A DNA stretch of 64,000 bases from an uncultured Planktomarina sp. (GTDB taxonomy: Bacteria > Pseudomonadota > Alphaproteobacteria > Rhodobacterales > Rhodobacteraceae), in contig CAJJBZ010000008.1 of NCBI GenBank assembly GCA_905182535.1, positions 1 through 64,000 of the forward strand, written 5' to 3'. The notes beneath the pieces are model-generated. The model had not been told where the DNA came from. It ran no database searches and worked only from the letters and a program-made list of their open reading frames with translations. Position numbers and translations under genes: made by a program. Positions 1 through 64,000 of the stretch are shown here, in pieces (position 1 is the stretch's first letter; each line of letters starts with the position of its first letter).

Positions 1-916
1 GATTATGCTGGGGTGAATAGCCTGTACCGATCACCTTTGGGTGCCATCTTGCCAGGCCGTCCGACGTCGCGGGTTTTTGAGGAGCCGATCTTGCCCGCGG
101 TGACGGATCTGGGCCGCAAACATCCGGTGAGCGAAAGCCTTGAGGCTTTTGCGCCGGAGGAGAGGCTGGGGCCGTTGGATGCGGCAGATTGAGCTTGAGG
201 CGACATCAGGTGATGTTTTGATGACTGGTCTACAAGAGCGCCCCTTGCTTATGGTGGATCGCGTCGGGGCAGGGCGCGTGGCGCTGTTGGCTTCGGATCA
301 TGCATGGCTGTGGGATCGCGGTTTTGAGGGCGGTGGCCCACAGGCAGAGATGCTGCGCCGCGTGGCGCATTGGTCGATGCGGGAACCTGACTTGGAAGAA
401 GAAGCGCTTCTTGCAACGGTCACCGAAACTGGTTTGTTGGCCACCCGTCGCAGTCTGACCGATGACGCTGTATCAGCGCTCGGGGTGACCACGCCAAGTG
501 GAGAGATCTTGACAATCCCCTTTGAAGAGGTGGCTCCAGGGCGTTATGAGGCGCTAATTTCAAATGGGGAATTGGGACTTTATCGGCTGCGATCTGATGA
601 TTTGGAAGTGGTCGCGGCCCTAGGTCCGGCGGCGCCCCGAGAATTTGTCCAAACCATTGCATCGGCTAAGATTTTGGCACCGGTGCTGGCGCAAACGGGC
701 GGTGGCTCAATGGCAATATCGCAGGGTCTGCCGAAGCTGCGTGATGTTCGAAGTGGACGGCCTGCCCATGGACGTGGCTGGATTGGCTTGGTCGCGCGTG
801 ATGCCTATACGGTGCAAGGCGTGCAGATCGCACCGTTCGTGCCTGCTTGGATTTATCTGCTGCTGTCGGCTGCGGGTTTGCTTGCCGGTTGGTTGCGCGA
901 AGGCCGCCGTACTTAG
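1..916 (+). pseudogene. Membrane protein with glutamine-amidotransferase-like domain, C-terminal part, frameshifted
   Basis: The gene enters from the left edge. Frame 1 reads as coding from base 1 (SLYRSPLGAILPG, then LGRKHPVSESLEAFAPEE) and ends at a TGA at 190-192. The matching continuation (GWGRWMRQIEL, then VGAGRVALLASDHAWLW) lies in frame 2 from about base 157 to the TAG at 914-916. The two halves join naturally around 150-160 with a one-base offset. The combined protein resembles the C-terminal half of the long roseobacter membrane proteins with a GATase1-like domain, usually close to 700 residues, ending in one membrane helix (PAWIYLLLSAAGLLAGWL) and a basic tail. Function is not established; such proteins often sit next to MoxR-type ATPase and VWA-domain genes, which would lie outside the window. 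The stop overlaps the convergent DUF599 gene by four bases. The break may be real or a sequence error. Confidence 0.7.
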
Positions 917-1624
917 CTATCGGCGCTAGTGCCGGATTTCAAAAGTGTGCTGGCTTGAGATGAAAATTCACGGTTCCACAGCATCCATAGCGTTACTAAA
1001 AATGCCGCTAGCAAGACGGGCGCTCCGGCCAACCATGCCAGCGAGGCGAGGGCGAAATACATCGCTCTTAGTCCGCGGTTAAAGCTCAGAGCGGCACGAA
1101 TGTTGATCTCCCCGGCCATAATGGCGCGAGGGATGGCTTGTGGGTGGTTTGGGTTATTGGGCACAGCAGCCATCAAAACCGCGCAATAACCAAACAGGCG
1201 ACTGGACCAAACGAATTTCAAAAACGCATAGACCAAAAACAAGGCAGCAAAGGCCAGCTTGATTTGCAGTTTTAACGAGGTTGCCTCCTGCGACTGTGTT
1301 AAAGCATGTGTGAGGCTCAACCAAGCGATCTGGTGAGCCCATCATTGCCAAAAGGCCACCGATCGAGATCAAGGCTGTGGAGCCAAAAAAGGCCGTGCTT
1401 TGGCGTAAAGATGCGAGGGTTTGCGCATCAAAGATCCGCGGGTCTCGATCCACAAAGGTTAACATCCATGCGCGGCGATAGAATGACATCAAGGCCATGA
1501 CAGAGGGCCTCCGCGTGGGCGGGTTTTCTATGAAATGGCCCATGACAAGGGCGGCTATGAGGCCGAAGCTCACCACCATAAGGTCCCAAGGCGTCAAAGC
1601 CGATAAAATTACATCAAAAATCAT
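913..1624 (-). pseudogene. DUF599 family membrane protein, frameshifted
   Basis: The N-terminal part starts at the ATG at 1624 (MIFDVILSALTPWDLMVV) and contains the DUF599 features RAWMLTFVDRDPRIFDAQ and LRQSTAFFGSTALISIGG. Around 1315-1330 this frame leaves the family pattern. A second frame continues from LTHALTQSQEA through FGYCAVLMAAVPNNP, AGEINIRAALSFNRGLRAMY and a last hydrophobic segment to the TAA at 913. Joined, the product is about 235 residues with roughly four membrane helices, the normal size for the family. The role of DUF599 proteins is unknown. The defect is a single-base shift, so it is either an inactivating mutation or an error. The neighbouring convergent gene also carries a one-base shift. 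Confidence 0.7.
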
Positions 1625-1702
1625 GGGTAGATAGTAACAGATGATTTGGCCTTGCGATCCCCTAAAATTGGTTATATTTATTTACCAATTGGAGGGTTTA
1701 AT

Positions 1703-3133
1703 ATGGAAATGCCACAGCCGAATTCGGAGATCTTGTTGAAAAAGGCAAAAGTTGCCGCTGCTTTGCGGGCTGTTTTGCCCCATGATGCGGTGATCGATGA
1801 TCCGTCTGAAACCCGTGCCTATGAATGCGATGCGCTGACGGCCTACCGCTGTCCGCCGATGATTGCAGTTCTGCCCTCTACGACTCAGCAAGTGTCGGAT
1901 GTTTTGAAAATTTGCCATCGCGAAGGCGTGCCTGTGGTGCCGCGCGGATCTGGAACATCGCTGGCGGGTGGTGCATTGCCTACGGCTGACTGTGTTATTT
2001 TGGGCGTGGCGAAGATGAGCCAAGTTTTGGAAACAGATTACGAAAATCGATTGATCCGTGTTCAAAGTGGCCGCACGAATCTGAGTGTTTCTGGGGCGGT
2101 TGAGGAGGAAGATTTCTTCTATGCGCCCGATCCATCAAGCCAGCTAGCTTGCGCCATTGCGGGCAATATCGCCATGAATTCAGGGGGTGCGCATTGTTTG
2201 AAATATGGGGTGACCACCAACAACTTGCTCGGTGTGACCATGGTGATGATGGACGGTGAAATTGTTGAAATTGGCGGGGGTCACCTTGATTCCTCTGGTT
2301 TGGACATTCTTGGAATCATTTGCGGATCTGAAGGTCAGCTGGGTGTGGTGACCGAAGCCACCCTGCGCATTTTGCCCAAACCCGAAGGCGCCCGTCCAGT
2401 AATGATTGCCTTTGACAGCAACGAAGTGGCCGGTGCCTGTGTGGCCGATATCATCAAGGCTGGTGTTCTGCCGGTGGCGATTGAATTCATGGATCGCCCT
2501 ATTATTGAGATTTGTGAAAACTTTGCGAAAGCTGGATATCCAGACTGTGAAGCGCTTTTGATTGTAGAAGTGGAAGGCTCAGAAGCTGAAATTCAAGATC
2601 AACTAGACCGCATTTGCAGAATTGCGCAAAAACATAATCCAGTGGAGCTGCGCCAAAGCCAATCTGATACAGAAAGTGCTGCAATTTGGCTGGGCCGTAA
2701 GTCTGCCTTTGGGGCGGTGGGACAGGTCGCTGACTATATGTGTTTGGACGGCACAATCCCTGTTTCTGCCCTGCCAGAGGTACTTCGTCGGATCAAGGAA
2801 TTGTCTGAGCATTATGGTCTACGAGTAGGCAATGTGTTTCATGCTGGTGATGGGAACATGCACCCATTGATCATGTTTGATGCAAATAAAAAGGGTGACC
2901 TTGAACTTTGTGAGGCCATGGGCGCGGATGTGCTGCGTCTCTGCGTTGAGGTTGGTGGCTGCCTAACTGGTGAGCATGGTGTTGGTATCGAAAAACGTGA
3001 TTTAATGGAAAATCAATACGGCGCTGGAGACCTAGAGATTCAGATGGCTGTGAAGGATGTGTTTGATCCTGGATGGTTGCTTAATCCAGCTAAGGTTTTT
3101 CCTTTGTCAGTGTCTGAAACGCGTCGGGCATAA
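1703..3133 (+). CDS. glcD: Glycolate oxidase subunit GlcD (FAD-linked)
   Basis: This is the FAD-binding subunit of glycolate oxidase (glycolate to glyoxylate, electrons to quinone), 476 residues. The PCMH-type FAD domain shows PRGSGTSLAGGALP near residue 75, followed by the C-terminal FAD-oxidase domain with HAGDGNMHPLIMFD and the LTGEHGVGIEKRD signature. I chose the ATG at 1703 because GGAGGG lies seven bases upstream; the open frame extends back to 1646 without a ribosome site. It is first in a glcDEF operon: its TAA overlaps the glcE ATG by one base. Glycolate is an abundant phytoplankton exudate, which fits a marine heterotroph. No glcC-type regulator is adjacent. Confidence 0.95.
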   Translation: MEMPQPNSEILLKKAKVAAALRAVLPHDAVIDDPSETRAYECDALTAYRCPPMIAVLPSTTQQVSDVLKICHREGVPVVPRGSGTSLAGGALPTADCVILGVAKMSQVLETDYENRLIRVQSGRTNLSVSGAVEEEDFFYAPDPSSQLACAIAGNIAMNSGGAHCLKYGVTTNNLLGVTMVMMDGEIVEIGGGHLDSSGLDILGIICGSEGQLGVVTEATLRILPKPEGARPVMIAFDSNEVAGACVADIIKAGVLPVAIEFMDRPIIEICENFAKAGYPDCEALLIVEVEGSEAEIQDQLDRICRIAQKHNPVELRQSQSDTESAAIWLGRKSAFGAVGQVADYMCLDGTIPVSALPEVLRRIKELSEHYGLRVGNVFHAGDGNMHPLIMFDANKKGDLELCEAMGADVLRLCVEVGGCLTGEHGVGIEKRDLMENQYGAGDLEIQMAVKDVFDPGWLLNPAKVFPLSVSETRRA

Positions 3134-4302
3134 TGAGCGCTACAATATTCCCTCAAGATGAAACCGCCTTATCTGCGGCTATCCTCGATGCTGCTGGACC
3201 TTTGCAGATCTTGGGCGGTGGGACTCGGTCCATTGGCCGGATCCTTGAGGGGCAAAAGCTCAGCACCGCCCAGCTCAAGGGTATTGTTCTTTATGAGCCT
3301 GCGGCCCTAACGCTTGTAGCCAAAACTGGAACCTCGATTGCTAATATTGAAACAGAGCTGGCTGCTGAAAACCAAAAGCTAGCTTTTGAACCTATGGATC
3401 ATCGCACCTTATTAGGAACGCAAGGTACGCCAACTCTGGGTGGAGTTATGGCTGCCAATGTATCTGGGCCGCGGCGTATCCAAGTAGGGGCGGCCCGTGA
3501 TTTTGCTTTGGGGGTCTCTTTTGTCGATGGTTCCGGTCAGATACTCAAAAATGGTGGCCGGGTGATGAAGAATGTCACTGGCTATGATCTAGTAAAATTA
3601 ATGGCGGGCTCTTGGGGTACGCTTGGAGTGCTGAGCGAAGTTGCCCTAAAGGTTTTGCCAGTGAGCGAAACCCAAGCAACTTTAAAAATTTATGTTTCTT
3701 CCTGGGCACAGGCTGTTGCCTGTATGTCTGCGGCGCTTGGCACACCATTTGATGTTAGCGGTGCGGCCACTATTCAGGATACTGATGGTGGACTGGGCGT
3801 AATCATTCGGGTGGAGGGATTTGAAGCCTCAATCAGATATCGCATTAAAGAATTGAAAACTGGCTTAGCGAAATTTGGCGAGACAGAAGAGGTGCTTAAT
3901 CCTTGGCTCGAGGTAAGAGACCTCCCGTCGTGGGCATCTCTCGATACTGTTTGGAAGGTATCAGTTCGACCTACGGATGCTCTGAGTGTGATTGCTACGA
4001 TGCAAGACCTGCAAAAAGATGTTGGTTTTAAGTGTCAGTTGGATTGGGGCGGTGGACTTTTGTGGCTTGGGCTTGACGCTAAACAACTTGGTGATTTTCC
4101 TGTTGGTTTGCAGCTACACAAAGTGCTCCAGGGGGCTGTAGGTCAATTGGGTGGTCACGCGACTTTGATGAAATCTAGTATTTTAAGCGGGCAAGACATC
4201 CCGCATTTTCAGCCCCTTAGCCGAATGGTAGAAATAGTCAGTCAAACCCTGCGTAGTAAGTTTGACCCGCGTGGAATTCTAAACCCGGGACGGATGAACT
4301 GA
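3133..4302 (+). CDS. glcE: Glycolate oxidase subunit GlcE
   Basis: This is the second FAD-domain subunit of glycolate oxidase, 389 residues, shorter than GlcD and with a reduced PCMH domain (ILGGGTRSIGR near residue 27, TLGGVMAANVSGPRR near 100, NVTGYDLVKLMAGSWGTLG near 145). It ends in FDPRGILNPGRMN, the typical end of this family. Start and stop overlap the neighbouring glc genes by one base each, so translation is very likely coupled and the three subunits are made together. No defect is seen. Confidence 0.94.
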   Translation: MSATIFPQDETALSAAILDAAGPLQILGGGTRSIGRILEGQKLSTAQLKGIVLYEPAALTLVAKTGTSIANIETELAAENQKLAFEPMDHRTLLGTQGTPTLGGVMAANVSGPRRIQVGAARDFALGVSFVDGSGQILKNGGRVMKNVTGYDLVKLMAGSWGTLGVLSEVALKVLPVSETQATLKIYVSSWAQAVACMSAALGTPFDVSGAATIQDTDGGLGVIIRVEGFEASIRYRIKELKTGLAKFGETEEVLNPWLEVRDLPSWASLDTVWKVSVRPTDALSVIATMQDLQKDVGFKCQLDWGGGLLWLGLDAKQLGDFPVGLQLHKVLQGAVGQLGGHATLMKSSILSGQDIPHFQPLSRMVEIVSQTLRSKFDPRGILNPGRMN

Positions 4303-5618
4303 TGCAAACACATTTTACAGAAACCCAGCTTGAAGACCCTCAGATGCAGCGGACCAATGATATTCTGCGTAGCTGCATCCATTGTGGGTTTTGCACAGCG
4401 ACTTGTCCTACCTATCAGGTTTTGGGCGACGAATTGGACAGCCCACGTGGTCGTATATACCTGATCAAAGATATGTTGGAAAATCATCGAGTGCCAGATG
4501 AGAAAACTGTGAAGCATGTTGACCGGTGCCTGTCCTGTTTGGCTTGTATGTCGACCTGTCCGTCTGGTGTGAATTATATGCATTTAGTGGATCATGCTCG
4601 GGCATATATTGAAGAGACCTATCAGCGGAGCTGGTCTGACCGTCTGCTCCGCTGGACCTTGGCGCGTATATTGCCTTATCCGAACCGTTTCCGCCTGGCA
4701 TTGCTAGGTGCTCGAATTATGCGGCCCTTTCGGCATTTGATGCCGGACCTCAGATTAAAAGCCATGCTAGAAATGGCGCCAAGGCAAATCCCGGCGCGCA
4801 GCTTGAACGATGATGCTCAAACTTTTCCCGCTCAAGGGCCACAAAAAATGCGGGTGGCACTGATGACGGGCTGTGCACAGCGGGCTTTGAATACGGATAT
4901 CAACGATGCCACTATCCGACTATTGACTCGGCACGGCGCAGAGGTTGTGGTGCTAAAGCAGGGCTGTTGCGGGGCGTTGACCCATCACATGGGCAAGGTT
5001 GATGAAAGCCACAGAACTGCCGCTGTGAATATCGAGGCCTTTTCCGCTGAAGACGCGGCAAACGGCTTGGACGCTGTAGTGATCAACACCTCTGGCTGCG
5101 GGACCACAGTGAAAGACTATGGCCACATGTTCGCTGGCGCCCCTTTGGAGGAGGAAGCCAAGCGCGTTGCCGCTTTAGCAAGGGATGTCAGTGAAGTTTT
5201 AATGGACCTAAATTTACCAACATTGCCCGATCAAGGCTTACTAGTGGCCTATCATGCTGCCTGCTCTTTGCAGCACGGCCAGCAAATCAAAACTTACCCT
5301 AAGGATCTCCTGCGCCGTGTTGGATTTAAAGTATTGGAACCGACAGATAGCCATCTGTGTTGTGGATCAGCAGGCACTTATAACTTAATGCAGCCAGAGA
5401 TATCAGTCCAGTTAAAGGCTCGTAAAATTGAGACATTGGAGGCAAAAACTCCTGATGTGATTTCTGCGGGTAACCTTGGTTGTATGATCCAAATTGGCAG
5501 TGGTACGAATATTCCGATTATGCACACGGTCGAATTACTAGACTGGGCGACGGGCGGGCCAAAGCCAGCGTCTTTATCTGGCTCTTCAGGTCCAGGAAAA
5601 GTTCCTATCTTGCGTTAA
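4302..5618 (+). CDS. glcF: Glycolate oxidase iron-sulfur subunit GlcF
   Basis: This 438-residue subunit passes electrons from GlcDE to the membrane quinone pool. Two ferredoxin-type [4Fe-4S] clusters are visible near the N-terminus (CIHCGFCTATCP and CLSCLACMSTCPSG). Two cysteine-rich CCG domains follow (GCCGALTHHMGK around residue 225 and CCGSAGTYNLM around 350). Its ATG overlaps the glcE TGA. The last gene of the glc operon; the next gene starts about 60 bases downstream on the same strand and is unrelated in function. Confidence 0.95.
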   Translation: MQTHFTETQLEDPQMQRTNDILRSCIHCGFCTATCPTYQVLGDELDSPRGRIYLIKDMLENHRVPDEKTVKHVDRCLSCLACMSTCPSGVNYMHLVDHARAYIEETYQRSWSDRLLRWTLARILPYPNRFRLALLGARIMRPFRHLMPDLRLKAMLEMAPRQIPARSLNDDAQTFPAQGPQKMRVALMTGCAQRALNTDINDATIRLLTRHGAEVVVLKQGCCGALTHHMGKVDESHRTAAVNIEAFSAEDAANGLDAVVINTSGCGTTVKDYGHMFAGAPLEEEAKRVAALARDVSEVLMDLNLPTLPDQGLLVAYHAACSLQHGQQIKTYPKDLLRRVGFKVLEPTDSHLCCGSAGTYNLMQPEISVQLKARKIETLEAKTPDVISAGNLGCMIQIGSGTNIPIMHTVELLDWATGGPKPASLSGSSGPGKVPILR

Positions 5619-5680
5619 AGCAGGCACAATCAGATGGTTTGGGTTTCCTTTCCGCGACATTTATGCCGTATGATAATTTT

Positions 5681-6448
5681 ATGCGAACATTGACGTCTCT
5701 CATCGTTCTTCTCATCTGTCTTGCTCAGGCTGCTATGGCCCAGAATGCCATATCAAAACTGAGTAAGGCTGATCAAGCCACGCTTTGGTTGGCGGTTGGT
5801 CGGCTGAATGTAGCGAATGGTGGCTTTTGTACGGCTACGTTAATTGGACGATTGCACGTCCTAACTGCGGCACATTGCATATTTGACGCTGAGACTGGAA
5901 CACAGGTGGATGTTGGTCGCTTGGAATTCCGAGCCGGCTGGCAGAATGGGCAAGCAGAGGCGTATCGTAAAGTTGGCTCGATTGAAGTACACCCTGATTT
6001 CTCATTTATGGGGCAAACTGGTTTGCAACGTGTATCCAGTGATTTAGCTATTTTGCGATTGCTTACACCGATTCAACATCCTGATATAAAACCGTTTTCT
6101 GTAGCCCAAATGCCCTTGAAAGGTGCCTTTGTCTCGGTCGTGTCTTACGCCCACGATCGCAGTGAGAGCCCTAGGTTTCATGACGGCTGTAAAATTTTGG
6201 GTCGTAAAGAAAATGTACAGGTGTTCAGTTGTGAAGTGGATTATGGATCTTCCGGCGCCCCAGTCTTTCGGTTAGATTTAGGGGTACCCATGATTATTTC
6301 TGTGATTTCAGCTAAGTCAACCTACTTGGCTCAACCAATTTCTCTTGGTGCGTCGGCGGTTGAGAAAATTGTGATTTTGACCGATGTGGCATCGACCAGC
6401 GCAGCTGACCCATCAGCCTCACGTGGTGCTAACTTTTTGCGACCCTAA
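5681..6448 (+). CDS. Secreted trypsin-like serine protease
   Basis: This is a 255-residue S1-family protease with an N-terminal signal peptide (hydrophobic LTSLIVLLICLAQAAMA, likely cut before QNAIS), so it acts in the periplasm or outside the cell. The catalytic triad is readable: His in VLTAAHCIF, Asp in SSDLAILRL, Ser in DYGSSGAPVF. The ATG at 5681 starts directly before the signal peptide; an in-frame ATG at 5663 would add six residues. Paired cysteines near residues 46 and 66 and in the second half suggest disulfides. The substrate is unknown. It follows glcF on the same strand, but I see no functional link. Confidence 0.85.
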   Translation: MRTLTSLIVLLICLAQAAMAQNAISKLSKADQATLWLAVGRLNVANGGFCTATLIGRLHVLTAAHCIFDAETGTQVDVGRLEFRAGWQNGQAEAYRKVGSIEVHPDFSFMGQTGLQRVSSDLAILRLLTPIQHPDIKPFSVAQMPLKGAFVSVVSYAHDRSESPRFHDGCKILGRKENVQVFSCEVDYGSSGAPVFRLDLGVPMIISVISAKSTYLAQPISLGASAVEKIVILTDVASTSAADPSASRGANFLRP

Positions 6449-6451
6449 AGC

Positions 6452-6706
6452 TTGGGCACATCACCTTGGAACATCTCTACCCTAGAGCCCGACCCCACAG
6501 ATAAAAACATATTGTACCGAGGGATTACGACCTGTGCTTTCGACTGGCAGTTTCATCTTGACGATTATGTTCGCGTCACTGTTGTCAGCCATGTAAATGG
6601 CGTGTTACACATTGATTTGATACACAAAGTTCCAGTGGTACTGAAATCTCGACGCATCATAGTTCAATCAAAAGCACCGTTTCATGCGAAAGTGGCTACC
6701 ACGTAA
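6452..6706 (+). pseudogene. Hsp20 (IbpA-type small heat-shock protein) C-terminal remnant
   Basis: The reading frame ends in a segment that matches the C-terminal half of the alpha-crystallin domain of IbpA-type Hsp20: LYRGITTCAFDWQFHLDD, then NGVLHIDLIHKVPVVLKSRR and IIVQS. Intact relatives read YRGI-x-R-x-F-x-R-x-F-x-L-x-D and EVPEAMKPRRI here. The N-terminal half of the family (about 80 residues) is missing; only a PWNI-like scrap precedes it. Residues normally basic in this region are replaced (CAFDWQ). A short TTG-started frame without a good ribosome site makes expression unlikely. I call it a decayed chaperone fragment from family memory, without an alignment. Confidence 0.6.
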
Positions 6707-6781
6707 CTTCATTGAATTCTCCTTGAGTTCAGGGAAAAAGGCTAGGAAATACTTGCTTTTTTCCCTATGTGGCTGCGTTGG

Positions 6782-8257
6782 TTACACCGACATGCAAATA
6801 TATTTCATCTCAAGATATTCATCCATGCCATGATGGCTGCCTTCACGACCAAGGCCTGATTGCTTGATACCGCCAAAAGGTGCAACTTCGGTTGAAATGA
6901 TTCCAGTATTGACGCCAATGATGCCATATTCCAAAGCCTCAGCCACTTTATAAACCCGGCTGAGGTCTTTGGCATAGAAATAAGCAGCGAGTCCGAAGAT
7001 TGTATCATTGGCCATGGCTATAACGTCATCTTCGTCTTCAAACTCAAACAATGGTGCCATAGGGCCGAAGGTCTCTTCCTGACTAACCTGCATCTCTTGG
7101 GTTACGCCCGTCAAAATTGTTGGTTGGAAGAATGTTCCACCCAAATCATGGGGCTTTCCACCGGTTGCCAGCACCGCGCCCTTTGCCAATGCGTCTTTGA
7201 TATGTTCTTGCACCTTGTCCAGTGCAGGCTTTGAGATCAATGGCCCCAAATCAGCTCCCTCGAAGCCATCGCCTACCTTCATAGCCTCTACAGCTTTTTT
7301 GAATCGAGCGGTGAAATCGGTATATACGCCTGATTGGACATAAATACGGTTTGCGCAGACGCAGGTTTGACCGTTGTTACGGAATTTGCTGGCCATTGCG
7401 CCAATTACAGCTTCATCAAGATCTGCATCGTTGAATACGATAAAGGGGGCATTTCCACCTAGTTCCATCGAGCATTTTTTGATTTGATCAGCAGCTTGTC
7501 CCAGCAAAATACGGCCCACACGGGTCGAACCTGTGAAGGTAATTTTGCGAACTTTGGGATTTTCGCAAAATTCCTTGCCTGAGGCTGATGCATCGTTAGA
7601 TGGCACAATTTGCAAGATACCAGCTGGGAGGCCGGCACGTTTGGCCAGAACACCTAAGGCTAAGGCGGATAAAGGGGTCAGCTCGGAGGGGCGGGCGACA
7701 AATGCGCAACCAGCAGCCAGTGCTGGTGCGGCTTTGCGTGTGATCATTGCGTTAGGAAAGTTCCAAGGGGTGATGGATGCTGCAACGCCAATTGGTTGTT
7801 TGATCACTGTGATCCGCTTGTCGGCCTGATGACCGGGAATAGTTTCACCATAATTACGCTTGGCTTCTTCTGCGAAGAACTCAACAAACGATGAACCGTA
7901 AGCGATTTCTCCCATCGCTTCAGCTAGTGGCTTACCCATTTCGGCCGTCAGGATCTTCGCTAAATCAGCTTGATTTTCCATCATCAAATTGTACCAAGCT
8001 CGCAGAATATTGGAACGTTCCTTGGCGGAAACGGCAGCCCACGTCTTTTGTGCTGCAGTGGCGCTAGAAATTGCTTTGGCTAGATCGGTCCGTGACAGAT
8101 CTGCAACTTGTGCTATCACATCGCCGCGCGCTGGGTTTTTAACATCAAAAGTTGCGCCACTTTCAGAATCAACCCATTGGTTGTTGATGAAGGCCTTTGT
8201 TTGCAGCAGACTAGGGTCTGATAACATGGATTTTAGGTCTGTGGATGAATCTAGCAT
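6782..8257 (-). CDS. gabD: NAD(P)-dependent succinate-semialdehyde dehydrogenase
   Basis: This 491-residue aldehyde dehydrogenase of the GabD type oxidises succinate semialdehyde to succinate, the last step of GABA and polyamine breakdown. It shows the family features ITPWNFPNAMITRK, the nucleotide-binding FTGSTRVGR, general-base Glu in MELGGNAPF, catalytic Cys in GQTCVCANR, and the C-terminal EVAPFGGIKQSGLGREGS. I chose the ATG at 8257 because GGGAGG precedes it by five bases; the frame is open further upstream to 8347 but overlaps the divergent hydrolase gene. The closest polyamine-related genes in the window are the Pot-type importers and the ureohydrolase, tens of kilobases away. Confidence 0.9.
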   Translation of the reverse strand: MLDSSTDLKSMLSDPSLLQTKAFINNQWVDSESGATFDVKNPARGDVIAQVADLSRTDLAKAISSATAAQKTWAAVSAKERSNILRAWYNLMMENQADLAKILTAEMGKPLAEAMGEIAYGSSFVEFFAEEAKRNYGETIPGHQADKRITVIKQPIGVAASITPWNFPNAMITRKAAPALAAGCAFVARPSELTPLSALALGVLAKRAGLPAGILQIVPSNDASASGKEFCENPKVRKITFTGSTRVGRILLGQAADQIKKCSMELGGNAPFIVFNDADLDEAVIGAMASKFRNNGQTCVCANRIYVQSGVYTDFTARFKKAVEAMKVGDGFEGADLGPLISKPALDKVQEHIKDALAKGAVLATGGKPHDLGGTFFQPTILTGVTQEMQVSQEETFGPMAPLFEFEDEDDVIAMANDTIFGLAAYFYAKDLSRVYKVAEALEYGIIGVNTGIISTEVAPFGGIKQSGLGREGSHHGMDEYLEMKYICMSV

Positions 8258-8322
8258 TTTTGCCTCCCTTGGTGTGAGATGTGAGATCATTTGATCGCTC
8301 GTTTGTCCAGAGGAGAAGTGCT

Positions 8323-9101
8323 TTGAACCTTGATGATGACTATGCAAATGCGGCCTATATACCCGATGCAGAAAGCTTTCTGGAATATTGGGATGAGGCC
8401 GCGCGCAACTACCGTCAGGCTGAATATACCCTGGGTCGAGCGCAGCTGAACCAGCCCTATGGTGCGCATCCAGATCAGGCTTTTGATCTGTTTTATCCGT
8501 CTGGGAGGCCTGAGGGATTGGTGGTCTTTGTCCATGGTGGATATTGGTTGCGCTTTGGGCGCAGAGATTTCTCGCATTTAGCGTAGGTTATGACCTTTGC
8601 CCAAATATTAGTATGACGCGTATTTCAGAAGAGCTTCGAGAGGCCATTAGTTTTATCTGGAGCAATAATAACATACTAGGTATTAACCGTGATAGGATAT
8701 GTGTCATGGGGCATTCTGCTGGTGGTCATTTGGTGGCGCGGATGGGTCAGGATGATGTTGATCTGCCAAGCGTTGTGCGTGGGCGGATTCGAAAAATCAT
8801 ACCAATTTCACCCGTTGCAGATCTTTTGCCCCTTATGCAAACGGAGATGAACGCAATGCTTAAGCTCAATGCCACAAGTGCAAAAGCTGAAAGCCCTGCC
8901 AGTCAGCCGAAGCCAGATAAAATTGATGTTCATGTTTGGGTGGGTGCCGAGGAACGGCCCGCCTTTTTGGCGCAGGCACAGCTTTTGGCCGATAGGTGGC
9001 AAGCTTCTCTGACTATCGAAATTTCAAAGCACCATTTTGATATTATCGCTGGCCTAGAAGACCCTAAAAGTGAGTTAATGGCAGTATTACTGGGAGAATA
9101 A
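8323..9101 (+). pseudogene. Alpha/beta hydrolase (kynurenine-formamidase-like) with internal deletion and frame break
   Basis: The 5' part (from the TTG at 8323, with AGGAG ten bases upstream) reads DDDYANAAYIPDAESF and the oxyanion-hole motif VVFVHGGYWLRFGRRDFSHL. It stops at a TAG near 8584. The rest continues in another frame from about 8590: GYDLCPN, the nucleophile elbow GHSAGGHLVARM, PISPVADLLPLMQTEMN, and the C-terminal His in KHHFDIIAGL. Compared with intact roseobacter homologues, about 12-14 residues between SHLA and the tyrosine of YDLCP are gone, with a loss of frame. This is a deletion rather than a one-base slip, so a true pseudogene is likely. It is divergent from gabD, with 65 bases between starts. 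Confidence 0.75.
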
Positions 9102-9107
9102 GGGCGG

Positions 9108-9431
9108 TTAGGGGCGGTGGCGCAGTGCAACATAAGATCCAATATAGCTTAGCCTGTCTGTGCCTTTGGTATCCAGGTCAGCCTTGGCATGTTCGAATAT
9201 AATTATGCAGGTGGTGTTGAGACCAAGATTGTCCTCAATGTTGGTACAATCAGATTTTGAGAACCAATGATTGAGGCGCGGGGTGGGGTTTTCGTTACAG
9301 ATGACTTCTACCCGGCTCGGAATGAAGTTGTGGCCTGCACATTCGTACAGATGTGAAAACACCAACTGCTGATGCTCAAAGTGTCCTGCAAAGACATCTG
9401 CGGTTTGTCCGCTTGAATTGGGCTGAGTCAA
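9108..9431 (-). CDS. Small hypothetical protein downstream of the SDR gene
   Basis: This is a 107-residue open frame with a TTG start at 9431 whose last bases overlap the TGA of the upstream SDR gene, a layout that suggests translational coupling. The product has no signal peptide or clear membrane helix. I recognise no family. It contains three cysteines and an end rich in basic residues. It could be a small soluble protein, or the remnant of a larger one. Only the overlap supports it as a gene. Confidence 0.35.
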   Translation of the reverse strand: MTQPNSSGQTADVFAGHFEHQQLVFSHLYECAGHNFIPSRVEVICNENPTPRLNHWFSKSDCTNIEDNLGLNTTCIIIFEHAKADLDTKGTDRLSYIGSYVALRHRP

Positions 9432-10168
9432 ATGCAGCGTCCACCATCTACTTCGAGAGCTACCCCAGTGATCATACTTGCCTCATCACTGCATAAAAAG
9501 CTCGCGGCATTACCCATATCCTGTGGCGTGGAAAAGCGATTGAGTGGGATGGTCGCCAAAAACTTAGTGCGCATCTCTGGAGTGTCCTTGCCCATGAAGC
9601 TGGCTAATAGTGGAGTTTCACCAGCTACTGGATTTAGCGCGTTCACGCGAATATTGTGAGGAGCTAGCTCCACTGCCATCGCCTTTGTCGCTGTGATCAT
9701 CCAGCCTTTAGATGCATTGTACCAATTCAAGTGAGGTCGTGGTGATACCCCCGCGGTTGAAGCAATGTTGAGAATAGCACCAGAGTTTTGCTGTTTCAAA
9801 AGTGGCACTAAATGGCGGGCGGTGAGGTAGACTGACTTTGCATTGACCGCAAACACTCGATCGAATTCATCCTCAGCCACATCTTCCATAGGGGTCGGCA
9901 GGTGAGTTATTCCGGCGTTGTTCACCAATATATCAATATGGCCCCAATGTGCCCACGCTGCTGCAATCATTGCCTGCACAGAGTCATTGTCAGCCACATC
10001 CACATGCTGTGCTAAGCCTCCTACCAATTCTGCAGTCTGTTGCGCCGTATCTATACTCAGATCCGCTGCCATTACCTGCGCACCTTCTTGGGCAAACTTT
10101 TGTGAGATGCCGGCGCCAAATCCGGAGCCTGCTCCGGTTATAATCGCTGTTTTACCGTTTAGTCGCAT
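9428..10168 (-). CDS. SDR family NAD(P)-dependent oxidoreductase
   Basis: This is a classical short-chain dehydrogenase of 246 residues. The cofactor motif TGAGSGFGAGIS begins near residue 11, NNAG is near 88, the catalytic Ser is in LNIASTAG near 139, and Tyr and Lys are in WYNASKG near 152-156. The C-terminus EVDGGRCI is typical. The family includes glucose dehydrogenases and 3-oxoacyl-ACP reductase-like enzymes, so the substrate cannot be named. A GGAGG site precedes the ATG. It is divergent from the creatinase gene, with 155 bases between the starts for two promoters. Confidence 0.85.
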   Translation of the reverse strand: MRLNGKTAIITGAGSGFGAGISQKFAQEGAQVMAADLSIDTAQQTAELVGGLAQHVDVADNDSVQAMIAAAWAHWGHIDILVNNAGITHLPTPMEDVAEDEFDRVFAVNAKSVYLTARHLVPLLKQQNSGAILNIASTAGVSPRPHLNWYNASKGWMITATKAMAVELAPHNIRVNALNPVAGETPLLASFMGKDTPEMRTKFLATIPLNRFSTPQDMGNAASFLCSDEASMITGVALEVDGGRCI

Positions 10169-10323
10169 TCTAACCTCCGAGTTGTCGCAAATATGATGGT
10201 CAAGTCATGCAAAATTGGCAATACTAAACCTGCATTCAGCGATGGCGTCGCTGGCAAGTGGCACAATCCACCTGCGCAAAATGGATCCTGAACGCCGGGA
10301 TTTGTTTTTAATGAGGTGTCGAC

Positions 10324-11544
10324 ATGACCCAAACACAACGCCCAGATTTCCACCGATTTCATAACGGATCAAAAGTGGCTTTGCCCTTTTCTGATGCAGA
10401 ATACGAAGCCCGCCTTACAGGACTGCGCTCCATCATGGACGATGCCGGTGTCACTGTGGCCATTTTTACCTCGATGCATAATATAGCCTATTATTCGGGT
10501 TTTCTTTATTGTGCTTTTGGCCGGCCTTATGGGCTTGTTGTGACTGAAGCGGACTGTGTCACCATTTCTGCGGGTATTGACGCGGGTCAACCTTGGCGAC
10601 GCAGTTTCTCTGACAATATCACCTATACTGATTGGCAGCGAAACAATTATTGGCGTGCTATCGCTTCTGTTGCTGGGCAGGGTGCCGTGGTCGGCTATGA
10701 GGGGGATCATATGTCTCTGACTCAAGCTGCGGCCATGGACGCTTTCTTACAGCCCGTGGTGCGGGTGGATCTTGCTCAGGCTACAATGACACAGCGGTTG
10801 ATGAAATCTAAAGCTGAGGTTGCCCTTATTCGTGCTGGAGCTGCGACTGCGGACGTGGGTGGTTATGCGATCAAAGATGCGGTGTGCGCAGGCGTGCGGG
10901 AAATTGATGTGGCGATGGTAGGCCGCGATGCGATGGAGGCTCATATTGCACGTGAATTTCCAGATGCGGAATATCGTGACACCTGGGTTTGGTTCCAATC
11001 TGGCCTTAACACTGACGGAGCGCATAATCCTGTGACAGGGCGTGTGCTGGAACGGGGTGACATCCTAAGCCTTAACACATTTCCAATGATTTCGGGCTAT
11101 TACACTGCGCTGGAACGCACGATGTTTGTGGAAGAGGTTGATCCTGTTTCTTTAGAATTGTGGGAGGCAAATGTGGCCGCCCATGAGCTTGGGATGCGTT
11201 TACTAAAGCCAGGAGTGCGCTGTGCTGAGGTTACTGCAGGGGTTAATGAATTCTTTGAGGAGCGTAATTTGTTGCAATACCGTTCTTTTGGTTATGGTCA
11301 TTCTTTTGGTATGCTGAGCCATTACTATGGTCGAGAAGCTGGGCTGGAACTACGTGAAGACATTGATACAGTGTTGGAGCCGGGCATGGTGATTTCTATG
11401 GAACCCATGATCACAATCCCCAACGGTCAACCTGGCGCAGGTGGGTATCGTGAGCATGATATTTTGATCATCACCGAAGATGGCAACGAAAATATTACCC
11501 AATACCCATATGGCCCTGAATTCAACGTAGTTGGTGCTGTATAA
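10324..11544 (+). CDS. Creatinase (creatine amidinohydrolase)
   Basis: Creatinase (EC 3.5.3.3) hydrolyses creatine to sarcosine and urea. The 406-residue product has the two-domain pita-bread fold of the M24 family and follows known creatinases closely along its length. Examples are IFTSMHNIAYYSGFLYCAFG in the N-terminal domain, FQSGLNTDGAHNPVTGR, GYGHSFGMLSHYYGREAGLE and the end GAGGYREHDILI. The His in GYGHSFG corresponds to the known catalytic histidine. A GAGG site precedes the ATG at 10324. The gene stands alone between an SDR and a deaminase cluster that runs the other way. No sarcosine oxidase or urease gene is in the window. Confidence 0.93.
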   Translation: MTQTQRPDFHRFHNGSKVALPFSDAEYEARLTGLRSIMDDAGVTVAIFTSMHNIAYYSGFLYCAFGRPYGLVVTEADCVTISAGIDAGQPWRRSFSDNITYTDWQRNNYWRAIASVAGQGAVVGYEGDHMSLTQAAAMDAFLQPVVRVDLAQATMTQRLMKSKAEVALIRAGAATADVGGYAIKDAVCAGVREIDVAMVGRDAMEAHIAREFPDAEYRDTWVWFQSGLNTDGAHNPVTGRVLERGDILSLNTFPMISGYYTALERTMFVEEVDPVSLELWEANVAAHELGMRLLKPGVRCAEVTAGVNEFFEERNLLQYRSFGYGHSFGMLSHYYGREAGLELREDIDTVLEPGMVISMEPMITIPNGQPGAGGYREHDILIITEDGNENITQYPYGPEFNVVGAV

Positions 11545-11839
11545 ATATTTTGGCTACTAAATATTTAGTGAGTGTAGCTTCTTTTTGACCTTTGATGGTG
11601 GTGCCTATTTTGGTTTAATGTTAATCTATTTGTCATTGCTTCGGCTTGGTTAATTACACCCAAGCCGAACGCCTGACGAGGGTCCAGCCACGGGTACCTG
11701 TGTAAAACGAAGCTTCCAATGTGACTGTTATCAGAAGTTGACCAGCTCAAGGCGCATCACTGAATGGTATCAAGTGGCATGACAATCTACCGTGCTCAAT
11801 TGGGCGTATGTCCGCTAAAGGAGCCACAGATTTCGAAGT
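11545..11839. other. Intergenic stretch between convergent genes, with a hairpin
   Basis: No gene is visible. A perfect 10-bp inverted repeat (TTCGGCTTGG at 11640-11649 and CCAAGCCGAA at 11660-11669, ten-base loop) lies in the middle. It has no T tract on either side, so it is a weak terminator candidate or an RNA stem. It sits between the ends of the creatinase gene and the deaminase gene, where a bidirectional terminator would be expected. Confidence 0.4.
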
Positions 11840-12283
11840 TCATTCTGCGATATCTTCAGCCCAAAGCTTTGGATTTTCCTCAATAAAGCGATGCATTAAA
11901 GCACGACAAGCAGGATCATCCACGATAATCACTTCGATACCTTTTGAGCGCAGGAAATCTTCATTTCCGCCAAAGTTTATATTTTCTCCAACTATAACTC
12001 TTGGAATGCCAAACTGAATAATGGTTCCGCTGCACATCATGCAAGGGCTGAGCGACGTATATAAGGTAGTGTCTCTATAGGTTTTTTGCCTTCCAGCCTT
12101 CCTTAGTGCGTCCATTTCTCCGTGTGCGATAGGATCACCATTTTGGACTCGTTGATTGCGTCCCTGAGCTAATACCTCACCACCTCGTGCCAACACTGAG
12201 CCAATCGGGCATCCACCTTCTTTATATCCAGCTTCAGCCTCATTGTAGGCAAGACGCAATAAACGTGTATCATCAGCATTCAT
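11840..12283 (-). CDS. Cytosine-deaminase-like zinc deaminase
   Basis: This 147-residue zinc deaminase is close to the fungal-type cytosine deaminase (Fcy1): GYKEGGCPIGSVL, zinc ligand and proton shuttle in AHGEMD, zinc cysteines in SPCMMCSG, and the C-terminal RFIEENPKLWAEDIAE. The known reactions of the family are cytosine to uracil, and some members also deaminate creatinine to N-methylhydantoin. The start lies inside the 3' end region of the upstream PuuE-like gene, with AAGGAG in that coding region. It is the last gene of a minus-strand operon with the ABC importer. Which substrate it uses cannot be read from the sequence. Confidence 0.85.
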   Translation of the reverse strand: MNADDTRLLRLAYNEAEAGYKEGGCPIGSVLARGGEVLAQGRNQRVQNGDPIAHGEMDALRKAGRQKTYRDTTLYTSLSPCMMCSGTIIQFGIPRVIVGENINFGGNEDFLRSKGIEVIIVDDPACRALMHRFIEENPKLWAEDIAE

Positions 12284-12284
12284 A

Positions 12285-13181
12285 TCATGGACTCCTTTGG
12301 CTCAAAATAGGGCTATCGTAATAAGGTAATGTCTCAATAGTTGGCTGCCAAGTGCCAGCTTTTTGTAGCTGGTCCATGTGGTTAGCAATTTCTTCCAACG
12401 TCGCAAACCAGACATTTTTGTTTAACTGCGTCTTTACAATCCACGCTTCAACCCTTTTCCAACGAGCCAGCCTACCTGTTAAAAATGGATGAATGACCAA
12501 CATAAAAAAGCCACCAGCATCATATTGCGCATCAAACTCTTCCCAAAACCCTGCCAGCCCCCGTGAGGGTGAATTTACGGGCATCATGTATCCGATCTCC
12601 TCAAAATGGGCGAAGGGAGGCCAATCATCAGTGCCCCAATGAACGGGTATTTCATACAATGACCCTTTAGAAGTTTTGAGCTGGTATGGAATATCATCTG
12701 CCATCATTGAACTATCGTATCGCATGTCGTGCTCTATCATGAGATCGACAACTTCTTGTGTGATGTTGTAAACTGGAGCTCGGTAGCCACGCGGTTTTTG
12801 CCCGCATATGCGCTGGTGCACGTCTAGGGTCCGTTCAAACCATTCGCGTTGTTGCCCTCGCGTCGTAACTGGGTCTTCATGCAAATAACCATGGTGGCCG
12901 ATCTCGTGCCCAGCTTTAAGGATTGCATCGGCCACATCGGGATAGGTTTCAATACACCATCCCGGAATGAAAAATGATTGCTTTAATCCGAGCCGTTCAT
13001 AGGTATCCAGCACCCTTGGTAAGGCCACTAGAGGCCCATATCGACCCATTGATATGGGGTAGAGGCGGTCATAACTATCCTTTGGTTTTGCAATATGGAT
13101 TAGGCTATCGGCATCCATATCAAAGGTAATCGCAACTGCACATTTAGCGCCATTCGGCCACGGTATTGGATTGCGGATCAT
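12285..13181 (-). CDS. Polysaccharide-deacetylase-fold amidohydrolase (PuuE-like)
   Basis: This is a 298-residue NodB/CDA1-fold hydrolase. It starts with AVAITFDMDADS, then has FFIPGWCIETYPD, GHEIGHHGYLHEDP and RGYRAPVYN, and ends with a C-terminal VIHPFLTGR. This arrangement is that of the PuuE/HpPgdA subgroup, whose members act on cyclic amides (metal-independent allantoinase) or on peptidoglycan. With no signal peptide and an operon shared with a deaminase and a small-molecule importer, a cytoplasmic cyclic amide or imide hydrolase is the better reading. Substrate candidates are allantoin-, hydantoin- or dihydropyrimidine-type rings; this is inference. Confidence 0.75.
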   Translation of the reverse strand: MIRNPIPWPNGAKCAVAITFDMDADSLIHIAKPKDSYDRLYPISMGRYGPLVALPRVLDTYERLGLKQSFFIPGWCIETYPDVADAILKAGHEIGHHGYLHEDPVTTRGQQREWFERTLDVHQRICGQKPRGYRAPVYNITQEVVDLMIEHDMRYDSSMMADDIPYQLKTSKGSLYEIPVHWGTDDWPPFAHFEEIGYMMPVNSPSRGLAGFWEEFDAQYDAGGFFMLVIHPFLTGRLARWKRVEAWIVKTQLNKNVWFATLEEIANHMDQLQKAGTWQPTIETLPYYDSPILSQRSP

Positions 13182-13290
13182 AGGCTAGTACTCCCTAATA
13201 ACATGGGCACTTTTTGCGTCCCATGAAAGCCAAATTTCAGTACCACCTGAAAGATCAAACTTTGATAATTCGCGTTCCTGCATTTGCACT

Positions 13291-14271
13291 TTAAATTCTT
13301 GACCCCTCCGCACCCTCAAGAAAAAGTGTAACCATTGAACCGACAAATTCTTCTGAAATTAGCTTGCAATATACTGCGTTTATACTGGCTGGTTTCTCCA
13401 AAGAAATGTGAACAAGGTCAGCGGAGATCACAAAACTTGTATTTTGCCCTTTCGTCAGTTGGACGCTATTTGTTGGTACTGTAAAGCTTCCAGAGCTCGT
13501 AGAAATAAGTGCGGTAGATCTCTCGAACGACGCTACCGTCCCAGATAAAATATTATTGCGCCCAACAAACTCAGCCACAAATTGGTTTGCGGGTTCTCGA
13601 TAAATATCTTTTGGCTTACCAATCTGCGCAATCTCGCCCTCATCCATTATGACAACGCGATCTGCCATTGCGAATGCCTCAGACTGTGAATGAGTGACGT
13701 ATACAAACGTTATACCTAACTCCCGCTGTAGATTGGTCAATACAGCTTGCATTCGAATTACTAGATGAGCATCAAGTGCAGACAGGGGCTCATCTAAAAG
13801 CAAGATCTGCGGTTCCATTACTAAAGATCGAGCCAGTGCCACCCGCTGTTTTTGGCCGCCTGATAGTGTGGATATTTCGCGATCTGCAAAGTCCAGAATA
13901 CCAACCTTGTCGAGCCATTTCAACGCACGCTCTTTCCGCTCGGCCTTACCCACACCACGCATTTTAAGACCAAACTCAACATTTTCTCGCGTTGACAGAA
14001 ATGGGAATAAAGCTAGTGATTGCCATACGAGTGGTGTGTCTCGTTCATGTGGAGGCACATCATTCATCACTTTACCTTTAAGATGAATTTCGCCAAAGCT
14101 TGGCGCTTCTAGCCCTGCCAGCATCCTTAACGTTGTAGTTTTTCCACAGCCTGAAGGGCCCATAATAGCTAGAAATTCACCCTCGTAAATTTCAAAACTA
14201 AGCTCTTTTACTGCAACAAATTTTCCAAACTTCTTTTGGACTTTGTCAAAAATTACCAGTGCATCGCTCAT
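13291..14271 (-). CDS. ABC transporter ATP-binding protein, PotA type, C-terminus frameshifted
   Basis: This is the importer ATPase: Walker A GPSGCGKTT near residue 36, signature LSGGQKQRVALARS, Walker B ILLLDEPLSALD, and switch His in VYVTHSQSE. It then enters a TOBE domain. The frame ends after LEGAEGSRI, about 35 residues short. The missing part is present in another frame (QEFKVQMQERELSKFDLS through AKSAHVIREY, TAG at 13185-13187). Removing one base from the CCCC run at 13303-13306 restores EGAEGQEFKV. The defect therefore sits in a homopolymer and spares the ATPase core, so the protein could still work. It lies in an operon with the two permeases and the binding protein. Confidence 0.85.
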   Translation of the reverse strand: MSDALVIFDKVQKKFGKFVAVKELSFEIYEGEFLAIMGPSGCGKTTTLRMLAGLEAPSFGEIHLKGKVMNDVPPHERDTPLVWQSLALFPFLSTRENVEFGLKMRGVGKAERKERALKWLDKVGILDFADREISTLSGGQKQRVALARSLVMEPQILLLDEPLSALDAHLVIRMQAVLTNLQRELGITFVYVTHSQSEAFAMADRVVIMDEGEIAQIGKPKDIYREPANQFVAEFVGRNNILSGTVASFERSTALISTSSGSFTVPTNSVQLTKGQNTSFVISADLVHISLEKPASINAVYCKLISEEFVGSMVTLFLEGAEGSRI

Positions 14272-14273
14272 TG

Positions 14274-15071
14274 TCAGAAACTTTTCATTTGGCGGCTGGC
14301 AAAGAAGATCTGTGCCAGCACAACTAGTGTCATTGATATGAAGAAAACGAATGTGCCTATAGCGTTAACCTGTGGATCGATGTTGCCCTGTACAATTTCT
14401 AATATCATCACAGGGAGTGTCTTGTTTAAGCCCGATACAAACCATGACACCGCAAACTCATCAAATGAAACGGCAGCTGTAAGAAACAACCCAGAGAATA
14501 TAGCTGGTTTGCAAAATGGGATTATGACGTGGCGCATTGTGGCCCATTCTGAACCACCAAGGTTCCATGCGGCAGCCTCTAGATCAGGGTCCATTTGACT
14601 AAGGCGCAAGCGTATGACAGCCATCGCAAAAGGTGCTGTCAAAACACTATGTGCAATAATGATAGAATAGATTTGACCTGACATACCAATTTTTGAAAAC
14701 CAGGCGAGCATAGCCAAAGCCATAATGATTAGTGGAATTGTGGGCGGTAGAAGGATCAAAGCAAGATACGGACCCTTGAAACGGAAATTGTATCTGTAGT
14801 CCGAATATGCCGTGCAAAATCCAAGAAAGGTTGCAACGGCAGCGGTACAACTGGAGACGATTAGGCTGTTTCTTGCTGCATCCCATACGTCAGGATCTGC
14901 CAGAATTTTTTGGTACCACTCTGTAGAAAAATGGCCCAACGGAATAGTAGGAAATCTTTGTGAGTTGAACGAAAAGATCATACTAAAGATTATTGGTGCA
15001 AAAATAAACATAAAGATCAGGATGACATAAACGGTGAGCATAACATTCAAGGTGTGGTTGGATTTCATCAT
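14274..15071 (-). CDS. ABC transporter permease, PotC type
   Basis: This 265-residue inner-membrane subunit has six predicted helices and the EAA loop DLEAAAWNLGGSEWATMRHV near residue 175, which contacts the ATPase. The start is the ATG at 15071, whose ATGA overlaps the stop of the PotB-type gene; a longer open frame upstream has no support. The C-terminus SRQMKSF is followed by potA after two bases. It belongs to the spermidine/putrescine-type importer class, which also carries other small cationic or nitrogen compounds. Confidence 0.88.
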   Translation of the reverse strand: MMKSNHTLNVMLTVYVILIFMFIFAPIIFSMIFSFNSQRFPTIPLGHFSTEWYQKILADPDVWDAARNSLIVSSCTAAVATFLGFCTAYSDYRYNFRFKGPYLALILLPPTIPLIIMALAMLAWFSKIGMSGQIYSIIIAHSVLTAPFAMAVIRLRLSQMDPDLEAAAWNLGGSEWATMRHVIIPFCKPAIFSGLFLTAAVSFDEFAVSWFVSGLNKTLPVMILEIVQGNIDPQVNAIGTFVFFISMTLVVLAQIFFASRQMKSF

Positions 15072-15928
15072 GCACCTTTCCGCTTGCGATAGGCAATCGC
15101 GATACCTGTGAATGCGATAGCAAATAAAGTTGCCATCATCATAATGGCAACGACTGCGGCCCGCGGCCATTGTTGACCGGATTTTGTAGTGTCGAGTATC
15201 AATATAGGCAGGGTCGTTTCTTGAGATCCTCCTAAATAAAACGGAGCTACGAAATCACCAAAAGACAGGATGAAACAGAAAATTCCAGCAATGATTAGGC
15301 CAGTTTTTGACAGTGGAATGATAACCTGCCAGATCGTGGCTAACGGTTTGCACCCAAGATTTCGGGCGGCCTCTATTAAAGTTTTGTCGATGTTTGACAT
15401 CGTAACCGTTTGTAAAATCAGAACCAGAGGCAATGTCAGTGTCATATAACCAACCAAAGTACCAAAATGCGTGTTCAGCATCGTGTAAGGGCCAAGGCCA
15501 ATATGGCCAAGAACAGCGTTTACCACACCACCTTCGGACAAAATAACAAACCATGAGAACGTCCGCACGAGGTAGCTGGTAAAGAAAGGGATTATCAATA
15601 GAAAGATGGCCCAACGTCGGGTTGTTTCACTGGCACTGAATGCTAGTGCGAAGGCAGCTGGGAAAGCTAAACCCATGGCGCAGACTGTGGAAACCATCGA
15701 AATGAGAATTGTATATTTATAGCTATCCCAAAAGTACCCACGCGTCAGCATCTTGTACCAATTGATAAACTCAAACGCTTCAGTCATTCTATAGTTTTTG
15801 ACGAGAAAAAATGACATGGCCACCATAAAAAGCACTGGGCCAACAAAGAAAAAAAACTGCCAGATAATAATCGGCAGTCGCCATGTCAGCGCATAGATTT
15901 TGGTGCTCCGGCCAGTACTTATCGGCAT
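15068..15928 (-). CDS. ABC transporter permease, PotB type
   Basis: This 286-residue inner-membrane permease has about six helices and the EAA loop LIEAARNLGCKPLATIWQVI near residue 195. The first helix starts after a short basic N-terminus (STGRSTKIYALTWR). It overlaps the next permease gene by four bases (ATGA). A terminator-like hairpin separates it from the upstream binding-protein gene, so it is probably transcribed at a lower level than that gene. Confidence 0.88.
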   Translation of the reverse strand: MPISTGRSTKIYALTWRLPIIIWQFFFFVGPVLFMVAMSFFLVKNYRMTEAFEFINWYKMLTRGYFWDSYKYTILISMVSTVCAMGLAFPAAFALAFSASETTRRWAIFLLIIPFFTSYLVRTFSWFVILSEGGVVNAVLGHIGLGPYTMLNTHFGTLVGYMTLTLPLVLILQTVTMSNIDKTLIEAARNLGCKPLATIWQVIIPLSKTGLIIAGIFCFILSFGDFVAPFYLGGSQETTLPILILDTTKSGQQWPRAAVVAIMMMATLFAIAFTGIAIAYRKRKGA

Positions 15929-15948
15929 ACTTTGCTTAAGTCCTTTTC

Positions 15949-15976
15949 AAAAAGGGGCAGTTTAAACGCCCCTTTT
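15949..15976 (-). terminator. Intrinsic terminator-like hairpin after the binding-protein gene
   Basis: Read on the minus strand, AAAAGGGGC (15976-15968) pairs with GCCCCTTTT after a nine-base loop and is followed by a run of five T. It sits 19 bases after the stop of the binding-protein gene and before the permease gene. Partial termination here would give more binding protein than permease. Confidence 0.7.
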
Positions 15977-15994
15977 AAATGCTCCTAATACCGG

Positions 15995-17134
15995 TCAGGC
16001 GTTTTTGTATTCTGACCAGAAGTCGTTCCAATCTTCCAGAGATTGTTGCTGCGGGATATCCCTATAATGAATGCGGCCTTCGTTGATCAGCGCGATCGGA
16101 TCATTAGCCATCCCAGACATTTGATGCGAGCGTTTTGCCTCGGCAGGGTCAGCCTTAATTAGAGCTGCACGGCCACCTTTGGTGACACAAAATCCTGGAT
16201 AGGCTGCCATCTGTGCTGATTTAACCTGGCCCTGCGGTGACAGCATGTATTGGATAAAGTTCCTCGCAAGATCAGCTTTTTGGCTACCTTTGCCAATGGA
16301 GTAACTTTCTGTAAACTGAATACCGCCTTCTTTTGGTATTGTTGATGCTACTGGCGCGCCGTCTTTCTCCAAAGGTGCAGTAATCCAATCACCAATCCCA
16401 CACATAGCTTGCATTTCACCGTTTTTAAGGCCGTTGAATGAGCCCCCATAATCAAAGAAGCCTCCAGCTTGCTTGCGTAGGCTTAGCGTAGTGTCTTTTA
16501 CAGCATCCCATTTTGCACCATCGAGATCCCAAAGGTTTCCCCCGTTGCCATTATAAAGACTCATCATACCAAGGTTCGGTAGATGCCAGTCGAAATGTCC
16601 GACTTTGCCTTCAAGCTCGGGTTTCCAAAAACAAGAATAGCTTTGAGCTTCTTCTTCTGTGATTGAATTTCTATTATATGATACGCCAAGGTGACCACCA
16701 CGAACCATCATCGAATATAGCTTTCCATTGGCCCAGTGCCCAGGAAATTCTTTGAAGTCTTCGTGTAGCATGTCGTCTAATGGGTAATCCGAAGCTTCCA
16801 GAGGTTCGATGTAACCTGCCAGGTTTAGCTGCTGAACGAACTCAGCATCAGATAATATAATATCATAAGTCCCGGGAGGCGATTGCGCGATCAAGGCGAG
16901 CATATTGTCACCACCCGCGTAATACTTGGGAATGAATCTGACGTTATTAGCTGCTGCATATTCAGCAACTACGTCAGGCTCGGCATGGCCATACCAGGCC
17001 AACATGTTAATATCTATCGTTGAGGCCCATGCGCGACTAACAAAAGGCATAGTCAGAAGGGCAGCACCGCCAATTTTTAGTAATCGGCGACGACTGGGTG
17101 CCCCGATTATGTTATTGTTTCTAGACTTTATCAT
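15995..17134 (-). CDS. Periplasmic substrate-binding protein, PotD type, Tat-exported
   Basis: This is a 379-residue extracellular binding protein of the spermidine/putrescine class. The N-terminus has a twin-arginine signal (SRRRLLKIGGAALL, cleavage after SRAWA), so it is exported folded by Tat. The body shows NMLAWYGHAEPDVV, AQSPPGTYDIILSDAEF and the typical NFIQYMLSPQGQ near the end. The ligand is probably a small nitrogen compound; the operon partners (deaminase, cyclic amidohydrolase) point away from plain polyamines. A GGGGAG site precedes the ATG. Promoter and regulator gene lie just upstream. Confidence 0.88.
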   Translation of the reverse strand: MIKSRNNNIIGAPSRRRLLKIGGAALLTMPFVSRAWASTIDINMLAWYGHAEPDVVAEYAAANNVRFIPKYYAGGDNMLALIAQSPPGTYDIILSDAEFVQQLNLAGYIEPLEASDYPLDDMLHEDFKEFPGHWANGKLYSMMVRGGHLGVSYNRNSITEEEAQSYSCFWKPELEGKVGHFDWHLPNLGMMSLYNGNGGNLWDLDGAKWDAVKDTTLSLRKQAGGFFDYGGSFNGLKNGEMQAMCGIGDWITAPLEKDGAPVASTIPKEGGIQFTESYSIGKGSQKADLARNFIQYMLSPQGQVKSAQMAAYPGFCVTKGGRAALIKADPAEAKRSHQMSGMANDPIALINEGRIHYRDIPQQQSLEDWNDFWSEYKNA

Positions 17135-17278
17135 TTTTAGCTCCCCTACGTTAAAGTTCTAAATGAATTCTTCCTTACCTTCCTTTGAAGTCAGTAATTC
17201 ACTACTGGTTAGATGGGAGGCTAGTGCAACAGTAGTTCTAATGGAAATTTATCGTTTGTATGCTTTCATAAGGAATCC

Positions 17279-18148
17279 TTATATAAGCGCATCTATAAGT
17301 GCCCTTTCGATCTCGTTCACTACATAATGCCCGTTTTCACCCAAACGGGTTTGCCTATAAAAAAGACCAATGTGAAGAGGGTCAAGTTCAGGCAAGCCGT
17401 CATCATGGTTTAAACGCTGAAGCCCCTCTATCATGGTAGGCCCCGTTAAACATGAAATGCCAATACCATCTAAAATCGCCTGCTGGACACTGCTGATACC
17501 TGGGGTTGAGAATGCAATTCGCCAGCGACGCTTTACCTGTTTTAGGGCTTGTGTCATTCGATCCCGATAAACACATCCGAAGGGGTGAGCGACGAGAGGC
17601 ATTTCATCAACACTGCTGAATGTCGCTCCAGTCGCAGCCACCCAAAATGGCTTTTCCAACCAACTACGATGCAGAAATTGTTGATCACCTCCGGGGTAGA
17701 GGCCAACAGCTATATCTAGTTCATCCTTACGCAGCGCATCAATTATGTTAGATGACAAATCACAACGAATTTCCGTCTTTATATTGGGATTTCGTTGCAC
17801 GATGTCTGTCAAGCAAGACTGTAGCATTCGCACACCATAATCAACGGGCAAACCAACTCTAAGCGTACTGCCTTCGGTTCGCCGTTCAAACTGACTGATA
17901 GCTATGTCATTGAGTCTCAATATTTGGCGAGCATGGCCAATTAGCGCTTCACCCTTATCGGTCAAAGTAATACTGCGTCCTCTACGCACCACTAAAGGTT
18001 GCCCAACTAAGTATTCTAGTCTCTTCATCTGTAGACTAATCGCTGGTTGAGAGCGTCCCAAGAGATCTGCCGCATGTGTGTAACTTTTTACTTCGATAAC
18101 TGTGACAAAAGTACGTAAAAGTTCGGTCGGTAAGTTTTTCTGAGACAT
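17279..18148 (-). CDS. LysR family transcriptional regulator
   Basis: This 289-residue regulator has an N-terminal winged helix-turn-helix (LLRTFVTVIEVKSYTHAA, then GRSQPAISLQMKRLE, residues 9-60) and a C-terminal effector-binding domain. It lies upstream of and in the same direction as the ABC importer operon (144-base gap) and is divergent from the BtpA-like gene with an 80-base AT-rich gap. LysR regulators often control a divergent neighbour, so both the importer operon and the divergent pair are candidate targets. The inducer is unknown. Confidence 0.88.
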   Translation of the reverse strand: MSQKNLPTELLRTFVTVIEVKSYTHAADLLGRSQPAISLQMKRLEYLVGQPLVVRRGRSITLTDKGEALIGHARQILRLNDIAISQFERRTEGSTLRVGLPVDYGVRMLQSCLTDIVQRNPNIKTEIRCDLSSNIIDALRKDELDIAVGLYPGGDQQFLHRSWLEKPFWVAATGATFSSVDEMPLVAHPFGCVYRDRMTQALKQVKRRWRIAFSTPGISSVQQAILDGIGISCLTGPTMIEGLQRLNHDDGLPELDPLHIGLFYRQTRLGENGHYVVNEIERALIDALI

Positions 18149-18228
18149 CTCATATCCATTTACGTTTCATATAGAGCCATTAGTAGTATAAATTTCTATA
18201 ATTTAAAAATCCAACATAAAGCTTATTT
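18149..18228. promoter_or_regulatory. Divergent LysR/BtpA-like promoter region
   Basis: This 80-base AT-rich spacer lies between two divergent starts. It holds a rough symmetric element (TATAAATTTCTATA around 18187-18200) with the T-N11-A shape seen in LysR boxes. The match is loose in such AT-rich sequence. No strong ribosome site precedes the ATG at 18229. Confidence 0.35.
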
Positions 18229-18975
18229 ATGAATCGGAATGACTTTCATAAGCTGTTTAAGACGCCAGGACCGGTTGTATTACCTGTAATCCATGTATTG
18301 GACAGCCTGCGGACCCGCAAAAATGTTGAGATCTTACTAAAGGCAGGCGCTCCTGGATGCTTTCTAATAAACCATGATTTTGCACCAGAACAGTTTTTAC
18401 CAATCATAAAAGATACGCGTGCGGCCTTCCCCTCCTTGTGGATGGCGGTAAACTTTCTAGCAGTTACGGGCAAAGACGCTTTCCCTATACTCGGGCAACT
18501 CCAAGCCGAAGGCTGTCAGGTCGATGCCTACTGGGCAGATGATGCGTGCATTGACGAGGATAGCGGCAATGTCCAGGCCATAGCCATTGCGGAAGCCCGC
18601 CAAAAAAGTGGTTGGAATGGTCTATATTTTGGTGGAACTGCATTCAAAAAGCAACGTAAAATAGCATCTAATCGTTATGCTGATGCAGCTAGTGAAGCTT
18701 GTAAGTTCATGGATGTAATTACGACCTCTGGCGTCGCCACAGGCCGAGAAGCAGATCTTGGTAAGCTAAAGACCTTCCGGGCGGCCATTGGTGAACGCCC
18801 ATTAGCCGTGGCTTCTGGGCTCTCACCTGAGAATGCAAAAGACTATGCAGATGTAGATTGCTTCATGATTGCAACTGGCATCAATGAGAAAGATAATTTT
18901 TACGATATTGACCCAGCCCGATTGGCTGATTTGATGTTTATCACACGCACCCTTTTTACAGGAACTTCATCATGA
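18229..18975 (+). CDS. BtpA/SgcQ family TIM-barrel protein
   Basis: This 248-residue protein resembles the BtpA/SgcQ family, a TIM barrel related to phosphoribosyl- or sugar-phosphate-binding barrels. Visible family features are VLPVIHVLDS at the start, MAVNFLAVTG, DAYWADDACID, ITTSGVATGREADLGK and a phosphate-loop-like LAVASGLSPENAKDY. The biochemical function of the family is not settled (a photosystem I assembly role has been proposed for BtpA itself). Here it overlaps a phosphoribosyltransferase gene by four bases (ATGA), so the two products are likely to act in one pathway, perhaps handling a ribosylated base. This role is inferred from the gene pair. Confidence 0.65.
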   Translation: MNRNDFHKLFKTPGPVVLPVIHVLDSLRTRKNVEILLKAGAPGCFLINHDFAPEQFLPIIKDTRAAFPSLWMAVNFLAVTGKDAFPILGQLQAEGCQVDAYWADDACIDEDSGNVQAIAIAEARQKSGWNGLYFGGTAFKKQRKIASNRYADAASEACKFMDVITTSGVATGREADLGKLKTFRAAIGERPLAVASGLSPENAKDYADVDCFMIATGINEKDNFYDIDPARLADLMFITRTLFTGTSS

Positions 18976-19604
18976 CAATGTCCAATAAAGGCCCGCGCGA
19001 CGATCGTTGGTATCTAAATATTATGGCACCTAATACAAAAGGCAAAAAATTTGCGTGGCTCGACCCAACCTCAATTTACATCAACGCTCAGGCTTTTAAT
19101 GATCTGCAAGATGATCTCCTAGAAGACCTCAGCGACGTTGAATTCGACGTTGTTGCAGGTTTGGACGCGATGGGTTTTGTTTTAGGCGCAGCTTTGGCGA
19201 CCCGTAGGGGAGTTGGTTTTCTACCAATTCGCAAGGCAGGTAAACTTTGCGTAGAAACCGATAAAGTATCTTTTGGAAATTATTCCGGACGCACCCAAGA
19301 TATGGAAATGCGTCTACCTGCATTCGCTCCCGGAACACGGGTTTTACTGGTAGACCAATGGGTCGAGACTGGTGGTACGATGGACGGATCAGTTCGGCTT
19401 GTGGAACGGCAAGGCGGTGTGATTGCTGGAATGGTAGCCGTAGCTATTGAGGAAAACGAAAGAACCAACAAATACCGCTCACTTTATCCCTGCATATCAG
19501 CAGTTATGCTTGGGTCGCGCTGGCAGAGAGAATGTAATAGCCAAACTCTATCTAGCTTTGCGCATTACAAGCCTGAAGCAGCATTCCCACAGTCTCGCAG
19601 GTAA
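18972..19604 (+). CDS. Phosphoribosyltransferase-like protein (adenine PRTase type)
   Basis: This is a 210-residue type-I phosphoribosyltransferase fold. The PRPP-binding loop is visible as VLLVDQWVETGGTMDGSVR near residue 120; classic enzymes have two acidic residues before the TGGT, whereas here it reads VDQWVETGGT, so one acidic residue is replaced by Gln. FLPIRKAGKL near residue 82 matches the flexible loop of adenine PRTases. It is translationally coupled to the BtpA-like gene. Base specificity is unknown; a deaminase and an importer nearby suggest salvage or activation of a heterocycle. Confidence 0.7.
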   Translation: MTMSNKGPRDDRWYLNIMAPNTKGKKFAWLDPTSIYINAQAFNDLQDDLLEDLSDVEFDVVAGLDAMGFVLGAALATRRGVGFLPIRKAGKLCVETDKVSFGNYSGRTQDMEMRLPAFAPGTRVLLVDQWVETGGTMDGSVRLVERQGGVIAGMVAVAIEENERTNKYRSLYPCISAVMLGSRWQRECNSQTLSSFAHYKPEAAFPQSRR

Positions 19605-19677
19605 CATACGGCACTGTTCTTTAGAGTTAATGTGCGGCATGTAAGGTATATACCTTACAAACAGGCTACCCCACACT

Positions 19678-19980
19678 ATGATTCCTTTGCTCGCCCTTCC
19701 CCTCCCACTTTTGATTGCCGTGATTTCAGGGTGTAGAGCCGGGTTGCGCGATCCTCAGGGGGCTGGAGAATTCTGGCGGGAAGGGGCCGTTGCGCTGGCT
19801 TGGGCGTCGGTTTCAATCTTCTTATGGCATTGCCTTTGGATTACATCAATCTTGCCTGCGCCCTGGCAGGATACTTTGGTATCGGGTGCCATTTGGACAG
19901 TAAAGACTAGCGCAGTATGGGGCCCATTATTGGTTATTTTCTATGTGCTTTATGCTATTAAAGCTCAACGTGCCTTGTGA
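19678..19980 (+). CDS. Small membrane protein
   Basis: This is a 100-residue protein with about three hydrophobic helices (starting LLALPLPLLIAVISG, then WASVSIFLWHCLW, then WGPLLVIFYVLYAIKA). I recognise no family. Its TGA overlaps the ATG of the next small membrane-protein gene, and the DUF1523 gene follows 46 bases after that one, so the three may form one operon. Confidence 0.6.
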   Translation: MIPLLALPLPLLIAVISGCRAGLRDPQGAGEFWREGAVALAWASVSIFLWHCLWITSILPAPWQDTLVSGAIWTVKTSAVWGPLLVIFYVLYAIKAQRAL

Positions 19981-20294
19981 TGGTCGAGATTAATTATTTC
20001 GTTGATATTATACTCCCAATAGCTACTTTTTTTGTGGTGGCTTGGTGCTTGCCCACGTTCTTGGCACGGTTTGTGTCAATGACCATTAAGGGCTTAATCA
20101 TGAATGGGATTTTTTCTACAGGGGTCCTCATTGTCCTAGGCGCTTCTTATATGTGGTGGGTAGGTGGAATTGATGCTGGAGAGGGATCTATACTCTCAGC
20201 GCTTTGGCGCAGTCTGCGCTTTGCATTAATCTGGGCACCGGTTCTGGTTTTAGCTTTGATTGTGCAACCGCAAAGATGGAGGCCTGATTTATGA
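19980..20294 (+). CDS. Small membrane protein
   Basis: This is a 104-residue protein with about three hydrophobic helices (YFVDIILPIATFFVVAWCLP, then GIFSTGVLIVLGASYMWWVG, then LIWAPVLVLALIV). No family is recognised. The start is the ATG at 19980 that overlaps the previous stop; a GTG at 19977 is the alternative. Coupling with the preceding gene suggests the two proteins form a membrane pair. Confidence 0.6.
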   Translation: MVEINYFVDIILPIATFFVVAWCLPTFLARFVSMTIKGLIMNGIFSTGVLIVLGASYMWWVGGIDAGEGSILSALWRSLRFALIWAPVLVLALIVQPQRWRPDL

Positions 20295-20340
20295 TTTCTC
20301 CAATAAAACTGGTTGCGATGCCTGAAAAGGAGAGGGAGCA

Positions 20341-20958
20341 ATGCTCACCAAACTGAAATGGATTTTTTGTCTTTGTCTTTTTATGATGGTCTTTGGGCTT
20401 TTGCATTATAATTTGCCCCAACGCGACATTGTCAGGATCACGGGTACGGAAGTACTGCGCAAAGACTTCTCTGGGTGGACACGTGTATTTTATGCCAAGC
20501 CTGATACAAGAGGTGCACTGTCGTTCAATCGGGATTTACGGCTGCTCAATTCGGTGCAGCCGAACGGAAAGGTGAGTGTCTATCGTAATGAGGATACTGG
20601 CTTCGGTTGGCCCCCTTATTTCAAGTTGGATAGCTCAAACTTACAAGCTGAGACTGAAGATGCTATTTCCGATAGGGACAGACCGGAATGGTATGTCGTG
20701 CGCCATTACGGTTGGCGCAACACATTTCTGTCGATCTACCCCAACGCAGTGAGCATCAAACCTATATCTGGGCCAAATGTGCAACTGATCCCATGGTTGA
20801 ATATCATATTTCTGACCGTATTAGCCGCCTTTTTATGGGCGATCTATGTGCGGGTTCGTGGGTTTTGGAGCAGAAGAATAAGCCCAATGATCGAAAATAT
20901 TGACGCTGCCGCTGAAAAATCTATCGGTCGGATTAGTGGCTGGTTCCGAAATAAATAG
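20341..20958 (+). CDS. DUF1523 family membrane protein
   Basis: This 205-residue protein matches the DUF1523 family common in Rhodobacterales: N-terminal helix, LHYNLPQRDIVRITGTEV, DWTRVFY-type segment (SGWTRVFYAKPD), VYRNEDTGFGWPPYFK, HYGWRNTFLSIYPNAV, then a second helix (PWLNIIFLTVLAAFLWAIYV) and a basic cytoplasmic tail. The function is unknown. The fold implied is a periplasmic domain between two membrane helices. A strong AAGGAGAGGGAG site lies before the ATG. Confidence 0.85.
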   Translation: MLTKLKWIFCLCLFMMVFGLLHYNLPQRDIVRITGTEVLRKDFSGWTRVFYAKPDTRGALSFNRDLRLLNSVQPNGKVSVYRNEDTGFGWPPYFKLDSSNLQAETEDAISDRDRPEWYVVRHYGWRNTFLSIYPNAVSIKPISGPNVQLIPWLNIIFLTVLAAFLWAIYVRVRGFWSRRISPMIENIDAAAEKSIGRISGWFRNK

Positions 20959-20978
20959 AGCAAGTAGCCGTTATATCA

Positions 20979-23287
20979 TTACTCGCCGTAAGGAATCCAA
21001 ATAGTTTTGATCTCAGTACCAGCATCAAGCCAGCTTAGGTGATCTTCAGGTGCAGCCCCTGCCCAAACGCGTTTGATGTTGCTGCTAGCTTTCGCCTTGA
21101 CTGCTTTGGTTATGGCTTTACCTGACAAACACCAAACGCTGTCAATATCCATGTGCGCCCCAAGATGGGAGGCCAAATTGGCTTGGGCCCCTGTCAAGAT
21201 ATTCACTGTGCCGGCTGGGAGGTCCGAAGCCTCTAAGATATGATAGAAGTCTGTTGCGGCTAAAGGGTAGGGCTGGCTTGCAAAAAGTGTGACCGTGTTG
21301 CCCGTGGACAAAGCGGCGGCCATTGGTGTCACTAAGCCCAACAGAGGCGTAGCATCTGGGCACAGTGCCGCAATCCTGCCAACAGGTTCGCGCATCGCCA
21401 AAGCAACACCCTGAATGGGTACAGATTTTGCGCGGCCTTCAAACTTATCGGCCCAAGCGGCGTAGGTGAACAGAATGTCAATCGCTGCTTCAACTTCAAA
21501 TTTCCCACTTGTGGTGCCAGTCATGGTATCCAAACGTGCGGCATAGCTCTCGGTCTGTGCCGCAAGATTTTCTGCAATGTAGTACAGAATTTGCGCTCGA
21601 AGATGACCTGAGCTTTTACCCCAGCTAGAGGCTAATTGCGACTGCACCGCGTTGCGGATGTCTTTGCGACTTGCGATGGGGACATGGCCTAACAGCTGGC
21701 CTTTGGGCCCGTAAACCGCTTGGCTATATCCGCTATCAGGACGGGCTTGTTTCCCACCGATATAAAGCTTGGGAGTCCGGTCTACCAGCTCTGTGATGGC
21801 GCCGTTGCCTGTGAACGCAGCAATAGTTGCAGGACACTTTATGGATGTGGTGGCTTTGCTATATGCTTGCAAACCCTCCCAGCCACCCTCACGGCCAAAC
21901 CCGCTTTCGCGCACACCGCCAAAGCCGGCTGCTGCATCAAACAAATTAGTGGCATTGACCCAAACGACACCAGCTGCCAGTTTTGGCGCGACGTCTAGCG
22001 CTAGGTTGATGTTCTCCGTCCAAACGGTAGCCGCTAGCCCGTATTTAGTGTTGTTGGCAATCTCTATGGCTTCTTCTTCAGAATGTGGTGGAAACTAAAA
22101 CTGGACCAAAAATCTCTTCCTGCATCAAGGTGTCGGCGGCATGTAGGCCAGTGATCAATGTTGGCGGATAGAAGCATCCCTCTGGAACTGGGGTATTCGC
22201 ATGGTAGATTTCGCCAGCATTATTAGCTGCGATCAGATTTTGAATTTGCACTAATTGGATGGGGTCTACGATCGCACCAACGTCGATTGATTTGTCTAAC
22301 GGGTCACCGATTATTAGCTTGTCCATGCGCGCCTTGAGCCGGTGGTAAAAATCTTCAGCAATAGCTTCATGAACTAAAAGTCGAGAACCTGCACAGCATA
22401 CTTGGCCTTGATTGAACCAAATGGCATCAACTAAACCCTTCAATAGCACTGTCAATATCAGCGTCATCAAACACGATATAGGGCGATTTCCCACCCAGCT
22501 CTAGGGTGAGAGATTTACTACTGGTTGCGGTCGCATCCTGGATTTTGCGTCCCACAGCGGTGGAGCCTGTGAAGGCAATCTTGTCGACCTCTGATGCGAC
22601 AAGCGCCTCGCCCGTATTACCGTCGCCAGTTATAATGTTTACTACACCGGGCGGCACGCCTGCTTGCGTACAGATATCGGCAAAGAGCATGGCGGTCATC
22701 GGTGTGTATTCTGCGGGCTTCAAAACCACTGTGTTGCCCATGGCTAAAGCTGGGGCGATTTTCCAAGCTAACATCAGAAGTGGAAAATTCCATGGGATGA
22801 TCTGACCGCAAACGCCCAAGGCCACGCGATCTGATAGGGCGGTTGGCATCAGTTGCGCATGACCCGCATGGTGATAAAAGTGGCGAATGGCCAGAGGGAT
22901 ATCAATGTCCCTGCTTTCGCGAATAGGCTTGCCATTATCCAAGGACTCCATGACCGACAAGAGTCGTGCATGTTTTTGCATCAATCGTGCGATGGCATAG
23001 AGCACGCGTGCCCGAGCAGGGCCACCTGATGCCTCCCACAAGGGTTGTGCCTTGCGTGCTGCTGCAACTGCGGCGGCAACCTCGGTAGCAGAGCTAATTG
23101 TCATCCCGGCCAGTTTTTCACCTGTGGCGGGATTGCAAACTAACAAGTCCTCGCGAAAGGGGCCCCATTTGCCATTGATATAGGGCCCAGAAATTCCACC
23201 ATGATCTGCAATCCATTTAAGCGCTATGGTACTATCTTCGGGGGCTGTACCGTAATCCATTGTGTCGAAAATTGTTTCAATGCTCAT
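20979..23287 (-). pseudogene. Tandem-domain aldehyde dehydrogenase with two frameshifts
   Basis: The intact relative is a protein of about 790 residues with a full aldehyde dehydrogenase domain followed by a second, degenerate one, usually beside deoC. Three frames are needed here. From the ATG at 23287 the frame reads to DDADIDSAIEGFS and stops. One extra T near 22435-22440 separates it from GLVDAIWFNQGQVCCAGS, which carries the catalytic Cys. That frame stops after FGPVLVSTTF near 22090, and a third frame continues EEAIEIANNTKYGLAA, VWVNATNLFDAAAGFGG and the whole second domain to the end at 20979. The substrate would be an aldehyde, perhaps acetaldehyde from DeoC. Two independent shifts make a functional full-length protein unlikely. 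Confidence 0.8.
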
Positions 23288-23291
23288 GGGG

Positions 23292-24278
23292 TTATCCGAT
23301 CGGGTGGCGGTGATTGGCAGAATAGGAGCCGGTGAGGTGATGCTCGAGTTGACGTTCAATGTCGCCCAAAAGCGACGATGCACCAAAGCGGAAAAGGTCT
23401 GGGCGCAGCCAACGGTCCCCAAGCTCTTCCTTTATCAAGGCTAGATATGTGATTGCGTCCTTGGCTTTGGAAATCCCACCTGCAGGTTTATACCCCACGC
23501 GGAATCCGGTGCGGCTGTAATAGGCGCGAATGGCGCGCAGCATTACTAATGTGACAGGCAGGGTCGCATTTATACTTTCTTTACCGGTGGAGGTTTTGAT
23601 GAAATCAGCCCCTGCCATCATACAAATCAAACTGGCGCGCCCCACGTTACGCAGGCTGCCCAACTCGCCAGTGGCCAGAATGGCTTTGACATGTGCATCG
23701 CCGCACGCGGTACGGAAGGCAGCCATCTCTTCATAGAGGGCTTGCCAGTTTTGGGTAAGAACGTGGCGTCGTGAAATCACAATATCGATCTCGGATGCCC
23801 CCGCTTTCACGCTTTCACGAATTTCTTCTATTCGCAGATGTAACGGTGAAAGTCCTGCAGGAAAACCAGTACTGACGGCAGCTACGGGAATGCCAGTCCC
23901 ATGCAGGGCAGTCACCGCAGTGGTGATCATATCGTGATAGACGCAGACCGCGCCTGTTGTTAGATATGGCAGGCCAATTTGATCCAGAATATCTTGTCGT
24001 GCCGGTTGGAGGGCCTTGGCGCAGAGCCGTTTGACCCTGCCTGAGGTGTCGTCTCCTGAAAGGGTAGTCAGATCGATGCAGCTTATTGCGCGGGCAAGCC
24101 ATGCGGCTTGATGATCTTTTTTGACAGACCGTCTACCGGGCAAGCTGGCACATCGTCGTTCAATGGCAGAGGTGTTGGCTTGCATCGAAAGTGCCCAATC
24201 CAAATCGAGCACTGTGCCCAAATTTCGGGGTTTTGTAGTTTGAGGCATTTGTGCAATTGACGTTGTTTTCTGTTCCAT
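23292..24278 (-). CDS. deoC: Deoxyribose-phosphate aldolase
   Basis: DeoC (EC 4.1.2.4) splits 2-deoxyribose 5-phosphate into glyceraldehyde 3-phosphate and acetaldehyde. The product is 328 residues, the long form common in alphaproteobacteria. The Schiff-base lysine is in GADFIKTSTGKES near residue 228, and the second active-site lysine is in VGYKPAGGISKA. EIDIVISRRHVL carries the conserved Asp. It ends four bases before the start of the aldehyde dehydrogenase gene on the same strand, which would oxidise the acetaldehyde if it were intact. It is divergent from rpe. Confidence 0.93.
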   Translation of the reverse strand: MEQKTTSIAQMPQTTKPRNLGTVLDLDWALSMQANTSAIERRCASLPGRRSVKKDHQAAWLARAISCIDLTTLSGDDTSGRVKRLCAKALQPARQDILDQIGLPYLTTGAVCVYHDMITTAVTALHGTGIPVAAVSTGFPAGLSPLHLRIEEIRESVKAGASEIDIVISRRHVLTQNWQALYEEMAAFRTACGDAHVKAILATGELGSLRNVGRASLICMMAGADFIKTSTGKESINATLPVTLVMLRAIRAYYSRTGFRVGYKPAGGISKAKDAITYLALIKEELGDRWLRPDLFRFGASSLLGDIERQLEHHLTGSYSANHRHPIG

Positions 24279-24380
24279 TCAACTTGTGTGCATGGGATTG
24301 CCCGACAGTTCAAGTATTCTAACACGTGACAATCATGCTTTACCGAGATAATTGCGAGAAAACTATGTAAAGGTGAGACC

Positions 24381-25058
24381 ATGTCTTTCAACCGTACTAT
24401 AAAAATAGCCCCCTCAATTTTATCCGCAGATTTCGCAAATTTTGGCGAGGAGATCCGCTGTGTAGAGGCTCAAGGTGCGGATTGGATCCACGTTGACGTG
24501 ATGGACGGGCATTTTGTGCCTAATATCACCTTTGGTCCTAGTACCTGTGCCGCCATTCGGCCGCATATTTCAACTATTATGGATGTTCACCTGATGATCG
24601 CACCCGTTGATCTATATGTTGAGGCTTTTGCAGAAGCAGGCGCTGATGTGATTACTGCACACGTTGAAGCAGGGGCACATATTCACCGCTCATTGCAGGC
24701 AATTCGTGCTAATGGTGCAAAAGCTGGCGTGGCGCTCAATCCCGGCACACCAGCCAGCGCCGTTATGCATTTGCTTGATATTGCTGACCTAGTTTGCGTC
24801 ATGACCGTGAACCCAGGCTTTGGTGGCCAATCCTTTATCCCGTTGGAAAGCAAAGTCGCTGAGCTGCGCGCAATGATTGGTGACAGGCCTATCCATATCG
24901 AGATTGACGGTGGCGTGACACCTTTGACTGCCCCGGGCCTTGTGAATGCGGGTGCAGATGTGTTGGTGGCAGGATCGGCAGTTTTCAAAGGAGGCTCGGT
25001 TTCCAACCCTGCCGCCTATGGACTGAATATCAATGCAATCCGCGCGGCTGTTGCTTAA
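24381..25058 (+). CDS. rpe: Ribulose-phosphate 3-epimerase
   Basis: Rpe (EC 5.1.3.1) interconverts ribulose 5-phosphate and xylulose 5-phosphate in the pentose phosphate pathway. The 225-residue TIM barrel shows [16 protein letters not shown] at the start, [35 protein letters not shown] and [12 protein letters not shown], which together carry the metal and catalytic residues of the family. AAAGGTGAGA precedes the ATG. It is divergent from deoC with a 102-base spacer. Confidence 0.95.
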
Positions 25059-25226
25059 ATACCCGAAAGCTTTGGATTTTACGTAATAGTAAAACTATCT
25101 GTGATGGCAGTATCTCTTTGAAAAAAGTCTGGTTTAGGGAAATATTTTTCTAGCCATTTTTGGTCAGGGCTCTTGACGGTAGCCATGTTTGCAGCGTTCC
25201 TGCTGCAAACTGGTTGGGAGTAGACT

Positions 25227-28200
25227 ATGGCGTGGGAGTTTTGGGTCGATCGCGGTGGTACATTCACTGATATTGTAGCGCAAGATTCAACGGGGCATCT
25301 TCACAGCCATAAGCTTTTGTCTGAAAGCCCCGAGCAGTATCAAGACGCAGCTGTGCAGGGCATCTCCAACATTTTAGGCGATGTACCCATTGCACGGGCA
25401 GACATCGGCGCGGTGAAGATGGGCACAACTGTGGCGACTAACGCGTTATTGGAGCGCAAAGGGGCTGCTGTTTTGCTGATGATTACCGAAGGGTTTGGCG
25501 ATCTGTTGGAAATTGGCTATCAGACAAGGCCGGATCTGTTTGCTATGCATATCAAACGGCCTGAGTTGCTGTATCAATCCGTTGTGGAAGTGTCTGAGCG
25601 CTTGGATGCGCAGGGGCAGATCCTGACCGGACTGGATATGGCGCAGGCCCGGGTAGACATGCAAACGGCACGGGTGGCGGGCGTGGAGTCCATCGCCATC
25701 GCCCTGTTGCATGCCTATCTCAATCCCAGTCATGAACAACAATTGGCAGAGTTGGCCCGCGACCTTGGGTTTGAACAGGTTTCAACCTCTCATGAGGTGT
25801 CGGGGCTATCCAAATTGGTGAGCCGCGGTGACACAACCGTGGTGGATGCCTATCTGTCGCCAATACTGCGGCGCTATGTGGATCAAGTGGCTGATGCGTT
25901 GAACGTCGGTGAAAACTGCAAGGCATTGATGTTCATGCAATCTAATGGTGGCTTGACCGATGCGCGAAAATTCCAAGGCAAAGACGCGATTTTATCGGGG
26001 CCTGCCGGTGGAATTGTTGGGATGGTGCAAACGGGTCAGCAGGCTGGTTTTAAACTGATTGGTTTTGATATGGGCGGTACTTCCACTGATGTAAGCCATT
26101 TTGCTGGAAAGTTTGAGCGTAGTTTCGAGACTGAAATCGCTGGGGTACGCATGCGCGCACCGATGATGGATATTCATACTGTGGCGGCCGGTGGTGGCTC
26201 GATTTGCAGCTATCGTGACGGCAGATTTCAAGTGGGCCCCGAAAGTGCAGGCGCTGATCCGGGTCCAGCCAGCTATCGTCGCGGTGGGCCTTTGACAGTC
26301 ACAGATTGTAATCTACTTTTGGGTGCCGTCTCTGTGGACTATTTTCCCGCTGTTTTTGGATCTTCTGGGGATATGCCTTTGGATCAAGATTCTGCTCGAC
26401 GGCGCATCCAAGACTTAGCGGCGCAAAATGACCTGCAAGGGTCACTGGAAGGCATGGCACAGGGGTTTCTTGAAATTGCAGTCCAAAATATGGCCAATGC
26501 CATCAAGAAAATCAGTGTTGAGCGTGGCCATGATATCACCGCCTATACCCTGCAAAGCTTTGGGGGCGCAGGGGGGCAGCATGCCTGTTTGGTGGCTGAA
26601 GCGTTGGGTATGTCTCGGGTGATGGTGCACCCGTTTGCAGGCGTGCTTTCCGCCTATGGGATGGGGCTCGCAGATGTTCGGTGCCTGCGCGAGGGGCAGC
26701 TCGATTGTGCTCTGGAGGATGATGCACAGGTGCAAAGCACCTTGGGCACCCTACAAACTGCCGCCGTGCAAGAGCTGGCGGGACAAGGCATTGTGGAGCC
26801 GCGTATCGAGATAATGGCACATTTGCGCTACGAGGGCTCGCACCAAGCTTTGGAGGTGTCTTATGGCCTGGCCACACAAATGGCTCAAGATTTTGAAGCC
26901 GCCCATTTGGCCCGTTTTGGCTTTTCGTCACCGGACCGAAAGCTGCAATTTGAGATGCTGAGTGTGGAGGCTATTGGCGAGATGGAGGGTGCGGCCAATC
27001 CGGTGCAAACCTTTGGTGATGGCGCACCGATAGGGCAAGGTCGGCTCTATCGCCAAAGCTGGCATGACACGCAGGTCTATGACCGAACCAAGCTACGGTC
27101 CGATCAAGTGATCAACGGTCCGGCGATTGTGCTTGAACCAACCGGAACAAATGTTGTGGAACCCGGATGGCAAGCGCAGCAAGATATCTTTGGTAATTTG
27201 ATTCTTGAACATGTGGCCCGCCCAGTGCGCGATTTGGCTAGTACCAAGGCTGATCCAATTTTGTTGGAGGTTATGTCGAACCGCTTCATGTCGATTGCGG
27301 ATCAAATGGGCGCCACTTTGGCCAATACGAGTTGGTCTGTGAATATCAAAGAGCGGTTTGATTTTTCCTGTGCTATTTTTGATGGGCAGGGGGATTTGGT
27401 GGCGAATGCTCCGCATGTACCGGTGCATCTGGGTTCAATGTCAGATAGCATAAAAACCGTGATGCAGCAAAATGCAGAGATCGTTGAGGGGGATGCATAC
27501 ATGCTCAACTCGCCCTACAATGGTGGCACGCATTTGCCGGATGTGACTGTTGTCACCCCGGTCTTTGTTGAGGGCAAAGCGACCTATTGGTTGGGCTCGC
27601 GCGGGCATCACGCAGATATTGGTGGGCGCACACCTGGATCTGCACCACCGGATAGCACGCATATCGAACAAGAAGGCGTGTTGATTGATAACGTACAATT
27701 GGTCCAAGCGGGGCGTCTGTGTGAAGATGAAGCGATCAAGATATTATTGTCTGGAAAATACCCTTGTCGCAATATCCCACAAAATATGGCTGATCTGAAA
27801 GCTCAAGTCGCGGCCAATGAAACTGGACGCCGTGAATTGCTACGGATGGTGGCCAGCTATGGGCAGCCTGCTGTGACCGCTTATATGGTACATGTGCAAG
27901 ACAACGCCGAAGAAAGCGTGCGCGAGGTCATCGCTGGGCTCGAAGATGGCAATTTCCTATATAAAATGGATACTGGCCAGCAAGTGCAGGTGGCAATTAC
28001 GGTCGACCGTGATACCCGCTCAGCGCGGGTGGATTTTACCGGCACCAGCGCTCAGCATGCTGGCAATTATAACGCACCCTTTGCCGTGTCGCGGGCGGTC
28101 GTCCTCTACGTGTTTCGCTTGATGGTTGGTAAAAATATTCCCCTGAATGAGGGCTGTCTCAAACCCTTGGATATCATTGTGCCAGAAAACTCGATGCTCA

Positions 28201-28769
28201 ATCCGCAATACCCGGCGGCGGTGATTGCGGGCAATACAGAGGTGAGCCAAGCGGCCTGCAATGCTTTGATTGGGGCCCTGGGCATCATGGCTGGCAGCCA
28301 AGGAACGATGAATAATTTTGTCTGGGGCAATGAGATTTTCCAGAACTATGAGACCATAGCGGGCGGCACAGGGGCAGGACCAAGCTTCAATGGCTGTGAT
28401 GCGGTGCAAACCCATATGACCAACACTAAAATGACTGACCCGGAAATTTTGGAAAAACGCTTTCCGGTTCGGTTGCGTACCTTTGCCATTCGCAGTGGAT
28501 CTGGTGGAGCGGGGGCCTATAGCGGTGGGCACGGCGCATTGCGACGGTTGGAGTTTTTAACTGATGTAACTGTGACAACCCTATGCTCGCACCGCGTGAT
28601 CCCGCCCTTTGGTGCGGCGGGCGGAGACAGTGGCGCCACAGGTCAAAACTGGGCGGAATTACCGGATGGTAGCCGCGTTGAATTGAAAGGTAATGATGAG
28701 ATTGACTTACCAGCAGGGTCCATTTTTGGATTGGCCACGCCTGGTGGGGGGGGATGGGGGGCCGCCTAA
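25227..28769 (+). CDS. Fused ATP-dependent hydantoinase / 5-oxoprolinase (HyuA-HyuB)
   Basis: This is a 1180-residue fusion. Residues 1 to about 670 are HyuA (phosphate-binding WVDRGGTFTDIVAQD, GTTVATNALLERKGA, GFDMGGTSTDVSHF). The rest is HyuB (EVMSNRFMSIADQMG, NSPYNGGTHLPDVTVV, RGHHADIGGRTPGS and the C-terminal TPGGGGWG). Such enzymes hydrolyse a cyclic amide with ATP: 5-oxoproline to glutamate (EC 3.5.2.9), or N-methylhydantoin to N-carbamoylsarcosine. The fusion layout is that of 5-oxoprolinase, but specificity is not readable. GGGAG precedes the ATG. The 3' end contains G8 and G6 runs read in frame. It is the largest gene here and has no defect. Confidence 0.9.
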   Translation: MAWEFWVDRGGTFTDIVAQDSTGHLHSHKLLSESPEQYQDAAVQGISNILGDVPIARADIGAVKMGTTVATNALLERKGAAVLLMITEGFGDLLEIGYQTRPDLFAMHIKRPELLYQSVVEVSERLDAQGQILTGLDMAQARVDMQTARVAGVESIAIALLHAYLNPSHEQQLAELARDLGFEQVSTSHEVSGLSKLVSRGDTTVVDAYLSPILRRYVDQVADALNVGENCKALMFMQSNGGLTDARKFQGKDAILSGPAGGIVGMVQTGQQAGFKLIGFDMGGTSTDVSHFAGKFERSFETEIAGVRMRAPMMDIHTVAAGGGSICSYRDGRFQVGPESAGADPGPASYRRGGPLTVTDCNLLLGAVSVDYFPAVFGSSGDMPLDQDSARRRIQDLAAQNDLQGSLEGMAQGFLEIAVQNMANAIKKISVERGHDITAYTLQSFGGAGGQHACLVAEALGMSRVMVHPFAGVLSAYGMGLADVRCLREGQLDCALEDDAQVQSTLGTLQTAAVQELAGQGIVEPRIEIMAHLRYEGSHQALEVSYGLATQMAQDFEAAHLARFGFSSPDRKLQFEMLSVEAIGEMEGAANPVQTFGDGAPIGQGRLYRQSWHDTQVYDRTKLRSDQVINGPAIVLEPTGTNVVEPGWQAQQDIFGNLILEHVARPVRDLASTKADPILLEVMSNRFMSIADQMGATLANTSWSVNIKERFDFSCAIFDGQGDLVANAPHVPVHLGSMSDSIKTVMQQNAEIVEGDAYMLNSPYNGGTHLPDVTVVTPVFVEGKATYWLGSRGHHADIGGRTPGSAPPDSTHIEQEGVLIDNVQLVQAGRLCEDEAIKILLSGKYPCRNIPQNMADLKAQVAANETGRRELLRMVASYGQPAVTAYMVHVQDNAEESVREVIAGLEDGNFLYKMDTGQQVQVAITVDRDTRSARVDFTGTSAQHAGNYNAPFAVSRAVVLYVFRLMVGKNIPLNEGCLKPLDIIVPENSMLNPQYPAAVIAGNTEVSQAACNALIGALGIMAGSQGTMNNFVWGNEIFQNYETIAGGTGAGPSFNGCDAVQTHMTNTKMTDPEILEKRFPVRLRTFAIRSGSGGAGAYSGGHGALRRLEFLTDVTVTTLCSHRVIPPFGAAGGDSGATGQNWAELPDGSRVELKGNDEIDLPAGSIFGLATPGGGGWGAA

Positions 28770-28793
28770 TTTGATAGGCGACCTGGCAATGGT

Positions 28794-30146
28794 TTAAAGC
28801 GCTGAAAGCCCGCTGTGCAGATCGGCTAAGATCTTGTCGACATCAACCTCGGTTAGGATCAACGGTGGTGACATCAGTAGATTGTTGCCGCCAATCCGCA
28901 CCATGGTTCCAGCCTCATAGGTGGCTTTATGCGCGCGTTTGATGGCGCCCATTTCCAGGGGTGTTTTGGTATCTCGGTCTGAGACCAACTCAATTGCGGC
29001 CATCAACCCATGGCCACCGCGCACATCACCAATGATATCAAAATCTACCTGTAGCGCTTTCAAGCCCTCATAAAGCTGCGTTCCGCGCACGGCGGCATTG
29101 GATTTGAGATCCAAACGCAGTGTTTCACTCACGCAGGCATTGACCGCCGCCATGCCCACCGGATGGGCTGAGTAAGTATAACCATGCCAAATGGAGCCTT
29201 CGCCCGATTGATCGCTCTCAAAGGTCTCTGCCACTTTGGCGCTGACTAATGTTGCACCCACGGGGAAATAGGCCGAGGTGATGCCCTTGGCTAAGGTCAT
29301 CATATCAGGTTGAACTCCCCAATGGCGCGCGCCGGACCAATCGCCAGTGCGGCCAAAGCCTGTGATCACTTCGTCAGAGATCATCAGAATCCCGTGTTTG
29401 TCACAGATGCCGCGGGCCAATTTCATAAAGGAGGCATCAGGGACAATAACACCACCCGCCCCTTGGACTGGCTCCATGATGAAGGCGGCGATGGTTGAGG
29501 GATCTTGGAATATGATCTCATCTTCCATCGCCTGCGCTACCATCTGTGCCAATTTGACTGGATCACTTTCATGAAACGGATTGCGGTAGCTGTAGGGTGA
29601 GGGTAGGTGATAGCAGCCGGGCAGCAAGGGTTCATAGGCTGTGCGGAACCTTGGATTACCATTGACCGAAGCGCCACCAAAATGCGTACCGTGGTAGCCC
29701 TTCTTAAGGCTCAGGTATTTGATGCGTTGGGGCTGGCCGCGCAAGCGGTGATACTGCCGTGCCATGCGCATTGCTGTGTCCACAGAGTCAGAACCGCCTG
29801 AAGTGAAAAATACCCGCGCCATGCCGTCTTCTTGGAAGAAATTCACCACGGCTTCCGCCGCTTCAATTGCTGGGGCGTTACTGGTACCTGCGAAGGCGGA
29901 ATAATAGGGCAGCTTGAACAGCTGATCTGAAATGGCCTGTTTCACCACATTATTGGAGTAGCCAAGATTGGCGCACCAAAGGCCACCGACTGCATCAACG
30001 GCTTCATGGCCGTCCAAGTCGATGATGCGGACACCTTCGGCGCGGTCAATGATGGTCGGAGCGTTGGATTGTAAATCACCGGGGTGACCCATGGGATGCC
30101 AAAGTTGTTTGGCATTAAGGTCTTTTAACTCTTGGATATCTTTCAT
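28794..30146 (-). CDS. Class-III PLP-dependent aminotransferase
   Basis: This 450-residue omega-amino-acid:pyruvate-type transaminase shows GLWCANLGYSN, FFTSGGSDSVDTAMRMARQY, YHGTHFGGASVNG, LMISDEVITGFGRTGDW and the PLP lysine in MTLAKGITSAYFPVGA. The substrate is not known; beta-alanine, diaminocarboxylates or other amines are candidates. It is translationally coupled to ureidoglycolate lyase (ATGA overlap), which would supply glyoxylate, a possible amino acceptor. This pairing suggests a glyoxylate-consuming transaminase (to glycine); this is inference. It converges on the hyu fusion gene with 24 bases between. Confidence 0.85.
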   Translation of the reverse strand: MKDIQELKDLNAKQLWHPMGHPGDLQSNAPTIIDRAEGVRIIDLDGHEAVDAVGGLWCANLGYSNNVVKQAISDQLFKLPYYSAFAGTSNAPAIEAAEAVVNFFQEDGMARVFFTSGGSDSVDTAMRMARQYHRLRGQPQRIKYLSLKKGYHGTHFGGASVNGNPRFRTAYEPLLPGCYHLPSPYSYRNPFHESDPVKLAQMVAQAMEDEIIFQDPSTIAAFIMEPVQGAGGVIVPDASFMKLARGICDKHGILMISDEVITGFGRTGDWSGARHWGVQPDMMTLAKGITSAYFPVGATLVSAKVAETFESDQSGEGSIWHGYTYSAHPVGMAAVNACVSETLRLDLKSNAAVRGTQLYEGLKALQVDFDIIGDVRGGHGLMAAIELVSDRDTKTPLEMGAIKRAHKATYEAGTMVRIGGNNLLMSPPLILTEVDVDKILADLHSGLSAL

Positions 30147-30637
30147 GTAGCATCTCCCGAGACCATAAAGGGTATTTTAAACCAGTATTCTTCTAAATTC
30201 GTGCTACTGCCTATCCGGTCTACGACAGCAAATAAGCCGGGTGCGAACAAAGGTGTCAAAACACCATGCCAAACGTTACGGTGGAAGTTTATTCCTTGGC
30301 CTGCCAAAGTGCGAAAGGCCAAGGGCCTGCCCGGTGCGCCGTCTTCATCAGGGGCCACAATCACTAAAAAGGGATTTTCAGTCATCGGCAAAAAAGCTTG
30401 CGAGCCTTCTGGGTGGCGCTCAACCAATTCCAAGCGATAGGGCAGGCTGCGTGGCGTAGCGTCAAACAGGCTGATGCCCGCGCGGCCATCTGATCCAAAA
30501 TCCAGCGCGGTCAAATCGTTATGCCGCCCGCATAGACCCTGATTGATGAGTTTGTCCGGGCTATCTTTCAGAGTGATGATATCACCGAAGGCTGCAAAAG
30601 CGTCTTGGGTGAGTGGGTGGATCAAGATGTCAGACAT
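30143..30637 (-). CDS. allA: Ureidoglycolate lyase
   Basis: AllA (EC 4.3.2.3) splits ureidoglycolate into glyoxylate and urea, the last step of allantoin breakdown. The 164-residue cupin-fold protein shows AFAAFGDIITL near the start, RLELVERHPEGSQAFLPM, FLVIVAP and the NFHRNVWHGVLTPL segment of the active site. GGAGAG precedes the ATG. No allantoinase or allantoate amidohydrolase of the usual type is in the window, though a PuuE-like gene (12.3-13.2 kb) could be an allantoinase. It follows galM by 26 bases and may be transcribed with the galactose operon. Confidence 0.9.
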   Translation of the reverse strand: MSDILIHPLTQDAFAAFGDIITLKDSPDKLINQGLCGRHNDLTALDFGSDGRAGISLFDATPRSLPYRLELVERHPEGSQAFLPMTENPFLVIVAPDEDGAPGRPLAFRTLAGQGINFHRNVWHGVLTPLFAPGLFAVVDRIGSSTNLEEYWFKIPFMVSGDAT

Positions 30638-30663
30638 GGGGCAAACTCTCCAGAAATTTGGAT

Positions 30664-31674
30664 TTACCTTAGACCTTCCGCCGAAAAGGTCCAGCTGGTG
30701 ATTTGCTCATATTGGGCGCCGGGGCGTAAAATGATATCGGGGAAATGGGCGTGGTCGAGTGATCCAGGCCAGCTTTGCGCCTCTAACGCTGGAGCGGCAT
30801 AGGGGTCATATGACGCGCCGTGGTGGGTGTCGTAGTCTGGTGCGTGGATAGTGCCGCCATCGTAGAGTTGAAGCCCGCACTCTGTGGTGGCCATGTCCAT
30901 CCGAACTCCCAGGATCCCTGTAAGAGTTGCCACCACGGTTAGGGGACGTTTGTGATCAGCCATACAGAGATTGAAGTCATAAAGTTCCGAGTCGTCCCCC
31001 GTCATGATAGCGCCTCTACGAAAATCATATTGGCTGCCTGAAACTGGTAAGATTTGGCCCGTGGGCATCAGGTTTTCGCCTGGCTCACTATAGTGATCTG
31101 CGTGTACCTGAAAAGTTTGGCCCGAAAAGCCAACTGTCGGGTCCAGCGACCAATAGGAATGATTGGCGGGATTAAACGGGGTAGGCGCGTCACTTGTGGC
31201 CTGCACTGTCATGCTGATCGTCGCCTGATGTACGGTATAGCGCAGCTCAATCCTCCGTTTTCCGGGAAACCCTCCCAAACCATCGGCCAGAGCCAACTTC
31301 AGCACCACAAAATCTGGCCCGTGATCTACAATTTTCCAGACTTGTCGGTGCATGCCGGTGCTGCCCGAATGTTGGGTGAGATCGCCAGAATGGTGTTTTT
31401 CAAAGGTAAATACCTGCCCATCGATTTCGGCCGAACAGCCCTTGATCCGATTGATAACTGGACCCATCAAGGAGCCAAAACTGCTCATTCCACCTTCATA
31501 AGCCGCAACCTCTGAACTGCCCAAGGTTAAAGGCCAAGGAACCCCAGTCAGCCTCACATCATTGAGCACACCGCCGAGGGTTAAGATTTTCACGACCAGC
31601 AGATCTGAGCCAATGGTGATTTGCGCGACATCGCGACCATCTTCGGTGGTTCCGAAAGGGGTGATTTGTGTCAT
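30664..31674 (-). CDS. galM: Aldose 1-epimerase (mutarotase)
   Basis: GalM (EC 5.1.3.3) interconverts alpha- and beta-galactose, which links galactosidase products to the dehydrogenase. The product is 336 residues. Family features are MGPVINRIKG, the catalytic His in NPANHSYWSLD, and the catalytic Glu in LEAQSWPGSLDHAHFP. The start is the ATG at 31674, which overlaps the beta-galactosidase stop (ATGA) and has GGGAG upstream; the frame opens four codons earlier without support. It is the last sugar gene of the operon. Confidence 0.9.
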   Translation of the reverse strand: MTQITPFGTTEDGRDVAQITIGSDLLVVKILTLGGVLNDVRLTGVPWPLTLGSSEVAAYEGGMSSFGSLMGPVINRIKGCSAEIDGQVFTFEKHHSGDLTQHSGSTGMHRQVWKIVDHGPDFVVLKLALADGLGGFPGKRRIELRYTVHQATISMTVQATSDAPTPFNPANHSYWSLDPTVGFSGQTFQVHADHYSEPGENLMPTGQILPVSGSQYDFRRGAIMTGDDSELYDFNLCMADHKRPLTVVATLTGILGVRMDMATTECGLQLYDGGTIHAPDYDTHHGASYDPYAAPALEAQSWPGSLDHAHFPDIILRPGAQYEQITSWTFSAEGLR

Positions 31675-33551
31675 AGGATCTCCCAATGAACCCCAGCGGC
31701 AGGCAGAGTCATATCATTCCACATGACCGGTTTTGGGCCATAGTTAAACCAAAATCTATGGGTCTGGGTGTCGCGAATTCGAATGTCTCGGGGCAGGTCC
31801 ATTATCGGCAGGCCTTGCTCTCGCGCCACATGTACCAGCAAAAGCCGCCAAAGGCTGGGATTGGGCCAGCCTGCGAGATAGATCATATCGTCCGCGCGAA
31901 CAGCGGCTGGGGCACCGTCTTCAAGCCACAAAATCACAGCATCTGTGGTTTCAATTGCTTCTCGCCATTTTTCAAATGCGCCTCCCCCTGTGAGAGACAT
32001 TGGGGCGAAGGGCGGCAGGCTTTCCACATAGGTGACTTTGGTCGCAAGCCCTGCAATCTGAGGGACAAGACCCTCAGGTATGGTCAGCTCTTCAGTTTTT
32101 GAGCCAGCCCGTGGACCGGCGACAACCAATCCGCCGGAAAGGCTGGCAGGAACTGTGAGAAGGCCAGGCGCAAATGTGATTTTATAGGCCGATGGATCGA
32201 CTGTTTTAGGAACAATATCTATCGACCAGCCGGCTCGGCGTAACGCGCGATAGCAGTCAAACACCATTTGGAAATAGTCAAAATCTGCACCCTGTGGCTG
32301 GGTTTCCCAAGCATAGGCGCTGTCGTAATCGAACACCAAAGCCACTTGAGCTTGAGCTGTGCCCACATCTGGAAGCTCAGCCAATTCTGCGGCGACCTGT
32401 GCTGCATCGCCCAAGGCAGGGGCTGCGGTCGAGTCGGGCTGTAATAGGCCTGCATGCATCTGCTCCTGTGCGAAGGGCGCTTGCCGCCAACGGAAGTAGC
32501 AGACGGTTTCCGCACCGTGTGCGAAGGCCTCCCAAGCCCAAAGCCGTGGCATGCCTGGCATGGGCGCAGGGTTCCAGGGGGCCCAATTCACCGGTCCCGG
32601 TTGTTGCTCCATGATCCACCACCGCCCGTTGGATGTGGCGCGGTAAAGGTCGTGATGGAAAGCCTGAAAATCCGGATCCCCTTGGCGCAGAAAATGCGTC
32701 TTATCATCATCTGTGGCCCCAACCCGGTCTAGTAGGAACCCCATAGGGTAGCTGTCCCAAGAAGAAATATCCAAGTCTGCTCCAACATCATAGTGATCAA
32801 ACGAGGTGATCCTCCCCATGAAATTGTGGATGATTGGAGCTTGGGAATGCTTGCGAATTTCATCACATTGTACGCGGTTAAACAAAACTACCTGATCAGA
32901 AGAAAATCTGCGGAAGGCTAAGACATGGCTCGGGTTGGGCTCGGTCACGGTTTGGTTGGGCAGTCCCAGTTGATCAAAGCTGTCATAGTCCATCGACCAA
33001 AACACATTGCCCCAAGCGGAATTAAGTGCGTTGGGGGATTGATAGCGCTGGGCGCACCAATCTTGAAACGCGCGAAGTGCATGGGGCGAATAGCTGATTG
33101 CTGTGTCGTGACAGTCATATTCATTGTCCGTTTGCCAAGCGGCGATATGAGGGTTTTTGCCATAGCGTTCCGCCATCAAGTGGGTGATCCGGCGGGCCTC
33201 TTGGCGATAGCCATCATGGCTGAAGCAATAATGCCGGCGGGAGCCAAAATTTCGGATTGTGCCCGCCTTATCATGGGCCAGCATATTGGGATGCTTGTCG
33301 AGCATCCAACGCGGCGGCGTGGCTGTGGGCGTGCCTAAGATTACCTTCAACCCAGCGGTTCCTAGGGTCTCGATAGCTCGGTCTAGCCAGTCCCATTCGA
33401 AGTGCCCAGGCTTGGGTTCCATGCGAGACCACGCGAACTCTCCGATCCGCACCCAGCTCAATCCAGCCTCCGCCATACGCTGGGCATCTGTGGCCCAGAT
33501 GTCTTCTGGCCAGTGTTCTGGATAATAACAAACTCCAAGGGTGCGCTTCAT
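31671..33551 (-). CDS. GH42 beta-galactosidase
   Basis: This 626-residue glycoside hydrolase of family 42 removes terminal beta-galactose. It starts KRTLGVCYYPEHWPEDIW, the usual GH42 opening, with the TIM barrel acid/base Glu in AWQTDNEYDCHD near residue 140 and the nucleophile Glu in IMEQQPGPVNWAPWN near 315. No signal peptide is present, so the sugar is cleaved in the cytoplasm after uptake. The ATG at 33551 gives the family start; a GTG at 33563 overlaps the previous stop and may also be used. It belongs to the galactoside operon. Confidence 0.92.
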   Translation of the reverse strand: MKRTLGVCYYPEHWPEDIWATDAQRMAEAGLSWVRIGEFAWSRMEPKPGHFEWDWLDRAIETLGTAGLKVILGTPTATPPRWMLDKHPNMLAHDKAGTIRNFGSRRHYCFSHDGYRQEARRITHLMAERYGKNPHIAAWQTDNEYDCHDTAISYSPHALRAFQDWCAQRYQSPNALNSAWGNVFWSMDYDSFDQLGLPNQTVTEPNPSHVLAFRRFSSDQVVLFNRVQCDEIRKHSQAPIIHNFMGRITSFDHYDVGADLDISSWDSYPMGFLLDRVGATDDDKTHFLRQGDPDFQAFHHDLYRATSNGRWWIMEQQPGPVNWAPWNPAPMPGMPRLWAWEAFAHGAETVCYFRWRQAPFAQEQMHAGLLQPDSTAAPALGDAAQVAAELAELPDVGTAQAQVALVFDYDSAYAWETQPQGADFDYFQMVFDCYRALRRAGWSIDIVPKTVDPSAYKITFAPGLLTVPASLSGGLVVAGPRAGSKTEELTIPEGLVPQIAGLATKVTYVESLPPFAPMSLTGGGAFEKWREAIETTDAVILWLEDGAPAAVRADDMIYLAGWPNPSLWRLLLVHVAREQGLPIMDLPRDIRIRDTQTHRFWFNYGPKPVMWNDMTLPAAGVHWEIL

Positions 33552-33559
33552 ATTTGATC

Positions 33560-34396
33560 TCACAGAATGATCTGATGTTCGAGTTGCCCGGTCGCTGAGA
33601 CTTCAGCTTCAAAGGTTTGCCCATCGGATGGCGTCAACTCATCTGCGCTGAGCCCTTGGGTGGCGCTGGTGCAAAAGAGGCGTGAGCTGGCACCGGCAAA
33701 GGCGGGGCAGGTGGCATGGACGGCTGGCAAGGCAACGGTTTCGAGCAGTTGGCCCTCTGGACTGTAGCAGGCCAAGCGTGCCGCCCCCCATTGCGCGTTC
33801 CAGATATTGCCTGTGGCATCGACGACAGCACCATCAGGATTTTCGCCCGTTTGGGTGAGATCAACGGCCAATCTCGCTTTGGACATGGGCCAGCCATCCA
33901 CATCCAAATCTACAGCCAAAATTTGCCGAGTTGAGGTGTCGGAGTAATAGGCAGTTTTGCCATCTGGTGCGAAACAGATCGCGTTTGGGATCGTTAAGCC
34001 GGTGACCAGTTTTTTCAGTATCCCACGATGATAGCGGTAAATCGCACCAGCATTGGCCTCGGCATTCTTGCCCATTGTGCCAATCCAAAACCCGCCCTGT
34101 GGATCTGCCCGCCCATCGTTAGATCGGGTCGCTGGGTTGCGTGCTTCCAGATCACAGATTTTTGTCTTAATTTCTGTGACTAGATTAAAGCTGAACAGCT
34201 TGCTTTCTGAGGCGATCAAGAGCTCATCATGGCTGATCCAACCCGCAGCAGAGACATATTCGTCAAACTGCCATACCCGGGTGGCGCTCAACAGTTGATG
34301 GGCTGTGATATCGAACCAAAATAGTTTTTGGCGCAGCGGGTGCCACAGTGGTCCTTCGCCTAGACCGCATGGGTGGGAGTTGAAGAGCGTCATCAT
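33560..34396 (-). CDS. SMP-30 family lactonase (probable galactonolactonase)
   Basis: This is a 278-residue six-bladed propeller of the SMP-30/gluconolactonase family. Metal ligands are visible: Glu in GLGEGPLWHP, Asn and Asp in TRSNDGRADPQGGFWIG, Asn in LTIPNAICFAPDG, and Asp in ENPDGAVVDATGNIW. In this operon it would hydrolyse galactono-lactone made by the galactose dehydrogenase to galactonate. The start is the ATG at 34396 in an ATGA overlap with the dgoA stop; an upstream extension of the frame lies inside dgoA and is not supported. Confidence 0.85.
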   Translation of the reverse strand: MMTLFNSHPCGLGEGPLWHPLRQKLFWFDITAHQLLSATRVWQFDEYVSAAGWISHDELLIASESKLFSFNLVTEIKTKICDLEARNPATRSNDGRADPQGGFWIGTMGKNAEANAGAIYRYHRGILKKLVTGLTIPNAICFAPDGKTAYYSDTSTRQILAVDLDVDGWPMSKARLAVDLTQTGENPDGAVVDATGNIWNAQWGAARLACYSPEGQLLETVALPAVHATCPAFAGASSRLFCTSATQGLSADELTPSDGQTFEAEVSATGQLEHQIIL

Positions 34397-34992
34397 ATCG
34401 CGTCGAAGGCGGCCACAATGGCCTGCGCTTTTGCGGCGACCGTTTCGGGAGTGTCGCCGGGTTTGTAGATTGCTGATCCAAGTCCAAAGCCATCTGCGCT
34501 GGCAGCGACCCATTCGGCAAAGTTTTCAGGACCTGCACCACCAACAGCATAGACCTGAGTGCCTGTAGGCAATATCGCGCGCATGGCTTTCAGACCCTTT
34601 GGGCCAGCCATGTCACCAGGGAAAAGCTTCAGGCCCGTGGCCCCTGCTTGCAGGGCGGCAAAGGCCTCGGAGGGGGTGAAAACCCCAGGCCAGCTTTGCA
34701 TACCTGCAGCAATCGTGGCTGCAATCACAGCTGGGTCACAGTTGGGCGATACCACCAATTGCCCACCTGCTGCCCTGACCTGCTGCACTTGTGCGACCGT
34801 GAGTACGGTTCCAGCTCCAATCAGGGCACGATCCCCGTAGGCTTTGGCAATGGCGCTTATGCTCTCAAGAGGCGATGGCGAGTTGAGGGGCACTTCGATT
34901 TTATCGATGCCAGCCGCTAAAATAACGCCAGCAATGGCCACGGCTTCGGAGGGGTGCACTCCGCGCAGGATAGAAATTATTGGGCGGCTCAT
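34393..34992 (-). CDS. dgoA: 2-dehydro-3-deoxy-6-phosphogalactonate aldolase
   Basis: DgoA (EC 4.1.2.21) cleaves KDPGal to pyruvate and glyceraldehyde 3-phosphate. The 199-residue KDPG-aldolase-family protein has the catalytic Glu in IEVPLNSPSPLESI and the Schiff-base Lys in GLKLFPGDMAG, with VLTVAQVQQVRAAGG and VVSPNCDPAVI between. The substitution pattern (PNCDP) is that of the galactonate branch rather than Eda. The ATG at 34992 overlaps the dgoK stop (ATGA). Confidence 0.9.
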   Translation of the reverse strand: MSRPIISILRGVHPSEAVAIAGVILAAGIDKIEVPLNSPSPLESISAIAKAYGDRALIGAGTVLTVAQVQQVRAAGGQLVVSPNCDPAVIAATIAAGMQSWPGVFTPSEAFAALQAGATGLKLFPGDMAGPKGLKAMRAILPTGTQVYAVGGAGPENFAEWVAASADGFGLGSAIYKPGDTPETVAAKAQAIVAAFDAI

Positions 34993-35891
34993 AGGGTTTC
35001 CTTCCAAGAGGCATAAGCGGCTTTCAGGCCGGCCAAGGTCATCTGTGCAGTGTCGGTTCGTGTGACTGGAACATGCTGGGCTGCCAAAGCTGCGGCATAA
35101 CCATCACCCATAGATTTTGGCCCGATCATAGCCAAGGATTGACCCAGCCAATAGGGTTTGGCTGCCGCCAGCTCTGCACCGATCAAAAGCCCAGAAAGCC
35201 TAGATTTCGCGGTGGCGGCGGGCAGGTCGTTCAAAAGGCTCCCGGCACGCAGCCCAAATAGGCGTGCGGCAATGGCTTCGGGGCGAGATATGGCCTCATC
35301 GACTGCTTGATCGAAGGCCTCTTGATCCCAGCCGTTACTGTTTACCGAATGTCGTAACACCGATGCTGTTGAGAGCAGGTCAAACATCTCGCCGGTCATG
35401 AAGGTCTGAAAGCTGACAATTTCACCGGCGCTCATCTGGACCCATTTGGTATGGGTGCCGGGCAGGCAAATTACTCCATCCCAATTTGGGTTCAGTTTTT
35501 GGAAACCGGCGATTTGGGTTTCCTCACCACGCATCACATCGGCCGGTTGGGCTTGTGAGACACCTGCGATGATTTGAACATTCAATCTTAGGTTGGTTGT
35601 AGGCGCTTTTGTCAGTCTTGATTGCGGTTTACAGGGCGTCACATCGTAGGGCGCTTCGATCCAACCTTGCTGCGCACCAACCATGCCGCAGGCGATCACA
35701 TCGGTTGGGCCCACTGATAGCCAAGGCTCCACCAAAGCGCAGAGTGCTGCTTCAAACTCAGAGGGCGCCAACTGCCCCATGCCTTGATCTGAGGAGGCGG
35801 TGGCTAGATCATGACCCTCCGCATCCATCGCCCACGCACGTAGCGAGGACGTCCCCCAATCTACAGCGATCCAATTGGCTTTGACGTTCAT
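34989..35891 (-). CDS. dgoK: 2-dehydro-3-deoxygalactonokinase
   Basis: DgoK (EC 2.7.1.58) phosphorylates 2-dehydro-3-deoxygalactonate. The 300-residue ASKHA-fold kinase begins IAVDWGTSSLRAWAMD (phosphate 1 motif) and shows VIACGMVGAQQGW, MRGEETQIAGF, CLPGTHTKWVQ and TGEMFDLLSTASVLRHS, all typical of DgoK. It overlaps both neighbours by four bases. Its substrate should come from a galactonate dehydratase (DgoD), which is absent from this window. Confidence 0.92.
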   Translation of the reverse strand: MNVKANWIAVDWGTSSLRAWAMDAEGHDLATASSDQGMGQLAPSEFEAALCALVEPWLSVGPTDVIACGMVGAQQGWIEAPYDVTPCKPQSRLTKAPTTNLRLNVQIIAGVSQAQPADVMRGEETQIAGFQKLNPNWDGVICLPGTHTKWVQMSAGEIVSFQTFMTGEMFDLLSTASVLRHSVNSNGWDQEAFDQAVDEAISRPEAIAARLFGLRAGSLLNDLPAATAKSRLSGLLIGAELAAAKPYWLGQSLAMIGPKSMGDGYAAALAAQHVPVTRTDTAQMTLAGLKAAYASWKETL

Positions 35892-36655
35892 CCTGTGGTC
35901 ACCACGCCGCCGTCAACCACCAAGGCTTGACCTGTCATCATTTTGGAGCTTTGTGATGCCAGAAATAAGCAACCGCCGAGGATGTCCTCAGGTTCGAGAG
36001 TTTCGTTGAGACATTGCCGCGCCACATGGGTGGCCAATCCTTCTTCAGTCACCCAAAGATCTTTTTGCTTTTGCGTCAAAACCCAACCCGGGGCCAAGGC
36101 GTTGACCCGGATTTTATCGTGGCCGAACTCACGCGCCAAGCTACGCGACAAGCCGTTGATGGCGGAGTTGCATGCGGTATAAATTGGATAGCCTGAATTG
36201 CCCATCATATAGCTGATAGAGCTGAAATTAATGATTGAACCGAAGCCCGCTTGGCGCATTTGCGGCAAGACTGTTTGGCAGGCAAAAAAATAGGCTTTTA
36301 GATTGACCTCAATCATCCAATCCCAAAATTCTGGTGTCACCTCTTCGGCGCTGTGGCGTTTGTCATTGGCGGCGTTGTTGATCAGGGTTGTGATCGGACC
36401 GTTTGCGTCTGAGGCCTGCGCCATGCTGTCTTTAAGGGTTGTGGTATCGGTGATATCGCCTTGTATGAACAACGGGCGGTTGCCGTATTTGGTCTCCAGC
36501 TCTGTGCAAAAGGCACTGGCATCAGAGCGGCCGATGAAGGCTACGCGCGCGCCCTGGGCTACAAAGCCTTCGGTGAGGGCCGCCCCAATGCCGGAGCCAC
36601 CGCCGGTGATATAAACAGAAGCGTCTTTGAGGTCGCTGTAATGCGCGGTGGACAT
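35888..36655 (-). CDS. SDR family dehydrogenase, probable galactose 1-dehydrogenase
   Basis: This 255-residue short-chain dehydrogenase, by operon position, would oxidise galactose to galactono-lactone. TGGGSGIGAALTEGF binds the cofactor, NNAAN follows, and the catalytic Ser is in INFSSISYMMG. The active-site segment reads YPIYTACNSAING: the Tyr is present but the position of the catalytic Lys (four after Tyr) is Asn (codon AAC). The C-terminus (RVNALAPGWVLTQKQ, VVDGGVVTTG) is normal. Whether close relatives share the Asn needs an alignment. AGGAG precedes the ATG. Confidence 0.78.
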   Translation of the reverse strand: MSTAHYSDLKDASVYITGGGSGIGAALTEGFVAQGARVAFIGRSDASAFCTELETKYGNRPLFIQGDITDTTTLKDSMAQASDANGPITTLINNAANDKRHSAEEVTPEFWDWMIEVNLKAYFFACQTVLPQMRQAGFGSIINFSSISYMMGNSGYPIYTACNSAINGLSRSLAREFGHDKIRVNALAPGWVLTQKQKDLWVTEEGLATHVARQCLNETLEPEDILGGCLFLASQSSKMMTGQALVVDGGVVTTG

Positions 36656-36696
36656 GTTAGGGCTCCTTAAGTGAATGGCAGTCGAATGTCGGCAGG

Positions 36697-38791
36697 CTAC
36701 AGTGAGAGCTTTCGGCCTTCAATAACCCAGATTGAGCTGGGCACAGCATAGGGCAAGTTTAAACCGTGCGCCATCAACCAAGCTCCTGAGACCTGAAGAA
36801 CTTGGCTTTTGAGAAGGGGATTGCCGCGTGATAGTGAATGAACCTTGTCACGGTTGCGCAGGTGCACGGCATAGATGGCATTAGGATCCAGTTGGGTCAG
36901 GCGCAGAGGGCGGGAGTTGATCTGAGCAGAGCTGTCGAGTTGGTTGGAAAAGACCACAAACCGCGAGCCGTCTCGGGCCAATTGCATTTCCGCCACAACA
37001 GATAGGTCAGCACTATCGAGGCGTAAAATATCCCCTGTGGCCATCCATGCTCTGTTATCTTTGTACCATTGGGTGATGTCTTTTAGGGCCAGCGCTTCGG
37101 TCTCGGTCAACTCGCGTGGATCCATCTCAAAACCCATATGGCGTTGGGCGGCCACCCAAGCGCGGTATTCCATATCGAACATGCGCCCGGAGGTGTGGCA
37201 CAGTCTTGGGCCAACATGGCTGCCGGTCACAGTGGAGGGCAAAAACAATGCGGCACCGTGCTGAATGCGGCTGCGCTCTAAGGCGTCATTGCTGTCAGAC
37301 AGCCAAACCCTCTGCGTGTGTTGAAAGATCCCAAAATCAATTCGTCCACCGCCGGATGCACAGGTCTCGATTTCCACATGCGGAAAGGTGGCTTGCAATC
37401 GTGACTAGCAAAGCATAGCTGCTGCGAGTTTGGGCGGCATCGGAGATTGGCAAGTTTCGGTTGTGATCCCATTTTATATAGCTGATATCGTAGTCGTGCA
37501 GCAGTGCTCCAATGCTGTCGAATAAATAGTCTCCGACCTGGGGCAGTGCCATGTTGAGCACCATCTGCTGGCGGCCCAAAAGCTGATCTGCCGGACCTAA
37601 GGCCCAGTCGGGATGGGCGCGATATAAAGTCGCTATCAGGACTCACCATTTCTGGCTCAAACCATAACCCAAAAGTCATACCAAGAGACTGAATATGATC
37701 AACCAATGGGCTCCTAGGCCATCGGGATACTTACGAGGATCAATTTGCCAATCGCCTAAGGAGCTGGTGTCATCATCGCGTTGGCCAAACCAGCCGTCGT
37801 CCAGCACAAAGCGCTCAGCACCTAGGGCTTTGGCTCGGCTGGCGATATCTTGCAAAATAGAGATGTCATGGTCAAAATAAATCGCTTCCCAGCAATTGTA
37901 ATGCACAGGGCGTGGCTGTGCTGCTTGGGGAAATATCACGATGTGATCGCGCAGGTGGCGCTGGAAGGCGATAGCGCAACCGTTCAGTCCGTGATTAGAA
38001 AAGACCGCATAGAGCTTGGCGGTTTCAAAGTGCAAACCGGCTGTGAGTTCGGAATCAGTGGCATTGCCAAATTGTACCTGCCTGCGGCCATCGGGCAGCT
38101 CTTCCGCAATCATTCTATGGCCGCCAGACCAGCCGTAGTGGAACCCATAAGCTTTGCCGGCGGTGTTGCTTGTGCCTAATTCGGGGATGATCAAGCCAGG
38201 GAAATGCTCATGACCGCTGCGGCCTGTGCGACTTTCTCGGAGGTGCATGCCAGCCGTCCATGGCACGGAGTTAACCTGAAATTCACCGATCCAACTACCA
38301 GACAAGCTCAACATTTCAGCGCTATGGTGTGGCGCTGGAAAAACTGGGGCGGCCAACCACTGGAGATGAATAGGATCAGTGGCGGTTACTGTGGCCCAAG
38401 TGCTGATCAAACCTGTGTCTGGCGTTAGGACAAAATGCGCCTGATAGGTTAGGCCAAGCTCTGGATCGCTGTAAGTCAGCGCCAAAGTCTGCGCCCCCTC
38501 TTCTGCCGAAACAAATCGAAAGCTTGGATGCAACACGGCGCCTTGTGCATCACGGCACCGTAGGCCCGGCTGGCCGGGGAAAGATTGACTGGCCTCGGGG
38601 CAGAGTGACAGATCAGGGTTGTCGTCCAGCATCCCGCCTGTGAAATCCTGTTGATGAGCCGCGGCCAAGTGGGCGCAATCCTCTGAAGCCGGCAAAGCTT
38701 CCCCCCAATAAATAATTTGAGGCAATAGATCTACTGTCGCGGCCAAGACCAGCGTTTGGTGACCGTCGTCTAAGCGCCAAGAGTTTGACAT
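36697..38791 (-). pseudogene. GH36 alpha-galactosidase with three frameshifts
   Basis: The gene should encode a cytoplasmic alpha-galactosidase (EC 3.2.1.22) of about 695 residues. From the ATG at 38791 (AGGAG seven bases upstream) the frame reads through NCWEAIYFDHDISILQD and FVLDDGWFGQRDDDTSSLGD to RKYPDGLG, then loses frame near 37713. PLVDHIQSLGMTFGLWFEPE lies in a second frame to about 37650. Next, YRAHPDWALGPADQLLG through YIKWDHNRN (nucleophile Asp) lies in a third to about 37404. The rest (LQATFPHVEIETCASGGGR, RVWLSDSNDALER with the acid/base Asp) runs in a fourth to the TAG at 36697. Each break is a one-base change. All catalytic residues survive, so decay is recent or the breaks are errors. 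Confidence 0.85.
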
Positions 38792-38814
38792 GGACAAGCT
38801 CCTTAGCTTTCGGG

Positions 38815-39660
38815 CTATTTTACCGCGCCAAGCGTGAGACCTGCAATGAAATGTTTCTGCATTAGGAAAAACATCAAAACAGGTGGCAAAGCAGCGATGA
38901 TCGAGCCTGCGCTCATCAGGTGATACATCGCCCGATACTGTGCATTGAAACTAGTGATACCAGCAGTGACAGGCTGAGTATTTTCTCCCTGTGTGAGCAC
39001 AATCGCCCAGAAGTAGTCATTCCAGATGAAGGTAAATATCAGGACTGAAAGCGCTGCAATTGCGGGCTTCATCAGGGGTAACACCACATACCAGAATATG
39101 CGCCATTCTGCGACGCCTTCAATCCGGGCCGCTTCGATCAGCTCATAGGGGAGTGCCTTGATGAAATTACGCATAAATAGGGTACAAAATCCAGTTTGAA
39201 ATGCGATGTGAAACAGCACCAAACCGGTTTTGGTGTTATACAGCCCCATATCGAGTGTCAGGTCACGAACCGGCACCATCAAGATTTGGAAGGGTACGAA
39301 ATTGCCAGCAATGAACATGAAAAAGATAAGTAAATTTCCACGGAATTTGTAAACACCAAGGGCAAAGCCAGTCATACAGCTCAATGCTACGGCGCCTATC
39401 ACTGTGGGGATAGTGATCATAAATGAATTCATAATGTAGCGGGGCATGGCGGAGCCGAACACCATACCGTAATTTTTAATCATCTCAAATGACGACGGCC
39501 AGCCCCAGTAATTGCCAATTAGGAAATCTGAGTCGGGCCTTATCGAGAACAGTGCCACAGCCAGTAGTGGGGCCAGCCACAGCAACATCACGAGGGGTAA
39601 GATCGCCTGATAACCCAGCTGCCAAGCGCGCGATGAGTTTTCTATGGGTTTCGGAAACAT
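38815..39660 (-). CDS. Sugar ABC transporter permease (MalG/GanQ type)
   Basis: This is a 281-residue inner-membrane permease of the carbohydrate uptake class CUT1, with six helices and the EAA loop LIEAARIEGVAEWRIFWYVV near residue 195. It ends GLTLGAVK, the usual CUT1 end. GGAG precedes the ATG. It pairs with the next upstream permease and the binding protein; the matching ATPase is on the other strand at 43.0-44.1 kb. Confidence 0.9.
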   Translation of the reverse strand: MFPKPIENSSRAWQLGYQAILPLVMLLWLAPLLAVALFSIRPDSDFLIGNYWGWPSSFEMIKNYGMVFGSAMPRYIMNSFMITIPTVIGAVALSCMTGFALGVYKFRGNLLIFFMFIAGNFVPFQILMVPVRDLTLDMGLYNTKTGLVLFHIAFQTGFCTLFMRNFIKALPYELIEAARIEGVAEWRIFWYVVLPLMKPAIAALSVLIFTFIWNDYFWAIVLTQGENTQPVTAGITSFNAQYRAMYHLMSAGSIIAALPPVLMFFLMQKHFIAGLTLGAVK

Positions 39661-39692
39661 TGGTTATGGCTCCAAAGATACAAGGTTAGGTT

Positions 39693-40637
39693 TCATTGGT
39701 TCACAGCTTTCTCGTCTTGATAGGTCCGCCAAAGAAAATACCCAATGAAGATCATCATTATAAGAAATAAGATAACTGCAATTGCGGCGCCATAGCCCAT
39801 TTTGAACCCATACTCTGACAGAGATTTTTCAAACATGTAAAAGCCGAGTACACGTGATGAGCCGAAGGGGCCACCATTGGTCATGATCGCAATTAAATCA
39901 AAAGACCGTAAGGATCCAATGACTGTAACTACAAAGGCAATAAAAGTAGCGGGGCGTAGTTGCGGCAAAATTACATACCAGAGCATTTTCATGCCTTTGG
40001 CGCCATCCAAGCGTGCGGCCTCGACTTGCTCAGGGTCTACGGAGTTTAGGCCGGTGAGGTAAAGGATCATGCAAAAGGCTGTCTGTGGCCAAACTCCCGC
40101 GGCAATGACCCCGTAGGTCGCTAGGCTGGGGTCACCTAAAACATTGATTGGCTCAAAGCCTACGAATCCAATGATCCCATTGAAAAGTCCATATTGTGGA
40201 TCATAAAACCAAGTAAAAACTAAGCCAACAACAATCTGAGAAATTACGAAGGGGAAGAAAAAAAGTGACTTATAAAGCCGAATACCTCGCACAGCTTGAT
40301 TGAGGAAAAGCGCAATGAGTAGACCGGCTGGGATAGAGACAAGGTAGAAGATTAGCCACTTGAGATTGTTCCATAATGAAATATTGAACGACCTATCACG
40401 GGTTAATAACTTTTCATAATTTCCTAACCCGACATATTCTCCGTGGGTACCTAGCTCCCCCAAGCCGTTCCACTTAAACAAAGATATCTGAAAACTCTGA
40501 AATATTGGAAAAACTACGTAAATCGTGAACATCACAATGCCTGGAACCAAAAACAGCCATGGGGTAAAAGCAATTTCATTTCGCTTATACCAGCCTTGTT
40601 TGGCCAGCGTTATATTCCATGCGGATGTGGTGGTCAT
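39693..40637 (-). CDS. Sugar ABC transporter permease (MalF type)
   Basis: This 314-residue CUT1 permease has a first helix after residue 22 (WLFLVPGIVMFTIYVVFPIF) and the EAA loop QVEAARLDGAKGMKMLWYVI near 205. It is separated from the binding-protein gene by 142 bases that contain two hairpins, so its expression is probably lower than that of the binding protein. GAGG precedes the ATG. Confidence 0.9.
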   Translation of the reverse strand: MTTTSAWNITLAKQGWYKRNEIAFTPWLFLVPGIVMFTIYVVFPIFQSFQISLFKWNGLGELGTHGEYVGLGNYEKLLTRDRSFNISLWNNLKWLIFYLVSIPAGLLIALFLNQAVRGIRLYKSLFFFPFVISQIVVGLVFTWFYDPQYGLFNGIIGFVGFEPINVLGDPSLATYGVIAAGVWPQTAFCMILYLTGLNSVDPEQVEAARLDGAKGMKMLWYVILPQLRPATFIAFVVTVIGSLRSFDLIAIMTNGGPFGSSRVLGFYMFEKSLSEYGFKMGYGAAIAVILFLIMMIFIGYFLWRTYQDEKAVNQ

Positions 40638-40674
40638 CGTGACGCCTCGGTGAGAAGTTAAGGGCTAAAAAACA

Positions 40675-40747
40675 AATACTGAAAAACGAAGAATCGATTT
40701 TCAGTATTGATTATGATGCTGGATGCGCGGCCTATAGCTGCGCATCC
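40675..40747 (-). terminator. Two stem-loops between the sugar-binding-protein and permease genes
   Basis: The first hairpin met on the minus strand is a perfect 8-bp pair, GGATGCGC with GCGCATCC (40747-40721). The second is a perfect 11-bp pair, AATACTGAAAA with TTTTCAGTATT (40708-40675), followed on the minus strand by TTGTTTTTT. The second fits an intrinsic terminator with an AT-rich stem; the first may protect the 3' end of the binding-protein mRNA. Confidence 0.65.
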
Positions 40748-40779
40748 GGTAGTAGCTTAGCTCTGCCTTAAGCTATGGT

Positions 40780-42033
40780 CTAGTATAAGTCTTGGCGTAC
40801 TGCTTCGATACGCTCAAGTACATCATCTAAGTTATCTGGGAATACCATGAACTCCTGCATGCCTTCCATGGCCGCTTTAGCCATTTCAGCTGGAAAGTCA
40901 CGATCAAAGAACTGTGAAACACCGCCAGGGCTGTTGGTCGACAGCATTTCAAAGCCCTGTTTCAGGAACTTGTCATCATCGACTGCAGCAGCCGAATTCA
41001 CTGGTAATTGGGTTAAATTGGCACCATTGTTTATAATTGTTTGTTCTGCTGGTGAAACAAGGTAACGTAGAAATGCTCGTGCGTTTTCTTTATTTTGCGC
41101 ATTCGCTGCAATGTGGAATGAATCTGTTGGTGCAGCTTCGGCCAGAGCAACACCAGGTGTGATTGGTGGAAACTGGTGGAAGTCCAATTGATCATCTGTA
41201 AGGCCAGCTTCACGCAGAGGTGAAACTGTAAAGTTGCCAATTAGAATCGCGCCAGCTTCACCGTTTACAACGAAGGGCAGAGATTGTTGCCAGTCTTTGT
41301 TTTGATGGTCATCGATGAAGGCACCCATGCGGACCAACTTGCCCCAGTTTTCAAATGTTTCATAAACCCGTGGATCAGTCCACTTAACTTCGCCTCGTGC
41401 CATTTCCATTTGGAAGTCAAAGCCATGAGTACGCATATTTATGTAATCGAACCAAGCGGCAGCGGTCCATAACCATTTGGTTCCAATAGTGTAGCATTTA
41501 CGACCTGATGCAATCATAGCTTCACAGTTTGCGAGCATTTCGTCAAAGTCTGCAGGCTCGGAGAGGCCTAGTTCAGCATATATGTCTTGGCGATAATATA
41601 AACCTATTTGGTAATAAGAGTATGGAACACCCCATTGCTTACCGTCTAGGGTCAGGGCGCCCTTTGTGGACGCCAGGCTGCCTGCAATAGCAGGCTCTGC
41701 CCAAAGGTCAGATACATCTTCAAATAGGCCAGCCTCAACATAAGGCTTCATCCGGTTGGCAGCATACCATGTCAGAACGTCAGGAGCGTCGGCAGACAGA
41801 AAATTACGGATCTGTGTTTTGTAAGCTTCACGATCAATCACAGTAGTTGTGATGTTCAATTCTGGGTTTAAAGCCTGAAACCGTGAGATCATCGCTTCCA
41901 TTGTTGCGCGTGGCGCAGGATTGGATGTGTCCAGGTTAATTTTTAATTCGCCAGTAAGCTCAGCGGATACTGGAGCAGATAATGCAACAATAGCTGCTAA
42001 TGACGCTGCCGTCGCTTTTATTATAAAATTCAT
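40780..42033 (-). CDS. Extracellular sugar-binding protein (CUT1 family 1)
   Basis: This 417-residue periplasmic binding protein has a Sec signal (hydrophobic AASLAAIVALSA, cleavage after PVSA). The mature part begins ELTGELKINLD and has the family-1 features MEAMISRFQALNPELNITT, DAPDVLTWYAANRMKPYV and a late AFLRYLVSPAEQ. The operon (alpha- and beta-galactosidases, galactose breakdown) makes a galactoside such as lactose, melibiose or galactosyl-glycerol the likely ligand. The ATG at 42033 has GGGAGGA seven bases upstream; the longer open frame is not used. Confidence 0.9.
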   Translation of the reverse strand: MNFIIKATAASLAAIVALSAPVSAELTGELKINLDTSNPAPRATMEAMISRFQALNPELNITTTVIDREAYKTQIRNFLSADAPDVLTWYAANRMKPYVEAGLFEDVSDLWAEPAIAGSLASTKGALTLDGKQWGVPYSYYQIGLYYRQDIYAELGLSEPADFDEMLANCEAMIASGRKCYTIGTKWLWTAAAWFDYINMRTHGFDFQMEMARGEVKWTDPRVYETFENWGKLVRMGAFIDDHQNKDWQQSLPFVVNGEAGAILIGNFTVSPLREAGLTDDQLDFHQFPPITPGVALAEAAPTDSFHIAANAQNKENARAFLRYLVSPAEQTIINNGANLTQLPVNSAAAVDDDKFLKQGFEMLSTNSPGGVSQFFDRDFPAEMAKAAMEGMQEFMVFPDNLDDVLERIEAVRQDLY

Positions 42034-42064
42034 AGCTTCCTCCCATAGGTTTCCAAATAAAGTT

Positions 42065-42083
42065 AGTTTCAAATAATGAAACT
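42065..42083. promoter_or_regulatory. Inverted repeat, candidate IclR-family operator
   Basis: AGTTTCA and TGAAACT form a perfect 7-bp inverted repeat with a five-base spacer. It lies in the 189-base gap between the divergent binding-protein and IclR-regulator genes, 32 bases from the start of the former. IclR-family proteins bind palindromes of this size in such gaps. No other copy was looked for systematically. Confidence 0.5.
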
Positions 42084-42222
42084 TAGTTTTATATGTTGAT
42101 ATTTTAATCTCGAATCGGTTATGTTTGTCAACAGTTGATCTAGGTAGTTGTGGGTTGTTTAGCATATTCTTCGGTGGCTTTCTAAAACTACAGCGCAAAA
42201 AATTTATGAGACAGGAGTGTAG

Positions 42223-43008
42223 ATGCTAGAAGCGCCAAAATCAGACGGAACTGTTGGAAAGGCGCTGCAGGTATTGGACCAAGTGGCTGAATTTCGTAGG
42301 CCAGTAAGGTTCTCGGAACTTTTAGAAAATAGTCCATTTCCTAAGCCAACCTTGTATCGCTTTGTACAAACTCTCACAAACCAAGGAATGTTATCTTTTG
42401 ATCCTGATCGACAGACCTATGCGATGGGTGTGCGACTTGTGCGACTTGCGCACTCGGCCTGGCGTTACAGCTCGCTTGCCCGAGTTGCGCGGCCCTATAT
42501 TGAAGCGCTGGCGGCAAAGGTTGGTGAAGCGGTGCACTTGGCGCAGCTCGACAATGGGCATGTGCTTTTTGTTGATAGGTGCAAAGCCACTGATCAATTT
42601 GAAACATTGGCCCAGGCTGGAAAAATTGCTCCGGGATATTGCACTGGTGTCGGCAAGGTGATTTTGGCTTTTATGCCACAGATCGAGCAAAACCGGGCGC
42701 TGGATCAGCAAGCTTATAAGGCGTACACCCCGTCCACACTCACAAACCGCGCCGCACTTCTGACCGAGCTTGCTCAGATCAAGGCGGATGGTGTTGCCTA
42801 TGACCGCGAAGAGCATGAGCAAGGGATCATCTCGATTGCCTGCCCCATCCTAACCGGTCAGGGCCGGGTTGTTGGGGCCGTGTCTATTGCTTCATCGACG
42901 AATCGATACACAATTGACGACTTGGAAAAACAAAGACCCAATTTGCTGAAGTCTGCAAATTTAATTGGGTCTGAAGCAGAATTATGGCAGGTCCCAACAT
43001 GGAGCTGA
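42223..43008 (+). CDS. IclR family transcriptional regulator of the galactoside operon
   Basis: This 261-residue regulator has an N-terminal winged helix (VGKALQVLDQVAEF, then FPKPTLYRFVQTLTNQGML, residues 10-65) and a C-terminal GAF-like effector domain (GEAVHLAQLDNGHVLFVDR, APGYCTGVGKVILAFMP, EEHEQGIISIACPI). Its position between the divergent importer operon and the importer ATPase gene makes it the likely local regulator, with a galactose-pathway intermediate as effector. AGGAG precedes the ATG. It is co-directional with the ATPase gene 20 bases downstream. Confidence 0.88.
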   Translation: MLEAPKSDGTVGKALQVLDQVAEFRRPVRFSELLENSPFPKPTLYRFVQTLTNQGMLSFDPDRQTYAMGVRLVRLAHSAWRYSSLARVARPYIEALAAKVGEAVHLAQLDNGHVLFVDRCKATDQFETLAQAGKIAPGYCTGVGKVILAFMPQIEQNRALDQQAYKAYTPSTLTNRAALLTELAQIKADGVAYDREEHEQGIISIACPILTGQGRVVGAVSIASSTNRYTIDDLEKQRPNLLKSANLIGSEAELWQVPTWS

Positions 43009-43028
43009 ACAATGGGAGAACTGGTTAA

Positions 43029-44087
43029 ATGTCAGGCGTAACGCTTTCAAACATCATTAAGAAATATGGTGAAGTTCAAGTGATCCATGGGATCAATCTT
43101 GACATTCAAGACGGCGAATTTTGCGTATTTGTTGGGCCGTCTGGTTGTGGAAAATCCACCTTACTCCGGATGGTGGCAGGGTTAGAAGACACAACTGGTG
43201 GCGCGATCACCATTGGTGGACGGGATGTCACCCGAGAAGATCCAGCTCGGCGTGGAGTGGCGATGGTGTTTCAAACCTACGCGCTTTACCCGCATATGAC
43301 GGTGCAGGAAAATATGGGATTTGGCCTGCGAATGAATGGCTATCCCAAGGCCGAAATTACTGAAAAAGTGGCTGAAGCCAGCCGTATTTTGAAGCTGGAT
43401 GACTACCTAAAACGCAAGCCTGCAGCTTTGTCTGGTGGGCAGCGTCAGAGGGTCTCAATTGGTCGTGCCATCGTACGTGGACCGGAGGTATTCTTGTTCG
43501 ATGAACCACTGTCAAACCTAGATGCAGAATTGCGGGTGGAAATGCGTGTTGAAATTGCACGTCTACACAAGGAAATTGGGGCGACCATGATCTATGTCAC
43601 TCATGATCAAGTTGAGGCTATGACCTTAGCAGATAAAATTGTTGTCTTAAGGGCCGGCGTGATTGAACAGGTTGGCGCGCCAATGGATCTCTACCGTGAC
43701 CCGGACAATAAATTTGTGGCAGGCTTTATTGGTAGTCCAGCAATGAACTTTCTAGGTGGCAAAGTGAGTGGCGGTGGTATTGACGTCCCAGGTTTGGAAG
43801 CTTCTGTGAACCTAGATGTTACCTTGCCGACGGTTGGTACAGCGGTGGAGGTTGGGCTGCGGCCTGAGCATCTGACCATTAATCCTAAGGGTGACACACA
43901 CCACATCGAGATGACTGAAAGTTTAGGTGGAGTGTCATATGCTTATTTGATGGGCGCTTCGGGGGAGAAAATCGTAGTTGAAGAACGTGGAGATTTACGC
44001 TCACAAGAAGGTGCTAGAGTGGGTTTGAAAGTAAATATTGCTGCAGTTCGCCTGTTTGATGCAGTTACGGAATCGCGCATTCGATAG
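43029..44087 (+). CDS. Sugar ABC transporter ATP-binding protein (UgpC/MalK type)
   Basis: This is a 352-residue CUT1 ATPase: Walker A VGPSGCGKSTLL near residue 36, Q-loop VFQTYALYPHMTV, signature LSGGQRQRVSIGRAI, Walker B VFLFDEPLSNLD, switch His in YVTHDQVEAM, then a C-terminal TOBE/MalK regulatory domain with VGLRPEHL. It should energise the two permeases coded on the opposite strand at 38.8-40.6 kb; the split between strands with the regulator in between is common for sugar operons in this group. Confidence 0.93.
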   Translation: MSGVTLSNIIKKYGEVQVIHGINLDIQDGEFCVFVGPSGCGKSTLLRMVAGLEDTTGGAITIGGRDVTREDPARRGVAMVFQTYALYPHMTVQENMGFGLRMNGYPKAEITEKVAEASRILKLDDYLKRKPAALSGGQRQRVSIGRAIVRGPEVFLFDEPLSNLDAELRVEMRVEIARLHKEIGATMIYVTHDQVEAMTLADKIVVLRAGVIEQVGAPMDLYRDPDNKFVAGFIGSPAMNFLGGKVSGGGIDVPGLEASVNLDVTLPTVGTAVEVGLRPEHLTINPKGDTHHIEMTESLGGVSYAYLMGASGEKIVVEERGDLRSQEGARVGLKVNIAAVRLFDAVTESRIR

Positions 44088-44095
44088 GCGGTTCT

Positions 44096-44860
44096 CTAGG
44101 TGTTGAGTATGACCCTGATTATTCCGGTAATAGCTAGTACGATCAAAAGTGTAAGGCAGAATGGCTTATACAAATACTCCCATTTAGGCATAAATAATAG
44201 TTTGCCCAAAACCACACCAAGCCCTGCAGGGAGGGCCATGACAAGGCCTCGCTTAATGGCAACTTGATCCATTACGCCAAAGTACCACAGTGAGATAATC
44301 GTAGTGACCGAACTCAAGAATAAAAATAACACAAGTGACGCTCGCATTTGACGCGGTTGGGCCTTCTGGGAAAGGATAAAGAGCGCTACCACCATACCGC
44401 CGACACCGGCCACCCCGCTTACCACACCGGCCACCCAGCCTGAGCCATAGAGTCCCCAATTTCTTACTGAAAATGGTATTCTCACCCGTGCCAATTGCAA
44501 GGCTGCAAGGGCGATAATTACGCCTAAGGCCAGCAGCTTTGACAACTCAGTGGCAATCGCCATTGTCAATGCTAACCCAAAGGGCATTCCCAGAGTTGAG
44601 CCAATAGCCAGCCCAACTGCAATCTTCCGGTTGGCTTCTTGCCAAACACTACGGAACATAAATAGGGACGCTGTCATTTCCAGCCACCAGCAAATTGGGA
44701 TGAGTTGAATTGGTGGGATGATCAAAGCGGCAGATGCCATCACCAACGCAGACAGTGCAAAGCCAGAAAATCCGCGTACGACGCCGGCGATTAGGCAAAT
44801 AGTTGCCAGAATTACGACTTCGCTGATCGTCAGAGAAATCAAATTCGCCAAGTGCGTCAT
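44096..44860 (-). CDS. tauE: TauE/SafE family sulfite/sulfonate exporter
   Basis: This 254-residue membrane protein has seven to eight helices of the TauE/SafE family (CLIAGVVRGFSGFALSALV near the start, WVAGVVSGVAGVGGMVVALF in the middle, the two repeated glycine-rich halves). In taurine degraders such exporters remove the sulfite released by Xsc. It is translationally coupled to tauR (ATGA) and near tpa, which supports that role. The family also contains exporters of other anions, so the symbol rests partly on context. Confidence 0.82.
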   Translation of the reverse strand: MTHLANLISLTISEVVILATICLIAGVVRGFSGFALSALVMASAALIIPPIQLIPICWWLEMTASLFMFRSVWQEANRKIAVGLAIGSTLGMPFGLALTMAIATELSKLLALGVIIALAALQLARVRIPFSVRNWGLYGSGWVAGVVSGVAGVGGMVVALFILSQKAQPRQMRASLVLFLFLSSVTTIISLWYFGVMDQVAIKRGLVMALPAGLGVVLGKLLFMPKWEYLYKPFCLTLLIVLAITGIIRVILNT

Positions 44861-46314
44861 GGCTCGTGCATCTCACTTGCAATTAAGGCAACACCATCCG
44901 CAATTTTGTCCATGCGCAACGAGCTATAGGCTAAACGGTAATAGTTTTTAGGTGCCTCTTCAGTAGTGAAAAACGGTCGACCAGGCTCGATCAATACGCC
45001 TTTTCCTCGGAGCCGTTCCGCCACTTCTTCGGTGTCTACTCTGGCTGAGGCGCGCATCCAAAACGAGCTACCACCAAATGCACCCTGGCCTGCAACTGCA
45101 AGTCCATGTTGTAAGAATGCATCCTCCATTGCTAACCGTCGTTCGTGAAACGCTGTGCCCATTCGACGAATTAAGGCATCATAGTGGCCTAGTGATAAAA
45201 AATAGGCGGCTGTGCGCTGGATATGGCCTGGAGGGTGGCGCAAGACTGTAGAGCGCAGTGCACGGGCTTCGCGAATAAAATGCTTTGAGCCAACCAAATA
45301 TCCAAGTCGCAAGCCGGGAAATAGAGATTTAGAAAAGCTGCCCACATATATTACCCGACCTTCTCTATCTAAGGATTTTAGTGCAGGTGAAGGCGCTTTG
45401 AGAAAGGACATTTCAAATTCGTAATCATCCTCTACAATCAAAAAATCCTTCTCAGAGGCCTGCTGCAATAAGGCCTGCCTCCGCTCCAAGGGCATAGTCG
45501 TGGCGGTGGGGCATTGGTGTGAGGGGGTTGTAAATACCACATCAACATCCGCAGGAAGTGCATCTGGTGGTAAGCCGCTGGAATCTACTTCAACTGAGGC
45601 CACTTGGCAGCGTGATTGGGTGAGAATATCGCGCAACGAAGGGTAGCAAGGATTTTCCAAAGCGGCTGTGCGGCGTTGATTGAGTAAAACATTCGCCGAT
45701 AGCCAAAGCGCATTTTGTGCACCCATAGTTACCAAGACCTCATCTGGATCAGCCTTAATACCCCGTCGAGGCAGGGTGTGACGAAGAATGAATTCAATCA
45801 ATTTCGGATCATCTCGGTCAAAATAATCTGATGTTAACGCGTCATAATCTTTTGAACCCAAAGCTTGCAGTGCACATAGCCGCCAGTTGGAGCGATCAAA
45901 CAGGGTTTCATCCGCCTGCCCATAGATAAAGGGATATTTGTATTTGCCCCAATCTTGGGGTTTGGTTAGTGATACTCCACCAGAAAACTTCTGGCCAATG
46001 GCGCGATTCCAATCCACTTTATCTTCCCGCGGGGTAATCGCAAATTTTGGTGGTTGTGGAGCGTTTTTACTTATGTAGTAGCCACTGCGGCCCAAGCTGG
46101 TCAGGTAGTCATCAGCCAGGAGCTCGGTATAGGCTAAAGTTACGGTGATCCGGCTGACCGATAAATGCTTGGCCAGCTTGCGGCTGGAAGGCATCTTTTC
46201 ACCGGGCCGAAACCGCCCGCTTAGGATGGCTTCTGCCACTAGCTGTTGGATCTGCTTTTGGAGCGTACCTTCTGCATCTGGGGGCAAAAAGAATGTCTCT
46301 TCGGGAATCGCCAT
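44857..46314 (-). CDS. tauR: TauR: MocR/GntR-type regulator of taurine catabolism
   Basis: This 485-residue MocR-type regulator has an N-terminal GntR winged helix (IQQLVAEAILSGRFRPGEKM, then RKLAKHLSVSRITVTLAY) and a large aminotransferase-fold effector domain that binds PLP (Lys in VGSFSKSLFPGLRLGYL; LIVEDDYEFEMSF carries the Asp pairing with the PLP nitrogen). TauR activates taurine genes in related bacteria. Direct repeats of the proposed TauR type lie immediately upstream of its own start, before tpa and before xsc. It forms one unit with the exporter gene. Confidence 0.87.
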   Translation of the reverse strand: MAIPEETFFLPPDAEGTLQKQIQQLVAEAILSGRFRPGEKMPSSRKLAKHLSVSRITVTLAYTELLADDYLTSLGRSGYYISKNAPQPPKFAITPREDKVDWNRAIGQKFSGGVSLTKPQDWGKYKYPFIYGQADETLFDRSNWRLCALQALGSKDYDALTSDYFDRDDPKLIEFILRHTLPRRGIKADPDEVLVTMGAQNALWLSANVLLNQRRTAALENPCYPSLRDILTQSRCQVASVEVDSSGLPPDALPADVDVVFTTPSHQCPTATTMPLERRQALLQQASEKDFLIVEDDYEFEMSFLKAPSPALKSLDREGRVIYVGSFSKSLFPGLRLGYLVGSKHFIREARALRSTVLRHPPGHIQRTAAYFLSLGHYDALIRRMGTAFHERRLAMEDAFLQHGLAVAGQGAFGGSSFWMRASARVDTEEVAERLRGKGVLIEPGRPFFTTEEAPKNYYRLAYSSLRMDKIADGVALIASEMHEP

Positions 46315-46315
46315 T

Positions 46316-46348
46316 TTGGACTGAAGCCTATGTGTGTACTGGACTTAT
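46316..46348 (+). promoter_or_regulatory. Candidate TauR operator at the tauR start
   Basis: Direct repeats TTGGACTGAA (46316-46325) and CTGGACTTAT (46339-46348) start 23 bases apart, on the plus strand, two bases outside the tauR start codon. A third similar half-site, CTGGTCTAAA, lies on the minus strand at 46369-46360. The core CTGGAC is, as I recall, that of TauR sites in Rhodobacter capsulatus. Binding here would allow autoregulation. Confidence 0.7.
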
Positions 46349-46477
46349 CCTTGCCCAGTTTTAGACCAGCTGTCTAGGGGTGAGCGGTTGCTCTGTTAAG
46401 GTTAAGAAGTGAAAGGGCTAGGCTTTCACCCAGCCTTTTTCACGTTTCAAGACTTGATCTTTGGCTTGTATAAGAAC

Positions 46478-47866
46478 CTAGCCAAACACGCGGGTGAGAG
46501 CTTGGTCGATAGCATCGGTAATTAGGTCAATATCCTCAGCAGTGCAGACCAGCGCTGGTGATAGGCAAAGGGTATTGTTAAAGCCGGGAACAGACCGGTT
46601 AGTTGCTCCAATAATAACCCTCTGCGCCATGCAGTCTTTAACCACAGCCATGACCTTAGCTTCCGCCGCAGGTTCACGAGTGTCACGATCAACTACCAAT
46701 TCCGCGCCACAGAACAGTCCCTTGCCTCGTACCTGGCCGATGCAGGCATGCTTCTCAGCCAAGGCTTCGAGGTTGCCAACCAGTTGGGCGCCGCGCGCAA
46801 TGCAGTTTTCTAATAGGTTTTCATCTTCAATAATCCGCATATTTTCCAGCGCTGCGGCTGGTCCGGCTGTGCAGCCGCCAAAGGTAGAAATATCGCGGAA
46901 ATAGCCCATTGGATCGGTATCATCTTTAAACAGATCAAAGACTGCTTCAGTTGTGACCGTTAAGGATATCGCTGCATAGCCCGAAGCCACGCCCTTGGCC
47001 ATTGTCACGATGTCGGGTTTGACGTCATAGTGCTGATAACCAAACCATGTGCCAGTGCGGCCAAGGCCGCAGACCACCTCGTCGATCATTAGCAACACAT
47101 CGTATTTTGTACAGATTTCTTGGACCCGCTGCCAATAGCCATCTGGCGGTACAATAACGCCGCCGCCTGCTGTGATTGGCTCAAGTATTAACCCGCCCAC
47201 GGTGTCTGCACCTTCACGAAGGATCACATCCTCGATCGCATTGGCAGCTCGGAGGCCATATGTCTCGCCATGGCCTAAATTATCTTGCGACGCCTCACGG
47301 TATTCCAAGCAATGTGGAACTGAGATAAATCCTGCTGGGAAGGGACCATATTGCGCGTTCCGCTCATGTTGGCCTCCAGCGGCAAGGGTCGCAATAGTTG
47401 TGCCGTGATAATCGCGTTCTCGGAAAAGGATTTTGTTTTTTTTGCCACCATATTTTTTATGGGCAATCTGGCGGATCATTTTAAAGCCTTTTTCATTAGC
47501 TTCAGATCCAGAGTTTGAATAGTATACGCGGCTCATGCCAGGCATTTTATCAATCAAGCGTTTGGCAAAGTTCGCTGCTGGGACTGAGCCCGCTGCCCCG
47601 GCAAAAAAGTTCATTTTGACAAGTTGGTCACGCACTGCATTTGCTATACTTTCGCGACCGTAGCCTACGTTGACGGTCCAAACGCCACCAGAAACAGCAT
47701 CAATATGTTCTTTTCCAGCTTGGTTCCAGACCCGTATACCTTTGCCTTCAACAATAATATTGGGGTCGACTGTCTCAAATGGTTTGTGAGGAATAAGGTG
47801 ATGCCAAACATGTGCTTTGTCATTTGCGACAACTTCACTCAAGTCATTTGGTAGATTGCCGTCCAT
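46478..47866 (-). CDS. tpa: Taurine:pyruvate aminotransferase
   Basis: Tpa (EC 2.6.1.77) converts taurine and pyruvate to sulfoacetaldehyde and alanine. The 462-residue class-III transaminase shows KAHVWHHLIPHKPFE at the start, NSGSEANEKGFKMIRQIAH, YHGTTIATLAAGGQHERNAQ, LLMIDEVVCGLGRTG and the PLP Lys in VTMAKGVASGYAA; this set is characteristic of Tpa rather than of other omega-transaminases. It supplies Xsc, coded 12 kb away. A TauR-type operator lies about 90 bases upstream. No taurine importer gene (TauABC or TauKLM) is in the window. Confidence 0.92.
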   Translation of the reverse strand: MDGNLPNDLSEVVANDKAHVWHHLIPHKPFETVDPNIIVEGKGIRVWNQAGKEHIDAVSGGVWTVNVGYGRESIANAVRDQLVKMNFFAGAAGSVPAANFAKRLIDKMPGMSRVYYSNSGSEANEKGFKMIRQIAHKKYGGKKNKILFRERDYHGTTIATLAAGGQHERNAQYGPFPAGFISVPHCLEYREASQDNLGHGETYGLRAANAIEDVILREGADTVGGLILEPITAGGGVIVPPDGYWQRVQEICTKYDVLLMIDEVVCGLGRTGTWFGYQHYDVKPDIVTMAKGVASGYAAISLTVTTEAVFDLFKDDTDPMGYFRDISTFGGCTAGPAAALENMRIIEDENLLENCIARGAQLVGNLEALAEKHACIGQVRGKGLFCGAELVVDRDTREPAAEAKVMAVVKDCMAQRVIIGATNRSVPGFNNTLCLSPALVCTAEDIDLITDAIDQALTRVFG

Positions 47867-47954
47867 GGAAAAAACCCCTTCATCTGGCTGTGGCTGATCA
47901 GTTTCTTAAACTACTAAACTTCTATTATAAGAGCGCAGAATTTCAATTTTTAAA

Positions 47955-47987
47955 ATAGGGCCAGTTGAATTATCTATATAAGGCCAA
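47955..47987 (-). promoter_or_regulatory. Candidate TauR operator upstream of tpa
   Basis: On the minus strand, TTGGCCTTAT (47987-47978) and CTGGCCCTAT (47964-47955) form a direct repeat with starts 23 bases apart. The near end is 88 bases from the tpa start codon. Sequence, order, orientation to the gene and phasing match the site upstream of xsc almost exactly. Confidence 0.8.
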
Positions 47988-48309
47988 ATCAGGTAAAAGC
48001 TTGCTGTGTCGTTTTGCTATTTGCAGTAACTTTGTCGTATAATTCAAGGTTAAAACACTATGATGCTAAGCTGTTACTTGAATAAACTTAAAGGGATTTG
48101 TTTTTTAAAGAAATAAAACCATCCCCTACGGTACCTCCAGCCAATAAAGTGTTGCTTTTGTGACTGAAAGTTTTCAGTTTAGCTTGTCTCAAATACACTT
48201 TTTTGGAAATTTACTGGTTGTTTTGATTTTTTATGGTTCGTTTATTGTTTAAGGTTGTGGATTTAGTGCATGCAAAAATGTGTAAATTTGATCCACAATT
48301 GATTTTATC
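47988..48309. other. AT-rich intergenic stretch, no gene seen
   Basis: No open frame or RNA gene is recognised. A perfect inverted repeat (ACTGAAA and TTTCAGT, 48163-48178, two-base spacer) is the only clear structure. The base composition drops here and stays low to about 54.6 kb. Confidence 0.4.
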
Positions 48310-48687
48310 AAAGCTGACCCATTAACGGCATTTGAAGCTACACCTCAAATAACTGCACTTGGAGGCGATGACTAAGTCGCTGTTGACTTTACTGCCGCTG
48401 CTGATCCTGTTGGTGCTGAAATTAGTAACTGCCAATATAGCCTTGACGGGGGCTGGATTTGGTTAGCTTTCAACCCAGCTATTACCGGCGGTCCAGCCGT
48501 AATCAGCAGCCTAACCAATGGAGTTGAATACTCAATTGAATTACGCCCAGTTAACTACGTTGGCCCTGGAGCTATTTCACAATCAGCAAAAGTCACCCCA
48601 ATCGCTATGCCAAATGCACCGACAAACTTAAGCGCAACCACAAACACCTTTTATGTTCCTAAGCTTAGGGTTGTAAGAGATGTTTAA
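48310..48687 (+). pseudogene. Fibronectin type III repeat fragment of a surface protein, with in-frame stop
   Basis: In one frame the sequence reads ATPQITALGGDD, a TAA stop, then VAVDFTAAADPVGAEISNCQ, YSLDGGWIWLAFNPAITGGP, LTNGVEYSIELRPVNYVGPG, SQSAKVTPIAMPNAPTNLSA, to a second stop at 48685. This is one Fn3-like repeat plus the start of the next, as found in very large bacterial adhesins and RTX-type surface proteins. The in-frame stop, lack of a start and lack of neighbours of the same type show that it is a remnant. It lies between the tpa promoter and the ureohydrolase gene, where it may mark an old insertion or deletion junction. Confidence 0.75.
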
Positions 48688-48740
48688 CTGTTTATGTTTG
48701 AAAAAATACCCATGCTGGCGAAAACAAATTAGGACCCGTT

Positions 48741-49712
48741 ATGAGCCGTGATGTCGATCCCTTTTTTCAACCTATTTCCGCAATGGAACTTGCTCGTTTT
48801 GCCGGAGTGCCGACTTTCATGCGGCTTCCTCATATGACCCCAGATCACCCTCGCTTTGACGATATAAATATAGGTTTATTGGGCGTGCCTTGGGATGGGG
48901 GTACAACAAACAGACCGGGCGCGCGACACGGACCGCGCCAAATGCGTGATCTTTCTACCATGATCCGGGCAATGAACCCGGTTACCAACATTTCACCCTT
49001 TGCCAGCGTTAATTGTGCCGACCTGGGTGATGTGCCACCAAATCCAGTAGATATTCAAGATAGCCTCAATCGTGTGACAGACTTTATTTCAATCATGAAG
49101 AAAAAAAATATTGTGCCAATGACAGCAGGTGGAGATCATTTGGTTACACTCCCTATTCTACGGGCACTGGCAATTGACGGACCGCTGGGTCTGATCCAAT
49201 TTGACAGTCATACAGATTTATTTGACAGCTACTTTGGCGGTCATAAATTTACCCATGGCACTCCATTTCGCCGAGCAATAGAAGAAGGTTTGGTAGATCC
49301 AAAACGCTTTGTTCAGGTCGGAATTCGTGGTACAGCATATAATCTTGATGACATCGAATGGGGCATGGACCAGGGTGTCAGAATCATCCGCATTGAGGAG
49401 TTATTTGAACGAGGCGTGCCTGACGTTATGGCCGAAGTTCGCGAGATTGTTGGAACTCTACCAACGTATTGTACCTATGATATTGACTTTGTTGACCCAA
49501 CCTTCGCACCCGGAACTGGAACACCAGAAATTGGTGGACCGAACAGTTTTCAAGCCCAACAGGTTGTGCGCGAATTAGCGGGCGTAAACCTGGTAGGTGC
49601 CGACTTAGTCGAAGTTTCCCCACCACTAGATTCTGCCGGTGGTACTGCTTGGTTAGGGGTATCTCTAATTTTCGAATTAATGTGTATTCTGTCGCAATCT
49701 ACTGAAATATAA
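48741..49712 (+). CDS. Agmatinase-family ureohydrolase (guanidino-compound hydrolase)
   Basis: This is a 323-residue manganese ureohydrolase, which releases urea from a guanidino compound. Metal ligands are complete: TAGGDHLVTLP, QFDSHTDLFD and TYDIDFVDPTFAPGTGTPE. ADLGDVPPNPVDIQDSLNRV near residue 93 resembles guanidinobutyrase and guanidinopropionase rather than arginase. Known substrates of the family are agmatine, guanidinobutyrate and guanidinopropionate. The PotABCD-type importer genes follow in the same direction, so the importer probably brings in its substrate. Codons are AT-rich, like the importer genes and unlike tpa. Confidence 0.85.
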   Translation: MSRDVDPFFQPISAMELARFAGVPTFMRLPHMTPDHPRFDDINIGLLGVPWDGGTTNRPGARHGPRQMRDLSTMIRAMNPVTNISPFASVNCADLGDVPPNPVDIQDSLNRVTDFISIMKKKNIVPMTAGGDHLVTLPILRALAIDGPLGLIQFDSHTDLFDSYFGGHKFTHGTPFRRAIEEGLVDPKRFVQVGIRGTAYNLDDIEWGMDQGVRIIRIEELFERGVPDVMAEVREIVGTLPTYCTYDIDFVDPTFAPGTGTPEIGGPNSFQAQQVVRELAGVNLVGADLVEVSPPLDSAGGTAWLGVSLIFELMCILSQSTEI

Positions 49713-50026
49713 ATGAATTTTTAAAAATATAATTAGATTAAATTTTATGACAGAAGTGCTGGCTAAGCTTTTTCATTGTCCCTATCAACGGTAATACATG
49801 CCAAGCTTACAACTGTAATTGATATTACGAGGCAGTTATAAGAAATCACACTGAGCTTTGTGAACGACTATCAATCTCCTATTTGCTTTGTTGTTAAAAA
49901 ATGAACACTTCCCAGCCCAACCGTTAGATAAAAATCTTATATAAGTATAATAAGTTTTAATATTTTTTAATTGCTGTTCAGAGCATTGTGTGGTGACATC
50001 GCAGCATATGAAATTAGGAGGGAATT
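49713..50026. other. Intergenic stretch before the importer operon
   Basis: No gene is seen in these 314 AT-rich bases. The last part must hold the promoter of the binding-protein gene; an AGGAGG ribosome site lies six bases before the ATG at 50027. No clear terminator follows the ureohydrolase gene, so read-through into the importer genes is possible. Confidence 0.4.
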
Positions 50027-51196
50027 ATGACCGACGTTAAAAAACCCACTCATAAGACTGCAAAAGCGGTTAAGAAATTTAACCGCCGCACACTTTTAGC
50101 GAGCGGTGCGGCCTTGGCTGCATTTACACCAGTCGCACCAATGTTTGTAAGAAACGCATTTGCCGCAACAAGTGGTAAAGTAAACGTCCTGATGTGGGGC
50201 GAGTATTTGCCAGACTCAGTCGTTGCTGACTTCAAAGCGAAAACTGGTATTGTAATTAATCACACAAAAATTGGTGATAACGGAGAGATCATTTCAAAAA
50301 TGAAAGCAGGCGGCGGTGCCGGATACGATCTCGCAAGTCCAACAAATATGAGAGCCCTTCAATGGGAAAACCTTGGTGTACTTCAGCCATTTGACATGAA
50401 CAAAGTAACCAATATTGGAAATGTTAATCCTGGCATGGTCGCCGTTGGAGAGCGTGATTGGAACTTTGGGAATAAGGGATCACACTGGCTGCCACAGCTT
50501 TGGGGTACAGAATCAATCTCATGGCGAACAGACAAATGGACCCCTGACGGGTTGCCAAGTTTTGGCGATATATGGGAGCCAAATCCAGGTATAAACGGTG
50601 CGTTTATGATGGGTCGAACATACTCAATGATGACTGGTTGTGGTATTTGGATGCATCATGAGGGTAAAATGGACTTCTGGTCTTCTTACAAAGACGAAGA
50701 GACTATGAGAAAAAACTGGGAGATAATTACTGCCTATTGTATCTCTAAAAAGTCCAACTTAGTGAAGTTTTGGTCGGGTGCAGATCCACAGAAGCAAGGC
50801 TTTACTTCAGATGGTGTTGTTGTGGGTCAAACATGGGACGGACCAATCGTATCCATGATGAAATCTGGCGAGCCTGTTGCATACCAAACTACCAAGGAAG
50901 GTGCGCTTGCTTGGGTTGACGGAATAACAATGTCGGCCAAAGCGGAAAACAGAGACGAAGCTTACGAACTTATTAATTATAGCTTCACTCCAGAAGTCGG
51001 TGGTCTAACGATCAACGAGATTGGATACAATTCGGCTGTTATTGGTGCTTCTGACCATTACACTGCTGAAACAAAGGCTATTTCGCAGGCAGTATACCCT
51101 GGGGATACCGCATCTAAGCTGAACCCATGGCCTCCTGAGCCGCCCTGGTTTGCAGATGCGCGTGCTGAATATGCAAACAAATTTGAAACCGCCTAA
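50027..51196 (+). CDS. Periplasmic substrate-binding protein, PotD type, Tat-exported
   Basis: This 389-residue binding protein is of the spermidine/putrescine class. A long basic N-terminus leads into a twin-arginine signal (FNRRTLLASGAALAAFTP, cleavage after NAFA). The mature part begins GKVNVLMWGEYLPDSVVADF and shows GGAGYDLASPTNMRALQW and VVVGQTWDGPIVSMMKSGEP. It is only moderately like the other PotD-type protein at 16-17 kb, so the two systems probably carry different ligands. A guanidino compound is likely, given the ureohydrolase gene before it. Confidence 0.87.
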   Translation: MTDVKKPTHKTAKAVKKFNRRTLLASGAALAAFTPVAPMFVRNAFAATSGKVNVLMWGEYLPDSVVADFKAKTGIVINHTKIGDNGEIISKMKAGGGAGYDLASPTNMRALQWENLGVLQPFDMNKVTNIGNVNPGMVAVGERDWNFGNKGSHWLPQLWGTESISWRTDKWTPDGLPSFGDIWEPNPGINGAFMMGRTYSMMTGCGIWMHHEGKMDFWSSYKDEETMRKNWEIITAYCISKKSNLVKFWSGADPQKQGFTSDGVVVGQTWDGPIVSMMKSGEPVAYQTTKEGALAWVDGITMSAKAENRDEAYELINYSFTPEVGGLTINEIGYNSAVIGASDHYTAETKAISQAVYPGDTASKLNPWPPEPPWFADARAEYANKFETA

Positions 51197-51218
51197 AAAT
51201 TTCAATTTGTAAGAATTG

Positions 51219-51251
51219 GAGCGCCTTGAATTTTGTCAGGGCGCTCTTTTT
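51219..51251 (+). terminator. Intrinsic terminator after the binding-protein gene
   Basis: GAGCGCC (51219-51225) pairs with GGCGCTC (51240-51246) across a 14-base loop and is followed directly by TTTTT. It lies 22 bases after the binding-protein stop and before the ATPase gene. Partial read-through would explain why one operon gives excess binding protein. Confidence 0.85.
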
Positions 51252-51301
51252 CGATTGGTTTTGTTTTATAACAGGTAGATTGTTTTTTAAGGAATTGACC
51301 T

Positions 51302-52414
51302 ATGAGTGCTGATGTAGAACTGCAAAACGTTTCTGTTTCTTTTGGAAACTTTTATGCGGCAAAAAATGTTAGTGTCAAAATAGAAAAAGGAGAGTTCTTT
51401 AGCTTCCTTGGACCCTCTGGCTGTGGAAAGACCACTTTGCTACGTGCAATATCTGGCTTCTCTGAGCCATCTGATGGGAAAATTCTTATTGGCAACCAGG
51501 ATATGGCTGGAATTGGCCCAAACAAGAGGCCGACATCTCTAATATTTCAAAACCTTGCTCTGTTCCCGCTAATGTCTGTAGCAGATAATATAGCATTTTC
51601 TTTGGAGGTAAGGGGAACTGGGAAATTACAAAGAAGAAAACGAGCTGACGAACTTTTAGAATTAGTTGCCTTAAGTGGCCAGGGTGATAAAAAAGTTCAT
51701 GAACTATCTGGTGGGCAGCGACAGCGTGTGGCAATTGCACGTGCGCTGGCAATCGAGCCCGAGGTTCTTCTCTTAGATGAGCCGTTGTCCGCACTAGATT
51801 TAAAATTACGCCAGAAAATGAGAATAGAACTGAGAGAGATTCAGAAGAGAGTTGGCATCACCTTCATTTATATTACTCATGACCAAGGTGAAGCATTGAC
51901 GATGTCAGACCGAATTGCAGTCATGAACCAAGGCGAGTTGGAGCAAATTGGCTCCTGCCATAACGTATACGAATCACCGTGCACTCCATTTGTAGCTACA
52001 TTTGTTGGTGAGAATAATGCGTTCTATGGGACTGTTAGTGCCGTGGATGGTGATATGGTGAATGTATCGGCTGATGGAAATAATTTTTCGGCGAAGGCTG
52101 GTGATTTGGGTGAAGGTAAAAAGTATACTTTCAAAAAGAATGACAAGGTAATTATGTTTGTAAGGCCTGAATCCATTTTCCTTAAAGACCAAAACAATCA
52201 GGCGGACAATGTTTTTACCGCAGATTTTAAAGCAATTGAATTCGAAGGAAACTTAAAAAATATCTATATGAGTATCAATGGCAAACAAAATGTTCGCTGT
52301 AGTGTCTCTAATGCCGTGGACACTACAGTCCTATCAAATTCAAAGAATGTTGAATTAAAATTTTCCTCACGAGACGCGGTCGTCCTTCCCGTGGGACCTT
52401 TAGCGGTGGATTAG
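51302..52414 (+). CDS. ABC transporter ATP-binding protein, PotA type
   Basis: This 370-residue importer ATPase shows Walker A LGPSGCGKTTLL near residue 37, Q-loop LIFQNLALFPLMSV, signature LSGGQRQRVAIARAL, Walker B VLLLDEPLSALD and switch His in YITHDQGEAL, then a C-terminal TOBE domain (VMFVRPESIFLKD) that is complete, unlike that of the homologue at 13-14 kb. AAGGA precedes the ATG. AT-rich codons. Confidence 0.92.
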   Translation: MSADVELQNVSVSFGNFYAAKNVSVKIEKGEFFSFLGPSGCGKTTLLRAISGFSEPSDGKILIGNQDMAGIGPNKRPTSLIFQNLALFPLMSVADNIAFSLEVRGTGKLQRRKRADELLELVALSGQGDKKVHELSGGQRQRVAIARALAIEPEVLLLDEPLSALDLKLRQKMRIELREIQKRVGITFIYITHDQGEALTMSDRIAVMNQGELEQIGSCHNVYESPCTPFVATFVGENNAFYGTVSAVDGDMVNVSADGNNFSAKAGDLGEGKKYTFKKNDKVIMFVRPESIFLKDQNNQADNVFTADFKAIEFEGNLKNIYMSINGKQNVRCSVSNAVDTTVLSNSKNVELKFSSRDAVVLPVGPLAVD

Positions 52415-52425
52415 AGAGAACAAGA

Positions 52426-53337
52426 ATGAATTACTTCTTTAATAAAAACGGCCCACTGATATCAACCTATTTAATAATTGCTATCAGCTTCTGGTTGGTT
52501 TTTCTTATTATTATTCCACAATTATATATGTTTGATCTTTCATTCCGCCCTAACATACCGCCACTATTAAGGGGCGGTCCAGACGACGTCTATACGCTAA
52601 CCCATTACAAACATTTTCTTTTTGGTTCTGAAACAAGTGGAGAAAGTTATAATTATGTAGATGTTGGGGTTTTCAAAGACACAATTCTAATCGCTGTTCT
52701 AATTACACTTATTAATCTTTGCTTTTGTTATCCTATTGCCTTTTATATTGCCAAAGTTGCCTCGCCCAATACCGCAAGATTGTTGATCGTTTCTTTAATT
52801 ATTCCTTTCTGGATTAATGAGCTTCTCCGCTCCTTTGCACTGCGCATTTTATTTGCTGGTGAAGGATTTATAAACAATGTCCTTCTCAAATTGGGTCTAA
52901 TAGACAACGGCATAAATTTTATAGCGATGGATGTCGCCCTCTACACTGGCCTAAACTATGCCTACATTCTTCTAATGATTTTCCCTCTCTATAATGCCAT
53001 GGAGACTCTGGACAAAAATCAGCTTGAAGCAGCCGAAGATTTGGGTTCATCAATGTTAAAAACTCACTTTAGGATAGTTATTCCACATGCCAAGGCGGGG
53101 ATTGCGTCTGGCTGCACCATGGTTTTCATGCTAACCGCAGGTGCATTAGCGACACCAGTAGTGCTGAGTAGCCCGAATACATTTTGGTTTACTCAATTAA
53201 TTTATCAGTGGTTTAATATGAACGACAATTGGCCAAGGGGGGCGGCCTATTCAGTTGTCTTGCTGTCTGTGTCAGTTGTTTTTGTACTTCTAATGATGAA
53301 AATCTTTAAAGTGAAAATAGGTGAGATTGTACGATGA
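52426..53337 (+). CDS. ABC transporter permease, PotB type
   Basis: This 303-residue inner-membrane permease has a first helix from about residue 13 (STYLIIAISFWLVFLIIIP), the EAA loop QLEAAEDLGSSMLKTHFRIV near 203, and a last helix before KIFKVKIGEIVR. It overlaps the next permease gene by four bases (ATGA). It follows the ATPase gene after 11 bases and should form the channel with the PotC-type subunit. Confidence 0.9.
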   Translation: MNYFFNKNGPLISTYLIIAISFWLVFLIIIPQLYMFDLSFRPNIPPLLRGGPDDVYTLTHYKHFLFGSETSGESYNYVDVGVFKDTILIAVLITLINLCFCYPIAFYIAKVASPNTARLLIVSLIIPFWINELLRSFALRILFAGEGFINNVLLKLGLIDNGINFIAMDVALYTGLNYAYILLMIFPLYNAMETLDKNQLEAAEDLGSSMLKTHFRIVIPHAKAGIASGCTMVFMLTAGALATPVVLSSPNTFWFTQLIYQWFNMNDNWPRGAAYSVVLLSVSVVFVLLMMKIFKVKIGEIVR

Positions 53338-54569
53338 AATCTCAACAAGCTTTAAAGATATTATTAGGTATTTATATTTTTATATTCTTTGCCTACCTTT
53401 TTGGCCCTCTTGTCATAATGAGCATCACAGCTTTTAACTCAGCCGAATTTCCATCCGTAACACCTTGGGAGTGCTTCAGTCTTCGATGGTTTAACGAAGG
53501 CAAAATTGCCTATGATGGACAACACCTTGCAGGGTTAGCTACGGATTGGAGGCTGCACGAAGGCTTAATTACGTCACTAAAAATTGGGCTGGGAGTTGTA
53601 CTTCTGGCAGTTCCCATAGGGTTGTCAGCGGCTCTGGTCTTAACACAAGTTCATAGTCGGTTGCGTACAGCATTTTATTCCATATCCATCATGCCAGTAT
53701 TATTTCCAGGCGTTATTATTGGAATTTCAACGGTAGTCCTTTGGGACCGGATTGCCACTATGGGCGGTGGCGGCCTTGTCACGCAACTAGGAAGAAATGG
53801 TGTTTTCTTAACTATATTGGCTCAGACCTGTTTCATCTCTACATACTGTTTTTTAATTTTTGTCGCCAGATTACAGCGGTTCGATCAAACACAAGAAGAG
53901 GCAGCTTTAGATCTTGGAGCAAACCAGACCCAAGTTTTTTTCAAAATATTAATACCATACATGATGCCCGCGATTGCTTCGTCCTGCGTGATAGCATTCC
54001 TAGCGTCCTTTGAGAACTACAACACTACGGTCTTCAGTATTTTATCTGATCAAACTCTTACAACTGTTATTGCGTCCAAAGTTCGCCTTGGAATAAGCCC
54101 TGCAATCAGCTCTCTTGCACTGGTAATCATCTTAATAACCTTAACAGTAACGATAATATATGAAGTCCTCAGAAGACGAGAGGACAAAAAGAAAAAGGAA
54201 CTTGAAGCTGAAGCCTTGTTTGCACAAACTCTAGATTCTCGCCTCAAAAAAACGAAAACAAATGGCCTCAAAATCCCAAAATCTATATTTGTTATATTAT
54301 TTTTTGTCGTAGTATGCATTTTTGGGTTTAATAAAATGGTGGAGAAAGGGATGTATGGATCCACCTGTATTGCTGCCGCAGAAAAAGAAAAGAAGTCCAA
54401 TTTTGCTGATCAGCTAAAGCTATTACAAAAGAACGCTGAAATAGCTAATCAGCGATCGTCAGAAAATGGTGACGTAGGCGAGAAAAAAGAATTTGATAGT
54501 ATTTTTGGAGATCCAAATTTATTCAAAGACTTTGGTGGGTTTGATTCAAAGACACAGGACCAAGACTAA
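53334..54569 (+). CDS. ABC transporter permease, PotC type, with long C-terminal extension
   Basis: This 411-residue permease has a core of about 280 residues that is a normal PotC-type subunit (EAA loop EEAALDLGANQTQVFFKILI near 185). The family usually ends near residue 270-290. Here a highly charged stretch follows (YEVLRRREDKKKKELEAEAL), then an extra membrane helix (SIFVILFFVVVCIFGF, about residues 320-335). An acidic, lysine-rich tail rich in Gln and Asn ends FGGFDSKTQDQD. With seven helices the tail would be periplasmic. Its purpose is unknown. No frameshift is needed to make the extension, so it is part of the gene. Confidence 0.85.
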   Translation: MKSQQALKILLGIYIFIFFAYLFGPLVIMSITAFNSAEFPSVTPWECFSLRWFNEGKIAYDGQHLAGLATDWRLHEGLITSLKIGLGVVLLAVPIGLSAALVLTQVHSRLRTAFYSISIMPVLFPGVIIGISTVVLWDRIATMGGGGLVTQLGRNGVFLTILAQTCFISTYCFLIFVARLQRFDQTQEEAALDLGANQTQVFFKILIPYMMPAIASSCVIAFLASFENYNTTVFSILSDQTLTTVIASKVRLGISPAISSLALVIILITLTVTIIYEVLRRREDKKKKELEAEALFAQTLDSRLKKTKTNGLKIPKSIFVILFFVVVCIFGFNKMVEKGMYGSTCIAAAEKEKKSNFADQLKLLQKNAEIANQRSSENGDVGEKKEFDSIFGDPNLFKDFGGFDSKTQDQD

Positions 54570-54734
54570 ACCTAAGCACTTTGTTTAAATTCTTCAACTG
54601 CTAGCAGTTCTAACAGAGATCAACTACCATGCTGTTTTCCGTTTGCCCGAGCAAAAAGTTGGTTGGTGTCTTGGAAGTGCAAAGCTTAAAAACTTTTAGA
54701 ACGAGTCCCACTGGGGCCTATTTTTGTTAAAAAC

Positions 54735-57035
54735 CTATTCGATTTCAGCACCAGACAGCATTGCGCTGATCCAGCGCTTTGTGTCCGGTGTTTTTGCCAA
54801 GCGCAGAAAGGCTGCGCGTTCGCGGTCAAACATATCTTGCTCAGTGACCTCAAGGGGGGCATCTGAGGCTGTGTTGACGACGATTGTCGCGATTTCCATC
54901 GCAGTGGTTTTATTGTGGGGCTTGAACCAGCCCTTGGCCAGGCCATCGGCCATGAATACCTCCATTTTGCCAAATACAGCTTTTCCGGGCAGGGTCAATT
55001 TTAGTGGTGTGGGTGGGGTATATCCTGAGGCCATGTCAGCAAGGAGTGCAGTGGCCCGTGTGATCAGCTTATCGCGGTTCATCACAGTTTCATCGTGATC
55101 CGGGATGAAATAGCGCAGTTTTACAGCCTGTTCGGGGCTCTCACCGGTTTTACCGTAGCCTACTTGCATCCACGTTTCCCAGGCTGCAACTTCAGGATCC
55201 TGAGTTGCGGAAAGCCAGCGTTGGTAGGTAGTTTTCACACCACCACCACCTGGCACGACCCCCACACCACTTTCGACTAATCCAAGAACTGAATTTGCAT
55301 GCGTAATCAATTTATCACAATGTAGTAACACCTCAAATCCGCCGCCGAGTGAAAGGCCGGAAGGTGCACCAACCACTGGCACAGGGCAGTATTTCAAAGC
55401 GACCACGGCTTGTTGGAAGTCATTTAAAAAGCTGTCCATCTCGTCCCAAGCTTGGCGATTGATGAAATCTGCAAAACGATTGAGATCAACGCCTGCGCTG
55501 AAATGCTGTGCGTCATTATGGATTAGGATGCCCTGGCCATGATCACTGGCAGCATGGCGGACAATGGCCATGCTATCTGCCGTGAGAGCATTGGCTTTCG
55601 AATGAAACTCAACAAGTCTCAGATCCCCAGGTAGGGCCCAAAGACTCGCTGCTGAATTACTGGCAATAGGCTGGAGCGCTCGTCTTGTCAGGCTGAAGCG
55701 TTGGGTGCCCTCTGGTAGGCTTACAGCTTTTAGTATTGGGCTATCTTCGAAGTTACGCACCATTAATGTTTGGTCTTTTACCACGTAGAACGGCCCCTGG
55801 TCCGCAGATATGGCGAGGGCTATTGGGATCTCACAGCCGGCTTGCTTTGCAAGCTCGATCACAGCGGTGGCACCCAAAGCGTCAATCATTTCGAACGGGC
55901 CACGGATCCAATTGAACCCCATTTTCATCGCGTCATCGATATCTTGTGGGGTCTTGGTCACTTCGGGAATTAAAGCAGCAGCATAAGCTAGCACGCGACC
56001 CAAGAAATTACGGCAAAACTGCGTGTGTGGGCCTTCCCCTGCAATCATCAAGGGCAGCGTTTCGTGGCTCTCTTGTAATGCTCTAGCTGCGTTTTGTGCC
56101 ATGGGTGGGAGCTCTGTGATACGCGGACGCACAGTACCCGTGTTTAGATCAATAGCCCGATCATCACGGTAAAACCCGCCTTTTCCAGATTTTTGGCCTG
56201 TAAAGCCTTCGCCAATCAACTGATCAATTAGTTGATTGGCTGGGTTGTTAGACCGACCGACTGCGTGAAATACGTCATGCTTGGGTAGAATGTCGCCCAA
56301 TGTGTTTACTACATCGGACATCAGATCGATGCCGATCATATCATAAAGACCAAAAACGCCAGTTTTAGGGATGCCCATAGGTCGGCCCATCAAGGCATCT
56401 GCATGCTCAATACTGAGACCTTGTTTGAAGGCTTCATCCATGCCCACTTGCAACGCGAAAACTCCAACTCGGTTGCCCAGAAAACCAGGCGTATCTTCGC
56501 AGCATACCACGCCCTTACCTAAGACTTCGTCATTATAGGTTGAGAGCTGGTCAATCACTTCAGGGCGCGTATGAGTGCCTCGCACCAGTTCCAGCAGGCG
56601 CATGTAGCGTACGGGATTAAAATAATGCGTAATGGCAAATCGTTGTTGGAAGTCCAGAGGCATCTCAGCTACCAAAAGCTTGATCGGAATGGTTGAAGTG
56701 TTGGATGTAACTACACAATTATCACTGATCACTTCGTGTAGACGCTTGTAGAGATCGCGCTTGATATCAAGGCGCTCCACAACGGCTTCGACGATCCAAT
56801 CGCAGTCCGCCAGCTTGTAAAAGTCAGCTTCAATCGTGCCGGTCTCAATGAGAGTAATATTGCTACGCTGATGCAGGGGCGCAGGCTCGGATTTTTGAAG
56901 GCGTTCTAAAGCATAATTTGTGGCTTTAGTCGTCAAGTCTAGTAGTAAAACCTTCTGGCCGGCATTGGCGATTTGCCCTGCAATACCGGATCCCATGGTG
57001 CCTGCGCCGATAACTGCGATGCGTTTAAATGTCAT
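54735..57035 (-). CDS. 3-hydroxyacyl-CoA dehydrogenase / enoyl-CoA hydratase fusion (FadB/FadN-like)
   Basis: This 766-residue bifunctional beta-oxidation enzyme has the dehydrogenase first: NAD motif AVIGAGTMGSGIAGQIANAG, SNTSTIPIKLL, catalytic His in FAITHYFNPVRYM, GKGVVCCEDTPGFLGNRV. The crotonase domain comes second (AQHFSAGVDLNRF, GLSLGGGFEVLLHCD, VESGVGVVPGGGGVK). This order is that of FadN-like proteins, not of E. coli FadB. It would turn enoyl-CoA into 3-ketoacyl-CoA. It is last in a minus-strand group with a hydrolase and metY. No thiolase or acyl-CoA dehydrogenase gene is adjacent. Confidence 0.9.
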   Translation of the reverse strand: MTFKRIAVIGAGTMGSGIAGQIANAGQKVLLLDLTTKATNYALERLQKSEPAPLHQRSNITLIETGTIEADFYKLADCDWIVEAVVERLDIKRDLYKRLHEVISDNCVVTSNTSTIPIKLLVAEMPLDFQQRFAITHYFNPVRYMRLLELVRGTHTRPEVIDQLSTYNDEVLGKGVVCCEDTPGFLGNRVGVFALQVGMDEAFKQGLSIEHADALMGRPMGIPKTGVFGLYDMIGIDLMSDVVNTLGDILPKHDVFHAVGRSNNPANQLIDQLIGEGFTGQKSGKGGFYRDDRAIDLNTGTVRPRITELPPMAQNAARALQESHETLPLMIAGEGPHTQFCRNFLGRVLAYAAALIPEVTKTPQDIDDAMKMGFNWIRGPFEMIDALGATAVIELAKQAGCEIPIALAISADQGPFYVVKDQTLMVRNFEDSPILKAVSLPEGTQRFSLTRRALQPIASNSAASLWALPGDLRLVEFHSKANALTADSMAIVRHAASDHGQGILIHNDAQHFSAGVDLNRFADFINRQAWDEMDSFLNDFQQAVVALKYCPVPVVGAPSGLSLGGGFEVLLHCDKLITHANSVLGLVESGVGVVPGGGGVKTTYQRWLSATQDPEVAAWETWMQVGYGKTGESPEQAVKLRYFIPDHDETVMNRDKLITRATALLADMASGYTPPTPLKLTLPGKAVFGKMEVFMADGLAKGWFKPHNKTTAMEIATIVVNTASDAPLEVTEQDMFDRERAAFLRLAKTPDTKRWISAMLSGAEIE

Positions 57036-57049
57036 GCCGTGTTCACTTT

Positions 57050-57835
57050 TTAGAAAAAGGCCCGGAGGGCTTTGTTGACGTCAAAGGGTTGCTCGGTAGT
57101 CGACATGTGGCCTGAGTGAGGTATTTCGACTAACTGCCCGTCTAGCGCTCTGTTAAGAGCCAATCCAGCCTTACGGGGCGTCATGCGGTCTTGGCCGCAA
57201 ACGATCGTGAGCGTGGGGCAGGTGATAGCAGCCGCGGCAGTGGGGCCATTGGTGTATGCGTTGCATGCCGCCAGACCTGCATGCAACGCACCTTGGGTAT
57301 TACTGGCCATCAGGCGCTTGCCGTAAAACATGTGTGAGGTACCGGGCATGGTATGTTCGTGTATGTGTCCAGATGAGCCATGGCCCCAATCCATCATGGC
57401 TGCAATGGCTGCACTTTCTTTTGTTGAGGCCAAGTCGACTAAAGCGTCGTTTACAGGAATGGCCAGAGCGGTACTGATGAAGGCTGCTTTAGATACTAGA
57501 TGTGGATAGCGGCTTGCCAATTCCAACTCAATCAAGCCCCCCATGGAATGCCCAACTAGTGTAGCCTCAGTGATCCCTGTTGCTTGCATGAAATCAGCAT
57601 ACCAATCAGCCATCGCCTCAACTGTTTTGATTGCGGTTCCCTTGGATAAGCCATGTCCGGGCATGTCTGGCGTGATGCACTGCCAACCTCTATTTGCGAA
57701 GAACCTGTGTTGCAACATAAAGCCAAGGTGAGATTGACCAGAGCCATGTATGAAGATCACAACGTTACCTGTAGAATCAAAATCGCGGCCGCCGGTAGAA
57801 GCGAATATTTCTGTATTATGTAGCGTAATCCTCAT
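57050..57835 (-). CDS. Alpha/beta hydrolase
   Basis: This 261-residue alpha/beta hydrolase has the oxyanion motif VIFIHGSGQSHLGF, PDMPGHGLSKG, the nucleophile elbow LVGHSMGGLIELE near residue 97, Asp in CGQDRMTPRKAG and the catalytic His in IPHSGHMSTTEQP. It resembles esterases and 3-oxoadipate enol-lactonase-like enzymes; the substrate is unknown. It overlaps metY by four bases (ATGA), so it may deal with an ester such as an O-acyl homoserine or a thioester by-product. That link is only positional. Confidence 0.82.
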   Translation of the reverse strand: MRITLHNTEIFASTGGRDFDSTGNVVIFIHGSGQSHLGFMLQHRFFANRGWQCITPDMPGHGLSKGTAIKTVEAMADWYADFMQATGITEATLVGHSMGGLIELELASRYPHLVSKAAFISTALAIPVNDALVDLASTKESAAIAAMMDWGHGSSGHIHEHTMPGTSHMFYGKRLMASNTQGALHAGLAACNAYTNGPTAAAAITCPTLTIVCGQDRMTPRKAGLALNRALDGQLVEIPHSGHMSTTEQPFDVNKALRAFF

Positions 57836-59142
57836 GCGGCCGTTCCTTTGGCAGCGGCCACTTTGCTGGCAGTGCGTAGCGACTGCTTGAAATCATCCTT
57901 CAGATCTTTGATATCCTCTAGACCTACAGAGATCCTGATCAAGTCATCGGTCAGCCCGGCCGATGCCATTGCATCTGCCGAAAGATGAGAGTGAGTGGTT
58001 GAGCCAGGGTGTATAACTAAAGTTTTAGCATCGCCTACATTAGCCAAGTGGCTGGCCAATTGTACGCCTTCGATGAAGGCTCGGCCTGCGTCACGCCCGC
58101 CCTTGATGCCGCATGCGATAATTGAGCCTTGGCCTTTTGGCATCAAACGCATTGCGGCTTCGTGGTCGGGATGGTTGGATAAGCTGGGGTGTTTAACCCA
58201 AGATATTTGCTCATGATTGACTAAGAAATCTAACATTGATGCAGTATTAGACATGTGCTTTTCCATACGCAGTCCAAGGGTTTCGAGCCCTTGCAATATG
58301 TAAAATGCATTCTGAGGTGACATGCAGGGCCCCACATTCATCATACCTTCGGTTCTGATGCGGACGGACAGCGCCGCCGGTCCAAATTCCTCCCAGAGGA
58401 TGGCGCCTTGGTAGCCAAAATGTGGTGTAGTTAAAGTAGGAAACTTATCATTTTGTCCCCAATCAAAGTTACCACCATCGATAACAGCGCCGCCCAAAGC
58501 AATACCATGGCCTCCCATCCATTTGGTAAGGGAATGAATTACGACATTCGCGCCTAGCTCAATGGGTTTAATCATCCAAGGAGTATTAAATGTGGCATCA
58601 ACGACGAGCGGAATGCCCGCGGCCTCAGTGATTTTAGCAACGGCGGGTACATCCATGATATCCATGCCGGGATTACCTATCACCTCTCCAAATACCATCT
58701 TTGTATTAGGCCGAATGGCCTGAGAAATGGCGGTTGGGTCGTTGGGTGGGACAAATGTTGTTTCAATGCCGTAGCGCTTCAATGTATGTTCAAACAGGTT
58801 GATATTTGCGCCATACATTTGCGACGAGCTGACGATATGATCGCCTGCAGAGCACAACGCCAAGACCGTCACAAACAGGGCGGACATGCCCGAAGCTGTG
58901 GCAATCGCTGCCACGCCACCGTCAAGCGCGGCTAGGCGTTGCTCAAGCACTGCTACCGTCGGGTTGGTCAGTCGCGAATAGATATGCCCGCCAACTTCCA
59001 TATTAAATAGTGCCGCTGCATGCTCGGTACTGTCGAACACATAGCTGGTGGTTTGGTGAATTGGAACGGCGCGGCTCCCGAAGCGTGCATCGGGGCTTTG
59101 ACCGGCATGCAACGATAGGGTGTCAAACTTGTAGTCGGCCAT
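57832..59142 (-). CDS. metY: O-acetylhomoserine sulfhydrylase (MetY)
   Basis: MetY (EC 2.5.1.49) joins O-acetylhomoserine with sulfide or methanethiol to give homocysteine or methionine. The 436-residue Cys/Met-metabolism PLP enzyme begins FDTLSLHAGQSPD and shows YSRLTNPTVAVLEQRLAALD, ATASGMSALF, the PLP Lys in VIHSLTKWMGGHG and HPGSTTHSHLSADAMASAGL. Assimilation of sulfur next to a taurine-sulfite pathway is a plausible functional neighbourhood. GGAGC precedes the ATG. Confidence 0.92.
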   Translation of the reverse strand: MADYKFDTLSLHAGQSPDARFGSRAVPIHQTTSYVFDSTEHAAALFNMEVGGHIYSRLTNPTVAVLEQRLAALDGGVAAIATASGMSALFVTVLALCSAGDHIVSSSQMYGANINLFEHTLKRYGIETTFVPPNDPTAISQAIRPNTKMVFGEVIGNPGMDIMDVPAVAKITEAAGIPLVVDATFNTPWMIKPIELGANVVIHSLTKWMGGHGIALGGAVIDGGNFDWGQNDKFPTLTTPHFGYQGAILWEEFGPAALSVRIRTEGMMNVGPCMSPQNAFYILQGLETLGLRMEKHMSNTASMLDFLVNHEQISWVKHPSLSNHPDHEAAMRLMPKGQGSIIACGIKGGRDAGRAFIEGVQLASHLANVGDAKTLVIHPGSTTHSHLSADAMASAGLTDDLIRISVGLEDIKDLKDDFKQSLRTASKVAAAKGTAA

Positions 59143-59744
59143 AAGAAAGCTCCAGTGCTAAAATTTTTCTTCACAGTTGGTAAACCGCAAACCGCTATAG
59201 CTCAAGCGCTCCTGTGGTAGAAATTACTCTGTAGCCAGTAAGTGCCGTTGCTTTCCTATCATCTGCAGTGGTGTTTATAGTTATTCAACCCAGCCAAAAT
59301 TGATATATTATTTAAGAATTATAACATTGATATTTAATGATTTTATTTAAAAATAATATTTCATTTTGTACTGGGAGTATTAAGTTGGTGGGTAGCGCGG
59401 TTGAAACAAAAGTGATGCGATCTGTTCTTGGCTATTTGAAACTCGCGTACGTACAGCGCAGTGTTATCTTGTTTTGTCGTTTTAGATAATGTGAGCGCTG
59501 CACAGTCGCGTAAATATTTTTTTGGCGGAAATCAACGTAATGCTAGCAGGCAAATCTGTTTTTTAGTATTTGTACTAATTTGAAACCTTGAATAATTAAT
59601 ATGGCCATGAGCCTGGTGATGCGCTTTTGGTCAAGCATCATTGATGGTAAGGCGTAGCTCATTAGCTATCGTCTGAAGTAGATTGGGTCGTCAAAATACT
59701 GCTCTGATGGTCTCAATATTTAACCAATGGGCCAAAAAATGTAT
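59143..59744. other. Intergenic stretch between metY and xsc promoter, no gene seen
   Basis: Roughly 600 bases without a convincing open frame on either strand. It is AT-rich around 59280-59380 and holds the promoter of metY near its left end. I recognise no RNA gene, repeat or mobile-element remnant. Confidence 0.4.
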
Positions 59745-59777
59745 TTGGCCTTAACCGAGGGTGGTAACTGGCCCTAA
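59745..59777 (+). promoter_or_regulatory. Candidate TauR operator upstream of xsc
   Basis: Direct repeats TTGGCCTTAA (59745-59754) and CTGGCCCTAA (59768-59777) start 23 bases apart, 99 bases before the xsc start. Nine of ten bases in each half-site match those upstream of tpa, and the phasing is identical, while the sequence between and around them differs. This is what a conserved regulator site looks like. Confidence 0.82.
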
Positions 59778-59876
59778 ATATGTGATTGCCTATACCCTAA
59801 TAGAGGGTCAGAAATAGAATTTCAGCCGTGTCGAGGGGATTCCCCTGCCACTATTATGCTTTTAAGGAGCTGCCCC

Positions 59877-61646
59877 ATGAAAATGACCACCGAAGAGGCA
59901 TTTGTAAAAACGCTCCAAATGCATGGCATACGCCACGCATTTGGGATCATTGGTTCTGCCATGATGCCAATTTCTGATATTTTTCCAAAAGCTGGGATCA
60001 TGTTCTGGGACTGTGCCCATGAAGGCTCTGCTGGTATGATGGCTGACGGCTACACCCGCGCTACTGGTGAAATGTCGATGATGATCGCTCAAAACGGTCC
60101 TGGCATCACGAACTTTGTGACTGCTGTGAAGACAGCCTATTGGAACCACACACCATTATTGCTGGTAACGCCGCAAGCGGCTAATAAAACAATCGGCCAG
60201 GGCGGTTTCCAAGAAGTTGAACAAATGAAATTGTTTGAAGACATGGTTGCCTACCAAGAGGAAGTGCGTGACCCAACTCGGGTTGCTGAAGTTCTCAGCC
60301 GTGTAATTATGCAAGCTCATCGTGCATCTGCCCCAGCGCAGATCAATATCCCGCGGGACATGTGGACCCAAGTAATCGACATAGAGCTTCCAAAAATCGT
60401 GGCATTTGAGCGTCCACAGGGTGGGGATGATGCTGTAGCGGAAGCTGCTGAATTGATATCCAATGCAAAATTCCCAGTGATCTTGAACGGTGCTGGTGTG
60501 GTTTTAGCCGATGCCTTTGATGCTGTCGCTTCTTTAGCAGAGCGTTTGGATGCACCGGTTTGTGTGGGCTATCAGCACAATGACGCTTTTCCAGGATCAC
60601 ATCCGTTGTTTGCAGGTCCTTTGGGCTACAACGGCTCAAAAGCTGGTATGGAATTGATTTCACGGGCGGACGTTGTTCTGGCATTGGGGACACGCTTGAA
60701 CCCGTTCTCAACTCTGCCAGGCTACGGTATTGATTATTGGCCCACGGACGCGAAAATCATTCAGGTTGATATCAATCCGGATCGTATTGGCCTTACGAAG
60801 CCGGTTGCTGTTGGAATTATTGGTGATGCAAAAAAAGTAGCTCAAGGCATCTTGGGTCGCCTGAGCGATAGTGCAGGTGATGTGGGTCGTGAAGATCGTA
60901 AGAACCTGATTGCCACAACCAAATCCTCTTGGGCGCAAGAGCTGACTTCGATGGATCATGAAGACGATGATCCAGGTACAACTTGGAACCAACGGGCACG
61001 GGCTGATAAGCCTGATTGGATGTCTCCTCGTATGGCTTGGCGTGCCATTCAATCAGCATTGCCAAAAGATGCAATTATCTCGTCTGATATTGGCAACAAC
61101 TGTGCCATTGGCAATGCCTACCCGTCCTTCGATGAAGGCCGTAAATATCTTGCGCCAGGCCTGTTTGGTCCATGTGGCTATGGTCTGCCATCAATTGTTG
61201 GGGCAAAGATTGGTCAACCACATGTGCCAGTTGTGGGGTTTGCCGGTGACGGTGCTTTTGGGATTGCGGTCAATGAGTTGACAGCAATAGGCCGTGATGA
61301 ATGGCCCGCTGTGACGCAAATCGTGTTTCGCAACTACCAGTGGGGCGCTGAAAAGCGCAATTCGACACTGTGGTTTGACGACAACTTCGTGGGCACAGAG
61401 TTGGATACCAAAGTATCTTACGCTGGTATTGCACAGGCCTGTGGTCTTCAAGGTGTTCAGGTTAAAACGATGGATGAGCTGACTGCTGTGTTGAATCAGG
61501 CGATCAAGGATCAAATGGAAAACAACAAAACCACTGTGATTGAAGTGATCTTGAACCAAGAGCTGGGTGAGCCGTTCCGTCGCGATGCGATGAAAAAGCC
61601 AGTGCAAGTGGCTGGTGTCACTGCTGCGGATATGGCTGCAGAATAA
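59877..61646 (+). CDS. xsc: Sulfoacetaldehyde acetyltransferase
   Basis: Xsc (EC 2.3.3.15) converts sulfoacetaldehyde and phosphate to acetyl phosphate and sulfite with thiamine diphosphate. The 589-residue product has the family size and the three-domain ThDP fold. [20 protein letters not shown] carries the activating Glu near residue 40, a central nucleotide-fold domain follows, and the ThDP/Mg motif is in [16 protein letters not shown], continuing to [12 protein letters not shown] chose the ATG at 59877 with AAGGAGC nine bases upstream. It forms an operon with pta and probably the molybdoenzyme gene. It is the key enzyme for sulfonate carbon here. Confidence 0.96.
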
Positions 61647-61657
61647 GGAGTTTGAAC

Positions 61658-62659
61658 GTGGCGGCATTTCGAGAAATTCTTGCCGTCACTTCAGGCGTCA
61701 AACGTACAATTGTACTGAGTGAGGGCACAGATCCTCGCGTTGCAGAGGCCGCAGTTGTGGCCTCTGTTTCTGATTTGGCCAAGATTATTTGTGTGGGCGA
61801 TATGGGGGCAGTGGGTGCGGCCCTTAGCGCTGCGGGCGTAGCCGATGATATTATGATTGAAGACCCAACCAGCAGCCTCCGTATGGCAGGCTATGTTGAA
61901 ACCTATGTGCACAAACGAGCTACTAAGGGAATGACCCCTGACAAAGCCTTTGCAGAGCTGTCTCAACCCAATTTCTTTGCTGCGGCCATGGTTGCAGCAG
62001 GTGATGCGGATGGTACTATCGGTGGGGCGGTTTACCCGACCCCTGATATAATTCGAGCTGCCCTCAAAGTGATTGGCACAGCCCCCAATACCAAGCTTTT
62101 GTCTTCCTTCTTTTTCATGCTGTTTGAAGATCGCCCCGACCTACCCAGCCAACTGAATATCTTCGCGGATTGTGGTCTGGTGATTGATCCTAATGCGCAA
62201 GAGCTAGCTGATATTGCGATTGCCTCTGCTGCTTCTATGAAGGGCTTGACAGGAACTGACCCCAAAATCGCAATGTTGTCCTTTTCGACACGCGGTAGCG
62301 CTAAACACCCGAGTGTGACTAAAGTTGCGGATGCGACAGCTTTAGTGCGTAGCCTTCGTCCAGATCTTGCAGTTGATGGTGAACTGCAATTTGATGCAGC
62401 GGTCGTACCCTCGGTCGGAGCAGTTAAAGCGCCGGGCTCTGTGGTGGCCGGACAAGCCAATGTCTTTGTGTTCCCTAATCTTGATGCGGGCAATATTGGT
62501 TATAAGATCGCGCAACGCTTTGGTGGTGCGAAAGCTATTGGGCCCATCTTACAAGGGCTTGCAAAGCCGGCAAACGATTTATCGCGTGGGTGTACCGCCG
62601 ATGATATCGTCGACATGATTTCTGTTACAGTGGCGCAATCTGCTGCGCAAAATACCTGA
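61658..62659 (+). CDS. pta: Phosphate acetyltransferase
   Basis: Pta (EC 2.3.1.8) turns the acetyl phosphate from Xsc into acetyl-CoA. The short-form protein is 333 residues with the PTA_PTB domain only: [66 protein letters not shown] and [19 protein letters not shown]-type end. I chose the GTG at 61658, seven bases after AAGGAG; a TTG at 61652 is too close to it. It directly follows xsc by 11 bases. Confidence 0.94.
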
Positions 62660-62684
62660 CCAGCAGGCAATAAGGGGTCCTTTC

Positions 62685-64000
62685 ATGGGATTTGAAGAAC
62701 CAAGACTGAATTTATCGCCTAAAGTGAGCGACGAAATCCGGAAGACTACCTGCTATATGTGTGCGTGCCGCTGTGGGATTGATGTGCATATGAAAGAGGG
62801 TAAGGTTGCCTATATTGAGGGTAACCGCGATCATCCTGTCAACAAGGGTGTCCTCTGCGCCAAAGGTGCTGCGGGCATTATGCAGGTGAACGCGCCTTCA
62901 CGCCTGCGCGCCCCGCTAAAACGTGTTGGCCCGCGTGGATCAGGTGAGTTTGAAGAGATCTCTTGGGATGAGGCGCTCCAATTGGCGCAGGATTGGTTGG
63001 AGCCAGTTCATAAAAAAAACCCAGAAAAATTGGCATTTTTCACAGGTCGTGACCAATCACAAAGCTTTACATCCTTCTGGGCGCAAGGTTTTGGCACCCC
63101 AAACTACGCTGCTCATGGCGGTTTTTGCTCAGTAAATATGGCGGCGGGTGGCATTTATACTATGGGGGGCGCATTTTGGGAGTTTGGCCAACCAGATTGG
63201 GACCGCACCAAATTGTTTATGCTGTTTGGTGTAGCTGAAGATCACGATAGCAATCCGATTAAAATGGGCTTGGGTAAGCTGAAGGAACGCGGCGCCAAGG
63301 TTATTGGCGTCAACCCAATCCGCACTGGCTATAACGCCATTGCTGATGAATGGGTTGGTATCACGCCTGGTACTGATGGCTTGTTTATCCTATCGATGGT
63401 GCATCTACTACTGAAGGCCGGTAGGATTGACCTTAATTATTTAGCGCAGCTTACCAATGCACCTGCCCTAGTAGACAGCACCGAGGGCCCAAATAAGGGC
63501 CTACTTTTACGCGGTGAAAACGAAAAATTGCTTGTGATTGATCGTAAAACTGGTCAGCCAGTTGCATTTGACACCAAAGGCATCGTCCCAGATTTGGCGG
63601 CTACCTACCAAGGTCACCGTACCGTATTCCAACATCTGGCAGAGCGCTATATGTCCGACGAATATGCGCCCGAGAATGTGGCGGAGCGGTGTGGTATTGC
63701 CGCAGAACGCATTCGCGCGATCGCAGCCGATTTAGCACGAGTGGCATTTGATGAATCTTTTGAGTTAGACCAACCTTGGACTGATTTTAGAGGCAATAAG
63801 CATGAGACAATGATCGGCCGTCCGGTCTCCTTTCATGCGATGCGAGGCGTTTCGGCGCATTCCAACGGCTTTCAGACCTGCCGCAGTTTGCACCTGTTAC
63901 AAATCATCCTTGGCACAGTTGAAGTGCCTGGCGGCTTTCGCTTCAAGCCTCCGTATCCAAAACCTGTATCAGCTCATCCAAAACCTCATTGCAAAGTAAC
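62685..64000 (+). CDS. soeA: Molybdopterin oxidoreductase, probable sulfite dehydrogenase SoeA (partial)
   Basis: The gene begins at the ATG at 62685 (AAGGGG upstream) and runs open to the window edge (438 codons). An N-terminal [4Fe-4S] site is clear: TTCYMCACRCGIDVH (C-x2-C-x3-C) and a fourth Cys in NKGVLCAKGAAG. FFTGRDQSQSFTSFW, GGFCSVNMAAGGIYTMGG and GVNPIRTGYNAIADEWVGI are features of the DMSO-reductase superfamily. No twin-arginine signal is present, so it is cytoplasmic, as described for SoeA. In roseobacters soeABC typically follows xsc-pta; it would oxidise the sulfite released by Xsc. SoeB and SoeC would lie beyond the edge. The specific name relies on this context. Confidence 0.8.
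   Translation, partial: MGFEEPRLNLSPKVSDEIRKTTCYMCACRCGIDVHMKEGKVAYIEGNRDHPVNKGVLCAKGAAGIMQVNAPSRLRAPLKRVGPRGSGEFEEISWDEALQLAQDWLEPVHKKNPEKLAFFTGRDQSQSFTSFWAQGFGTPNYAAHGGFCSVNMAAGGIYTMGGAFWEFGQPDWDRTKLFMLFGVAEDHDSNPIKMGLGKLKERGAKVIGVNPIRTGYNAIADEWVGITPGTDGLFILSMVHLLLKAGRIDLNYLAQLTNAPALVDSTEGPNKGLLLRGENEKLLVIDRKTGQPVAFDTKGIVPDLAATYQGHRTVFQHLAERYMSDEYAPENVAERCGIAAERIRAIAADLARVAFDESFELDQPWTDFRGNKHETMIGRPVSFHAMRGVSAHSNGFQTCRSLHLLQIILGTVEVPGGFRFKPPYPKPVSAHPKPHCKV

Follow-up and report, generated by a model that had tools for sequence, protein, structure and literature searches.

Three pairs of short direct repeats lie beside predicted taurine genes in a stretch of Planktomarina sp. DNA of 64,000 nucleotides (GCA_905182535.1, contig CAJJBZ010000008.1, positions 1 to 64,000; hereafter the window). 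Are these repeats the operators of the regulator encoded beside them? We consider it very likely, with a probability of roughly 0.9, that all three serve as operators for TauR, a MocR-type regulator. On the evidence of the DNA they are to be regarded as ordinary sites of the known TauR system and not as a new system.

Genes and repeat pairs of the window

The predicted regulator gene tauR (44857..46314, minus strand) codes for a GntR domain (residues 18-81) fused to an aminotransferase-like domain (residues 164-463), with PF00392 and PF00155 both above their cut-offs. No second full-length tauR match was found in the genome, which is 74% complete, and more TauR sites may therefore be missing from the counts given below. 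Among the best 25 of 63 NCBIfam matches for the tauR product there is no TauR-specific family model. As the PdxR model passes its cut-off (349.2 vs 320), the name TauR rests on the neighbourhood and the operator. The adjoining tpa (46478..47866, minus strand), on the same strand and 163 bp away, is an aminotransferase gene, taken as that of taurine:pyruvate aminotransferase from its neighbourhood with tauR and xsc; aminotransferase models are among the best 25 of 69 matches of its product, the top one lying below its cut-off (455.3 vs 488). The start of a TauE/SafE-family permease gene (44096..44860, minus strand; PF01925, 68.5 bits, cut-off 32.6) overlaps the tauR stop.

At a distance of 12 kb follows xsc for sulfoacetaldehyde acetyltransferase (59877..61646, plus strand; TIGR03457, 925.5 bits, cut-off 676.4), whose start was picked from the sequence and from relatives. 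Directly 3' of it lies pta for phosphate acetyltransferase (61652..62659, plus strand; TIGR00651, 341.7 bits, cut-off 311.2), and then the start of a molybdopterin oxidoreductase gene (62685..64000, plus strand; 936 aa), which continues beyond the window and is followed there by genes for a 4Fe-4S protein and a DmsC-like anchor. This set resembles bisC, hybA and dmsC of some published TauR regulons.

The predicted TauR operator of xsc (59745..59776, plus strand; half-site starts 59745 and 59768) reads TTGGCCTTA-N14-CTGGCCCTA and is directed to the gene. The same two half-sites form the predicted operator of tpa (47956..47987, minus strand; starts 47987 and 47964), which is likewise directed to its gene. 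At tauR the predicted operator (46316..46347, plus strand; starts 46316 and 46339) reads TTGGACTGA-N14-CTGGACTTA, its first half-site being one base off YTGGMCYTA. With the N14 spacer the period, i.e. the start-to-start distance of the half-sites, is 23 bp in all three cases. The original prediction thus had all coordinates right, and its exact 23-base phasing, the near identity of the xsc and tpa half-sites and their direction toward the genes were likewise found. Its distance of 88-99 bases to the start is about right, since the gaps are 89 bases at tpa (start 47866) and 100 bases at xsc with the start at 59877 (ATGAAAATGACC behind AAGGAG); counted from ATG 59856, the first in frame in the ORF list, the xsc gap is 79 bases. 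Absent from the prediction was the orientation of the tauR pair, which lies antiparallel to tauR, pointing away from it, with a gap of 1 bp to the ATG (start 46314).

A head-to-tail TauR dimer would contact both direct half-sites of a pair, which are spaced by about two helical turns. When taurine and PLP are present, TauR would activate tpa and xsc-pta-molybdoenzyme from its upstream sites, while TauR on the reversed site against the tauR start codon should block RNA polymerase and would thereby limit its own synthesis.

Specificity and conservation of the repeats

When the whole genome was searched with YTGGMCYTA-N14-YTGGMCYTA, allowing at most one mismatch, four sites were obtained, namely those of tpa, xsc and tauR and one before a TauE/SafE sulfite-exporter gene on another contig. 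These two exact and two one-mismatch sites are among 69 places with up to three mismatches, of which the reversed pattern, used as a control, gave 37. Twelve runs of simulation, in which the length and dinucleotide composition of the genome were preserved, gave no exact match and on average 0.33 one-mismatch matches. A chance origin of the repeats is ruled out by the genome counts and these simulations. As the pattern was derived from the same sites, there is some circularity in the count for the own genome, from which the fourth site and the relatives are free. In 27 genomes, scanned with the spacer widened to N11-17, there were 34 exact matches in 21 genomes and none in the other six, and the reversed control gave no exact match in any of the 27. 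All but one of the 34 are located at tauR, tpa, xsc or tauE; the stray match (G002:C4:383473) lies inside an ORF distant from these genes.

It is highly improbable that some other regulator binds here, or that these are common repeats without a link to taurine. The search pattern was taken from the window itself, and similar direct-repeat operators are, according to the portions of the literature available to us, common to MocR families. Nevertheless, all four near-exact sites of the genome and 33 of the 34 exact matches in the 27 genomes lie at taurine or sulfite genes, and the half-site agrees with the published Rhodobacter capsulatus TauR consensus CTGGACYTAA.

The repeats were also sought at the taurine promoters of related genomes, as the original prediction had proposed, and they were found at tpa, xsc and tauR. 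Operators were scored on a scale with a maximum of 18 and a usual threshold of at least 16, in Planktomarina regions, in named Rhodobacteraceae loci (75 tauR, 45 tpa, 64 xsc) and in 60 held-out loci. In Planktomarina this threshold was reached in 16/16 tpa, 13/20 xsc and 15/16 tauR regions, and a score of at least 15 in all 20 xsc and all 16 tauR regions. Among the named loci 57/75 (tauR), 43/45 (tpa) and 61/64 (xsc) scored at least 16, with none on the opposite strand and none in three shuffles each. The held-out loci gave 37/60, 30/34 and 41/41 for the same genes, and on the opposite strand 0, 1 and 0. No site was present at the tauR homologue (44% identity) of G037, a member of another family of the class.

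For the gene behind the fourth site, Pfam TauE was found on an 87%-identical relative (L104). The site scores at least 17 in 12 of 16 Planktomarina genomes and is missing from the other four. It is directed away from tauE and, at a distance of about 43 bp, lies upstream of a CTTGC, which Planktomarina genomes have whether or not they carry the site. Through this site, sulfite export might be tied to the same TauR signal, by activation or repression.

Operator classes at tauR, tpa and xsc

The original prediction had also proposed two operator variants, with GGAC and GGCC half-sites as recognition classes of different affinity. The underlying tendency towards A in place of C at position 5 of tauR half-sites is real. 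In Planktomarina sites scoring at least 16, A occupies this position in 15/15 start-proximal and 12/15 distal halves at tauR (27/30 in all), while the proximal half of the activated genes has C in 12/16 tpa and 13/13 xsc sites; in the held-out loci A is found in 31/37 distal tauR halves and C in 58/71 activated proximal halves. The tendency is, however, loose. Both halves carry A in four Planktomarina tpa sites (G001, G004, G006, G012) and two tauE sites (G009, G016), and position 5 differs among near relatives within one promoter. Outside the genus the tauR halves are mixed, with 32 A, 23 C and 2 T in the proximal and 29 A, 17 C and 11 T in the distal halves of the 57 named sites, and 19 A, 17 C and 1 T in the held-out proximal halves. 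The idea of two operator variants is partly supported, but two affinity classes defined by this base are unlikely.

The operator classes are better separated by orientation, by location with respect to the start codon, by position 7 and by period than by A versus C, the period (22 vs 23 bp) being a valid separator outside Planktomarina only. The tpa and xsc operators of the named loci are gene-directed with a 23-bp period in 97/104 cases, and position 7 of their proximal half is C in 101/104 named and 69/71 held-out sites. The tauR operators are directed away from the gene, next to the start codon. Outside Planktomarina 53/57 named and 28/37 held-out tauR sites have a 22-bp period; in Planktomarina the period at tauR is 23 bp in 14/15.

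Many of these tauR operators from other genera enclose TTGC-N19-TANNNT at a fixed offset, with its end some six bases ahead of the ATG (33/75 named, 12/60 held-out loci). The element overlies 33/51 named operators with a period of 22 bp that end 13-15 bp before the ATG, and 12/19 held-out operators of the 12-16 bp class. In a second class of 15 named loci, 2-4 bp separate the operator from the ATG. A promoter-like element within the operator predicts autorepression of a leaderless tauR outside Planktomarina.

The tauR site might instead have no autoregulatory role, being weak or a relic, or tauR might simply be co-transcribed with tpa, with which it shares the strand at 163 bp. Its half-site TTGGACTGA is the least exact of the window, the Planktomarina operators lie 0-2 bp from the ATG, where neither TTGC-N19-TANNNT nor another recognised promoter was found, and a score of at least 16 is missing in 18/75 named and 23/60 held-out tauR regions. 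We nevertheless regard this as quite unlikely, given that the site is kept in all 16 Planktomarina regions (at least 15), 57/75 named and 37/60 held-out loci (at least 16), that no site of score 16 occurs on the other strand in any of the 75 and 60 loci, and that in many other genera it encloses the promoter-like element.

We considered and rejected the possibility that a divergently oriented gene uses the tauR site as well. In Planktomarina it is tpa that ends there, and 25 of 36 tauR sites scoring at least 17 (two of the 25 from Planktomarina) have no ORF of at least 90 aa starting within 400 bp on the opposite side; the remaining 11 have only unnamed ORFs there, most of which lack relatives in the set. 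For tpa a fixed -10 element was likewise discarded, with at most 4/39 at one offset in other genera; 9/16 Planktomarina tpa regions share a -10-like element at offset 26. At xsc, TANNNT lies 21 bases past the operator in 46/60 named loci. As it is rare in Planktomarina (2/20) and in held-out loci (5/38, plus 4 at the next offset), we do not claim a general -10 element for xsc.

It is possible, with clearly less than an even chance, that TauR reads geometry as a sign: gene-directed 23-bp repeats upstream of the promoter would mean activation and reversed 22-bp repeats around a leaderless promoter repression, Planktomarina having lost the phasing and kept the inversion. If so, one protein would produce opposite outcomes through a one-base change in phasing and an inversion. 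The literature searched, with most subscription journals outside its scope, contained no paper evidently on a 22/23 operator distinction or a leaderless tauR.

Relation to known TauR and MocR systems

TauR of Rhodobacter capsulatus was reportedly the subject of a study by Wiethaus in 2008. Others have described it, in the portions available, as an activator of taurine genes including that of taurine-pyruvate aminotransferase. The accessible part of the regulon reconstruction by Suvorova and Rodionov (2016; PMC5320631) gives direct repeats of CTGGACYTAA as the sequence bound by TauR and has tpa, xsc, pta and tauE among the regulon members, joined in some Rhodobacterales by bisC/hybA/dmsC. The original prediction of a single TauR regulon, with two-turn direct repeats fitting a MocR dimer, agrees with the systems described there (PMC5320631). 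R. capsulatus TauR and these reconstructed regulons, as far as their descriptions extend, share with our locus the MocR-type regulator, the repeats and the gene set. In contrast to the published regulons, position 5 is often C in Planktomarina, a distance of 12 kb separates tpa-tauR from xsc, and the tauE site is reversed. The antiparallel tauR operator, with its own period in other genera, also differs from what is described in the text available.

In Bacillus subtilis, gabR and gabT are transcribed divergently. According to the sections available, a divergent arrangement with the target genes is frequent among MocR genes (PMC5320631), whereas here tpa and tauR share one strand and tauR has its own operator. 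The same sections describe GabR as a MocR regulator that uses direct repeats, activates structural genes and represses its own promoter, much as proposed for TauR (PMC5320631). EnuR of Ruegeria pomeroyi is also a MocR protein, with predicted sites overlapping a sigma-70 promoter whose spacer is 17 bp long; unlike the TauR sites, these are predicted inverted repeats at a catabolic operon that EnuR represses (PMC8739950, in part). The available portions of a paper on a Sinorhizobium meliloti taurine promoter (PMC4254191) and of one on GabR (PMC6917764) yielded nothing on repeats and no operator data, respectively.

Planktomarina belongs to the RCA cluster, described in the accessible text as a major marine roseobacter lineage (PMC10675870). 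Our analysis places a Planktomarina genome in the group with TauR-controlled taurine genes and extends the predicted TauR regulon of the genus by a TauE/SafE gene. The inverted, mostly 22-bp operator at the own gene and the forward 23-bp operators at activated genes would allow an inexpensive and direct test of the way in which a head-to-tail MocR dimer can activate one promoter and repress another.

Operators and genes of the taurine regulon

Three pairs of direct repeats with a period (the distance between half-site starts) of 23 bp are present before xsc (59745/59768), before tpa (47987/47964, minus strand) and at the start of tauR (46316/46339), in agreement with the original prediction. 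Its claim of near-identical half-sites at tpa and xsc is likewise borne out, as both carry TTGGCCTTA followed by CTGGCCCTA; the tauR pair consists of TTGGACTGA and CTGGACTTA. The operators end 89 bp before the tpa start and 100 bp before the preferred xsc start (59877, behind AAGGAG), while the tauR operator points away from its gene and ends 1 bp from the ATG. The repeats represent a known system that had been soundly read. Between tpa and tauR, a hairpin flanked by A and T runs (46411-46440, identified by eye) resembles a terminator acting in both directions; tauR would then have a promoter of its own.

The tauR product (44857-46314, minus strand) is a MocR protein and the sole full-length MocR match in its genome, which is 74% complete. 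It also exceeds the cut-off of the NCBIfam PdxR equivalog model, a possible naming trap for automatic annotation; the name TauR was adopted on the basis of neighbourhood and operator. TauR shows 76-90% identity to proteins on five named contigs, all from Planktomarina MAGs, followed by other roseobacters with 72-73%, which makes Planktomarina the very probable genus. Both xsc and pta exceed curated model cut-offs. Aminotransferase models match the tpa product, none of them above its cut-off among the best 25 of 69 matches, and the gene was named from its neighbourhood. A TauE/SafE gene directly follows tauR with overlapping ends. Downstream of pta lie genes for a molybdopterin oxidoreductase, a 4Fe-4S protein and a DmsC-like protein, which resemble bisC, hybA and dmsC, reported as members of some Rhodobacterales TauR regulons (Suvorova and Rodionov, PMC5320631). 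The region separating tpa-tauR from xsc (48741-59142) encodes an arginase/agmatinase-family protein, a polyamine-type ABC transporter, a 3-hydroxyacyl-CoA dehydrogenase, an alpha/beta hydrolase and an O-acetylhomoserine sulfhydrylase. Unlike in the window, the tpa-tauR-xsc cluster is contiguous in two other genomes (G026 and G028).

Genome-wide searches and a fourth site

Searching the 2.39 Mb genome for YTGGMCYTA-N14-YTGGMCYTA with up to three mismatches gave 69 places, compared to 37 when the pattern was reversed. Four sites remained once no more than one mismatch was allowed, exact at tpa and xsc and with one mismatch each at tauR and at C3:134158-134189 on another contig; 12 simulated genomes gave no exact matches and on average 0.33 one-mismatch matches. 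When the spacer was widened to 11-17 in 27 genomes, 34 exact matches were spread over 21 of them, with none for the reversed control pattern. All except one were located at tauR, tpa, xsc or tauE (33/34). The remaining match (G002:C4:383473; L113:1501-1532) lies inside an unrelated ORF, outside the neighbourhood of the four taurine genes, and is possibly due to chance.

Matches at the same position in several Planktomarina genomes in this wider search drew attention to C3:134158-134189, which lies in reverse orientation 78 bp before a TauE/SafE-family gene; the Pfam TauE match was made on a relative, the 87%-identical protein of locus L104. With both strands scored (18 = perfect), an operator of at least 17 was found in 12 of the 16 Planktomarina genomes having tauE, and none in G008, G010, G011 and G015. 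In L104 the beginning of the reversed operator (1501-1532) coincides with the stop codon of an ABC permease gene lying upstream. All 16 genomes (e.g. locus L134) carry TTGC at -34 from the tauE ATG, whether a TauR site is present or not, and most loci have CTATGC near the ATG.

Half-site spacing within and outside Planktomarina

For each upstream region the best site with a period of 19-27 was taken on the expected strand only. Within Planktomarina, scores of at least 16 were reached in 16/16 tpa regions, all with period 23, in 15/16 tauR regions (23 in 14, 22 in one, G006) and in 13/20 xsc regions, again all 23; all 20 xsc regions scored at least 15, the distal half being the poorer in the weaker sites. 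These counts exclude tauR and tpa of G005 (N runs), extra G002 copies, the partial tauR of G019, and genomes in which no match reached the search cut-off. When both strands were scored, an antiparallel site came out best at tauR in all regions read except those of G005 (N) and G011, where a forward pair 57 bp away scored best.

A scan of related genomes, the check suggested with the original prediction, found the paired half-sites at tpa, xsc and tauR in both larger sets. In six genomes of the family (G020-G029), scores of at least 16 were obtained for tauR in 5/6 (periods 22 in three, 23 and 21 in one each), tpa in 4/4 (23 in three, 22 in one) and xsc in 6/6 (23 in five, 22 in one). In G020 (L029, L059) each spacing falls one base short of the usual one, with 21 at tauR and 22 at xsc. 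In G037, from another family, the upstream scan found no tauR site and a best xsc score of 15.

The named set comprised 75 loci (80 minus 5 from Planktomarina), with scores of at least 16 at tauR in 57/75, tpa in 43/45 and xsc in 61/64; none occurred on the opposite strand or in shuffled regions. The period was 22 in 53 and 23 in 4 tauR operators, versus 23 in 97, 22 in 6 and 20 in one at tpa and xsc. A tauR period of 22 coincided with 23 at xsc in 44 of 48 loci having both, and with 23 at tpa in 28 of 32. On a quick TauR tree (91 rows, score at least 15) the period label requires 10 changes, related rows not being independent; the 15 Planktomarina rows group together with support, 14 of them having period 23 and the other 22.

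The held-out set contained 60 genomes, one per further genus, drawn from the 145 of 248 searched genomes that had a match; TauR identities were 61-66% (part of the genomes in that range were taken), compared to at least 67% in the named set, and tauR starts were shifted to the nearest in-frame ATG. Scores of at least 16 were found at tauR in 37/60 (22 in 28, 23 in 8, 24 in one), tpa in 30/34 (all 23) and xsc in 41/41 (23 in 38, 22 in three). Hence, the split between 22 at tauR and 23 at tpa and xsc holds, though looser at tauR. The proposed two operator variants, differing by A or C, stand as a tendency, mainly in Planktomarina, and not as a clean class border; the distal tauR half carries A in 31/37 held-out operators. 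More constant than this contrast is position 7 of the proximal half at tpa and xsc, a C in 101/104 named and 69/71 held-out operators.

A promoter-like element inside the tauR operator

In 51 of the 75 named loci the tauR operator has period 22, a score of at least 14 and its end 13-15 bp before the ATG. Of these, 35 have TTGC one base past the distal half-site and 43 have TANNNT two bases past the proximal one; both occur together in 33, compared to 0-3 at the other offsets tried. In the corresponding held-out class (12-16 bp, score at least 15, n=19) the numbers are 15, 15 and 12, with 0 at other offsets. Planktomarina does not show this arrangement: 7 of 16 regions have TANNNT within the operator spacer, and TTGC is absent at the corresponding distance. 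The text of the open papers searched yielded neither a promoter within the tauR operator nor counts of how activating operators differ in geometry from those at the regulator's own gene.

Read as hexamers, the two elements are separated by 17 bp, and about six bases lie between the second and the ATG, which would place the tauR transcription start at the start codon or close to it. Planktomarina tauE is possibly another leaderless gene. Judging from sequence, TauR bound to its own operator would exclude the polymerase. Such a promoter under the tauR operator, blocked by TauR, may apply to 33/75 named and 12/60 held-out loci.
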